Below the pieces are notes generated by a model. That model was not told where the DNA came from. It did not search any database and saw only the letters and a program-made list of their open reading frames with translations. 36,977 bases of DNA from a virus: the IMG/VR virus record IMGVR_UViG_3300025012_000204, positions 1 to 36,977 of that record. One strand, given 5' to 3'. Positions 1 to 36,977 of the stretch are shown piece after piece (positions within the stretch are counted from its first letter, which is position 1; each line of letters begins with the position of its first letter). The position numbers and the translations under genes were made by a program.

Positions 1-146
1 TCTTTACATAAGATTTTTTAAGGTCTATAGTTGAGGGTCTAGTCGTCCCAGTTCAAACCTTTTTGGCGACTCAAAATAACTGAAAAAGGGCCACACTCAA
101 ACTCAAGCGAAAGCAGAGGGGTGGATTAGGCACTCCACAACTAAAA
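1..146. repeat. Terminal repeat, left copy
   Basis: Bases 1-146 recur at 36832-36977 in direct orientation with a single difference (A at 20, G at 36851). Bases 21-146 match exactly, a run of 126. The match runs to both ends of the window, as expected when a circular or terminally redundant genome is written out linearly, giving a unit of about 36,831 bp. The exact run of 126 is also what a de Bruijn assembler with k near 127 leaves at a closed circle, so a genuine packaged repeat is not proven. Confidence 0.9.
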
Positions 147-202
147 AACCGCCAATGACGATTGACGGCTTTTATACCCTTGCGGGCAATGTCCCAGTTC
201 AA
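45..202. repeat. 12-bp direct repeat GTCCCAGTTCAA (45-56 and 191-202)
   Basis: GTCCCAGTTCAA occurs at 45-56 and again at 191-202. On the minus strand the right-hand copy reads TTGAACTGGGAC and begins at the predicted start of transcription of the leftward promoter (about 201). The other copy lies beyond the terminator. It may be a regulator or antitermination site. Chance recurrence is possible for 12 bases in a short region, but two copies flanking a terminator are suggestive. Confidence 0.5.
141..170 (-). terminator. Intrinsic terminator, leftward
   Basis: Read on the minus strand, CCGTCAAT (168-161), loop CGTC, ATTGGCGG (156-149) forms an 8-bp stem with one U-G wobble, followed directly by TTTTTT (148-143). 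On the plus strand the same arms leave a C-A mismatch, so the minus direction is favoured. No minus-strand gene ends here. The only transcript it can stop is one begun at the promoter at 208-236, giving an RNA of about 55-60 nt. Confidence 0.75.
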
Positions 203-207
203 GGTTT

Positions 208-236
208 AGTATGGAGTGTGCCTCGTTCACTGTCAA
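208..236 (-). promoter_or_regulatory. Leftward promoter (candidate late promoter)
   Basis: On the minus strand TTGACA (236-231) and CATACT (213-208) are 17 bases apart, a good sigma-70-type match (6/6 and 4/6). Transcription would start near 201 and run left through a GNRA-capped hairpin (188-175) and the terminator at 145-168, then across the genome junction to the GTG at 36710. The arrangement resembles lambda pR' followed by tR', but no antiterminator gene is recognised. Confidence 0.6.
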
Positions 237-328
237 GCTATTTCTTTATTACCAGTACCAGCCTAAATCTATAGCTCAAGTCAGAAGGGTGATTAGATTT
301 TTAACAATCATAGGCATAAAATAAAATT

Positions 329-637
329 ATGGTTAAGGAGAGATTACCAAAAGAGCTATTCGAGGGTTTAGACGATGATGATATTACCGAGAGAGTTGCT
401 AGGATCGGTCGCTTCTTAATTCTTGAGGAAATGGGTTACTTTGGTGAACAGAGCAATATAATACTAGCTTTAGCTGACGATGAGGGTAGCTGGGTAGCCC
501 AAGTCCGTAGGCGTTTTAGTAATACCTATGGTGATGTAGCTGGTTGTCATCCGGCTGATTTAGAAGTGGCCGCCGAAATGCTGGGCGTCTTTGATGATGT
601 TTATAATGTTGAGGCATTAAAAAACGATGGAGCGTGA
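329..637 (+). CDS. Hypothetical acidic phage protein
   Basis: First gene of the rightward arm, 102 residues, rich in Asp/Glu, not matched to any family I recognise. It has no membrane segment or cysteine cluster. The start is awkward: there is no Shine-Dalgarno site before the ATG, and an AAGGAG sits just after it (335-340) with no start codon at a proper distance. The message may be nearly leaderless, since an AT-rich TAAAAT lies immediately upstream. It overlaps the next gene by 11 bases, so the two are probably cotranslated. Expected role: an early host-interaction or regulatory protein, by position only. Confidence 0.6.
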   Translation: MVKERLPKELFEGLDDDDITERVARIGRFLILEEMGYFGEQSNIILALADDEGSWVAQVRRRFSNTYGDVAGCHPADLEVAAEMLGVFDDVYNVEALKNDGA

Positions 638-830
638 GCGGGTTGACTTTCCTAGAGAGTACCAGTTCCGACCAGAACTTCGATTGTGTTGGCGTGGTTT
701 GGCGATCAGTATATCCGAGGGCTTTATGACGCGTGCCGCGGGTATTGAATTATTAAGGACATTAGACGAGCAAAACCCACTACCACCCGACCAGCACGAC
801 GTTGGCCCGGACGGCAACCTAGCGGCATAA
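627..830 (+). CDS. Hypothetical small phage protein
   Basis: 67 residues, starting inside the end of the preceding gene (11-base overlap) and ending just before a structured non-coding stretch. The N-terminal half is basic (many Arg) and the C-terminal tail is acidic and proline-rich. I recognise no domain. The GAGG about 12 bases upstream is a weak ribosome-binding site, and coupling to the upstream gene is the more likely route. It is probably real because it continues the tight coding layout of the arm and the opposite-strand frames here lack initiation signals. Confidence 0.5.
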   Translation: MERERVDFPREYQFRPELRLCWRGLAISISEGFMTRAAGIELLRTLDEQNPLPPDQHDVGPDGNLAA

Positions 831-835
831 AAATA

Positions 836-895
836 AACTGACGTGGCGAGTGCCGAGAGCTTACTCTGCACCCGCCGGCCGAAGCCTTGTCAGTT
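836..895 (+). ncRNA. Candidate structured RNA, three-way junction
   Basis: The 60 bases fold by eye into three stems. The outer stem is AACTGAC (836-842) with GTCAGTT (889-895), 7 bp. The long arm pairs GGCG, GTGC and AGAG with CTCT, GCAC and CGCC around a CTTA loop, with one A-C mismatch and a 2-nt bulge. A short arm is GGC-CGAA-GCC. It lies in the gap after the gene at 627-830 and upstream of the promoter at 937. A run of five T follows about 8 bases later, so a termination role is possible. It matches no riboswitch or ribozyme core that I can recall; a hammerhead was considered and excluded. Confidence 0.45.
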
Positions 896-936
896 GTACG
901 TCTATTTTTACATAACACCGAAGTGAAAACAAGCCC

Positions 937-965
937 TTGACACGATATAAGCAAGAGCGTAGTAT
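937..965 (+). promoter_or_regulatory. Promoter P1
   Basis: TTGACA (937-942), 17-base spacer, TAGTAT (960-965). The bases before the -10 read CAAGAGCG, as they do in the promoter at 1781-1810. The leader includes a hairpin (TGGGTC/GACCCA arms around 970-990) and AAGGAG (1003-1008) eight bases before the ATG at 1017. The leader string AAGGAGAGCTAAAA recurs before the starts at 1846 and 6085. Confidence 0.75.
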
Positions 966-1016
966 GAGGTTGGGGTCGCTCAAAAAGACCCATAAAAAAT
1001 CTAAGGAGAGCTAAAA

Positions 1017-1262
1017 ATGAGTACTGCAATCGCAGTCAAAGAGTACAACACCGCCGAGTTCGCAATGAACGAAGACGGAGTATTTTTATGCACGCACCCT
1101 GACGCCTACATCGACCAAACCTGTTGCTCGCCGTTTCAAGTTGGCGAGAGCGGCCACGTTGAGTGTGGGTGCGGCGGCGTTGACAGTGTGGTATGCCCGG
1201 CGATCGACTGTACCGGGATTGAAGACCACGAAGTCGATCAACTATTTGAAAGGCTAGGATAA
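1017..1262 (+). CDS. Cysteine-rich hypothetical protein, possibly zinc-binding
   Basis: 81 residues with a strong ribosome-binding site (AAGGAG, spacing 8) and a clear promoter upstream. The middle holds a dense cysteine cluster: CTH, a CC pair, a CGCGG block, then two more cysteines five residues apart, ending in an acidic helix-like tail. Such spacing fits metal binding or a redox role, but I recognise no family. The stop overlaps the next ATG (TAATG), so a 33-residue membrane peptide is translationally coupled to it. It heads the transcription unit that leads into the recombination genes. Confidence 0.7.
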   Translation: MSTAIAVKEYNTAEFAMNEDGVFLCTHPDAYIDQTCCSPFQVGESGHVECGCGGVDSVVCPAIDCTGIEDHEVDQLFERLG

Positions 1263-1363
1263 TGAAAAAATGGTTGTTTTACGCACTTATAGTCATCGAT
1301 GTTATAGTAGTTTACTCAATTATCGAGCGGCCAGACTTATTGATTGGCGGGCTAAATAAATGA
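1262..1363 (+). CDS. Small single-pass membrane protein, 33 residues
   Basis: A short ORF that begins within the stop of the previous gene (TAATG) and ends in an ATGA overlap with the next. It encodes MKKWLFYALIVIDVIVVYSI and then a polar tail (33 residues in all): a lysine pair, one hydrophobic helix of about 18 residues and a short soluble end. Start and stop are both coupled to neighbours with no free space, which supports a real gene despite its length. It could be a lysis-inhibition, superinfection-exclusion or other membrane-modulating peptide; function unknown. Confidence 0.6.
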   Translation: MKKWLFYALIVIDVIVVYSIIERPDLLIGGLNK

Positions 1364-2493
1364 GCTACTTTTACGTTGACGGCGCCTACGAGGCGCGCGG
1401 GCCCATCGGAGCGTACTGTATCGTCTCCGTGCTGGGCGAGAAGCCGCCGACGTGGGAGATAACCCGACTCGAACCGCAGGAAGCCTCACAAGTCGAGTTT
1501 ATAGGTCTACAGGCCGCTATTAAGCTCGCGTCTAGCAATCTACCAGCTAAAGTCTTTTCAGACAGCGTGTGGGCTATAAAACGCCTCAGCGACTATGCCA
1601 AGCGGCTCGATGTTGAGCTTAAGCACGTGCCGGGCCACCTCACAACTCGTAACGATATAGATATGACGGATGACGTCAAAAAACACCACTGGGCGCACGT
1701 TCAAGCCTACCATTTCGTGCAAAATATCGCCCGCGACCTGAATGACAGCCACAACAAAATAAAGGGAATTGAAAATCTACTTGACAAGAAAATAAACAAG
1801 AGCGTACAATCTAAGAGTAAAACAACTAAAGAAGGAGAGCTAAAAATGTCAAGTAAAAGGGTCAAAACGACCAAAATCGAAAAGCAATATACTGATAAAA
1901 AAACTGGTGAAAAAAAGACTATTACCATCGACTACGCCAAAGTCATCGACCGCGTCAACGAGTTTCGCGGAGACAACCCCCGCGGCACAATTAAAACCGA
2001 AATGAAAGTCGTTGATGATTTGGCCACGTTCAGCGCCTACGTTAAAAAAGATAACGCCGACGAGTTTTCAGCCGTCGCCACCGGCCACGCCGTTGCTAAA
2101 GTCGACTTCGGCGAAAAACAGTTTGAGAAGTTAGAGACCGTCGCTGTTGGCCGGGCGCTGGCAATGCTAGGCTACGCTTCAAGCGGTGAGATTGCCAGCT
2201 TTGAAGAAATGGAAGAGTTTACCGCCTACCGCGACCAGAAAATCGAAGAGATTATCGAGAATATAAACGGGTGCCACAACATCCCGGCCCTACGCACCTA
2301 TTTTATGGGGCTAGAAGGCTATATGGCCGAGAGCCGAGTTGTAGCCGCCAAAGATAAGCGCAAGGCTGAACTAATGGAAACTGCTAAAACTCCGCCAGCC
2401 ACGCCACCACAAACAACCAAAAGTGGTGCCGTTAAGCCTGCACCCCACCAAGTTAGTAAACCGACCCAGCCGAAAAAGGTGGCCTCACAATGA
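1360..2493 (+). CDS. RNase H-like domain fused in frame to single-strand annealing protein
   Basis: A 377-residue open frame with two parts. Residues 1 to about 125 look like type-I RNase H: a first strand with YVDGAY (D7), an E in VEFIGLQAAI (E46), FSDS (D68) and a VPGH block (H93) followed by acidic residues. Residues 163-377 are the annealing protein described at 1846. The join (about 126-162) is lysine-rich and its DNA carries a full promoter and ribosome-binding site, so the annealing protein can be made alone. The long form would be a fusion. The start ATG overlaps the previous stop (ATGA). RNase H activity could remove RNA from hybrids during recombination-dependent replication. A lost stop codon or a sequence error at the join is the main alternative. 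Confidence 0.65.
   Translation: MSYFYVDGAYEARGPIGAYCIVSVLGEKPPTWEITRLEPQEASQVEFIGLQAAIKLASSNLPAKVFSDSVWAIKRLSDYAKRLDVELKHVPGHLTTRNDIDMTDDVKKHHWAHVQAYHFVQNIARDLNDSHNKIKGIENLLDKKINKSVQSKSKTTKEGELKMSSKRVKTTKIEKQYTDKKTGEKKTITIDYAKVIDRVNEFRGDNPRGTIKTEMKVVDDLATFSAYVKKDNADEFSAVATGHAVAKVDFGEKQFEKLETVAVGRALAMLGYASSGEIASFEEMEEFTAYRDQKIEEIIENINGCHNIPALRTYFMGLEGYMAESRVVAAKDKRKAELMETAKTPPATPPQTTKSGAVKPAPHQVSKPTQPKKVASQ
1781..1810 (+). promoter_or_regulatory. Promoter P2, internal to the RNase H/annealing-protein ORF
   Basis: TTGACA (1781-1786), 18-base spacer, TACAAT (1805-1810), inside the open frame that starts at 1360. The bases before the -10 (CAAGAGCG) match promoter P1. AAGGAG (1832-1837) lies eight bases before an in-frame ATG at 1846, in the shared leader AAGGAGAGCTAAAA. 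This is as strong an initiation signal as any in the window and argues for independent expression of the downstream half. Confidence 0.75.
1846..2493 (+). CDS. Single-strand DNA annealing protein (ERF/Rad52-like), internal start
   Basis: 215 residues from an internal ATG in the frame of the ORF at 1360. The core block EKLETVAVGRALAMLGY resembles the ETSAxGRAL signature of phage ERF-like annealing proteins, preceded by a beta-rich stretch (FSAYVKKDNADEFSAVATGH) and followed by an acidic helix and a Pro/Lys-rich tail. Such proteins anneal complementary strands and work with a 5'-3' exonuclease, and the next gene is a YqaJ-type exonuclease overlapping by ATGA. Together they form a Red-like recombination pair, likely needed for genome circularisation or concatemers in a phage without its own polymerase. 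The family assignment rests on the motif and the neighbour. Confidence 0.65.
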   Translation: MSSKRVKTTKIEKQYTDKKTGEKKTITIDYAKVIDRVNEFRGDNPRGTIKTEMKVVDDLATFSAYVKKDNADEFSAVATGHAVAKVDFGEKQFEKLETVAVGRALAMLGYASSGEIASFEEMEEFTAYRDQKIEEIIENINGCHNIPALRTYFMGLEGYMAESRVVAAKDKRKAELMETAKTPPATPPQTTKSGAVKPAPHQVSKPTQPKKVASQ

Positions 2494-3233
2494 AAATAGT
2501 AGACTTACGTCAAACATCGCCGCAGTGGCACGAGTTCCGCAAAGGTAAAGTTACCGGCACCCGGCTCGGGGAGATATGGGCCGCGCGGCAGTACACCAAA
2601 GACGATCTAGTTAAGCTGTTCGAGAGCAAAAAAGTAGAGTTTAAGAAGTCAGCTAAAAAAGCCGACTTGGAATTGTTGCTCAATGACGAAGACAAGGCTG
2701 TACTAGCCTCTCAAGCCGAGAAAAAGCTAGAGTTCTACCAGTTAATCGCTGACTACTTAGCTGTCGACCGCGACGACGAAAATCGTATGGACAGGGGCTT
2801 ACGCCTCGAAGACGAGGCCGCTCAAGCCTTCGCCAAAAAGTACAAGAAAAAGCTCGAAGTGGTTGGTTGTTGCGTCTCTGACGCTGATCAGCGCATAATC
2901 AACAGCCCGGACAGGCTCATAACACCTAAGAAGGCCGGCGAGTACACCGAAGCTGTCGAGATTAAGTGCCTAAAGTCCGCCCTACACTTGCAGGCCGCCA
3001 TCGAAAATAAGATACCGGAAGAGTATTTTACCCAAAAAATACAGTATTTTGTGGTCAATGAAAAACTGCAAACGCTGTACTGGGTGTTCTACGATCCGGC
3101 TATCCCATCACTGCCAATGCACGTAATAGTAGTAACGCGCAAAGAGCTCGGCGACTGGCCGGAGATTATGCTCCGCTTCCAGTTAGCCCAGCTTAAGGAA
3201 ATGGACAGCGTGCTAGAAAAGTTGGCGTTCTAA
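2490..3233 (+). CDS. YqaJ-type viral recombinase / lambda-exonuclease-like nuclease
   Basis: 247 residues. Visible motifs: the N-terminal WHEFRKGKVTGTRLGE block, E107 in GLRLEDEA, D141 in SPDRL, the E157-x-K159 pair in AVEIKC, and the Q182/Q185 motif YFTQKIQYF. All are hallmarks of the YqaJ/lambda exonuclease branch of the PD-(D/E)XK fold. It would degrade 5' ends to leave single strands for the annealing protein encoded just upstream (ATGA overlap). Unusual is a charged insert of about 35 residues (34-70) that reads like a helix-extension-helix (SAP/HeH) DNA-binding motif, ending KKADLELLL. The stop overlaps the next start (TAATG). Confidence 0.85.
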   Translation: MKIVDLRQTSPQWHEFRKGKVTGTRLGEIWAARQYTKDDLVKLFESKKVEFKKSAKKADLELLLNDEDKAVLASQAEKKLEFYQLIADYLAVDRDDENRMDRGLRLEDEAAQAFAKKYKKKLEVVGCCVSDADQRIINSPDRLITPKKAGEYTEAVEIKCLKSALHLQAAIENKIPEEYFTQKIQYFVVNEKLQTLYWVFYDPAIPSLPMHVIVVTRKELGDWPEIMLRFQLAQLKEMDSVLEKLAF

Positions 3234-3589
3234 TGAAAGCTAAACGGCCCCGCATATTCCAAGTGCCGGCAATACTGGACGGCGTCAGCCCGCTAAAAGA
3301 CGGCGGTATGAGCCTGCGCTTCCACAGCCAAGAGATAACTACCTACAACAAAACCAAGCTGTTGAACTTCTATCAAGTCTTCGGCTGGCTCCAATTTAGC
3401 GATCACGAAATTAACATACTGCCGGGCAATGCGCCGGTGCGCGAGACTGGGGCTAGAACGCCCTCACAGCGACTACGAGGGGCTATTATGGTACTACACA
3501 GCCAAAAGTACCCTGACATTCCGGCAGAAGTTTTTTACGAGCAAACTATGGAAAAAATTATAGGTCGGGTAAAAGAGGAACTGACGTGA
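3233..3589 (+). CDS. Conserved phage protein of recombination modules, function unknown
   Basis: 118 residues, coupled to the exonuclease by a TAATG overlap. The C-terminal half has TPSQRLRGAIMVLHSQ and then EVFYEQTMEKIIGRVKEEL. This pattern is familiar from a small protein often found next to annealing-protein and exonuclease genes in phages, where it also begins with a statement-like strand pair (ILDGVSPLKDGGMSLRFHSQE). No catalytic motif is evident. Its position suggests an accessory role in recombination or replication. The family memory is mine and unverified. Confidence 0.6.
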   Translation: MKAKRPRIFQVPAILDGVSPLKDGGMSLRFHSQEITTYNKTKLLNFYQVFGWLQFSDHEINILPGNAPVRETGARTPSQRLRGAIMVLHSQKYPDIPAEVFYEQTMEKIIGRVKEELT

Positions 3590-4119
3590 TTAAAAAAATA
3601 TGCCTGAATTGTAACTCGGTATTTTCCGTGCACCCATCTCTTATCAGAGTGAAGCATTGCTCAAAAGAATGTTACTGGGCGCGAAAAACAGGCTCTAGCC
3701 GGCCTGAAAGTGTAAAACTGAAAATTAGCGCCACAATGAAGCGTAAGGGTCTTCACGGGCCAATCAGGTGTGGCTCGGACAGTAATTTTTGGTGTGGTGG
3801 CCGGAGCTTGCTAAAAAGCCTACGCCAGCAGTTGATGATGAGGGCTGAATATAAGAACTGGCGGAAAGCTGTTTTTGAGCGAGACAATTATACTTGTACT
3901 AACTGCGGGGCAACCGGCATTAAATTAAACGCCGACCACTCTCCGTTCGCTTACTCTGTTATAGTGAACTGGTTTAATGGAATTAAGTCGGTCGAAGACC
4001 TACTAAAAATCGAGTTCCTTTTTGATGTAGAGAACGGCCAGACATTGTGCGAGCCGTGCCATTGGCAATTTGGCAACAAAAATTGGATTAGGAGTAGCTA
4101 TGCACCCCAGAACGCTTAA
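3586..4119 (+). CDS. HNH endonuclease with N-terminal zinc ribbon (homing type)
   Basis: 177 residues from a GTG start overlapping the previous stop (GTGA). The N-terminus has a CLNC...HCSKEC zinc ribbon, then a Ser/Lys helix (SVKLKISATMKRKG) like the small DNA-binding modules (NUMOD type) of phage homing enzymes. The C-terminal half carries the HNH core: YTCTNCG, the ADHS catalytic block and TLCEPCH. The fold predicts a metal-dependent double-strand nickase or endonuclease. It is free-standing between recombination-module genes, as homing endonucleases commonly are. A role in replication or packaging is less likely because a packaging HNH normally sits beside TerL. Confidence 0.85.
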   Translation: MIKKICLNCNSVFSVHPSLIRVKHCSKECYWARKTGSSRPESVKLKISATMKRKGLHGPIRCGSDSNFWCGGRSLLKSLRQQLMMRAEYKNWRKAVFERDNYTCTNCGATGIKLNADHSPFAYSVIVNWFNGIKSVEDLLKIEFLFDVENGQTLCEPCHWQFGNKNWIRSSYAPQNA

Positions 4120-4525
4120 AGCAAAAGTAGAGCGCGTGCTCAAAGACTACCCAGAGACAAGAGATAGCGACATCAAACTGCGACAACAGATAATTCGCAA
4201 CTACTACCGCAATAGGATTACTTATGTGGGTAACGAAGAAGCCTTATTATTCCGAGATGAGTTCGATGTACCAACCCAAGAGCCAGTCAAACGATGGCGG
4301 GCCAAGTTTCAGAACGAGTTTAACGAGTACCTACCGACCGACTGGAAGGTGGCCAAACAGCGCGGCATTGAGCGCAAGAAGTGGGAAGAGGCGCTAGGCT
4401 ACAGCCGTGACCCAGCAGTTGTGCGCGAACAAAAGCAGATGATCTCCGAGACTCAGCCACCTAAGTTTGATGGCGAGCAAGGGGCTCTGTTCAACGTGCC
4501 ACCCAAACGGAGACTGATTATATGA
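4100..4525 (+). CDS. Conserved hypothetical phage protein
   Basis: 141 residues. I chose ATG 4100 because GGAG (4091-4094) precedes it at 5 bases; an upstream TTG at 4070 in the same frame lacks a signal and lies deeper in the HNH gene. The N-terminus (VERVLKDYPETRDSDIKL) and the block VKRWRAKFQNEFNEYLPT resemble a small basic/acidic helical protein common in phage early regions. It shows no catalytic motif. The C-terminus overlaps the next start by ATGA, giving an operon with the CAP-domain gene. Confidence 0.6.
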   Translation: MHPRTLKAKVERVLKDYPETRDSDIKLRQQIIRNYYRNRITYVGNEEALLFRDEFDVPTQEPVKRWRAKFQNEFNEYLPTDWKVAKQRGIERKKWEEALGYSRDPAVVREQKQMISETQPPKFDGEQGALFNVPPKRRLII

Positions 4526-5007
4526 AGCAGGCTTTTATTTACGGCCCGATATTGCTGATAGTGCTGTTTACCGGTTTTTTCTACGGCCGTTTTAGCTCTA
4601 CACCCAAGCCCACCGACTTTTCGGTGGCCAGCGAGCAATCACAACTCGACTACATTAACAAAATCCGCGCTGACCATAAAATACCGGCTCTGAGATACGA
4701 CGCCGGCCTAGATAAAACTGCCATCCTGAAAGTCCAAGATATGATTAAGCGCCACTACTGGGCTCACACCACACCGGACGGCGAGAGATTCTACATACTT
4801 GCCGAGAAGATTCGACCCGGCCTAAAATACTATGGTGAAAATCTTGGGGAGTGTTTTAAGTCAAATGATGATTTATTTGCCGCTTACACGGCCTCAGAAG
4901 AACACCTAACAAGTATAATTGACCCACACTACAGCCTTTTTGGCGCCGCTACACTTTGGGATGACCAAAAGCACTGCTTCATTAATAGCAATGAGTTTGG
5001 CGGTTAA
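4522..5007 (+). CDS. Membrane-anchored CAP-domain protein (YkwD/SCP-like)
   Basis: 161 residues: an N-terminal hydrophobic anchor (about 5-22), a short linker, then a CAP domain. Family marks are visible in order: the helix INKIRADHKIPALRYDAGL, H82 in YWAHTTPDG, E106 in GENLGE, and E127-H128 in SEEHL, i.e. all four cavity residues of the CAP superfamily. In bacteria such domains sit outside the membrane, and their biochemical role is poorly settled. A cell-surface location after infection is expected. Phage-borne CAP genes are uncommon; superinfection exclusion or envelope remodelling are plausible but unproven. The start overlaps the previous stop (ATGA). Confidence 0.8.
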   Translation: MKQAFIYGPILLIVLFTGFFYGRFSSTPKPTDFSVASEQSQLDYINKIRADHKIPALRYDAGLDKTAILKVQDMIKRHYWAHTTPDGERFYILAEKIRPGLKYYGENLGECFKSNDDLFAAYTASEEHLTSIIDPHYSLFGAATLWDDQKHCFINSNEFGG

Positions 5008-5033
5008 TAACTAACAAGATAAGAGAGGGTAAA

Positions 5034-5351
5034 ATGGTCAGAATACTAACTAAGAAGGCTTATGAAAGCATAAAATCGCGACAACGACGACACTGGTCTA
5101 TCGAAGCAATAACTAATCACTTAGACTGGTCAGATCGTACTATTCGCCGGGTTTTCAAGAGTGCGGACTGGGCTGGGTATCGCCGGGCTAGGTGGGCCGA
5201 GAGCAGGCGTATGACTATAGCCCGCGCTGAGAGGCGTGGAGCTTTCGCCCACAGTGCCGACGGCACTACATCCGGTATTTACCACATAACCGGAGACAAG
5301 ACCGTCCGGCCAAAACACAAAGGGTTTTTCGCTCGACTGTTCGGAAAATAA
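5034..5351 (+). CDS. Helix-turn-helix DNA-binding protein
   Basis: 105 residues, strongly basic. Residues about 20-50 read as a helix-turn-helix: WSIEAITNHLDWSDRTIRRVF, with the turn between NHLDW and SDRT, followed by an Arg-rich helix and a C-terminal Lys/Phe tail. The ribosome-binding site GAGAGGG lies just upstream of the ATG. It is the only clear sequence-specific DNA-binding candidate in the early arm, so it may regulate the promoters here, but resolvase-like or structural roles are possible too. No dimerisation or effector domain is visible. Confidence 0.6.
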   Translation: MVRILTKKAYESIKSRQRRHWSIEAITNHLDWSDRTIRRVFKSADWAGYRRARWAESRRMTIARAERRGAFAHSADGTTSGIYHITGDKTVRPKHKGFFARLFGK

Positions 5352-5388
5352 CACGTATACTAAATTAACGTAAGCGGAGATTTTGAAA

Positions 5389-5718
5389 ATGCACAACTTA
5401 GAACTTGCTGGCCTGTTTGTGCTGGCGACTATCATAGCTGGTGTCGCCGCCGGCGTAATTTACGGCCTGACAACATACTTTCGAGTGCGAACGATAGGTA
5501 AACTGAATAAGACAATGGGTGGCCGCTCGTATCTTTTACTGACTGGCTCGCCAGAAGGAGTGAAGCAGGCGTATGATATTTGTATAGCCGTCCTCAACAG
5601 AGTGGAAGCAGTACAAACTAATAAAAGCGAAGCACAGATAGGCATAGCAGATGACGAACCCACCGAACCGGCACCAAGCACAGAAGAAACTACTGAAAAA
5701 AAGACACCACGATCCTAA
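5389..5718 (+). CDS. Single-pass membrane protein with acidic cytoplasmic tail
   Basis: 109 residues from ATG 5389 (GGAG at 5376-5379); a TTG two codons earlier is possible. One hydrophobic helix (about residues 6-29, GLFVLATIIAGVAAGVIYGL) is followed by a soluble part with a small globular-looking segment (GRSYLLLTGSPEGVKQAYDI) and a tail rich in Glu, Pro and Thr. I recognise no family. Residues 40-70 may be a small alpha/beta fold. The gene overlaps the next one by 68 bases in another frame. Confidence 0.55.
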   Translation: MHNLELAGLFVLATIIAGVAAGVIYGLTTYFRVRTIGKLNKTMGGRSYLLLTGSPEGVKQAYDICIAVLNRVEAVQTNKSEAQIGIADDEPTEPAPSTEETTEKKTPRS

Positions 5719-5875
5719 GTGGATGGCCGAAATCGGTGCTATGGGCGGTAGCGCGCCACACAAAGAGCCGCGCACTTTTGCCAAAAACCCGGCGTTGGCC
5801 AGCCGGGCCGGGAAAATCGGCGGCAGACTAGGCAAAAACCCTTACGGGCGAAAGGGCAAGCCGCGTGACGGCTGA
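5651..5875 (+). CDS. KGG-motif small basic protein (stress-protein-like)
   Basis: 74 residues. The middle reads DPKWMAEIGAMGGSAPH, then FAKNPALASRAGKIGGR, two Gly-Gly turns spaced like the KGG repeat of bacterial general stress proteins (YmdF and con-10-like). Those are small, hydrophilic and probably disordered. The protein is very basic, so nucleic-acid contact is possible. It starts inside the preceding gene with only a weak ribosome-binding site, and overlaps the following GTG start. A KGG protein on a phage is unusual. Confidence 0.6.
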   Translation: MTNPPNRHQAQKKLLKKRHHDPKWMAEIGAMGGSAPHKEPRTFAKNPALASRAGKIGGRLGKNPYGRKGKPRDG

Positions 5876-6038
5876 TACACCCGTAGCCAAACTTTACGTC
5901 GATTTCTATGTTTACCAATGCGGCTGCGTCTGGTCATATCGCCCACCAGAGTTTGCTAGTTTATGCGAGAACCACTTTGATGAGAAAACCGGTAGAATAA
6001 AGCACTTTGGACTTGACGCTAGTGTTTATTCGTGCTAG
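5865..6038 (+). CDS. Tiny zinc-finger-like protein, 57 residues
   Basis: A GTG-started ORF overlapping the end of the KGG gene by 11 bases. It encodes CGC in a strand context (YQCGCVWSYRPP) and, eleven residues later, LCENH: a C-x-C...C-x-x-H set typical of very small zinc-binding phage proteins. The tight overlap and the intact metal-ligand set argue for a real gene. The stop codon TAG is the first half of the -10 box of the next promoter (6036-6041). Function unknown; nucleic-acid or protein binding is likely. Confidence 0.6.
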   Translation: MTADTPVAKLYVDFYVYQCGCVWSYRPPEFASLCENHFDEKTGRIKHFGLDASVYSC

Positions 6039-6041
6039 TAT
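6013..6041 (+). promoter_or_regulatory. Promoter P3
   Basis: TTGACG (6013-6018), 17-base spacer, TAGTAT (6036-6041). The spacer is nearly the same as that of the antisense promoter at 19761-19790, sharing the strings TGTTTATT and CGTGC. AAGGAG (6072-6077) precedes the ATG at 6085 within the leader string also seen at 1003 and 1832. It drives the small membrane protein and probably the lysin. Confidence 0.75.
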
Positions 6042-6084
6042 GGGTAGGCTTGGCCATTAAGACAAGCGTAAAAGGAGAGCTAAA

Positions 6085-6330
6085 ATGAAGAGTATAAAAA
6101 CTCCCGGTACTCCCAAAAACAATGTAAACAAGGCTGATCGAGCACGACAACTGCTTACACCAGTTATCGACAAAATTGCTCAATTAGTTGGCGTAGGCTT
6201 TATACTGGCCACCAGTTACGGTTTTACGCACGATTGGTTGAAGAACCATCAGCTTAACCACGACTACAGCGTGGCCGGCGGCATTATGGTCGTCAGCATT
6301 GCTTTGTACCTAGTCGTTCGCAAGCGCTAG
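6085..6330 (+). CDS. Two-helix membrane protein, holin candidate
   Basis: 81 residues with a basic N-terminus, then two hydrophobic segments (about 34-52 and 61-78) split by a short polar loop with His and Asn, and a KR end. Size, topology and position directly before a secreted lysin suggest a class II holin. It has its own promoter and one of the best ribosome-binding sites in the window. However, a second set of holin-like genes lies in the late arm, so this one may act earlier or be a membrane protein of another kind. Confidence 0.55.
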   Translation: MKSIKTPGTPKNNVNKADRARQLLTPVIDKIAQLVGVGFILATSYGFTHDWLKNHQLNHDYSVAGGIMVVSIALYLVVRKR

Positions 6331-6339
6331 TGTATAATA

Positions 6340-6386
6340 GGAAGGTTACGCTTTTTACCAACTGCGACTGTCTGCGTAACACACAA
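6340..6386 (+). promoter_or_regulatory. Leader hairpin before the lysin start, possible split ribosome-binding site
   Basis: GTTACGC (6345-6351) and GCGTAAC (6374-6380) form a 7-bp inverted repeat with a 22-nt loop ending five bases before the ATG at 6386. There is no Shine-Dalgarno site between hairpin and ATG, but GGAAGG (6340-6345) lies just upstream of the stem. If the hairpin forms, the ribosome-binding site is brought close to the start, as reported for some phage T4 genes. A TATAAT at 6333-6338 may be a -10 box, though its -35 is poor. Confidence 0.5.
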
Positions 6387-6880
6387 TGAAGCAATTTCTA
6401 GGTTGTTTAATCTCAGTTTCACTTGTCGTATTTGGTTTGTCTGTGGCCCAAGCCACTCCGACGCCTTTTAAGGCTCTACAAGGCCCGAAAGTCGTCAAAG
6501 TGGGTGTATCGTCAGCCACTTACGTAAAACCCGACCCACCGCCACCAGTGCGGGCTATCCGCCAACCCGGCGACTGTAACAAGTGGCGGTCGGTCATCGC
6601 TCAGTATGATTGGAATGTTGACGTGGCCGTCAATGTCTGCAACGCCGAAAGTGGTGGCGACCCCAATAATGATAATCCAAACGACCGACATCCTAGTTAT
6701 GGCTTGTTGGTCTGTTACGGCTCACGCGGGCTGTTCCAAATAGGCTGCGACAGCACCTCTAACTACGCCGGGATGTTCAACCCCTATACCAACATCGCTG
6801 AAGCCTATGCCAAGTATAAAGCGCGGGGCTGGTCGCCGTGGGGCTACACTACTTGTCGCTATAAGGTAGTATGTTACTAA
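6386..6880 (+). CDS. Secreted lysozyme-like (transglycosylase-type) endolysin
   Basis: 164 residues. The N-terminus is a Sec signal peptide (MKQFLGCLISVSLVVFGLSV, with AQA as a likely cleavage site), then a proline-rich linker and a lysozyme-fold domain. Catalytic and fold marks: E88 in CNAESGGDPNN, SRGLFQIG, and NIAEAYAKYKARGWSPWG. These match the soluble lytic transglycosylase/lysozyme-like families that cut glycan strands. Several cysteines (64, 85, 110, 121, 157, 163) suggest disulfides formed outside the membrane. Being exported by the host, it would not need a holin for release. It lacks a normal ribosome-binding site (see the leader hairpin). Confidence 0.8.
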   Translation: MKQFLGCLISVSLVVFGLSVAQATPTPFKALQGPKVVKVGVSSATYVKPDPPPPVRAIRQPGDCNKWRSVIAQYDWNVDVAVNVCNAESGGDPNNDNPNDRHPSYGLLVCYGSRGLFQIGCDSTSNYAGMFNPYTNIAEAYAKYKARGWSPWGYTTCRYKVVCY

Positions 6881-6881
6881 A

Positions 6882-7256
6882 ATGTATATTTCAAAACAGC
6901 GAAAATATCCCAACAAACGTATCGAACAGGGCGGCCGGTCGTTTATGTCAAAATATGAGGGTCGTATCGCTCAAGAATTGGAATTGCGCCAAAAAGCCGG
7001 CGAGTTCACGGGTATAGACTACCAGTATCGTATTAAGCTCTACGTCTATTTGCCAAACGGCGAGAAGGCTTATTTATTCGATTACCTTTGCGATTTTCGG
7101 TGCCACCGGCCCAACAACACCTTTTTGCTTGTTGAAGCCAAAGGCCACGCCACCGAGCTTTACAGAACTAAGAAAAAGATATTAGACTTAGTCTGGTTGC
7201 CCGATCACCTCGACCACGAGTTTGAAGAGATCAAACAAGGTGGGTGGCGCGTATGA
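6882..7256 (+). CDS. DUF1064-like phage nuclease (PD-(D/E)XK type)
   Basis: 124 residues. The pattern RKYPNKRIEQGGRSFMSKYEGRIAQ..., an E in the first helix, FDYLCDFRC (acid in the second strand) and LLVEAKG (E-x-K) followed by a Thr/Lys helix is that of DUF1064, a family of small phage restriction-endonuclease-fold proteins proposed to act as Holliday-junction or branched-DNA nucleases. It could resolve recombination intermediates before packaging, complementing the exonuclease and annealing protein. It starts two bases after the lysin stop and overlaps the next start (ATGA). Confidence 0.75.
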   Translation: MYISKQRKYPNKRIEQGGRSFMSKYEGRIAQELELRQKAGEFTGIDYQYRIKLYVYLPNGEKAYLFDYLCDFRCHRPNNTFLLVEAKGHATELYRTKKKILDLVWLPDHLDHEFEEIKQGGWRV

Positions 7257-7651
7257 ACTATATACCTCTGCAATTCCAAGAAAAAATGACCTTTTTGCGT
7301 TCTCTGTTTGGGAGTCGATGTACTAACTGTGGAAGTATCGAAAGCCTACACTTCGACCACGTACTGCCAGAGGACAAGAGTTTTAGTATTAGCGATAAAT
7401 GGTACTATGAACTCGAAAAATTACTACCCGAACTGCAAAAATGCCAACTCCTGTGCTCTTCGTGTCACGGAATAAAAACAAGAGCCGACTATGGAGCTAG
7501 GCCGATGATTATTCACGGCACCCGTTCGATGTACAATAATAAAAAGTGCAGATGTGCCGACTGCCTTTTTGCGAATACCGAATATCATAGACATATAAGA
7601 GCGAAACTGGTGCCTAATATATGGCCCCTGCGGGCTTGGCCAATAGGTTAA
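7253..7651 (+). CDS. HNH endonuclease, paralogue of the late-arm HNH
   Basis: 132 residues from ATG 7253 (ATGA overlap); a GTG three codons earlier is possible. It has CTNCGS, the catalytic LHFDHVLPEDKSF block and LLCSSCH, then a second CRCADC metal site. Long stretches are shared with the protein at 31925-32308 (FDHVLPEDKSF, LLPELQKCQLLCS, HGT-SMY, KCRC), so the two are paralogues, probably mobile homing-type endonucleases. It lies at the end of the early arm, between the DUF1064 gene and the last early gene. Confidence 0.85.
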   Translation: MNYIPLQFQEKMTFLRSLFGSRCTNCGSIESLHFDHVLPEDKSFSISDKWYYELEKLLPELQKCQLLCSSCHGIKTRADYGARPMIIHGTRSMYNNKKCRCADCLFANTEYHRHIRAKLVPNIWPLRAWPIG

Positions 7652-7696
7652 ATGTCGCGGTAAGTCAACAGTTTTGTGGCAGTGGGGTGTGGCCAC

Positions 7697-7725
7697 TTGA
7701 CTACAGCCGGTTTTCAAGTTTTAAT
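7697..7725 (+). promoter_or_regulatory. Candidate promoter for the last early gene
   Basis: TTGACT (7697-7702), 17-base spacer, TTTAAT (7720-7725), in the 111-base gap between the HNH gene and the ATG at 7763. A second, weaker set (TTGACA 7726-7731, TATTTT 7750-7755) overlaps. No Shine-Dalgarno site precedes the ATG, unlike the genes behind P1-P3. Confidence 0.45.
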
Positions 7726-7762
7726 TTGACAACAATAGTCCTATTGCTTTATTTTGTAGCTT

Positions 7763-7987
7763 ATGAGAGCGCAACTAGAGCTACCTCCTATAAAACCAAA
7801 AACAGAAAAGTATCGCAGTCACCGATTGCATAGTCGCGGTGGTAAAGGCTACGGAGAATATCAATTTGATCGTGTAGAGAGCATAAAAAGAATCATAGCC
7901 AAATATGGCGTCGGTGTTACTAGAGACGGCCGGCCCTTGCGCGTCAACGGAGTTCCTACCTTAGAGATTAGAGAGGTGGTTTTTTAG
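7763..7987 (+). CDS. Hypothetical basic protein, last rightward gene
   Basis: 74 residues, basic in the first half (KPKTEKYRSHRLHSRGGKGYG), then a helix (VESIKRIIAKYG) and a short beta end. I do not recognise it. It is preceded by promoter-like sequence but no ribosome-binding site. Its stop codon overlaps the stop codon of the leftward gene at 7984 (the shared bases TTAG), with no terminator hairpin between the two converging arms. Confidence 0.5.
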   Translation: MRAQLELPPIKPKTEKYRSHRLHSRGGKGYGEYQFDRVESIKRIIAKYGVGVTRDGRPLRVNGVPTLEIREVVF

Positions 7988-8313
7988 GCGGAGATTTTCT
8001 CTCTGGCGTTCCACGTAGCTTGTTTACGCAGTATCTCGATCCCGCCGCCGTTGTAGGTGAGCTTAACATCGCCCACATAGTCGCCCTTCGGTGAGTGGTC
8101 GGTAGCGTCAGCCGTATAGGTGATAATGCCGTTGGCCGCGTCCGTTATAGTGGCGTTCTTGCCGGCTTGAGTGATAACTTTATCGGACTTTCGTTGAATA
8201 ATTAGAGTGACAGTCGCAACATCGGTGAGGTCTAGGGCTACCTTCTTACGAGTACAGGTGATGACGTAATTTGGTGCGGTGTTGCCCTCAACCACCTTAA
8301 AATTGACTGCCAT
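7984..8313 (-). CDS. BppU N-terminal-like baseplate/fibre protein
   Basis: 109 residues, the last gene of the late transcript. An opening beta-strand (FKVVEGNTAPNYVITC), LDLTDVATVTLIIQRKSDK, a predicted turn GIITYTADATD and GDYVGDVKLTY match the immunoglobulin-like N-terminal domain of BppU, known from baseplates of phages of Gram-positive hosts. There it joins receptor-binding proteins to the tail. Here the domain stands alone next to adhesin genes, so it may be an adaptor for them. The start overlaps the stop of the LAGLIDADG gene (TAATG). Confidence 0.65.
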   Translation of the reverse strand: MAVNFKVVEGNTAPNYVITCTRKKVALDLTDVATVTLIIQRKSDKVITQAGKNATITDAANGIITYTADATDHSPKGDYVGDVKLTYNGGGIEILRKQATWNAREKISA

Positions 8314-8723
8314 TACGCTATTCCCAGTTTAAGTTTCTTGATTGCTAAAACTATGTTTTCCAACGGGCTAGGATCATAGTCTCTAAAACGATGTCTAGTA
8401 GTGATATGGGCCGCTTTGAGTAGCATTTCGGCTTGGGGTTTTTTATATATAAGGTGGGGTAAGATTTGAGGTAGAATATCGAGTATTTCTTCTTTCCTAA
8501 ATCGTAAGTACCACAGTGAATTACCGCTTAGTCGACTCGTTCCAGCCGAGTTAATTTTCCCGCCGAATTGTTTCTGTATTTCTTTTAAGAACCAAAGGTC
8601 TCGACCGCTAATTTGGAGATGGAGCGTATAAAAATACCCGTAGGGCGGTCTTTCTTTTCGCTTGTAGACAGCAAAGCAGCCTTCGCCATCTAGTAACCCT
8701 GCTAAATAAGCATAGTTCCTCAC
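8313..8723 (-). CDS. LAGLIDADG homing endonuclease, single-motif
   Basis: 136 residues. The N-terminal YLAGLLDGEGCF is the diagnostic LAGLIDADG helix with its catalytic acidic residue; the rest alternates beta-strands and helices (SLWYLRFRKEEILDILPQIL) as in single-motif members, which cut DNA as homodimers. It sits between two fibre genes, is started by GTG without a clear ribosome-binding site, and ends in a TAATG overlap that hands translation to the BppU-like gene. It is not within an intron or intein that I can see. It probably promotes its own spread into related phages by cleaving uninserted alleles. Confidence 0.9.
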   Translation of the reverse strand: MRNYAYLAGLLDGEGCFAVYKRKERPPYGYFYTLHLQISGRDLWFLKEIQKQFGGKINSAGTSRLSGNSLWYLRFRKEEILDILPQILPHLIYKKPQAEMLLKAAHITTRHRFRDYDPSPLENIVLAIKKLKLGIA

Positions 8724-8725
8724 AC

Positions 8726-11071
8726 TTAAACTATAGCACTTTTCGGCCCGGTATCAATGCTAGCCTCGTTAGTTCCTTCGTCGAGCGTAGCTGTAATGCG
8801 ACTACCGTCAAGCGAGGCGTTAATAGTGGGCCCGTCTATCGTGGTGGGTGAACTATCGGTGTCTACCTCTGTTGTTTTTGTACCGGTGTCCACAGTGGTA
8901 GTGATTGCCGGTTGGTCTAAATCAGTCTCGTAGGGTGGCGGCGAAGGCGACGGACTGACGCTGGCTGATGGTGAAACCGACGTACTGGGTGACACTGACG
9001 CCGAGGGCGAGATCGAAGCGCTTGGACTCACGGAAGCCGAAGCGCTACTGGAAGGGCTCAATGAAGGCGACTCTGAACTAGACGGGCTGGCAGAAGCAGA
9101 GGGCGAAGCCGAAGCGCTGGCGGAGCTTGAGGGCGACAGCGAAGCACTGGCACTGGCACTGGGTGAAATCGAGGCGGACGGGCTAACACTAGCTGAGGGA
9201 CTGACAGAAGCAGAGGGTGACAGACTGGCACTCGGTGATAACGAGGCTGATGGAGATAATGAGGTGCTTGGGCTGACTGAGGCACTCGCCGAACTGGACG
9301 GACTGAGTGAAGCGCTAGCACTACTTGAAGGTGATACGGAAGCTGAAGGAGATACCGAAGCTGACGCCGACGCTGACGGACTTATGCTAGCCGACGGGCT
9401 CAATGAAGCACTAGCGCTGGACGAAGGTGAAACCGAGGCCGAAGGTGAGAGTGATGGTGAGGCACTAGCCGAGGGGCTAACCGAAGCGCTCGGTGACACA
9501 CTAGCGCTGGCACTTCCACTAGGACTTACGCTTGCTGACGGACTTAGTGAGGGGCTAGCGCTGCCGCTTGGTGAAACAGACGCAGAGGGTGACAGACTTG
9601 GGCTGGCTGAAGCAGAAGGGCTAACGCTAGCCGAGGGAGAAATAGATAGTGACACACTAGCAGAGGGAGAGATACTGGCGCTTGGGCTGACACTCTCTGA
9701 TTCTGAAGCCGAAGGTGAAACAGAAGCCGAAGGACTGACACTGGCCGAGGCGGACGATGAGGGGCTTATAGACGCGGAAGGGCTGATACTTGGTGACACT
9801 GAAGCCGAAGGCGAAACTGAAGCGGAAGCGCTAGAACTGGGGCTAATACTTGCTGAGGGGGAAACCGAAGCCGATGGGCTAACTGACGCACTAGGGCTAA
9901 CTGACGCACTAGGGCTTACAGAGGCACTTGGGGAGACCGATGATACTTCTGATGGTGAAGCTGAACTTGAAGGGCTTACTGAAGCACTCGCCGAAGCCGA
10001 AGGCGATACACTTGCAGAGGGTGAGACCGAAGCACTGGCAGAAGCACTGGGTGAAACACTGGCCGAAGGAGATACGCTAGCTGATACGCTAGCTGAGGGG
10101 CTGACGGACGCTGAAGGGGAAACCGAAGCCGATGGGCTAACACTAGCGCTGGGGCTGGAACCAAGCTGTAATAATAAGTAACTTCCATCTTCCAGTAAAA
10201 CATTGAAGGCATCTTCTTTTCTTAAAACATCAGAGGCGGCCTCCGAAGGAGAGGGTGATAGGGACACAGAGGCTGAGGGAGAGACAGAGGCAGATAAGGA
10301 CGCGCTAGGAGATGTAGAAGCCGAAGGGCTGATAGATGGCGACTCGCTGGCACTCGGTGATATAGAGGCACTTGGAGAAATACTGGGACTCTCAGAAGCC
10401 GATGGAGAAGTGCTAGCACTTGGGGAAACGCTAGCAGATTCAGACGCACTAGGTGAGACGGATGCAGAGGGCGATAATGAAGGGCTTTCGCTTGCTGATG
10501 GTGAAACGGAGGCTGATGGTGAAATACTTGGCGATTCACTAGCGCTTGGTGAAACTGAAGCCGAGGGGCTGACAGAAGAACCTGTAGACACCAGCGCATA
10601 GATAGCATACATCCCATCAGCGTCTGCTACCGCACCCCCGCCGTAGGGGTTGTTTAGAGCGGTTTGAGATGCCAGTATATCGCTCCCCGCACCGCCAGAA
10701 TCTGCACGGTCAACTCCACTGTTGCCAGTGTGAGCGTCCATTTGTAAGCCGAGCCAATAAGCCGTGCTGGCACTTATCGCCCAATCAACTGTTACACGCA
10801 CCCATCCGCCCGCAGTATCAGAGTTTGTGTTATCAACAAAAAGCCTAACATCTGCTACGCCAGCAGTATTAGAATATAAAGCTACCTCAAAATTAGCGCT
10901 ATTAGTTCCAGCGGCACGATACCAACCTACCTCAGTTATGCTTGTAGCCCCAACAGGGCTGGTATCTTTTGTAACTACAGACGAACCATCAAAAGTAGTG
11001 CTTGTTCCAGCAGGGTCGGCGGTTGGTGCAACGGTTACGAAGCCGCTATTTGTGCCGAGGACGAGAGCCAT
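8726..11071 (-). CDS. Giant Ser/Pro/Ala-repeat virion protein (putative adhesin/fibre)
   Basis: 781 residues. Residues 1-163 form a beta-rich N-terminal domain beginning [16 protein letters not shown]. Residues about 164-714 are almost pure S/P/A with V, I, E or L inserted, in units such as [12 protein letters not shown]. The array is interrupted once (about 277-305) by a short segment with [15 protein letters not shown], a motif typical of phage fibre proteins. The C-terminal 67 residues are Thr/Asp-rich. The repeats likely form an extended, possibly glycosylated stalk. Position in the fibre block and the capsule-like composition point to host attachment. The first 24 residues are duplicated at 11806-11892. 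Confidence 0.75.
8930..10582 (-). repeat. SPSAS low-complexity repeat array (coding)
   Basis: About 1.65 kb encoding residues 164-714 of the giant repeat protein, broken at about 10157-10243. Serine codons from both the TCN and AGY boxes are mixed and the fourth position of each unit varies, so the array is regular at protein level but uneven at DNA level. That suggests selection for the peptide pattern rather than recent tandem duplication. The antisense strand is open over long stretches only because these codons rarely give stops when reversed. Confidence 0.85.
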
Positions 11072-11123
11072 TTCAGGCCCCCTCGGTTAGATTAGAAGTT
11101 TTTTTTTAGTGGTAGTCATTGGG

Positions 11124-11711
11124 CTAGACCTTATATTCCCAAATAACTATCGAGGAATGAGTGACACCTCCAAGATACCTAGTGCCACCGCTACCGTTAA
11201 ATGTAGTAGTCCCAGCGGTGGCGGCATTCCCAGCCCTGATTTTGAAGGTCGTAGCCGAGGTCGTTCCGGCGGTCATAGTGTGTCGTACGATGATTTGATG
11301 CGGTGTTCCGTTTGAGCCAGCAGCCTCCCAGCCAATCGCTAAAGCACTAGCTGTTGTATCTTGAAATAAAGCAGCAACTAGGTTCCCCGTTCCAGCAGAA
11401 CTAGCTAGATTCACTACCGCTTCAATAACAAGTATATTAGTGGTCGCTAGAGGGGTAATTGAACGGGTCATATATTGGTCGCCCTCGGTGTTTTGTGGGA
11501 TTGTATCGTCCAACGGTATGGTAGTTGTGCCTGTTGCAACGCTCGTAGTAAGGGTACTGACCACCTGAACAACTTCGCCAGCAAGTTGCGCATTGCGAAG
11601 CGTAACTTTCCTACTTGCCGGTGTACCCGCAGGGTCAGTAACCGTATAAACTAAGTCATCGCTTGTTGGGGTGGTGTCTTCGATTAATTCGGTGAGTTTT
11701 TGGTCAGCCAT
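11124..11711 (-). CDS. Tail fibre/decoration protein
   Basis: 195 residues. The N-terminus MADQKLTELIEDTTPTSDD followed by LVYTVTDPAGT is the usual opening of phage fibre and baseplate-attached proteins. The remainder is beta-rich with small residues (GTTTIPLDDT, AATAGTTTFNGSGG) and ends in a strand pair, as for a jelly-roll receptor-binding tip. A GGAAGG ribosome-binding site lies 8 bases upstream; an AT-rich TATAAT (11729-11734) overlaps this leader but has no good -35. It lies between the 28-codon minigene and the giant repeat protein. Confidence 0.65.
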   Translation of the reverse strand: MADQKLTELIEDTTPTSDDLVYTVTDPAGTPASRKVTLRNAQLAGEVVQVVSTLTTSVATGTTTIPLDDTIPQNTEGDQYMTRSITPLATTNILVIEAVVNLASSAGTGNLVAALFQDTTASALAIGWEAAGSNGTPHQIIVRHTMTAGTTSATTFKIRAGNAATAGTTTFNGSGGTRYLGGVTHSSIVIWEYKV

Positions 11712-11805
11712 TCTACGTACCTTCCTTTATTATAAGCTATTTACCTCCAATTATCATAACACTGTCATAGAGGCAGGGCGCACTAGGTAGGAACGCAGGT
11801 TTTAG

Positions 11806-11892
11806 TTATTGCTCAGTGGTATTTGTCCCAGCGGGGTCGGCTGTCGGGGCGACAGTTACGAAGCCCGAGTTGGTTCCGAGAACGAGGGCCAT
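11806..11892 (-). CDS. 28-codon minigene repeating the adhesin N-terminus
   Basis: The ORF encodes [16 protein letters not shown], then TADPAGTNTTEQ. Its first 25 codons match the start of the 781-residue repeat protein (start 11071) with one amino-acid change (Asn for Ser). Fourteen codons differ only synonymously. It has a strong ribosome-binding site (GGAGAGG) in the end of the upstream zinc-ribbon gene and a normal TAA stop. It may be a functional peptide (a spare attachment or capping module) or the stump of a second, diverged adhesin allele truncated after recombination. Confidence 0.55.
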   Translation of the reverse strand: MALVLGTNSGFVTVAPTADPAGTNTTEQ

Positions 11893-11893
11893 A

Positions 11894-12388
11894 TTAGCCT
11901 CTCCTAGCCAGAATAAGCTCTTGGGATTTTTTAGAATCTTCGGCTAGTGCTTCGGGTGAAGGGCCGGGCGGATTGAGATAGGTTTCCCACTGCAGTCGTC
12001 CCTTGTCTTTGAGCATTCTAGTGATAACTGGGCTGATGTTGCGGTATTTCCGATGGTATTGCTGCTGGTATTGTCGGACGTGCTCCCTGTTGTATGCCAG
12101 CCAGCGGGCGTAACGGATTTTCAAGCGCAGTCGATGTTTTTGACGATAACCCTTGTTATATTGGCGCATATATTCAAGGTACTTCTCTCTGTTTGCGAGG
12201 TAGTACAATCTACGTTTTTTCGCCAGCCGGCGTTTGTGACGACGATTATATCCGCGGTTTCTAGCGGCGTGGCACGAGAAGCATTCCGATTTGTAAGTAA
12301 ATCCTCGTCTCTTGCGAGCGTCCCTGTTCTTGGGGAACTGCTCAAGAGGCAATTCTTTTTGGCAACTCCGGCAAGTTTTCGTTTGCAT
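11894..12388 (-). CDS. Zinc-ribbon, Arg/Tyr-rich DNA-binding protein (homing-endonuclease-related)
   Basis: 164 residues. Residues 5-45 form a zinc ribbon (CRSCQKELPLEQF ... CFSCH) of the sort fused to phage and viral HNH or GIY-YIG endonucleases. The middle is a run of Tyr/Arg repeats (YLANREKYLEYMRQY, YARWLAYNREHVRQY) typical of the DNA-contacting repeat in those proteins. No HNH or GIY-YIG catalytic core is visible, so this may be a degenerate or non-catalytic member. It overlaps the preceding gene by 47 bases and is followed one base later by the adhesin minigene, suggesting an insertion or recombination site. Confidence 0.6.
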   Translation of the reverse strand: MQTKTCRSCQKELPLEQFPKNRDARKRRGFTYKSECFSCHAARNRGYNRRHKRRLAKKRRLYYLANREKYLEYMRQYNKGYRQKHRLRLKIRYARWLAYNREHVRQYQQQYHRKYRNISPVITRMLKDKGRLQWETYLNPPGPSPEALAEDSKKSQELILARRG

Positions 12389-12548
12389 TATAGCTGACTA
12401 GCTCCTCTTCTAAGTATAGCTTACGCTCTTCATACAGAACCCGCCACTCAGGGGTCAGCGTTAAAGTTTCCAGTGCCAGAGCATAGTAGCCTATTGATAA
12501 AACTAGGTTATCGCGCTTGACGTGGCGTTCGGTAGCAACTTCGCTCAC
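12342..12548 (-). CDS. Hypothetical small acidic helical protein
   Basis: 68 residues from a GTG start. The sequence is helical and acidic in the centre (EWRVLYEERKLYLEEELVSY). It is unrecognised. It lies directly after the holin-like gene and its 3' end overlaps the start of the zinc-ribbon gene by 47 bases, so that later gene may have been inserted at its tail. It is likely a late gene of the lysis/fibre region. Confidence 0.5.
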   Translation of the reverse strand: MSEVATERHVKRDNLVLSIGYYALALETLTLTPEWRVLYEERKLYLEEELVSYNANENLPELPKRIAS

Positions 12549-12555
12549 GAACTGC

Positions 12556-12837
12556 CTACTTTTGCAAAATACTCGGAGCTAGGCCGCTAATATCGATGTT
12601 GTCATTTTTGTGGATGAACCGATCGAGGGCCTTAACGGCTGTACCGATACCAGCTACCAGCAAAAACCCGACACTAAAGCTGGTGCCGGCAATTTGAACG
12701 CGTGCGTCAGCAACAGCCGGGTCGGCTGCTAAACTGATTAGCCACGTACCCACAAGGCCCAAGAAACCGAACCACAAAAACCGCGCACCTGATTTTAACA
12801 CTTCTACGAGCGCTTTAACTGATTGATCGTTGAACAT
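12556..12837 (-). CDS. Holin-like membrane protein
   Basis: 93 residues with two hydrophobic segments: FLWFGFLGLVGTWLISLA (about 20-37) and SVGFLLVAGIGTAVKAL (about 54-70). Between them is a short alanine-rich loop, and after them a charged C-terminus (DRFIHKND). Size and topology, and position directly after an M23 peptidase gene, suggest a holin that releases the peptidase at lysis. AGGA lies 7 bases before the ATG. The family was not identified from sequence. Confidence 0.65.
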   Translation of the reverse strand: MFNDQSVKALVEVLKSGARFLWFGFLGLVGTWLISLAADPAVADARVQIAGTSFSVGFLLVAGIGTAVKALDRFIHKNDNIDISGLAPSILQK

Positions 12838-12850
12838 AATTATTTCCTAT

Positions 12851-13504
12851 CTACGTTAAGTGTTCACTGAGATATTTGATAACTGAATCTTTGGTCGTAC
12901 CAGCCGCTAACTGGGCTTCGTAGTTTTGCGCCAGTTTAGTCATAGCCCAGCTATTCAATCGGCTCCACGGGCGAGCGGTATAAAAGGCTATATTCTGAGC
13001 CGTCGGAGCGCTTCCGGTAACGACCTGAAAAACGTATTTTACATCTTGCTCTGTTGGCATAATTTCCTCACTTTCATTATTAACGTAAAGCGCGGGATTT
13101 ACAAGTGCCCCGTCAACTCTTAGACTGTGATGAACGTGTGCGCCTTTGGCCGCACCGGTTTCACCCATCACTCCAAGTTGCTGTCCTTCTTCCACTGTGC
13201 CAGAGCGAACACTAAATATGGACTGGTGGGCGATATAGGTTCTGAACTTGCTGTCGTTGACGATTGAGTAGTTGCCATTTATAGCGTCATTCCCGGTACT
13301 TAGTGATCCGCTATGCGTGGCAATAGTCTTGCCATCCGCAGGCACATAGTCTATACCAGTATGGAATCCATAGCCAGCACCGGGATATTTAGCTCTTTCA
13401 CTCGCTGGGATGATCGGGTCATTGGGGTCTCGATGTAGAGGATAGTCTTTAACCCAACCATAGGGCGTAGTGATTTGATAAGGCGAGTTTACCGGCAGTC
13501 TCAT
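12851..13504 (-). CDS. M23-family peptidase, endolysin or virion-associated lysin
   Basis: 217 residues. The LytM/M23 zinc site is complete: H48-x-x-x-D52 in GFHTGIDY and H123-x-H125 in GAHVHHSL. Between them are the usual GxxVxxGQxLGxMGxTG turns. The enzyme would cut peptide cross-links in peptidoglycan. There is no signal peptide, so release needs a holin (neighbours on both sides) or virion delivery. The last ~65 residues (from about 150) are helical and may bind the wall. The ribosome-binding site is weak. Confidence 0.85.
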   Translation of the reverse strand: MRLPVNSPYQITTPYGWVKDYPLHRDPNDPIIPASERAKYPGAGYGFHTGIDYVPADGKTIATHSGSLSTGNDAINGNYSIVNDSKFRTYIAHQSIFSVRSGTVEEGQQLGVMGETGAAKGAHVHHSLRVDGALVNPALYVNNESEEIMPTEQDVKYVFQVVTGSAPTAQNIAFYTARPWSRLNSWAMTKLAQNYEAQLAAGTTKDSVIKYLSEHLT

Positions 13505-13508
13505 TCCG

Positions 13509-13760
13509 TTAATTCTTAAGCTCTCTAGCCGTTAAAGCCAGCATAAACATACTTATCGCCACTGAGTAAGCCACTACATTCCTTATAGGTGGCGCGGCGA
13601 AGGTTGTAGCGAATGCTGTAACTATTGCCGAGATTGCCAAAAGCCCCAGCCATAATGAAGAAATAACTATGACAGATTTTCTAAATTGCCAAGCCTTGTA
13701 GAACACGAAAGCGTATAGCGGCAATCGGCTCATAAGAAGCAAAAAAACTGTATAGTCCAT
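13509..13760 (-). CDS. Three-helix membrane protein, holin/antiholin candidate
   Basis: 83 residues, nearly all hydrophobic, with three predicted membrane helices (about 3-22, 29-51, 61-78) and a short charged end (TARELKN). It starts on the stop of the XhlA-like gene (TAATG) and ends just before the M23 gene, so it belongs to the lysis cassette. Class I holins have this topology. With the two-helix protein at 12556 the cassette contains two membrane proteins of holin type, one of which could be an antiholin. Confidence 0.6.
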   Translation of the reverse strand: MDYTVFLLLMSRLPLYAFVFYKAWQFRKSVIVISSLWLGLLAISAIVTAFATTFAAPPIRNVVAYSVAISMFMLALTARELKN

Positions 13761-13990
13761 TATTTATTTACCTGTTGGACTATTAACATTATGGTGGCAA
13801 TCACCGAGCCTATAACAATCGCTACGGTCTTCCAATCCCAGTTAACATTAGAATTGTCTACTATGACGGCTTTAGAGCCGATAATACCTCTTATTTCGTG
13901 GATTTCAGACTGTATGCTACTTAGCTTCTCGTCTAAGTGCCTGACGTCTCCGACTGTCCACTCGTAGGTTTGATTATCACCGCTCGGCAT
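13760..13990 (-). CDS. XhlA-like lysis accessory protein
   Basis: 76 residues: a polar N-terminal coiled coil (DVRHLDEKLSSIQSEIHEIRG) and one C-terminal membrane helix (WKTVAIVIGSVIATIMLIV). This coiled-coil/C-anchor plan is that of XhlA-type proteins, which join holins in lysis cassettes of Bacillus-type phages. The stop overlaps the next start (TAATG), tying it to the 3-TM protein. Confidence 0.65.
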   Translation of the reverse strand: MPSGDNQTYEWTVGDVRHLDEKLSSIQSEIHEIRGIIGSKAVIVDNSNVNWDWKTVAIVIGSVIATIMLIVQQVNK

Positions 13991-13998
13991 AACTCATC

Positions 13999-15729
13999 CT
14001 AGAGATACCCGCACACGGCCCTTATGACTGTCGGCAAGTTAGTGCTGCCTTGTACGGCAAAAGTGCTATTGGTTGAACTGGATATTTTACCCAGCAGAGT
14101 AAAGGTCGTCGCAGCGGTAGTAAGCACATCCGCGTCAGGGCTAGTCATCGTGATAGCAACATTGGGATAGGCGGCAGTATTAGAGGATAGATTGAGCGTT
14201 GTTCGAGGATTGGTTTCGGTCGAAGTGTCAGATGATAATGTTATATTCACTGTCCTAGTGGCCGAACTGCTGTTGGTATGATAAACAGTCGCCCGCAAAC
14301 ATAATTTCCAAGCCCCAACTGGCAAGACTAGAGCGTCGGTCAGGGTGGCGTAAGTAGCACTGGTAGTTGTGCGATCGGCGGCACTTCTAGTAACGATCGT
14401 CCACCTCGCCGGGTCTGACGGAAAGCCGACCGGTATTTTCGAGCCAGAGTAACTTACGTTGCTAAGATTTTCTGCCGGGGCTAGATTCTGGCCAGTATAG
14501 AGCGTGATAGTGGTATTGCCGGTGGCAAAAACAACACCGGTAACTATGCCGTATTCAGTAGCGGCAAACGGGCTATCAGCGGCAGTGGCCGTTGCACTAC
14601 CGGAAGCCGTCAGGGTGTTGGCGTTGGCGGTGCTGTCTACAAAGTCACCAGCCAATTTGAAGTAAGCCACGAGGTTAGTTTCGTCGCCAACGAGTCGCTT
14701 GTGCATATTGTCCAAGACATTCTGCGCGGTGCGTACCACGCTCCATATCCGTACATCGGATATTTTGCCGTCAAAGAAATTGGCACCATTGGCCGCACCC
14801 ACCTGTAGGTTGCCGGCTTGAGTCAATGAAGTTCCAGCCGCACCGGTACTGGTGTTCGGGATTAAGATACCATCAAAATAAATAGTTGCGGCCGCACCGG
14901 ACATATCAAGGGTAGCGGCTACGTGTACCCATAGGCCGAGAGGCAAGGCGTTAGAGGTAGTAAACTCACGGGTGGAAGCTCCGTCACCATAGATAGCCAC
15001 TTGACCGGTGGTATTAACATATAGTCTGAAGCCATCGCTCCCGTCATAGCGTGAGGCGATGTTGTAAGTGCCGCCGTAACTTTCGAGTTTAACCCACGCC
15101 TCGATTGTAAAGTCGTCTGTGAAGCTAACGCCTGCCGGCGAGGTTTTAGAGGCGTACTGGCTAGAGCCAGCTTCAAGGTCGGTACAGGTGTAGCCGCTGG
15201 CAGTAACTCTAGGTAGCTGCAAGCGCATACCGGGCGTGTACTTGGTAGTTTTGTCGCCTGATATAACGTAGGTGAACTCCTTATTACCGGTACTGGCGCC
15301 ATAAGTCCAGCTTTCACCAGTGCCTTGCCAGCTATTCGGATCGATGGCCGAACTAAAATGCCGGGCCTGCAAGAAGCCATCCTGCATAGCCACGCCGGTG
15401 ACAATCGCCTCTAAGTAGGCTGAGACGCTATAAATACCAAACTTGGTGCCGGCGGGCCAGTCTTGGGGTGTAGTCTGAAAAACTCCGCGTCCTTCGCCGT
15501 CGGTGGCGCTGGGACAGCGTACATAATTAGCGCCCTTACTTGTCCAAAAAACCATTTCCGGGGCGTCGCCTTCCGGGTCAATGACACCGAAGCACTGCTC
15601 ATAAGCCGGCATAACGTCCGGGTAAATATCAGTGTCAACAGAGGCCAGCGGTTGCGCTACAGTAGTTTCGTAGTAGTCCTCTGATTGTAAGTCAGCGGTT
15701 ACGGCTGCGGGTAGAACGGGTCTGGCCAT
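13999..15729 (-). CDS. Tail fibre with LamG-like lectin domain
   Basis: 576 residues. The N-terminal ~185 residues are probably a tail-binding part. Residues about 186-385 form a concanavalin/LamG-type jelly roll: FTDDFTIEAWVKLESYGG, LWVHVAATLDMSGAAATIYF and FFDGKISDVRIWSVVRTAQ are characteristic strands of that fold. The C-terminal part is Thr/Ser-rich beta structure. Expected role: receptor or glycan binding on the tail. The ribosome-binding site is GGGAGAG, 5 bases upstream. It follows the ejected-protein gene and precedes the lysis cassette. Confidence 0.75.
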   Translation of the reverse strand: MARPVLPAAVTADLQSEDYYETTVAQPLASVDTDIYPDVMPAYEQCFGVIDPEGDAPEMVFWTSKGANYVRCPSATDGEGRGVFQTTPQDWPAGTKFGIYSVSAYLEAIVTGVAMQDGFLQARHFSSAIDPNSWQGTGESWTYGASTGNKEFTYVISGDKTTKYTPGMRLQLPRVTASGYTCTDLEAGSSQYASKTSPAGVSFTDDFTIEAWVKLESYGGTYNIASRYDGSDGFRLYVNTTGQVAIYGDGASTREFTTSNALPLGLWVHVAATLDMSGAAATIYFDGILIPNTSTGAAGTSLTQAGNLQVGAANGANFFDGKISDVRIWSVVRTAQNVLDNMHKRLVGDETNLVAYFKLAGDFVDSTANANTLTASGSATATAADSPFAATEYGIVTGVVFATGNTTITLYTGQNLAPAENLSNVSYSGSKIPVGFPSDPARWTIVTRSAADRTTTSATYATLTDALVLPVGAWKLCLRATVYHTNSSSATRTVNITLSSDTSTETNPRTTLNLSSNTAAYPNVAITMTSPDADVLTTAATTFTLLGKISSSTNSTFAVQGSTNLPTVIRAVCGYL

Positions 15730-15752
15730 TTACTCTCTCCCTTATGCTTTAA

Positions 15753-18700
15753 TTATGCCCTAAAAGCTATCCGAACTCCACCACTCTTCTTCTGGCCCTT
15801 CGATTTGATAGCTGGAATACCCGCGACTTTACGCTGAAAGTCGGACAGAACCGAATTGATGTCGGGCCGCAGACCAATTTTCGGCGGAGCAGAGATATTG
15901 AATGAGCCGAAGTGCGGTAAAGGCGCTTTGCGCTTACTAGAACTGCCGCCGCCACCGGAGCCAGTCAGGCCAGACTTATACTTGCGATTGGCGATAAAGC
16001 CCTTACTATAAAGCTCATTGTCGAGAGCTATCAATTCGTCAGCTATTTTTTGTGTAATGGGGTGCTGGGCCACATAGCCTGACAGTTCGCGCTTGCTTAG
16101 GGTGTACAGATTGACAACGTCTTCACTATAGTCGGCCTTCACTTTGAGCTTGCCTAAATCGAGTAAGTGCTCAAAGTCACGAGTACTTGATAGGTTGCCG
16201 TTGGCCTTGTCATTCTCATATTTGGCTAGTTCGTAGTCGTAGTTGTTTTTGGGGCTGGCGAGGTAGGCTTCTTTTTTGTCACTTGGCATAGCGTCGACTT
16301 CGGTAAGTGTCTTATAACTGGCCGGTGATAGGTTTTTAGCCAGTTGCAGGCCGGTAGCACTAACACGTAGATAATTAGCTGGATCGAGCTTACCCTCTAG
16401 TATGGCATTCTGTTTAGCCGATAGTTTTTGTGCTTTGCCGGTGAAGGCCGGATCATATTGGCCTAAGCTATACTGGGCCGCGAATTGTTGCTTGGTGGCG
16501 GCCGTGATGTCGTCGAGCACATTACTCAGAGCTTTTTTCTTATCGGTGTCAGAGAGATTTTTCCACGCCGGGTCTTTGAGCATTGTACTCCACGCGTCGT
16601 GCACCTCGCCGCCGATGGCCGCTTGTAGCTCGAACATCTGCTCGTTACTGAGCTTAACTTTTGCGCCGTCAAAGGTCTGATTTTTGTCGACGACGGACGG
16701 CATTACACCCAGCTTGGCGTCTTGTAGACGCCGCAGTTCTTTAATTAGTGGTTGGTCGGCGCCGGAAGCCGGACGCGAACGCGTAGCGTCGAACATCGTA
16801 CCCCAAAAGCCGGCAGTGTTGGGTTTGTTCGCGCCGAAAACATCCTGTTTAGGTTGCAGGGTTTGACGCAGGCCCGGAATACCGGCCTTAATCGCCTCGC
16901 CGGCGTTGTTAATATCACGCTGAATGTTATCAGTAGCCGCCGCGAAACGCTTTACAAGGTTAGGAATTAGTGAGCCGGCGGTGTTCTGAACGAATCGGCC
17001 GACTGAGCGATCGGGGTCAGTCAAGGTTTGCAGGGCTGTCGATAGGCCCCTTAAGAACGACTGATTAGATAGCGACGAGCCGATAGTTGCTGCACCCTGT
17101 GTTACCGGATTTTTGCCCTCTTCCATCGCCTTTTTGATTGAGCCGCCAACGGCCAGAATGGTACCGAACGGCTGTATATAGTTCATCGAGAACCAGCGGC
17201 CGCCGAGCTTAACCGCGAACGGCTGTTTGCCTTCCTGATCCCACAATGCCTGCTCTTTGGGATCGTCGGGATAGTCGAGCGTCAGGTTGCCGCCTTTCAT
17301 CAAGCCGTAGCCCAAACTCATAATGCCGGCTGTACCGAGCGTGGCGTCGCCCAGTGCTTTCGATAAGCGATACTGGTCAAACTCACCGGGCTTACGGGCT
17401 AAGTTAAATATCTCCTTCATCGGCCCTATCGGCGTATAACGAATGGTCATCGTGGCTACCGAACTAGGTACTTTAGCGAAAGGTACGATTACTTGGCCAC
17501 CCGGCAGTTTTTGTATCTGTCGACCGAGCCATCCCAACGCCGTCTGATTACGGAAAGTGCTCTCGTCGGCCGACTGCGTGGCCCGCCTGAATATCTCAGT
17601 CGGCGGCTCTTTGAGAATGCCGTCGATATGGGCCTTAGCCGCCTCACCCCTTAGCCCGGCGTTCTTAGCGCTGGCGCGGGCCTGACTTTGCAGTGAGTTA
17701 CGTAATTCGGAGTACCAAAACGGCATATCTTGAGCGCCCATCCACCTGTAGACGCTGTTAACATACTTGGTTGCCGCCCGACCGGTCTTGCCTTTACCGA
17801 AGTTAAGCTCGCTAAACTGGCCCAAAACCCGCCGGCCACCTTCAAACTTTGGCGCGTAAGCCCGTTCGTCGTAGCCAGTGCGTAGGTTACGAGCACCTTT
17901 TCTACTGCCTTCTTTAAGCCCGACACCCTTGCCGCGCAGAGTGAGAGTTTGCGTGCGTTCACCTTTGAGCCCGATCCGACGGCCTAGCTTAGTTTTACCG
18001 GCCGCCGCCAGCGCCGCGTCGTAGGCCGTCGCCAACGGACTACTTGACAAGTTAAGTAATGCTTTTGAGGTGTTACCGAGCACCGAACCGAGTGTGGTAG
18101 TCGGTGAAGTTAGCAGGCCGGCTCGCCATAGGCCGATACCTTTTTCACCTACCGATGATGGTAGGTGTTGACCAACTATTTTTATAAAATCGTGAACAGC
18201 CAAATCGTGTGCTTCGGTACCGTTTTTAGCCGCTCTGACGCCGTCTAAGCTCGTCTGTAGCTGTTTTTCTATTTCGGGTGTAACATTCACGCCCGCTTTG
18301 CGTAAATCGCGCTTGGCGGCGTACAGAAGGCCAGTAGGCGTACGGTTGGCTAGCAAGCCGAAAGCATTTACTAGTCGGCCCGCGGGGGTACCGTGTGCTG
18401 CAAGCTGGTCGATTAACTCGCTGGCTATGCGGTGGCCTTCTTTCGTGCCGAGAGCGTCTTGGGCCTTCATTAGACTAATAGTGTCGGCGGCGTCTTGGTC
18501 GGTAATCTTAACGGTCTTCTGCTCTAGTACAGTCTTAATACGCTCCGTTTCGGCGCCTAGATCACCACGTGAGACTCGCTGGGCGTGCTCCACAAGCTGT
18601 GCTTCGGTCTTACCGGCTTGAAGTCGCTCTGAGGCCAGTCTGCGCGTCTCTGATGATAATTCAGGCGAGGCTTTGGCTGATTTAGTGAAGCCGGCGAGTG

Positions 18701-21700
18701 GTGGCCTGACCCCCGGCAATCTACCGGCCTTAATTTCTGGCGCGGCGCTTAATGGCTTCGGTTTGGATGGCGCTTCTACAGTTTTGACAGCGACTTTTGG
18801 CGTTTCCTTTAGGCCAACGGCGGCGCCAGAGGTTTTTTTGTATCTCTGAACTATCTCGTCTTGTAGATTTTTAAGTCGATTATTACGTTCTACAACTAAA
18901 TCTTTGAGTTGCTTATAGGCCGGGGTACGCTTGCCTACTAACTTGGCGGATATAGTCAACGCGTTACGTTGCTTGGTGAGGTCGGCGCTGATTTTTTGGT
19001 GCTCTTTAAGCAAGTCGGTGGCATTTACAGCCTGCTCAACAGTGCCGAATAAGCCGGTCTGCGCGTCACGAGCAACGCCGGCCTTTATTTTACCTGACAG
19101 TAGGTTGATGACATTAACGGCGTTCTGACGGCTAAAATTGCCGGATTTGTCGAGCCCACTGATAACAGCCGCTACAGTCTCCGGCTTCATATCTTTTAAT
19201 CGGGCTTGGCGGGCCACTGCCAAAACTTCTTCAGACGGTATAGCGCCAGCCGCGACACGATTTTGTAGTAAGTTCTGGTCTTTGACCACGCTCCATAAGT
19301 AATCGTAGTCTTCAAAGGTGTGGCCTTTGACTAAGTTTTGAGTTTGAACTGATGGTTTTTTACCTTCTGCTACGCTGCCGGCGATGGACTTGGCCATATC
19401 GAGCGTGTTCTCATACTGCAAGCCCTGATTAGCGCCACGCGATATTTGGCGGGCCTGCTCGTCGGTGATGTTTTCGTAAACTCGACCTTTGATTGTCGCC
19501 GGGTTAGGTTTGCCCTCGGCCGCTCGACGTTCTAGGCCGGCCGTTCGAGAGTGACCACCTAAAACAGTGTATTTATCGCCCTGCTTCCACAACAACATTG
19601 GCTGGTCGACTTGGCCTTCGTTGTAGCCAGTCTTATAGACACTCTGCTCGGTAGCTTTGCCGCTTTCAGTAATGCGAGGCTGATATGCTTTTTGGCGAAC
19701 TAATTGACCCACTGGCACATCTTGTTCATTGTACAGCGCACCAAATCGGTCGGTCGCCACTTGACGCTCTTGTTTATTTCGTGCTACAATAGTTTCGGAA
19801 GGAGCCTGTTTTATGGCAGATTTTTCAGTTCCCAGTACTACATTCTTCGATGTCGATGGCGTCCTAGTTAAGATTGTGTCAGATGGCAAAGCCTCTACTG
19901 GCACCGTTGTTGCCACAGGTGCGCCCTTTCCACCCGCTAAAGCATTAGTGGACGGCACCGAGCTTTCACCTGAAGAAGCTAATCGTTTAGCTTCGGCCGA
20001 TTCAGCTTCAGCATAAAGTTTCTGCATTTTACCGTTAAGCTCCTGCAGTTTCGCGCTGTCGACAGTGGTGCGAGCTTCCTTATAAAGTTTATCGCCGTCT
20101 AGTATGCTCTTGGCGCGTATCATTTCAGGGCTGGCGACTATAACTTCGCTAGGCACGCCGTTTGGCCCCACCACATTAACCTTAATATCTTTGTAAAGCC
20201 CGCGTGCCGCCGGCATATTTTCATAGCCGTTTTTAACACGGGTGATCTGATAGCGTCGACCGATATTATCGACTATGCCTTGTAGGTTCTGCGGGTTGTC
20301 GACGACTAGCGTGCCGCGTACAACGTCGCGGACTTTACCGACATTCCCGCCATATTCACGAGTAGTCTTCTCAGCAATTCGCTCGACAGTCTTAATGGGG
20401 CCGGGTCGGTAATCAACCCCAAGACTGGAAGCAATGTCAGCTAAGTCTTTTTGGAAAGCCGCGTCAGCTTGTTGGCCGCTGGCGTTCAGAACACGGCTGT
20501 TGGCCGCTATATCGTTCAGGGTCGCCGGAGTTGCTCCGCCTGCCTGAATTGGAACAGGCTCGAAGCCTTTAGCGGCCGCTTCGACCTGCACAGCTTCTAT
20601 AGGACTAGTGGCCGGCTTTGGCTTTTTGGCAGTCTCCAACGTGACCTTGCCAGTAGCATTATCTACTTTGCCGAAGCCCGGTACGACTGTTTCGTTGGCT
20701 GGCAGAATTGGCGCAGACTTGGGTGGGGTGGATGGGATTTTGGCCCTTGTCCACGACCTTCCTTTGATTAGATCATTAGCAGTCGCCGCACTAAAACCGG
20801 AATAGGTCTGCCCGGTTTCATCTGTAAAGTGAATAGTGCGCCCTTTGCCTGTGATATTTGTAACAGTAACCTTACCCTTCATATTTGATTTGCCATTTGT
20901 GTCTATCACGTCTCCGACTTGTAGTTCTCCCTGTGCCCCCCCTACACCCCTACCTATCGCGCCTATTTGGTTTTGGGCTTGGTCGTATCTCTGTATAGCA
21001 CGTCCGGCTTTTACAGTCCCCCGTCCGGCGAGTCTGGCGCCAGCACCAGCTACAGGCAACCCACCGCCGAGGGCAGTCCCGGCCGCTAGGCCGATACCGC
21101 CCCCAAGTGCTGTACTTTTTAATATGTCTCCGTAGTTAGCGTTTTGGCTGGCCGCAGCACCGCCGCCGTAAGCTGCCCCGAATCCGGCTCCTTGCTGGGC
21201 TCCAACCTTAGCACCCAACTTAATTTTAGTGGCTAACTTCAATCCTTTGGTAGTGGCTTGCGCTGCCCTACCAACCGGAATAAATCCGACGGGGCCTTCT
21301 ATAAGTCCGGTGACAATATCGCCAAGACCTTGTTTGACTTGGCCTCGTCCAACTTTAACAGCACCACCACCTATCTTGAGGGGGCTGTTTATAAACTCCT
21401 CAATCAGACCGGAACCCTTAAAAGTACCTACGTTTATTTTTGGAGCCTTCTGCCAAGCTTTCGGGTTGGTAAAAGTGTCTCTTATGGCTGAAGGCCCGAA
21501 ACGTATAATCTTGTTCAGCAGGCTTTGGTTAGCCGCCGTATTTCTAATTACTGGATTTGGTCTGATCGGGGGGCGATTTTGCGGGACTGGTCGAGGCGCC
21601 ATTGGGCGCGGAGCTACCGGCCGGGATGTCCACCCTTGCCCGCGATCGAAGGGGCTGACGCCGTGATAGGCGGCAGAGGCGGCCTTTTTGAGTTTGTCTA

Positions 21701-21710
21701 ACCACGACAT
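15753..21710 (-). CDS. Giant internal virion (ejected) polyvalent protein with RelA/SpoT-like and ParB-like domains
   Basis: 1985 residues. After a basic Pro/Arg head, residues ~110-225 are Gly/Ala-rich and membrane-active in look. Residues ~413-545 resemble a RelA/SpoT nucleotidyltransferase: KTVERIAEK, VRDVVRGTLVV (D462), the NGY turn, and SEVIVASPEM (E522) before LYKEAR. Residues ~663-760 are ParB-like: VPVGQLV, QPMLLW and YTVLGGHSRTAGLERR. From ~1330 to 1600 is a conserved region of phage ejected proteins with Gly-rich hydrophobic helices; the end is Lys/Gly-rich. It probably enters the cell with DNA and acts as a polyvalent effector and membrane conduit. The linker 546-662 overlies an antisense gene. 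Confidence 0.75.
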   Translation of the reverse strand: MSWLDKLKKAASAAYHGVSPFDRGQGWTSRPVAPRPMAPRPVPQNRPPIRPNPVIRNTAANQSLLNKIIRFGPSAIRDTFTNPKAWQKAPKINVGTFKGSGLIEEFINSPLKIGGGAVKVGRGQVKQGLGDIVTGLIEGPVGFIPVGRAAQATTKGLKLATKIKLGAKVGAQQGAGFGAAYGGGAAASQNANYGDILKSTALGGGIGLAAGTALGGGLPVAGAGARLAGRGTVKAGRAIQRYDQAQNQIGAIGRGVGGAQGELQVGDVIDTNGKSNMKGKVTVTNITGKGRTIHFTDETGQTYSGFSAATANDLIKGRSWTRAKIPSTPPKSAPILPANETVVPGFGKVDNATGKVTLETAKKPKPATSPIEAVQVEAAAKGFEPVPIQAGGATPATLNDIAANSRVLNASGQQADAAFQKDLADIASSLGVDYRPGPIKTVERIAEKTTREYGGNVGKVRDVVRGTLVVDNPQNLQGIVDNIGRRYQITRVKNGYENMPAARGLYKDIKVNVVGPNGVPSEVIVASPEMIRAKSILDGDKLYKEARTTVDSAKLQELNGKMQKLYAEAESAEAKRLASSGESSVPSTNALAGGKGAPVATTVPVEALPSDTILTRTPSTSKNVVLGTEKSAIKQAPSETIVARNKQERQVATDRFGALYNEQDVPVGQLVRQKAYQPRITESGKATEQSVYKTGYNEGQVDQPMLLWKQGDKYTVLGGHSRTAGLERRAAEGKPNPATIKGRVYENITDEQARQISRGANQGLQYENTLDMAKSIAGSVAEGKKPSVQTQNLVKGHTFEDYDYLWSVVKDQNLLQNRVAAGAIPSEEVLAVARQARLKDMKPETVAAVISGLDKSGNFSRQNAVNVINLLSGKIKAGVARDAQTGLFGTVEQAVNATDLLKEHQKISADLTKQRNALTISAKLVGKRTPAYKQLKDLVVERNNRLKNLQDEIVQRYKKTSGAAVGLKETPKVAVKTVEAPSKPKPLSAAPEIKAGRLPGVRPPLAGFTKSAKASPELSSETRRLASERLQAGKTEAQLVEHAQRVSRGDLGAETERIKTVLEQKTVKITDQDAADTISLMKAQDALGTKEGHRIASELIDQLAAHGTPAGRLVNAFGLLANRTPTGLLYAAKRDLRKAGVNVTPEIEKQLQTSLDGVRAAKNGTEAHDLAVHDFIKIVGQHLPSSVGEKGIGLWRAGLLTSPTTTLGSVLGNTSKALLNLSSSPLATAYDAALAAAGKTKLGRRIGLKGERTQTLTLRGKGVGLKEGSRKGARNLRTGYDERAYAPKFEGGRRVLGQFSELNFGKGKTGRAATKYVNSVYRWMGAQDMPFWYSELRNSLQSQARASAKNAGLRGEAAKAHIDGILKEPPTEIFRRATQSADESTFRNQTALGWLGRQIQKLPGGQVIVPFAKVPSSVATMTIRYTPIGPMKEIFNLARKPGEFDQYRLSKALGDATLGTAGIMSLGYGLMKGGNLTLDYPDDPKEQALWDQEGKQPFAVKLGGRWFSMNYIQPFGTILAVGGSIKKAMEEGKNPVTQGAATIGSSLSNQSFLRGLSTALQTLTDPDRSVGRFVQNTAGSLIPNLVKRFAAATDNIQRDINNAGEAIKAGIPGLRQTLQPKQDVFGANKPNTAGFWGTMFDATRSRPASGADQPLIKELRRLQDAKLGVMPSVVDKNQTFDGAKVKLSNEQMFELQAAIGGEVHDAWSTMLKDPAWKNLSDTDKKKALSNVLDDITAATKQQFAAQYSLGQYDPAFTGKAQKLSAKQNAILEGKLDPANYLRVSATGLQLAKNLSPASYKTLTEVDAMPSDKKEAYLASPKNNYDYELAKYENDKANGNLSSTRDFEHLLDLGKLKVKADYSEDVVNLYTLSKRELSGYVAQHPITQKIADELIALDNELYSKGFIANRKYKSGLTGSGGGGSSSKRKAPLPHFGSFNISAPPKIGLRPDINSVLSDFQRKVAGIPAIKSKGQKKSGGVRIAFRA
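19761..19790 (+). promoter_or_regulatory. Antisense promoter inside the ejected-protein gene
   Basis: On the plus strand, TTGACG (19761-19766), 18-base spacer, TACAAT (19785-19790). Its spacer shares TGTTTATT and CGTGC with promoter P3 (6013-6041), and about 25 of 29 aligned positions agree if one base gap is allowed. Such a match between two elements 13.7 kb apart on a phage is unlikely to be chance. AAGGAG follows at 19799-19804, eight bases before the ATG at 19813. Confidence 0.7.
19813..20016 (+). CDS. Nested antisense gene, 67 residues, unknown function
   Basis: An ORF on the plus strand, wholly inside the minus-strand gene at 15753-21710. It encodes MADFSVPSTTFFDVDGVLV and then a soluble, mildly acidic, Ala/Gly/Pro-containing body ending ELSPEEANRLASADSASA. 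Unlike shadow ORFs, it has a consensus AAGGAG at 8-base spacing and a full promoter upstream. It lies opposite residues ~565-633 of the ejected protein, in the low-complexity linker between the RelA/SpoT-like and ParB-like domains. It is perhaps a moron-type gene inserted in frame. Role unknown; an immunity function for the neighbouring domain is only a guess. Confidence 0.6.
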   Translation: MADFSVPSTTFFDVDGVLVKIVSDGKASTGTVVATGAPFPPAKALVDGTELSPEEANRLASADSASA

Positions 21711-21721
21711 AGGTTAGCCCC

Positions 21722-22789
21722 CTACACTACTGGCACTGGTTCTATTGTTGCGCCTGAGCCGGTTTGTGCTAATAGTTGGTCGAAGTAGTCGATCCACGCT
21801 TGGTCGTTACCAGCGTCGGTAGAATTGTTGTTGATGATAGTCTCAGCGATAGCCCGTTTGGCGTCAGGCGGTGCATTGACGCCGGATAGTTTGATAAGCT
21901 GGGCTTTGAGTGCAGCCGACCCTTGCTCTTGCTTCGGCGTGATGGCATTAAGGTTAGCGACATATTCGCCTTTTGTCCCTAAGCCGGCGTTGGCAATACG
22001 GAGATTGCCGAGCGCCTGATTGACAGCGTCAGAAATAGTCTGTAGGTCAGAGACAGTGTTGTAATTATTGACATCGTAGTTGGGCTTGCCGGCCGCAAGT
22101 TGGGCTTTAGTGGTGGTGGCATACTGGCCAACATCGGCAAGGTCGCCCGTTTGGGCTTCGCCTAGTTGCCTAGTGGCAGTATCGAAAGCGTCTTTGGCAG
22201 CGCCTTGCTGAACGGCAGTATAAGAGCTATTGCCGGCACCCTGTCCAAACATAATGTCGTTAATCGTCCGGGCCGTGTTACCGAAATTGGTCTGAAGATT
22301 GCCCTGCTGCTCTCCGTAATTTTTGATAATATCCTGCTTTTTTTGAGCCGCCATAGTGTCAACGCGACCGACGACGTCTTGGAAGGCTTGATTAAACAGA
22401 CTCATAAGCCCAGTAATTGAATTACGAAGGTTGTTGATAGCCGTTGGGTCGGTGTTTGGGTCATAAGAGCCAGAGCCATCGTATAAACCGCTATCCGGTA
22501 CTGCTGTAGTGTCGGACTGAGCGACGCCCGTTTCACCGCTACTTGTCGGCGGAGTAACTGTCGTCCAGTTTGCGCCACCGCTAGGGCCCTGATTCCAGAT
22601 TTTTATAGGATTTGTGGGCCCCCTATAAATAATGTTAGGATTTGTAATTGAGTGACCAATAGACGTTAGACCAGAAGCCGTCCTATTGGGTAGTAGACCA
22701 CCGGCCGAAGTGAGGGTACCGGCTAATTGCGAGCCCCATCCTACCGGTTGGGCTACGAAATGTTTGGCCCTATCCCATATTCCAGCCAT
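21722..22789 (-). CDS. Internal virion protein (smaller ejected-protein candidate)
   Basis: 355 residues, just upstream of the giant protein and downstream of the tail hub. The N-terminus is basic with Gly-rich turns. Residues ~110-290 are helical, Gln/Asn/Ala-rich and likely coiled coil (NNLRNSITGLMSLFNQAF, AAQKKQDIIKNYGEQQGN). Such helical proteins next to the large ejected protein are common in podoviruses and build the channel or core. The AGGA ribosome-binding site is 5 bases before the ATG; a 13-codon ORF with its own ribosome-binding site lies in the leader. Confidence 0.6.
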   Translation of the reverse strand: MAGIWDRAKHFVAQPVGWGSQLAGTLTSAGGLLPNRTASGLTSIGHSITNPNIIYRGPTNPIKIWNQGPSGGANWTTVTPPTSSGETGVAQSDTTAVPDSGLYDGSGSYDPNTDPTAINNLRNSITGLMSLFNQAFQDVVGRVDTMAAQKKQDIIKNYGEQQGNLQTNFGNTARTINDIMFGQGAGNSSYTAVQQGAAKDAFDTATRQLGEAQTGDLADVGQYATTTKAQLAAGKPNYDVNNYNTVSDLQTISDAVNQALGNLRIANAGLGTKGEYVANLNAITPKQEQGSAALKAQLIKLSGVNAPPDAKRAIAETIINNNSTDAGNDQAWIDYFDQLLAQTGSGATIEPVPVV

Positions 22790-22888
22790 TTTGGTTCCTG
22801 TTCGTAGTCATCTTGTTTACCTCTAGCGTTAAGTAGTCGGTTTTACTATTTTCCCTCTGCGCTGTGATTGAGGTTATGCCTTGCTTAA

Positions 22889-22917
22889 ATAATACACGCA
22901 TTTTAGTAAACTCTCAA
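22889..22917 (-). promoter_or_regulatory. Leftward promoter for the ejected-protein genes
   Basis: On the minus strand TTGAGA (22917-22912), 17-base spacer, TATTAT (22894-22889). The -35 lies in the last codons of the tail hub gene. A start near 22882 leaves a leader of about 90 bases before the ATG at 22789. It would boost the internal virion proteins relative to the hub. Confidence 0.6.
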
Positions 22918-24567
22918 CGCACTATCGAAAGTGCTCCGTCCGTAAGGTCGGTAGCCAAACTCTAAACCGAGCAGTACAAAGTTCTCATTGACGTTAGAGT
23001 TAGCGACTTTTACTTTAATTGCTCGACCGGGTTGGCTCAACTCCGACAAATCTATTCTTATGGGTATGTTGGTGGTGGTGCTTGAACTGTCGCCGACGCC
23101 GCTCTCACTGGCCCCGCCAAATAGCGTTTTACCCAGCAGACCGCGCCCCATACCGCCGGCGAAACGGGTACCGGGTATAGTTTTAGTCAGGCTGGCTTTT
23201 GAGCCGTCAATAGTGATAGTAACGTCTACCGAGCCGGAGAGTTGGCGAAACAGCAGGGTTACGTCTATAAATCGTTTGTACAGGGCCCATTTGCCAAAGT
23301 CATAACTTTTACTCTCCCAGAACATTGCGATAGCGTTAGTGCCGTGAGCATAGCCAGTGGTTTGCTTCCACACTTTCGGATCGTTTTCGTCGGCGTAGTA
23401 GAGGTGTTCCTCATTGTCGGCACCGATGAAGGCCGTAAAAGCGTTAGCTTGGACGTTGTTATGTGGAAACCACGCGCCATATTGCCGCTGATAGGTTACT
23501 GCCCGGTTGTTCATCGCAGCGTTACCGACAGAAATAGCACAGTGGTAAACATTATCAAACCAGATACCGGAAGACTTGTCGAGGTTGGTTGGAGTGATAG
23601 ATTTTACCAACGGCCGAAGCTGAATAGACAGCTCGTTGTGGCGAAGCTGGTTAAAGAAGTTCTGCTGGGTGCCGAAAACGTACCAAGCGCGCCGGCCCAA
23701 AAAGATGATGTCGTTGTCGGAACTGTCAATACTCCAATGACTAACGCAACCGACGGAACTGGTTACAAGGTTTATGGCTGGGTTGCCGTTGGCGTCAAAG
23801 AGCATTGCGTAAATGGCTCGCTCTTTGACGATAATAAGCTGCTCGACATATTTGCCTAGTCCGGTAATTTTATCGCCGTCGTCAAGCGCGATGTCGATGT
23901 AGGCGGCGTCAGAGCCGGCAAAGGTACTAGCGCCGGGATGAGTGTTGGCGTCGTAAACACTGTACGGCCCGGTGCCGGTCGGATTGGTGTTAGTAAAATC
24001 ACCGGCGTCTATGGGTGAACTGATATAAAGCCGGTTGGGATGTTCAGCCACACCCGATACGATCTGTTTGTCGGAGTAGTAAACGCCAAAAGCCCCGCGG
24101 ACGGTGGTAGTGGGCCGCGAAGCCGTCGTACCAAGTAGTTTTGTACCGCTGTTAACACCATTCCACACCCACAAGGCCCCGCCAGCTTGCACGCCACAGA
24201 CCTTAGCCGTGGTGCCGAAAGTTATACCGCCAGCGGCGGTTTGCCAAACGCTACCCGATAGATACTTGAGCACTAAGTCGGTACTGTCGATAGTTACAAG
24301 TGTGCTGTCCGAGCCGGTCGGATAATAGCTCATAAGACCGCGGGGAGCGCCAGTTAGTCCGGTGCCAACCTCTTCCCAGCCGAATGGCTTAGAGACAGAG
24401 CCGGTCTCGACTATAAAAGCGTTCATCGCCGAACTGGCTTCGCTGTCGCCTATAAACTCTTCGGAGCCGAACAAGTCAAGCCCCTTGCCCGGATTGGTGT
24501 AGCTTCTATCTTGTACAGTGGAGCGGCGTCGGCCGCGTGAGCGAACGCCTGATATTTTCAGGCTCAT
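22903..24567 (-). CDS. Tail hub beta-propeller protein (P22 gp10-like stabilisation protein)
   Basis: 554 residues, beta-rich throughout. Repeated blade-like strands are visible: RGLMSYYPTGSDSTLVTIDS, GGALWVWNGV, DKITGLGKYVEQLIIVKERA and IFLGRRAWYVFGTQQ, with a conserved Phe/Trp-rich finish (KWALYKRFIDVTLLF). Podovirus tail hubs of the gp10 type follow the adaptor gene and have about this length, and here the adaptor is directly upstream with two bases between. It closes the head and links adaptor to tail needle or fibres. The family call is by composition and synteny. Confidence 0.7.
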   Translation of the reverse strand: MSLKISGVRSRGRRRSTVQDRSYTNPGKGLDLFGSEEFIGDSEASSAMNAFIVETGSVSKPFGWEEVGTGLTGAPRGLMSYYPTGSDSTLVTIDSTDLVLKYLSGSVWQTAAGGITFGTTAKVCGVQAGGALWVWNGVNSGTKLLGTTASRPTTTVRGAFGVYYSDKQIVSGVAEHPNRLYISSPIDAGDFTNTNPTGTGPYSVYDANTHPGASTFAGSDAAYIDIALDDGDKITGLGKYVEQLIIVKERAIYAMLFDANGNPAINLVTSSVGCVSHWSIDSSDNDIIFLGRRAWYVFGTQQNFFNQLRHNELSIQLRPLVKSITPTNLDKSSGIWFDNVYHCAISVGNAAMNNRAVTYQRQYGAWFPHNNVQANAFTAFIGADNEEHLYYADENDPKVWKQTTGYAHGTNAIAMFWESKSYDFGKWALYKRFIDVTLLFRQLSGSVDVTITIDGSKASLTKTIPGTRFAGGMGRGLLGKTLFGGASESGVGDSSSTTTNIPIRIDLSELSQPGRAIKVKVANSNVNENFVLLGLEFGYRPYGRSTFDSALRVY

Positions 24568-24568
24568 T

Positions 24569-25207
24569 TTAGCTGGTATCTCCTATGCCACCGCCAGTCC
24601 TATCGCGGTTGGTCTGAGCGAACTTTTGTGGTCGGCGTCGCTCTTGGTTCTCCATCAATTCTTCGACTTCTTGCCTAAACTGATCTTCTTCGGGGCCAAC
24701 GTCAGCTTCCGGGTCTTGGGCTTGGCGATAATAAATCAACGCTCCTTTGGCTATCACCATAGCCGTAAATGGCGCTGTTTGAGTGCTAGATACGTCTGGT
24801 GAACTATAGAAAACTACAGTCAATTCAGTATTCGGCTCGGTGGTGTGCATTTCCCACTCGCCGTCTTCATTGACTATTAGTGCGTATTTGCGGTCGCCCT
24901 GCCCGTAAAGCTGCAAGTCGTCAAAGGCTACTAGGGTGTAGCCGAAGTTTTGGTCGCCCGGCCCCACGTAACTGAAGCTGGGAAAAGCGCCAAACTCGAA
25001 CTCTGAAATGTCAGCTAGACCCTCGTCATCGGTTGAGACAGTGTCGGAAAGCGTATCGACTCGCCAATCAAAGGCCCGCTGTAACCGCTGAACGGCACTG
25101 ACTATAAAAAATGTCCGCCGGGTGATCTCGGCGTTTGGTGTGGCGTTTTGGTTAAGTAGGGCCGCCAGTGCCGTCAAGCAGGCTGATAGAGTAGTTTGTG
25201 GGCTCAT
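24569..25207 (-). CDS. Head-tail adaptor (P22 gp4-like)
   Basis: 212 residues, starting directly on the previous stop codon. An N-terminal helix bundle (CLTALAALLNQNATPNAEI, then FFIVSAVQRLQRAFDW) is followed by a beta middle (FVVFDDLQLYG-like, YALIVNEDGEWEM) and a helical, charged end with EEDQFRQEVEELMEN. In P22-type podoviruses a protein of this plan and position (between the capsid and hub genes) attaches beneath the portal ring. Identification rests on gene order plus this fold-like pattern. Confidence 0.6.
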   Translation of the reverse strand: MSPQTTLSACLTALAALLNQNATPNAEITRRTFFIVSAVQRLQRAFDWRVDTLSDTVSTDDEGLADISEFEFGAFPSFSYVGPGDQNFGYTLVAFDDLQLYGQGDRKYALIVNEDGEWEMHTTEPNTELTVVFYSSPDVSSTQTAPFTAMVIAKGALIYYRQAQDPEADVGPEEDQFRQEVEELMENQERRRPQKFAQTNRDRTGGGIGDTS

Positions 25208-25678
25208 CTACAGGTGCTCCGGTATCTTGTACTCGATAAACTCATTATAAAGTCTAACGCGCATTTTCTGGCTCTCTTGGCCCTTGGCTATACCCAAGCC
25301 CAGCGGATCAAAACGTCGCAACATTCCATAGAGGCTTTCCGGCATTAACCCTAGTACGCGTAAATGCTGTACGGTTTTGCCGGTTTCTTGAACACGGCCC
25401 TTATTAAGTGTAGCAGCCGACTGGCCGAACTTTTTGTCGAGAAGAGTGGACGCCACCTCTTTAGCTTCGTAGACGGCGGCCCGGTGTTCTCTGCTCCGGG
25501 TTATTGGTTTTAACTCAAACCACAAGCGCTGTATAGCCCGCCAGCGGCGCGGAGAAGCCGGTTCATAACTAAATATCAAGTCGACGATTTTTCGTGCTCT
25601 CTGGTGTGCGTCCGAAGCCTCAGTGGCCTTGTTATCGTCGGGTACTAGCAGTTTGGTTAGCGTCGCCTCTTTAGCCAT
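25208..25678 (-). CDS. Hypothetical protein between capsid and adaptor genes
   Basis: 156 residues, mostly helical and basic. It contains RRWRAIQRLWFELKPITRSR and LYGMLRRFDPLGLGIAKG, and looks like a compact nucleic-acid- or protein-binding helical domain. I do not recognise it. It is transcribed between the major capsid protein and adaptor, so it may be a minor head, head-completion or connector protein. A hairpin lies between it and the capsid gene. Its stop adjoins the adaptor start with no gap. Confidence 0.5.
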   Translation of the reverse strand: MAKEATLTKLLVPDDNKATEASDAHQRARKIVDLIFSYEPASPRRWRAIQRLWFELKPITRSREHRAAVYEAKEVASTLLDKKFGQSAATLNKGRVQETGKTVQHLRVLGLMPESLYGMLRRFDPLGLGIAKGQESQKMRVRLYNEFIEYKIPEHL

Positions 25679-25706
25679 ATCAACCTCTCTTATGAGTTAC
25701 TTGGTG

Positions 25707-25730
25707 GGGCCAGCCCTTCAGCCAGCCCCT
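25707..25730 (-). terminator. Hairpin after the capsid gene (partial terminator or stabiliser)
   Basis: On the minus strand GGGGCTGGC (25730-25722) pairs with GCTGGCCCC (25715-25707) through a 6-nt loop: nine pairs with two G-U wobbles. No T-run follows, so it is more likely a leaky terminator or an mRNA-protecting hairpin just downstream of the capsid stop (25745). That would raise capsid mRNA relative to the following genes. Confidence 0.5.
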
Positions 25731-25744
25731 TTTATCTTTAACTG

Positions 25745-26641
25745 CTAGGGTGCAACGTCGACCATATTGATCGCAGCGCCGTTGGCATTTTCAGCCCGCG
25801 CTTCCAGCGTCAATTCTCCGACGACGTGGCCATTAGTGGAGTTACCCACTTTGGCCAACTCTTCTTCGTGCGGCTTGTCGCCGTAGGCTATCGCCCACTT
25901 GTCAAGCTGTAGAAGCAGTGCTCGGAAAACACTGTCGACTTGATCATTCACAAACCGGTGCTTGTGAATTGCGATGGTCTCGTAGTCGCCTTCGTACTCG
26001 CGTACTGTGCTGACTAACCGACCGCTTTTTCTGTCGTACTGCATATCGCCGTTAGTGAACGTAGAGGTAGTTCGCTTTAAGGCTGGCGGCAGGAAGAGGT
26101 CTTGCGGAGCCCCACCTTCCCAGTAACAAAGCTCGGACAGGTCGTTTAGAGTGCCTTCGTTCCAAACGGCGGTGCTCGTACCATCAATTATGTTAGTGTC
26201 AATTTTGTTTATGATACCATCCATTTCACGGGCGGTGCTTCCGTTGCCGTTGGCACGGGTGCCTCGAACTACGGAATACTCACTGTCGTTACCCCACTCC
26301 TTCATTGCCTTGTCGGCCTCGTGGGCGTAGCGGTCATCAAACCCGGCGTGGCGAACCCAACGCTCAGTGTCCGAGACGTTAAATGGTATTTCAACTATCT
26401 GTGTTACGTTGTCCACGCGAGTAGGTCGAGTACGCGCGCCATACGTAGTAGCCGCACCTTCAATCACCTTGTTTGTGGCAGGGGTCTTGAGGGTCTCTAC
26501 TAAGTTGACGTGGGTAGTCGCCATCGCCTTCGCTTTCTGAAGATTTTTCAGAAAGTAGTTCTCGATTGGACTGATATTTTCGATTTCGTTCGCTAAGTCC
26601 TCGCGGACAGCGGCGTCATCGTATGTCTGTTCAACGGCCAT
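25745..26641 (-). CDS. Major capsid protein, SU10 type
   Basis: 298 residues. The N-terminus AVREDLANEIENISPIENYF, LVETLKTPATNKVIEGAATT, RPTRVDNVTQIVEIPFNVSD and ERWVRHAG are the recurring blocks of the SU10-type capsid proteins (HK97 fold, found in podoviruses and other phages). The C-terminal half includes DQVDSVFRALLLQLDKW and a final strand (GELTLEARAENANG). It follows the scaffold gene. GGGAG lies 10 bases before the ATG. The hairpin downstream may stabilise its mRNA. Confidence 0.85.
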   Translation of the reverse strand: MAVEQTYDDAAVREDLANEIENISPIENYFLKNLQKAKAMATTHVNLVETLKTPATNKVIEGAATTYGARTRPTRVDNVTQIVEIPFNVSDTERWVRHAGFDDRYAHEADKAMKEWGNDSEYSVVRGTRANGNGSTAREMDGIINKIDTNIIDGTSTAVWNEGTLNDLSELCYWEGGAPQDLFLPPALKRTTSTFTNGDMQYDRKSGRLVSTVREYEGDYETIAIHKHRFVNDQVDSVFRALLLQLDKWAIAYGDKPHEEELAKVGNSTNGHVVGELTLEARAENANGAAINMVDVAP

Positions 26642-26710
26642 AAGCCAGTTTCTCCCTTATCGAATTAGTTGGTGTAGATGGAGCGTGTGCTCTCTGACAC
26701 CCGAAAACTA

Positions 26711-27532
26711 CTAAACGACTGGGTTGGCTCGACGGGCATTGCGGCGGTAGATAATAAGTTTTCTACGCCCCTCTGCGGCTTTGGCCGGGTCACGACTGGC
26801 GGCTTGCTTCTTAAGCTCGGCGTACTCCGTATTCTTAGCAGTTGAGCCGGTGCCACTGCCCCTTTCGGTGCCGGCGGTGGCTACAACTTTACGGCGTATC
26901 TTCTGTGAGCTTACTCCGCTCTTGAAGGCCCGGTTGTACATCTTGTCGACTTTTTTAAGAGCCGCCGCAGGTGATACATAAGTACCGGTGCCGGTACGCG
27001 CCTTATCAAATGAACCTAAGTGGATTTGAAGCGCGATGTCTCGCAAGTCTCGATTTTTCCATATATGCGGAAAGTCTTGCGAGCCTTTTTGCCACTGGCC
27101 GGAAAGTTGGCCGCGAACTTGGTTAAGAGAATTGCTCTCTGCGCCTTGCGCGTCTGCACGCTTTTGCGCCCACTCTTGCACGGCTTTGTTAGCCGCGTCG
27201 GGGTCGATTAACCCATTCTCGTCGCGTGGTAGTTTTCGGATGTCAAATTGCTCGTCCTGCGGTGCTCCTGACATAGCAGAACGCATAATTGCGAGGCCGA
27301 CAGGGTCTTCTTCGTCTTCTTCGTCGTCGTCAGCCGTAGCACTGCTATCGGCGGCGGCGCCTGCGTCGGATGTATCGGCTTCGCCGGTATCATCATCTGA
27401 ACCTGAAGTGGTGTCGCCCTCTCCCCCGTCGATCTCTTCGTCGTCGAGGTCTTCATTGTCCGCGTCGCTTCCGCTGTCGTCCGCTACCGCGTTATTAACT
27501 TGGTCTTGTAGGTCAGTTTCCTGATCATTCAT
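26711..27532 (-). CDS. Scaffolding protein candidate
   Basis: 273 residues, directly upstream of the capsid gene. Residues 1-80 are extremely acidic (runs of Asp, Glu, Ser and Gly). The remainder is helical and more basic toward the end (KKQAASRDPAKAAEGRRKL), the polarity usual for phage scaffolds whose basic C-terminus docks on capsid subunits. A TATAAT promoter and a leader hairpin precede it, and GGAG is 7 bases before the ATG. A Glu-rich minor head protein is the alternative. Confidence 0.7.
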   Translation of the reverse strand: MNDQETDLQDQVNNAVADDSGSDADNEDLDDEEIDGGEGDTTSGSDDDTGEADTSDAGAAADSSATADDDEEDEEDPVGLAIMRSAMSGAPQDEQFDIRKLPRDENGLIDPDAANKAVQEWAQKRADAQGAESNSLNQVRGQLSGQWQKGSQDFPHIWKNRDLRDIALQIHLGSFDKARTGTGTYVSPAAALKKVDKMYNRAFKSGVSSQKIRRKVVATAGTERGSGTGSTAKNTEYAELKKQAASRDPAKAAEGRRKLIIYRRNARRANPVV

Positions 27533-27549
27533 TGATTTGCTCCATCTTC

Positions 27550-27602
27550 GCGCTTTCAGCGCTTATTACTTTTATTATAGAACTTACGTTTTAATTATAC
27601 AA
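27550..27602 (-). promoter_or_regulatory. Promoter and leader hairpin for the scaffold-capsid unit
   Basis: On the minus strand TTGTAT (27602-27597), 17-base spacer, TATAAT (27579-27574); the -10 is perfect, the -35 poor. Transcription near 27567 would begin just before the hairpin GCGCT-GAA-AGCGC (27562-27550), which could protect the 5' end. The ATG is at 27532. It gives scaffold and capsid their own start, apart from the main late promoter. Confidence 0.65.
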
Positions 27603-27607
27603 CTATA

Positions 27608-28093
27608 CTATGGGCTCGGTGAAGGCGAGGCGCTTGGAGAAGTTGAGGCCGAAGGGCTGACTGAAGCTGACGGGCTTAAGCTGGGAGAAGCGCTGGCGGA
27701 TGGCGAAACACTGGCGGAAGGTGATACTGAAGCCGACGGGCTGAGTGAGGCCGAAGGTGATAGCGATGGACTGGCCGAAGAGCTTGGAGAGACGGAAGCC
27801 GAAGGCGACTCTGAGGCACTTGGAGACTGCGAGGCTGAGGGTGAGACTGAGGTACTAGGAGAGACTGAAGCGCTGGCCGAAGAGCTTGGCGATAGCGAGG
27901 CGCTGGGTGAAAGGCTGGCTGAAGGTGAGCGCGATTGGCTGACAGAACTTGAGGGTGATAGTGAGGCTGAGGGCGACTTCGAGGCACTGGGTGAGCGCGA
28001 GCGACTGACGGAACGGCTGGCAGAAGAGCTTGGAGAGACTGAAGCGCTGGCAGAAGAGCTTGGCGATACGCTTGGGCTGGCTGAAGAGCTAGG
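27608..28093 (-). repeat. SPSAS low-complexity repeat array, second copy (coding)
   Basis: About 490 bases encoding residues ~381-541 of the virion protein at 27608-29233, again in units like [13 protein letters not shown] with Arg or Gln inserted near the start. It has the same flavour as the array at 8930-10582, but is shorter, ends the protein, and its DNA is not simply a copy of the longer array. Confidence 0.8.
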
Positions 28094-29233
28094 CACAGTT
28101 CCCCGTGCCACGTAAGCACCTTCTTCTAGCATTATATAGTGACAATAAGCTGTTATCGTACCGGCAGTAATACTAGCGGTTTTAGGTGTTAGTATGATAC
28201 TTTCGTCTTGTGCGACCGGCAAATGCGGCGTACTGGCACCCACGGCACCAGCCGCAATAACGCCAGTTATATCAACCTTTTCGCCGGCGTCTAGGGTAGT
28301 AGCCGTAGTCGTCGGAATCAAGCTGGCTGTACTAGAGCCAACACCGACTTCAAAGGTACCGCCACCGGCACTAATTAGATCATCTGAACATTCTATAGTA
28401 ACAGCCACGCTCATATCTCCGCTTCGGGCTTTGAATAACTCGACTGCGACGTCTTGAGTACCGAAACCTTGCAGACCGCCGGTTAGGTATGTAGTCGCCA
28501 CTGTAGAAACTACACCAGTACCGTCGTTGCCGGGTCTATCGGTTACATCCACTAGGGCGTCAGCGTCAGCGTTGCCCGCAACTGCGGTTTTAATTTCATC
28601 AGCAGTAGAAATAAGTGCATAAGCCACGCCCGGAGTATCGACTGCTACGACGGCCGTTGCACCACCAGCGCCACGAGGGTTAAGTTTATCGGCATTGGCG
28701 CCAAGAGCTTCGACGTTGGTGGCCGCCAGATCGCCTACAAAAGTGATGGTATACGGGCCGCCGTCCGAACCAGCGACAGTAACATTACCGACACCGATGG
28801 TCGGGATGTCTTCAAGCGCCGCTTCGACAGCCGCGGCAGTGGCGTCATAATCGATAAGGCCGGAGATTTGGCCCCTGAAACTACAGAAAAACTTACCACC
28901 TGTAGCTGTGATTGTCAGTGTTTGAACCTCGTCTGTACCACTGTTGCTTTCAAGCGAGACAATAATGTCTTGGCCATTGACAGTGACGGCTAGGGCTTGG
29001 CCTAGCTCGCCGGGATCAACGTAGGCGACTGTAATATCATTACCGTACTCGCCGGTGTTTTTAGCAGTCCACACCAAGTCTTCGTTAGTCGCAAGCAGTG
29101 AGTGAAGTTCTAATGAGGCTTTTGCGGCCGCCGCAAAAATAATCTGCTTTGAGACTCGGAACACCGCGTTTTGAGCGTTAGCGCGAATCACGTCTCTATC
29201 TTGGTCGCGGATGTCGGCATTGCCTATGGACAT
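27608..29233 (-). CDS. Virion decoration/fibre protein with Ser/Pro/Ala tail
   Basis: 541 residues between the capsid-module genes. Residues 1-380 are beta-rich ([48 protein letters not shown]), as for a structural or decoration domain with possible bacterial-Ig-like modules. Residues 381-541 are the SPSAS tail. Because it lies directly before the scaffold and capsid genes, a capsid decoration or head fibre is more likely than a tail fibre. GGGAG is 7 bases before the ATG. Confidence 0.6.
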
Positions 29234-29251
29234 TTGTTATCTCCCTTACGT

Positions 29252-29554
29252 TTATAGTACAGCAGTTTTATTACGTTTTCTAGCATTTACTGGTTTTGGC
29301 ACGATCCAGCCAATTTTACAACGCCGGCATTTATACCCAACGTAGCCCTCTATGCTTTTTTCGGTGGGGTCTAAGACCGGGTCGTGCTTACCCTTAGCAC
29401 AGGGCGTTGACACGCGTTTCCACGTGTCCGGGTTGCCGACGACGATAACTTCCGCGTCTTCTCCGCCTTTCACGTGAAAAGGCCCCTCGCCGGCTTCACT
29501 CCCGTCGAAGATATGGCGGAAAGTTGCTCTATCTTCTTTGCTAGGTTTTGGCAC
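29252..29554 (-). CDS. Hypothetical zinc-binding protein
   Basis: 100 residues from a GTG start overlapping the upstream stop. A cysteine pair (YKCRRCKIGW) near residue 77 and an earlier C-x4-H (CAKGKH) suggest a zinc site; the ends are Lys/Arg-rich. It sits between the portal-associated helical gene and the decoration protein. Unrecognised; a head-assembly or DNA-binding accessory is possible. Confidence 0.5.
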   Translation of the reverse strand: MPKPSKEDRATFRHIFDGSEAGEGPFHVKGGEDAEVIVVGNPDTWKRVSTPCAKGKHDPVLDPTEKSIEGYVGYKCRRCKIGWIVPKPVNARKRNKTAVL

Positions 29555-29906
29555 CCTTCATTTCCTGTTCGGTTTCCTTTATCTGGTCTCGAAGATTCTG
29601 CTCTTCTTGTTGGGCCGCAGTAAACTCGTTAAGCAACCACTCCGCGCCATTTATCTTGCCAGCCATAAATAGCGCTCGCTGATTAAAACTAAGTAGGCTA
29701 TCGGGGTCATTAGGATTAACGGCCGCTTGGTCGCGCCTGAACTGGTTGACGGCGGCTCTGATATGGTCTTCAACGGCCTTCCAGTCTGGCATTTCGACTA
29801 CGACCTTAACGGCTCCAACGAAACTAAGCCGTTGGTTGAGGTGGATTAACCGCGCCTGCGGTGTCTCCGTACGTGTCGGTCGCTGCGGCGGTCTGTTCGG
29901 CGGCAT
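29541..29906 (-). CDS. Helical protein overlapping the portal gene end
   Basis: 121 residues. It starts 83 bases before the portal gene ends, in another frame; the start is credible because AAGGAG lies exactly 8 bases before the ATG. The body is helical: WKAVEDHIRAAVNQFRRDQA, then a Gln/Glu-rich coiled coil (EFTAAQQEEQNLRDQIKETEQ). It may be a small scaffold, minor head or injection-related protein; the family is unknown. Confidence 0.6.
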   Translation of the reverse strand: MPPNRPPQRPTRTETPQARLIHLNQRLSFVGAVKVVVEMPDWKAVEDHIRAAVNQFRRDQAAVNPNDPDSLLSFNQRALFMAGKINGAEWLLNEFTAAQQEEQNLRDQIKETEQEMKGAKT

Positions 29907-31932
29907 TCGGCGTACTCCTTCCTTCTAGTTGATCGATTATTAACTGGGCTATAGCGGGCTCTAGGTTGCCACTATCCACCTCGGCTCGGATGGCGGCTAT
30001 CATATCAGCCGCATTTTGTGGTTGCTCGCCAGTTTCGGCGGGGTCGTGCAGGAATGTATCGAAGTCTGGTTTGCCGAACTCAGTACTAACCTCGTTGGCC
30101 ATAGCTTCTAGGTTATAGTATATCGGTTTAACGGACGGAGTGCCATCGGCACCCAGTGGCGGTGCGACTGGCTGCATACCCTTCGCTACTGGTGCAATCC
30201 CGGCTTGAACAAAACTCTGATTTTGCACAGCGAACATCTGTTGGAGCCACGCCACAGTCTTTTGAACACGCTCATCTGGTGTGGCTGGCTGCATACTGTC
30301 TTCGTCGATGGTGACAACCATAGTCTGTAAAAAGTCGTCGCTGGTGATGGTCATTGCTTGGCTGGACATACCTTTTTTCATTTCCAACGCCAACGGATCG
30401 TCTAAGAACTGCCGGTTGTTAGACAGCCACATAGTACCGGTCATCTTTAGCGACTGCATAAAGTTACTTTTCATAAAGGTAGCAATCTCGCCGGCGGCTT
30501 CTTGGAGGCGCATAATGCCGGTAGCCGTACCTTGCGTCTTGTCGGTTGAGCTAGAAGGCGTACCGGTAGCGTAGTTGCTGATCGTACCCCACTCTATGCC
30601 TTTTTCCAGCAAGTTCATCATAACGTTGAATATCTCCATAGGCGGCTGTGTGGGACTCTCAAAGGTTGGTAGCGTACCAGAGTAACGTACCTCTCCGCCC
30701 GGCGCGTAGTAGAAATCGTAAATCGTGGTGGAAGTATCGTGCATTAAAATACCGCCGTTGCCGACGATGTTTAGGTTATCAGCGTACTGGTTGAAAATGT
30801 CATTGTAGGCGTTGGCCATACTCTCGGTAACTTCAAAAATGCTCTCGCCCCACATATCGTGCGGTCGGCGGCGGATGTAGAACGGCACAATCGGGTACAT
30901 TCCGTGCCAGTAGGGTTGTTTGACGTCGCGTATACGAACCCAAATGTTGCGTTCATCGCTGGTCTGGTCGGTGTTCTGGCTGCCTTTGACCGGCTTGGTT
31001 GAACTGGCCTCTTTCGGCAAGTCGCTGTCGAGGTGGGCTTCCGCGAAACAAGTTAAGTAGACGCCGTCTTCGGTTTTTTCGTAGCACTCGTAAACATCAA
31101 AGCTGTCGACAGTGTCGTCGATAGTCTCTTGGTCGATGGTGCCAGTGCCAATTAGGCGGTTGCGAGCCTGTTTATACTGGGCCACGCGGTCTTTTTGCTT
31201 ACCGGTTGGTACTAGAGCGTCGATAATTTTAGAGTCGTAGTATTCGTCGGATAAAAGCTCGGCTCGGCTCTTGCGGTACTTAGTAATCACCCACGCTTTT
31301 TTCTGTATGCTCCGGCCACCTGGCGAAACAAACACATCAAACGAGTTAATCGGATCAAGGTCATTCCAAGCGTGGTCTAGCTCTACCTCTGTCTCTTTTG
31401 AGTAATCTGGCGTGCCGTCTTCTTTTGTGATCGGCTCGTAGTATTTGCGAGTGCCAGTACACCAATCGGCTTTACCGAAGCCGGTGCCGACAATCACGGC
31501 GTCAGAAGCGCTATCGAACAAGCGGTCGCGGATGGTCTCGTCTAGGAATGGGTTGTCGTAGTCATAGGCCAGCTTCAGGTTGGCTTTTTGTATCTTAAGC
31601 GCGTCATCTGTCGAATAAACTTTGTCGTATATCTTAACCGAAAAGCCGGGTTGAAGCGCGAGCAGCTTGGCTATGATAGTCCACGCTTTGTAGCTCATAA
31701 CGGGTATAAATGCTTTCGAGCGCCAGCGGCCGATGTTTTTGTAGGTCTTGATGGCGTACATCAGCTTGTAATACTCGGCCCACTTCTTGAACATTGGTAA
31801 CTGGTTTTTATAAGCCGTGTCGAGACGATTTTGCCAGACAACCGGGTCAATGCTGTGGCTGGCCGTCTTCTGGCCAGTGTCGCCCATTGGTTGAGTATCC
31901 GTTAAATCCGAGCCTATCTCTCCGCTAGACAT
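29824..31932 (-). CDS. Portal protein, P22-like
   Basis: 702 residues from ATG 31932, chosen because AGGAG lies 8 bases before it; an ATG 22 codons upstream would lie inside the HNH gene. The N-terminus has the helix WQNRLDTAYKNQLPMFKKWA, then SKAFIPVMSYKAWTIIAKLLAL. The middle holds DLDPINSFDVFVSPGGRS, HGMYPIVPFYIRRRPHDMWG and SMANAYNDIFNQYADNLNI, features of the large portals of P22-type podoviruses. The dodecameric ring drives packaging and ejection. The HNH gene overlaps its first 8 bases, so its ribosome-binding site lies in a possible mobile insert. Its stop overlaps the next gene. Confidence 0.85.
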   Translation of the reverse strand: MSSGEIGSDLTDTQPMGDTGQKTASHSIDPVVWQNRLDTAYKNQLPMFKKWAEYYKLMYAIKTYKNIGRWRSKAFIPVMSYKAWTIIAKLLALQPGFSVKIYDKVYSTDDALKIQKANLKLAYDYDNPFLDETIRDRLFDSASDAVIVGTGFGKADWCTGTRKYYEPITKEDGTPDYSKETEVELDHAWNDLDPINSFDVFVSPGGRSIQKKAWVITKYRKSRAELLSDEYYDSKIIDALVPTGKQKDRVAQYKQARNRLIGTGTIDQETIDDTVDSFDVYECYEKTEDGVYLTCFAEAHLDSDLPKEASSTKPVKGSQNTDQTSDERNIWVRIRDVKQPYWHGMYPIVPFYIRRRPHDMWGESIFEVTESMANAYNDIFNQYADNLNIVGNGGILMHDTSTTIYDFYYAPGGEVRYSGTLPTFESPTQPPMEIFNVMMNLLEKGIEWGTISNYATGTPSSSTDKTQGTATGIMRLQEAAGEIATFMKSNFMQSLKMTGTMWLSNNRQFLDDPLALEMKKGMSSQAMTITSDDFLQTMVVTIDEDSMQPATPDERVQKTVAWLQQMFAVQNQSFVQAGIAPVAKGMQPVAPPLGADGTPSVKPIYYNLEAMANEVSTEFGKPDFDTFLHDPAETGEQPQNAADMIAAIRAEVDSGNLEPAIAQLIIDQLEGRSTPNAAEQTAAATDTYGDTAGAVNPPQPTA

Positions 31933-32308
31933 AAGCCAGTCTCCTGTTGCGCTTGTTTTCAAGTTTATATATTGCATTAGCCGTCTTACAGGCAACACAA
32001 CGACATTTCACACCGGTATACATTGAGTAAGTTCCGTGCTTATAGCCCGTAAAACCGTTGTCTTGAGCCGTTTTGTGAGCGTGGCACGGAGAACACAGAA
32101 GTTGACATTTTTGCAATTCGGGCAATAGACGCTCTAAACTACAATCCCAATTACTCCAAAAATTGAACGATTTGTCCTCTGGCAATACGTGGTCAAAGTG
32201 AAGGTTATCGATTGAGCCACAGTTAATACACGCTCCACCGAGTAGAGAGCGTAAGAGAGTTATCCTTTCGGCTTTTTTCGCATTTCTTATAGGATTTTTA
32301 AGCACCAT
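31925..32308 (-). CDS. HNH endonuclease, homing type, inserted before the portal gene
   Basis: 127 residues: CINCGS, the catalytic LHFDHVLPEDKSF block, LLCSPCH and a second CRCVAC metal site. It is clearly paralogous to the gene at 7253-7651. It lies between the small DUF5659-like gene and portal and supplies the portal's ribosome-binding site in its last codons, the usual polite insertion of a free-standing homing endonuclease. An HNH can aid packaging when it neighbours terminase, so that role is not excluded, but a paralogue far from terminase favours mobility. Confidence 0.85.
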   Translation of the reverse strand: MVLKNPIRNAKKAERITLLRSLLGGACINCGSIDNLHFDHVLPEDKSFNFWSNWDCSLERLLPELQKCQLLCSPCHAHKTAQDNGFTGYKHGTYSMYTGVKCRCVACKTANAIYKLENKRNRRLAYV

Positions 32309-32315
32309 AATATCC

Positions 32316-32627
32316 TTAAGCTACCACTTTCATATCTATCGGTCGTTTACAGTGGTCGCGTATCAGCCGCATTTTATTAAACATCACAACAGCCGGCACT
32401 TTGGTATTGTCTAGGCCATTCTGGTAGTCAAACAGTTCTTGATCCATATCTACCCCTGTCGGTACTAAAAACGTAAAGCTCTTCTTGGTGCCATACTTAC
32501 CTTTGCCGATGGCTTGGCCGGTGTCGATAGCGCCGAGAAAGGTATACTTAGTCATCAGATAAGCCGCGTACCCTTGATCTGCGGTCTCGAAATCTTCGTC
32601 TCCCGTGTCCGCTAAATCGTTAGCCAT
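32316..32627 (-). CDS. Small protein, DUF5659-like
   Basis: 103 residues. The pattern FETADQGYAAYLMTKYTFLG, then SFTFLVPTGVDMDQELFDYQNG and a C-terminal helix with MFNKMRLIRDH matches my memory of DUF5659, a small phage protein found near terminase and portal genes. Function unknown. It lies between TerL and the HNH gene. The ribosome-binding site is weak. The family call is tentative. Confidence 0.55.
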   Translation of the reverse strand: MANDLADTGDEDFETADQGYAAYLMTKYTFLGAIDTGQAIGKGKYGTKKSFTFLVPTGVDMDQELFDYQNGLDNTKVPAVVMFNKMRLIRDHCKRPIDMKVVA

Positions 32628-32646
32628 AAGCTCATTTTATATCAAA

Positions 32647-34173
32647 CTAAGTGATTAAGCGACCTGTCTCATCGTAGACCGCCTTTCGAGCCCGCCCCTT
32701 TGCTCCTTTAGGAATTGACGGAAATGACTTGTAGTTAACAGCGAAGAACTCTATTTGTGTCCTGTGATGGCTCGTCCAGTCGTGCACTGGTTTGGTGATA
32801 GGCGTGGTGCTTTGGGTCTCTTCTTTCCGCACCGGGTAGCGGGCCAGCTTCATACACTCGTGCCACCAGCGAGTACCGGGCGTCTCATTGACTTGGAGCT
32901 TAGAGAGCAGCCCTTTTGTGGCGTCGCGGCGTGGCAGCCACTCGTTATCTTTTTCATTGCTCTGAACGTAGACACCAACCTGTCTGAGCTTAAAATACGG
33001 GCTCTCGCCGCTTTCGATATGCCGCTGTTTGCCGGACGGGTCGCCAAAATAAGTAGCCTCGCGCCAGTAGCGATTGCGCTCTATCATTTTCAACTCGTCA
33101 TCGGAATAAGTAAAACGACCGGAGTTAATTGGACGGCCAAAGAACGGGTAGAACCAGTCAATGATTTTCTCGCTCTTCTCGAAACCCTCGATTAGCGTCC
33201 ACCAGTCGGAGTTTTTGACGGGCTGGTACCAACCTAAAGCCACCGCGTCGAGCCCGATGTCCATTGAAACATAAAGTGGAAGATCGGGGTCGTATGGGTA
33301 CTGGCCAAAAGGTATATGGTCAACTTCCGGGTAAGGCCGGCCCGCCGCGCTGTACTCCCACGATATATCAAGCTCGTGGAGCACCTCGTCTTCAGTTCGG
33401 CGTTGTTTTTCGTGGGCGTACCACGCTTTAGTCTTGTTGGGGTGCTGGCTCCAATGAAGTGTTATCACCTGTATTTTATCGCTAAAGCGGACACTTTTAG
33501 CGTAGCTTGGGATGTCCGGCGGCGTGGTGATGGCGATACGGCTCCGGGCCGCGTCGCCGCCGGCAGTCCACGAGCTTTTAGCGTCAGGCCAAAAGCCAAA
33601 CTCGTCGTAGACCACAACGCGGTAGCGGCCAGCACGGCTAAAGTTTGGGTTAGAGCTTTCGCCGATGATAGCGTTACCATTGTCCGGGTTGGTGAGCTTG
33701 CGGTACGTTCTATGCACTGACGAGCGGAAGCCCTGCGGCAACAACTTCGGGTCTTTGATTGTCTTAATAAAGTAGTCGATTTTGCCAAAAAGACTGTCTA
33801 TCTCCCTGTTGTCGACGTACTCTTCTTTACGCGAGCCGATTAGAGCTTGGAAGCCCGGCTCAAACAGCCAGCACCAAAACAGCACGGCCAGCACAATCCA
33901 CGAAACACCCATATCGCGCGACTTCTCGATAAATAGGTCGTGGCCGTCTTTGAGGGCTGCGTAGACTTGGTCGATCAGTTCGTCTTGGAAGTCATAAGGC
34001 AAAAAGTCGATGTCGTGTGGGTAGGCTTCAGGGCGCGGGTCGAAGGTTTTTAAGAACTGCCGGACAAAATAATGCTTGTCGGCTTTGGCGTCGCGCCTCA
34101 AAACCACATCAGTTCTTCGCTTTAGCTCGTCGTCGTTCGAGATAGGCGTCGATACTGTTTTGTAATTCTTCAT
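32647..34173 (-). CDS. terL: Terminase large subunit
   Basis: 508 residues. ATPase half: Walker A-like EKSRDMGVSW (83-92) and Walker B RVVVYDEFGFW (around 186-194). Nuclease half: acidic residues in VSMDIGLD (D305), YFGDPSG (D378) and HDWTSH (D465), i.e. a full RNase H-type nuclease triad. It pumps DNA through the portal and cuts concatemers. The start overlaps TerS by 65 bases; GAGGAG at 7 bases supports it. Headful or defined-end cutting cannot be told from the sequence. Confidence 0.9.
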   Translation of the reverse strand: MKNYKTVSTPISNDDELKRRTDVVLRRDAKADKHYFVRQFLKTFDPRPEAYPHDIDFLPYDFQDELIDQVYAALKDGHDLFIEKSRDMGVSWIVLAVLFWCWLFEPGFQALIGSRKEEYVDNREIDSLFGKIDYFIKTIKDPKLLPQGFRSSVHRTYRKLTNPDNGNAIIGESSNPNFSRAGRYRVVVYDEFGFWPDAKSSWTAGGDAARSRIAITTPPDIPSYAKSVRFSDKIQVITLHWSQHPNKTKAWYAHEKQRRTEDEVLHELDISWEYSAAGRPYPEVDHIPFGQYPYDPDLPLYVSMDIGLDAVALGWYQPVKNSDWWTLIEGFEKSEKIIDWFYPFFGRPINSGRFTYSDDELKMIERNRYWREATYFGDPSGKQRHIESGESPYFKLRQVGVYVQSNEKDNEWLPRRDATKGLLSKLQVNETPGTRWWHECMKLARYPVRKEETQSTTPITKPVHDWTSHHRTQIEFFAVNYKSFPSIPKGAKGRARKAVYDETGRLIT

Positions 34174-34795
34174 CGCTTAACTCCTCTAGGTCGCCATCGT
34201 CTCTCTCCCCAAGCTCGACCTTCTCAGTCGGTCGACCATAGGCCCGGTCTAGTAGGTTCTGCATTGAGAGATTGTCGGCTGGTTTTCTGCTGATATAGTA
34301 GTAATAATCATCGCTCTTAGAGTTTAGCGTAGCTCCATCGTCTATCACGTATTCTTTGATAAGCTCGAGGCTAGTTACAATCTCGGTAAATGCTTTGCGG
34401 TCTCTACCCTTACCGGTATGGCCGCGAACCATCAAGAAGGTCTCACCGCGAGCTTTGTTAAGCTGGGCGTTCAAAATACTGTCTGTAGCCTGCACAATGC
34501 GCTGTACCATTAGTTTTTTGCTGACGAGGCGTTCGAGAGTTTTTGGAGCACGATAACCTCTACGACCATTGTTGCCGGGTTTATTGCCACGCTTCTTGCC
34601 TTTGGCGCGTGGTTTTGTTTTTTTGTTTTCGACGGCCTTTTTAGCGGTAGGCTGTGCTGGTGCTTCAGGGGTGAGAATGATACCATCGCACGCTTTACCA
34701 CACTGCGTACATTCGTAGTGATTAGTACCCTCTTCACCGCCTACAACACGCACCGGAACTTTGTGGCAGTCGCTCACACGCGTTGGATCGTTCAT
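34109..34795 (-). CDS. Terminase small subunit candidate
   Basis: 228 residues, directly upstream of TerL with a 65-base overlap. The N-terminus has a zinc finger (CHKV ... HYECTQCGKAC), then a Lys/Arg/Gly-rich disordered stretch (~50-85) and a helical core (LVSKKLMVQRIVQATDSILNAQLNKA). It ends MQNLLDRAYGRPTEKVEL and an acidic DEELQNSIDAYLERRR, like the tail of many TerS proteins that docks on TerL. It would recognise the packaging site. ATGA overlap with the previous gene. Confidence 0.7.
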   Translation of the reverse strand: MNDPTRVSDCHKVPVRVVGGEEGTNHYECTQCGKACDGIILTPEAPAQPTAKKAVENKKTKPRAKGKKRGNKPGNNGRRGYRAPKTLERLVSKKLMVQRIVQATDSILNAQLNKARGETFLMVRGHTGKGRDRKAFTEIVTSLELIKEYVIDDGATLNSKSDDYYYYISRKPADNLSMQNLLDRAYGRPTEKVELGERDDGDLEELSDEELQNSIDAYLERRRAKAKN

Positions 34796-35010
34796 ATCTT
34801 TTTACCCCAGTCTCCCGTTGGAGCTTTAGTATCTTTCAGCCCTACAACTTCAACAACCAAGCGTACTGTTTCGCCGGTCTGCTTTGGAGTAGGCCCATCC
34901 ACAGTCTTAACATCCCCACCGGGATATTTATACTTATAGACACGAAATGTCGACCAGTCAGCGGCTTCGTAACCTACAAGCTCTAGGAGTAGACCTTTGT
35001 CCTCATTCAT
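34792..35010 (-). CDS. Hypothetical beta-rich protein
   Basis: 72 residues from ATG 35010, which overlaps the previous stop (ATGA) and has GGAG at 8 bases. An ATG 14 codons upstream is possible but less well placed. The sequence is beta-rich and charged (LLLELVGYEAADWSTFRVYK, VRLVVEVVGLKD) with no cysteines. It precedes TerS by an ATGA overlap. Unrecognised. Confidence 0.5.
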   Translation of the reverse strand: MNEDKGLLLELVGYEAADWSTFRVYKYKYPGGDVKTVDGPTPKQTGETVRLVVEVVGLKDTKAPTGDWGKKI

Positions 35011-35225
35011 AGGTACTGCTCCATTAAGCCCCGCCGGTAACGAGCCTTCCACTGTAAGTACTTTGCAGGATAGATTCTGCGGTCTGACGGGCCATAGTCA
35101 CTATCGCCTTTGCAAACTTGGCATCGACTAAGTGGTGGGCTGGAATTACAGCTAGGGCAAAAACCTAGCCACAATCTGAAGAGGCCAGCGTACCAGTTAT
35201 AGTAGAACTTTATCAGATTAATCAT
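35007..35225 (-). CDS. Small zinc-ribbon protein with hydrophobic N-terminus
   Basis: 72 residues. The first ~20 are hydrophobic and aromatic (IKFYYNWYAGLFRLWLGF). Then CPSCN and CQVCKGD form a four-cysteine ribbon, followed by a basic Tyr/Arg tail (WKARYRRGLMEQY). It could be a nucleic-acid-binding factor of the packaging or regulatory leader of the late operon. Overlaps its upstream neighbour by 8 bases and the downstream one by 4. Confidence 0.5.
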   Translation of the reverse strand: MINLIKFYYNWYAGLFRLWLGFCPSCNSSPPLSRCQVCKGDSDYGPSDRRIYPAKYLQWKARYRRGLMEQYL

Positions 35226-35439
35226 CGTTTTTTAGGTAATATCTACCCATCCCCTTGAGTGCCCGTAAAACGTCGTTAATGTTGGTTTTGGTGAGCCGGC
35301 TATCGTAGCCTTTGATCAGCGCCACGATGGCCCGCTCTTGGAGCCCACTGTTTTGCATAGCTTTCACCGCCTGAGCCGTCGCCCGGACTGCTTCGGCGAT
35401 TTGGTCGCTATAAAATTGGACTTCGATCTTTTTAGTCAT
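35218..35439 (-). CDS. Hypothetical helical protein
   Basis: 73 residues, helical with a repeated Ala/Leu pattern (IAEAVRATAQAVKAMQNSGL) and a basic centre (RLTKTNINDVLRALKGMGRYY). It might be a small DNA-binding or chaperone-like protein. An AGAGGA precedes the start at 4 bases. The gap upstream holds the structured element at 35464-35528. Unrecognised. Confidence 0.5.
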   Translation of the reverse strand: MTKKIEVQFYSDQIAEAVRATAQAVKAMQNSGLQERAIVALIKGYDSRLTKTNINDVLRALKGMGRYYLKNDD

Positions 35440-35463
35440 ATTTTCCTCTGTTGAGTTATGGTT

Positions 35464-35528
35464 GGGGCTCCCGTGAGGAGAGACGAGAGGGGGCGGTACC
35501 GCTCGCCTGCTCCCCCCACCAGAGCCCC
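35464..35528 (-). ncRNA. GC-rich structured element in the late leader genes
   Basis: GGGGCTC (35464-35470) and GAGCCCC (35522-35528) enclose 51 bases containing GGGGG and CCCCC runs, the 10-bp palindrome GCGGTACCGC in the centre, and CTCC/GGGAG-type pairs. The gap of 96 bases is otherwise empty and is much richer in G and C than its surroundings. It could be a regulatory RNA, an mRNA-processing hairpin, or a packaging or replication site in DNA. There is no T-run, so it is not a classic terminator. Confidence 0.45.
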
Positions 35529-35535
35529 GAATTGG

Positions 35536-35880
35536 CTATAGGTCGATTAGTTTACTGATTTTATGAATGGTCATACGAAGATCGCGGGCCATTCCCACGC
35601 GCTCTTCAATTTTGTTGGCCAAATTGACAGGGTGGTCGCGCCCAACCGTGTCTTGTTTACCATCCCCTTCGGGTTCAAGCCGCAAAATTGGCGTTATTTT
35701 TTTGACCAACTCGCCAAAAGCACTCGCGGCATTGTGTAATTCGCCATCAAGAGCACCGAGAGCTTGGTCTACGGAGCTAATTTGTAGGTCGTTCAGTGGA
35801 CGGCCTATTGCACCCCCCATAGTGCCTTGTGGCTCGTCGTAAGTCGCATTTTGTGTTTGTGCTGATGTTCCTTCGTCCAT
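35536..35880 (-). CDS. Hypothetical acidic helical protein
   Basis: 114 residues, with a Gln/Gly-rich head, then helices LQISSVDQALGALDGELHNAA and IEERVGMARDLRMTIHKISK. It has coiled-coil potential and no cysteines. GGGAG lies 9 bases before the ATG. It is the second gene of the late operon; unrecognised, possibly regulatory or packaging-related by position. Confidence 0.5.
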   Translation of the reverse strand: MDEGTSAQTQNATYDEPQGTMGGAIGRPLNDLQISSVDQALGALDGELHNAASAFGELVKKITPILRLEPEGDGKQDTVGRDHPVNLANKIEERVGMARDLRMTIHKISKLIDL

Positions 35881-35921
35881 TGTCTTATTCTCCCTCTCTT
35901 AAGGTTATTTTACTTGACTTG

Positions 35922-36710
35922 TTAAGTATTTACTGGTGCCTTCAAGGCTGTTTCAATGAACGCTCGAAGGTCTTTAGCGGCCGGGAACTTGGCGTCGGAC
36001 GTGTCCGATACACCTAAACTCTTGGCCACTTTTTCGAGATCGCCCCGGTTCATTTTGGGTAGTGCGGCTAAAACTACTTCCGGCGGTAGATTGCTAGGTG
36101 AAGACTGTCCGGCTTCAGAAGCCTTTTCTACCTCAGTATCAAGCGTTTTTTCGTCCAGTTGAGCCAGTGGCGGTTCTTGTTTGTCTTGCTCGGCTTGTTC
36201 GGCCATTGCTCGCTTGCCGGCCGGACTAAACTCGTTAGCCATTCCGTCGGCCCCCTCACTTGCGAACGTGCGAGCCACGTCTTTATCAGTCGGCACTAGT
36301 TTTCGGTAGGGAACCCACTCGTCAGTACGCTTATCGCGGACTTGCATAGTGTCGGCTTCACCCCTAGTTAAATACAAAGACCGCCCACGTCGTTGAGTAA
36401 CTTCGGGCGGTAAAATGCCTCGTAGTCGAGGCAAGTAGCGGTACTTTGAACGTAAAACCGAGCTACCTGTCTGTCCGGCAATGTTGGCGGTAACGATCAA
36501 CTGAATAAGCTCGTTACGGCCGACCGCTTTGGCGGCCTCTATCGGTATTTGGTAATTGTAAATTGCGTAGTTTCGCAACTCTTCTGGTCGCATTTCCAGT
36601 AAGGTGCTCAACCACTGTTGATTGTCGGGCGCCACCTGTACAGTAACAGGGGTGTCCATATATGCTTGTTCCTCTTGTGTTAGAGGTTCTTGCTGTAAAT
36701 CGTCAGCCAC
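35922..36710 (-). CDS. First late gene, protein with two helix-extension-helix motifs
   Basis: 262 residues from a GTG start with GGGAG 7 bases upstream. Two stretches read as Rho-N/SAP-like helix-extension-helix units: ELRNYAIYNYQIPIEAAKAV before a GRNELIQLIV helix (~45-75), and MNRGDLEKVAKSLGVSDTSD before KDLRAFIETAL (~220-255). These usually bind nucleic acid. The middle is charged, with a beta patch (GRSLYLTRGEADTMQVRDKR). It is the first product of the late operon. Role unknown. Confidence 0.55.
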   Translation of the reverse strand: MADDLQQEPLTQEEQAYMDTPVTVQVAPDNQQWLSTLLEMRPEELRNYAIYNYQIPIEAAKAVGRNELIQLIVTANIAGQTGSSVLRSKYRYLPRLRGILPPEVTQRRGRSLYLTRGEADTMQVRDKRTDEWVPYRKLVPTDKDVARTFASEGADGMANEFSPAGKRAMAEQAEQDKQEPPLAQLDEKTLDTEVEKASEAGQSSPSNLPPEVVLAALPKMNRGDLEKVAKSLGVSDTSDAKFPAAKDLRAFIETALKAPVNT

Positions 36711-36751
36711 GTTTATTCTCCCTTCGCAAAGGTTTGTTAAATTGTACTCTC

Positions 36752-36801
36752 ACTATACCACTAGCTCTATTAACAATAAAGCCTTTCAAGCGTCTAGTGG
36801 T
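36752..36801 (-). promoter_or_regulatory. Inverted repeat and weak promoter upstream of the late operon
   Basis: ACCACTAG (36757-36764) and CTAGTGGT (36794-36801) form a perfect 8-bp inverted repeat spaced by 29 bases. A weak leftward promoter (TTTATT 36780-36775, 17 bases, TATAGT 36757-36752) lies between and over the left arm. The repeat could be an operator controlling late transcription or a loop-forming site. Stem-loop formation in RNA is also possible. Confidence 0.45.
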
Positions 36802-36831
36802 TAGAACTGTCCACACCTACCATATACAGCG

Positions 36832-36977
36832 TCTTTACATAAGATTTTTTGAGGTCTATAGTTGAGGGTCTAGTCGTCCCAGTTCAAACCTTTTTGGCGA
36901 CTCAAAATAACTGAAAAAGGGCCACACTCAAACTCAAGCGAAAGCAGAGGGGTGGATTAGGCACTCCACAACTAAAA
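36832..36977. repeat. Terminal repeat, right copy
   Basis: Right copy of the 146-base terminal overlap, identical to 1-146 except G at 36851 for A at 20. It runs to the last base of the window. The control region therefore continues into 147-328 on the closed map. It contains no gene. Confidence 0.9.

Follow-up and report, generated by a model that had tools for sequence, protein, structure and literature searches.

An RNase H-like gene and a predicted Rad52/Sak-type annealing gene in one open frame of a virus genome, most likely two adjacent early genes with an incidental read-through fusion

In IMG/VR virus record IMGVR_UViG_3300025012_000204, an RNase H-like region and a predicted single-strand annealing protein gene lie in one uninterrupted reading frame, directly upstream of an exonuclease gene. 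The window, by which we mean the whole stretch of DNA that was analysed, comprises 36,977 nucleotides (positions 1 to 36,977 of the record), and its two ends (1-146 and 36832-36977) form a direct terminal repeat of 146 bases, mismatched only at position 20 (A/G), so that the record probably represents an entire genome of about 36.8 kb. The features of the locus are as follows.

937-965, + strand: sigma-70-like promoter P1, TTGACA-17-TAGTAT
1017-1262, + strand: 81-aa Cys-rich ORF, started by a second Shine-Dalgarno/start block (1003-1019)
1262-1363, + strand: 33-codon ORF for a hydrophobic peptide, with a TAATG overlap with the preceding ORF and an ATGA overlap with ATG 1360
1360-2493, + strand: open frame with both halves, 377 codons
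1360-1746, + strand: RNase H-like domain of about 129 residues, from a match to Pfam PF00075 above the cut-off and from alignment
1747-1845, + strand: A-rich promoter-leader (32% GC, 54% A), open in the RNase H frame and forming the linker in any fusion
1781-1810, + strand: sigma-70-like promoter P2, TTGACA (1781-1786), 18-nt spacer, TACAAT (1805-1810)
1832-1848, + strand: Shine-Dalgarno/start block AAGGAGAGCTAAAAATG of the annealing gene, including ATG 1846
1846-2493, + strand: predicted Rad52/Sak-type single-strand annealing protein gene, 215 aa, phrog_11717 family
2490-3233, + strand: YqaJ/lambda-exonuclease-type nuclease gene (Pfam PF09588, 2e-17), a neighbour kept in relatives

As originally predicted, the frame stays open in the window sequence for 377 codons, from ATG 1360, which is immediately preceded by a TAA at 1357-1359, to the TGA at 2491-2493. 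Genes are packed tightly elsewhere in the operon: the 33-codon ORF overlaps the stop of the 81-aa ORF via TAATG, and the exonuclease gene (from 2490) overlaps the stop of the annealing gene by ATGA. No clear Shine-Dalgarno site was seen for ATG 1360, so that translational coupling from the 33-codon ORF is the likely way in which ribosomes would enter the RNase H-like gene. The phage had also been described as having no polymerase, which agrees with the family scans, with the qualification that many of its genes have no assignment. Two further early genes were observed, one encoding a CAP/SCP-family protein (PF00188, 4.1e-12; 4522-5007) and the other a lysozyme-like SLT_3 domain that scored below the cut-off (6386-6880).

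The RNase H-like character of the first half was supported by Pfam RNase_H (PF00075), which matched residues 4-88 of the 1360-1845 part at 5.5e-7, with 30.3 bits versus a cut-off of 25.8. BLASTP comparison of this half with a Saccharibacteria RNase H gave zero local alignments, and the RNase H assignment therefore rests on the profile. In common with RNase HI, the half exceeds the curated cut-off and contains a His-Val-Pro-Gly-His stretch together with D7, E46, and D68, which correspond to catalytic positions when two Saccharibacteria RNase H proteins are aligned with it. Unlike RNase HI, it matches only profile positions 6-83 of 141, its fourth acidic residue is placed without certainty (D99, D101, D104, and D105 lie nearby), and it is poorly modelled by AlphaFold2, with low-confidence pLDDT values of mostly 32-69 over residues 1-90 because relatives are lacking. 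A tblastn search for this half in phages returned zero matches.

Judged by its motifs, namely P2, AAGGAGAGCTAAAAATG, and its likeness to the leader at 937-1019, the segment that joins the halves is a phage promoter-leader. P2 agrees with the consensus at 11 of 12 positions, a score of 11 that dinucleotide shuffling of the leader yields in just 0.04% of cases, and the 17-base AAGGAGAGCTAAAAATG, which holds a strong Shine-Dalgarno site, recurs exactly at 1003-1019 (0.08 occurrences expected at up to 3 mismatches), so that the separate promoter, Shine-Dalgarno site, and ATG 1846 originally proposed for the annealing gene are all in place. P1 and P2 also have the block ATAARCAAGAGCGTA in common (947-961 and 1792-1806), and the alignment score of 32 between the promoter parts of the 937-1019 and joining-stretch leaders was reached by 0 of 5000 shuffles. 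These two leader units, 937-1019 and 1781-1848, both with TTGACA, ATAARCAAGAGCGTA, and AAGGAGAGCTAAAAATG, probably represent an early-promoter type of the phage or a duplication. A partial third leader copy was seen at 6057-6088, with AGGAGAGCTAAAA at 6073-6085, directly 5' of an ORF at 6085. GC content is 0.54 in the RNase H-like part and 0.32 in the leader; the first 29 codons of the annealing protein are equally A-rich (GC 0.32), so that little weight can be placed on leader composition by itself.

When 1746-1845 is shuffled, a given frame stays open in about 7% of cases, which makes the open junction unremarkable by itself. A single indel would close the frame, given the 5 and 3 stops in the two remaining frames of the 100-nt leader, and the one-base difference between the terminal-repeat copies demonstrates that single-base variation or error exists in the record. 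Both observations would fit an assembly or strain artefact, in which a stop or indel near 1746-1845 is missing from the metagenomic contig and the real genome contains two ordinary genes. We consider such an artefact unlikely, since the frame is intact over 377 codons with recognisable domains on either side.

The second half had been proposed to be an ERF/Rad52-like annealing protein. Pfam and NCBIfam gave zero matches for it, ERF/Rad52 included, and none of the profile matches of 54 relatives belonged to a Rad52/ERF/RecT family; a sequence match to such a curated family is supporting and not strictly defining for the superfamily. In PHROGs the half falls in family 11717 (1.4e-13), which is listed without function. 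The Rad52 annealase superfamily of single-strand annealing proteins (SSAPs) is characterised by a beta-hairpin and a beta-sheet bridged by an alpha-helix (PMC11783212). This fold was found in the AlphaFold2 model built with 53 relatives (mean pLDDT 88), in which strands 9-16 and 23-30, helix 33-43, strands 48-56, 59-67, and 77-85, and helix 90-110 are arranged as a beta-hairpin, a helix, a three-stranded sheet, and a long traversing helix. Counted from ATG 1846, the predicted fold starts at residue 9, and the alignment covers residues 1-116. In structural alignment, the top row was Sak of phage 80alpha (PDB 8pq8; Z 9.2, 2.5 A, 97 residues), followed by Rad52 (Z 8.6) and Mgm101 (Z 8.2); unrelated rows scored about 7. 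Z values of about 8-9 stand only a little above background, but the top rows form one coherent family. Foldseek matches in the PDB were modest (best E-value 3.2e-3, with low global TM-scores), and several matches in a viral structure library were named ERF, Rad52, or Bet.

YqaJ exonucleases are the usual partners of annealing proteins. The Rad52/Sak fold and the downstream YqaJ exonuclease together make it well supported, from the model and gene order, that the second half is a single-strand annealing protein, as had been suggested, with a distant membership in the Rad52 annealase superfamily that rests on fold and gene neighbourhood. The window protein resembles Sak/Rad52-type phage SSAPs in its predicted hairpin-helix-sheet-helix and its exonuclease neighbour, whereas it differs from them in having only about 16% identity to 80alpha Sak in the structural alignment, in lacking a Pfam Rad52/ERF match, and in belonging to PHROG 11717/23738. 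The pair is also reminiscent of lambda Red-type pairs, as the annealing gene and the YqaJ/lambda-exonuclease-type gene adjoin and overlap; unlike in those pairs, an RNase H-like gene precedes in the same frame, and neither the exonuclease nor the annealing protein belongs to the family found in lambda.

Relatives of the annealing half were collected from viral contigs and from Saccharibacteria and other MAGs. Viral contigs scanned with either half as a single protein yielded nothing, and an alignment-based query was required; this approach found 80 viral loci, a further 80 once a closer alignment served as query, and 10 genome loci, 5 of which were Saccharibacteria MAGs. The 168 homologous loci analysed correspond to about 161 distinct contigs, seven viral contigs being present twice, and 166 of them are 5'-complete. 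The original prediction could be examined by asking whether relatives have two genes or one. All 166 of the 5'-complete loci carry the annealing gene as a stand-alone gene, with a stop shortly before its start and an RNase H domain joined to it in none, so that the fused arrangement is not a conserved architecture; the open frame before the core has a median length of 18 residues and reaches 95 at most, versus 191 in the window. The closest relative (L114, 53% identity) begins MAKTSRVTKIEKSYKDKKSGEWKKIEIEYAKV, colinear with ATG 1846, and L115, L123, L126, L127, L128, and L194 likewise have an N-terminus as in the window, all seven starting at the position of ATG 1846 or within a residue or two of it. 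Stops directly precede the equivalent start in the Saccharibacteria homologues, and a YqaJ exonuclease lies directly downstream in most close relatives. Alignments of L206 and L209 that ran upstream of the start were rejected as spurious, since they cross stops.

PF00075 was not detected in the 29, 14, and 48 virus records scanned (91 in total), many of which are fragments, so that absence from each is not proof; RNase H was detected in 9 of 14 control genomes. One of two bacterial genomes in the last set had two RNase H genes, neither joined to an annealing gene, and no relative was found with both genes side by side. In 380 genomes of the Saccharibacteria-centred phylum, the annealing half only was detected, in 3 genomes. 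Searches for the annealing half in plasmids (tblastn), for 1000-2500 in phages at the DNA level, and of 1-6500 against Rfam each gave zero matches. Neither half was found in terminase relatives, where the two protein searches ran without a positive control and only L002, whose 14.8-kb contig shows zero early genes, is structurally close. Another terminase-related contig, L097, has a free-standing PF04098 Rad52 protein directly before a YqaJ exonuclease (L097:1668-2207, - strand), which shows that the slot before the exonuclease takes stand-alone annealing genes. The differing annealing genes of L097 and the window look like module swapping at one slot.

The original prediction held that one gene makes both a fusion and a separate annealing protein, and that the fusion would trim RNA and anneal strands. 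Its first part is partly sustained, in that read-through from 1360 is likely: given the open frame and the lack of any transcription terminator seen on the + strand at the junction, some 42-kDa fusion is probably made, provided that any translation of the RNase H-like gene occurs. A purposeful fusion is unsupported. In a working bifunctional protein, the RNase H domain would cut RNA in RNA-DNA hybrids and the Rad52-type domain would anneal, with a shorter annealing-only product made from the internal promoter. The frame that runs open through both domains, the three retained acidic residues, the tight packing of the operon, and the clear internal promoter and start are consistent with this proposal; the uniformly separate annealing genes of the relatives, the failure to detect RNase H in the virus records scanned, a linker that is promoter-leader by composition and common motif, and the failure to meet any such fusion in the literature searched, limited in extent, make it improbable. 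Slightly less probable is the specific dual-product scheme in which the RNase H-Rad52-type fusion clears RNA primers or R-loops at annealed strands and, with the free annealing protein, serves recombination-dependent replication. A functional fusion would combine both activities, RNA removal and strand annealing, in one protein.

Nested in-frame genes are familiar in phages, for example, C/Nu3 of lambda and A/A* of phiX174. As in those pairs, a second start inside the longer frame of the window defines a shorter protein with the same C-terminus; the long form there is a known product, whereas relatives of the window show only the short form. An annealing gene that is independent elsewhere and has its own start here, with a linker that is promoter-leader, leaves a functional fusion without support, and nothing suggests selection for it. 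As the relatives (about 160) all carry the annealing gene alone, the fusion most likely came about by accident, probably through the way in which the genes are packed, and would be a by-product.

We therefore favour, with a probability of roughly three in four, two adjacent early phage genes, with separate expression of the annealing protein from its own promoter and start codon and a read-through fusion that is most likely incidental. The promoter near 937 would drive an operon of the Cys-rich ORF, the 33-aa hydrophobic peptide, the RNase H-like gene, the annealing gene, and the exonuclease, and the annealing gene would additionally be expressed from its own signals in the leader between it and the RNase H-like gene. 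The ATG 1846 product may bind and anneal the single strands that the neighbouring YqaJ exonuclease leaves behind, in the manner of lambda Red-type pairs. Since the RNase H-like gene has no stop of its own and the leader is open, ribosomes from ATG 1360 would run on and add some 377-residue fusion as a side product. Such an arrangement probably arose through placement of an annealing gene with its promoter-leader downstream of the RNase H-like gene.

The useful result is a likely role for a family of phage and CPR-prophage proteins that is listed without function. PHROG 11717 and 23738 proteins, which occur in Saccharibacteria MAGs and many uncultured phages, resemble, from the model, annealing proteins of the Rad52 fold that are paired with YqaJ exonucleases, and recognising them as such would allow names to be given to many phage recombination modules. 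One member of the relatives' alignment carries an ExoX-like C-terminal domain (PF20600, 8e-12). In a Saccharibacteria locus (L205:976-1908), a domain that looks NUDIX-type by eye and an RNase H domain occur in one 310-residue frame.

Follow-up and report, generated by a model that had tools for sequence, protein, structure and literature searches.

A 28-codon open reading frame in a viral genome record, referred to here as the stub, is probably what recombination has left of a second adhesin allele: the 5′ end of a diverged version of this modular phage gene, cut off from the rest. The window analysed is an entire IMG/VR virus record of 36,977 bases, which is possibly a genome fragment. The stub lies on its minus strand (11806–11892), and its translation is homologous to codons 1–26 of a 781-aa adhesin-like protein (8726–11071, minus strand). 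This protein consists of an N-terminal β-sandwich domain (the N-domain; first 165 codons, 10577–11071, minus strand), a long SPSAS-type repeat and a short C-terminal part.

The frame, start codon and Shine–Dalgarno site of the stub are all intact, with no frameshift and no sign of decay. As read from the sequence, its ATG lies one base past the stop codon of the upstream gene, and an AGGAG motif (11901–11905, minus strand) precedes it with an 8-nt spacer, so that the 28-residue peptide may still be produced. The preliminary description of this DNA had named frameshifts and a missing ribosome-binding site as signs that would speak against a selected minigene; in the window, both the frame and the AGGAG are preserved. 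The degenerate motif occurs at exactly two places in the window, the starts of the stub and of the adhesin (none expected from 100 shuffles), and a search of the whole record with the 28 residues gave a match at E 4.7e-10. The stub also matched the segment profile of the N-domain family (domain E 1e-14) and has the conserved first segment, GTNxGFVxxAPxxDP. The complete domain of ~160 residues, with its later strands, is absent from it, as the 28 codons are followed by 94 nt without family homology. Judged by its sequence, the stub is a fragment, not a member, of the GTNxGFVxxAP N-domain family.

The homology ends abruptly, at around codon 26. Local alignment of the 94-nt spacer after the stop codon (11712–11805, minus strand) with 52 family sequences gave a score of 24, compared to a shuffle mean of 22.3, and 29 of 100 shuffles scored as well; the stub itself, as a positive control, scored 69. 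With the score at shuffle level, both a frame that continues past the stop and a degraded rest of the domain within the spacer were rejected. A leader or attenuator was also rejected, as the RNA fold of 11690–11920 had a z-score of −1.35 and 20 of 200 shuffles folded equally well. No terminator-like site was found on the minus strand between 11000 and 12500. A sigma-70-like promoter match lies at 11757–11729, ahead of the gene for a 195-aa protein, and the region holds 2 promoter-like sites where 1.3 are expected.

Compared codon by codon with the resident adhesin, the stub has 24 of 25 identical residues over codons 2–26. Fifteen of codons 1–26 differ, 14 of them synonymously and one non-synonymously (N24 in the stub, S24 in the adhesin; N24S), which reproduces the 24 of 25 residues after Met and the 14 synonymous-only codons given in the preliminary description. 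Over the 26 codons dS was ~1.58 and dN ~0.065, and 11 of the 26 codons were identical, where 6.3–7.4 are expected under random synonymous choice. As dS is ~1.6 and codon identity only slightly above random, the stub, on its codons, is not a recent duplicate within the genome. The earlier wording, a copy of the adhesin N-terminus, is thus right in the sense of homology but not if a recent in-genome duplicate was meant. One could still imagine that the adhesin start was duplicated within the genome and that silent sites were then driven apart, because recombination between identical direct repeats at a distance of 821 bp would remove the 195-aa gene. The direct-repeat geometry (an 83-nt pair, 76% identical, spacing 821) fits this, as does a YqaJ/RecE-like recombination exonuclease carried by the phage (2490–3233, plus strand; phrog_149, phrog_434; YqaJ E 2e-17). 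However, the unchanged residues would then require selection on the peptide as well, and a 17-nt run that the stub shares with another record (L007, below), and not with the resident adhesin, points to an outside allele. We regard such a duplication as highly improbable.

To place the stub among its relatives, the N-domain family was surveyed. Relatives of the adhesin N-domain were present in 24 viral contigs, none of which held a second copy, and a scan for the GTNxGFVxxAP pattern returned 54 stretches in viral_contigs and 31 in genome_contigs. A profile of the first 22 alignment columns was then run on 153 sources, leaving out the window-derived loci L001–L003. It gave 79 matches at E up to 1e-3. 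After removal of the window's own two, of L082 and L108 (which lack the rest of the domain) and of 10 second views (loci on contigs already counted), the family outside the window comprised 65 records, 60 from IMG/VR and 5 genome contigs. L025 and L027, which came from the 24 contigs and cover the domain's end only, stand outside the 65. Counted from the start of the motif, the frame remains open for 137 residues or more in 63 of the 65 other records; in the remaining two, L042 and L064, it is cut off by the end of the contig.

A stub ended by a stop codon, at the same site or elsewhere, was found in 0 of these 65 records, so the survey that the preliminary description had proposed for a conserved minigene came back empty in collections that may lack the closest kin of the window. 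That description had given relatives in which the frame continues into a full adhesin as the observation that would argue for simple truncation; in 63 of the 65 records the segment continues into a full domain. One candidate for a second stub, L082 (Synechococcales), has 28 residues after the motif but neither a MALVL-like start nor any match past AP; the locus had been fetched by that very pattern and was judged a chance match. The DNA-pattern matches L035, L075, L078 and L080 sit in unrelated proteins. Short/long pairs within L129, L066 (without its partner) and L082 gave nothing convincing to suggest that other genes commonly leave stubs too.

The first segment of the N-domain is under strong constraint throughout the family. 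In a 47-sequence alignment, mean pairwise identity was 70% for residues 1–22, 25% for residues 23–36 and 40% for residues 37–160. Residues 1–22 are conserved more strongly than any other part of the domain, and a low dN would therefore be expected in any full-length allele. The silent pattern is mostly explained in this way, because full-length ancestors were constrained in the first segment while silent sites saturated. Purifying selection, as claimed in the preliminary description, accordingly holds for the lineage as a constraint on the parent domain, and is unproven for the stub since its truncation.

The fold predicted for the N-domain places this segment at the start of a larger structure. 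An AlphaFold2 model of the window's N-domain had a mean pLDDT of 91.4 (91 for residues 1–10, 96 for residues 11–20 and a lowest value of 72 at 141–150). In the model, the stub segment is predicted to be the first strand region of a lectin-like β-sandwich domain of ~160 aa, of which it is an integral and confidently placed part. VIA-align matched the model to the lectin-like domain of Cwp84 (Z 13.0), a baseplate protein of phage phi812 (Z 12.5) and a capsid protein of cyanophage A4 (Z 12.4). These domains share the fold over 139–140 residues with an rmsd of 2.7–3.0, but sequence identity is 8–12%, the shared fold shows no function and the stub covers the first segment only. The top PDB fold matches align from residues 6–13 onward. 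Because TM-scores from Foldseek were weak (~0.34–0.57 among the first ten PDB matches), the modelled fold class is firmer than any single kinship. No sequence relative of the N-domain was found in the PDB. Four of the 47 family members matched Pfam DUF4082 at E up to 1 (best 4.6e-5), while the window's own N-domain did not match.

The segment is also not confined to protein termini: in L059, L076, L084 and L099 it is preceded by 207 to 986 open codons of the frame. Of these, L059, L076 and L099, but not L084, have a shared lead-in ending in LDRHA or LDKHA before the same β-sandwich domain; L084 and L099 are archaeal genome records. These internal occurrences in longer proteins, together with the place of the segment in the predicted fold, weaken the idea of a terminal docking tag.

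What, then, of the near-perfect agreement in residues between the stub and the adhesin? Over codons 2–23, 22 of 22 residues agree despite 13 synonymous differences, and the identity extends to positions that vary in the family (S9, V14, T17, A18 and A21). None of 1035 N-domain family pairs has fewer than two residue differences, and among the 491 pairs of similar silent divergence just two have as few as two. The 1035 pairs were formed from 45 fetched sequences plus the adhesin; L088 was excluded as a pattern match in an unrelated protein, and L010, L011, L018, L021, L024, L083 and L106, together with near-identical duplicates, are absent from them. We attach no probability to the 22 of 22 identity, because the family pairs lack independence and the stub came to attention by its striking look. 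The identity could reflect two alleles fitted to one host and one virion, the free peptide having no role. It could also reflect selection on the peptide. Codons 1–22 tolerate only ~2.4 neutral changes without a residue change at P 0.05; therefore, if there is no selection on the peptide, an origin as a recombination remnant needs the truncation to be recent.

A functional peptide kept by selection is the main alternative, and one that we consider unlikely. In it, each mechanistic step of which we infer, the first strand segment of the adhesin, present as a free peptide, would occupy the same virion partner site as the N-domain and there serve as cap, as filler or to regulate assembly, with its stoichiometry set by translation coupled to the upstream gene. 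The residue match, closer than in any family pair, the good AGGAG site, the one-base coupling and the lack of decay are in keeping with this. Set against it are the 0 of 65 family records that carry a stub, the integral position of the segment in the modelled domain and its occurrence within longer proteins of at least four records (which leaves no dedicated terminal docking tag), the loss of most strands of the sandwich from a 28-residue fragment, and the position of residues 24–28 in the variable region of the family. The useful docking or capping peptide put forward in the preliminary description loses ground on the same observations and on the constraint on the parent domain, and keeps in its favour the residue match, which no similarly diverged family pair equals. 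A more definite proposal, to which we give a distinctly low likelihood, makes the stub a genuine microprotein of the phage: the best-conserved segment of the adhesin would be made as a separate peptide through translation coupled to the upstream gene, its residues would be held identical to those of the adhesin by a common virion partner, and it would serve as an assembly cap or competitor setting the number of adhesins mounted.

Signs of mosaicism in the adhesin gene itself are consistent with an exchange of alleles. The longest exact run between the stub and L007 is 17 nt, compared to 11 nt for the next best of 46 sequences; by recoding, the chance of such a run is 0.001–0.005 for that pair (L088, the match in an unrelated protein, is still counted among these 46 and among the sources for codon usage). 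Between the adhesin and L007, identity is 61% in nt 1–36 and rises to 91–93% in the remainder of the domain (Fisher p 1.2e-6). A runs test on the three-way codon pattern of stub, adhesin and L007 was borderline (9 runs of 18, p 0.048), so the case for a mosaic rests mainly on the adhesin–L007 contrast. This contrast suggests that the 5′ segment of the adhesin gene was an earlier joining place of alleles.

L007, L008 and L028 (in IMGVR_UViG_3300025324_000016 and 3300002121_000046) have N-domains with 93–94% residue identity to that of the window. In 3300025324_000016, a 59-residue stretch of M23 peptidase that is 90% like the window's lies ~21 kb from its N-domain gene, and comparison of the two records suggests that the M23 stretch and the N-domain came to be shared through separate exchanges. 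The window phage shares little else with other carriers of the N-domain, which therefore behaves as a mobile module.

Just upstream of the stub is the gene for a 164-aa zinc-ribbon protein (11894–12388, minus strand), which the preliminary description had called simply a zinc-ribbon gene and which is endonuclease (Endo VII)-like (phrog_2340 endonuclease, E 2.2e-7; phrog_1035 endonuclease VII, E 5.1e-5). Just downstream of the adhesin, beginning two bases after its stop codon, is the gene for a 136-aa LAGLIDADG/HNH-annotated endonuclease (8313–8723, minus strand; LAGLIDADG_1 E 1.6e-7, phrog_5046 E 1.8e-17). The stub–adhesin module is thus bounded by two endonuclease-like genes. Between the stub and the adhesin lies the gene for the 195-aa protein (11124–11711, minus strand), which starts MADQKLTELIEDTTPTSDDLVYTV and has a weak match to the Pgp3 C-terminal domain, under the Pfam cut-off. 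Viral contigs contain 43 relatives of it, which for the most part align only from about residue 42, and these alignments suggest that its start and its C-terminal domain are separate modules. Two of its relatives, L055 and L097, also carry the adhesin N-domain. Elsewhere in the window, the C-terminal part of a 541-aa protein with weak tail-protein matches (27608–28195, minus strand) resembles the SPSAS-type repeat of the adhesin (66% over residues 364–568). A 305-codon open frame antisense to that repeat (9264–10181, plus strand) is likely a by-product of repeat composition.

Searches of viral_contigs, from which records very close to the window may be missing, found no relatives of the gene upstream of the stub, none of a 355-aa protein, and no syntenic relative, intermediate or donor genome with a full-length allele at the stub site. 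A terminase search returned one 14.8-kb record, in which the N-domain is absent. In a collection of 50,697 annotated phage records nothing matched the window DNA from 8000 to 25000, the N-domain, the stub or the 195-aa protein, and a literature search found neither the motif strings nor a paper on the N-domain. An assembly or binning artefact, in which the stub would mark a false join of two related phages in the metagenome, has to be considered, since the window is a single IMG/VR-type virus record whose read support cannot be inspected. According to the gap list, however, the genes flanking the stub form a continuous, tightly packed block in one orientation, and we consider an artefact very improbable indeed.

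We therefore return to recombination as the favoured origin. An allele of the adhesin family would once have stood downstream of the endonuclease-like gene. Recombination would then have struck in the variable loop behind the conserved first segment, exchanging all that followed codon 26 or so for unrelated DNA, and a stop codon would have fallen two codons further on. The ribosome-binding site and start would have survived, and most of the silent divergence with residue identity would have accumulated while the allele was full length. The flanking endonucleases and the phage's own exonuclease perhaps helped, although a role for the endonucleases is a guess from adjacency. As a recombination fragment should, the stub has relatives that run full length across the break and unrelated sequence immediately after the point where homology stops. 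Decay within the stub is not seen, and a recent event need not show it. Of the two explanations offered in the preliminary description, a remnant of a diverged full-length allele cut short by recombination gives the best fit.

On this origin, the stub would be a small trace, caught in the act, of phages trading surface-protein modules, with the break just beyond the stretch of the domain that is conserved best. For short duplicated ORFs, it is further a warning against dN/dS-like arguments, which can mislead where the parent domain is strongly constrained. If the peptide were functional after all, it would be an unusual microprotein made from the first strand of a domain.

Two known systems offer comparisons. 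In T4-type phages, endonuclease-like genes next to a variable locus are proposed, in passages of one report, as possible mediators of genome diversification (PMC2993671). As in the homing-endonuclease mosaicism of those phages, endonuclease-family genes adjoin the exchanged module here, although adjacency of genes is the sole evidence in the present case. The second system is the mosaic exchange of tail-fibre and side-tail-fibre genes, where, according to passages of another report, small gene fragments are exchanged far more often than complete functional modules (PMC3945230). The resemblance lies in modular surface-protein genes common to otherwise unrelated phages, in junctions within genes and in the trading of short fragments. 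Analyses aimed at other features turned up no invertase or site-specific system here. Unlike in tail-fibre mosaics, a stop-terminated 5′ stub persists here beside its full-length paralogue.
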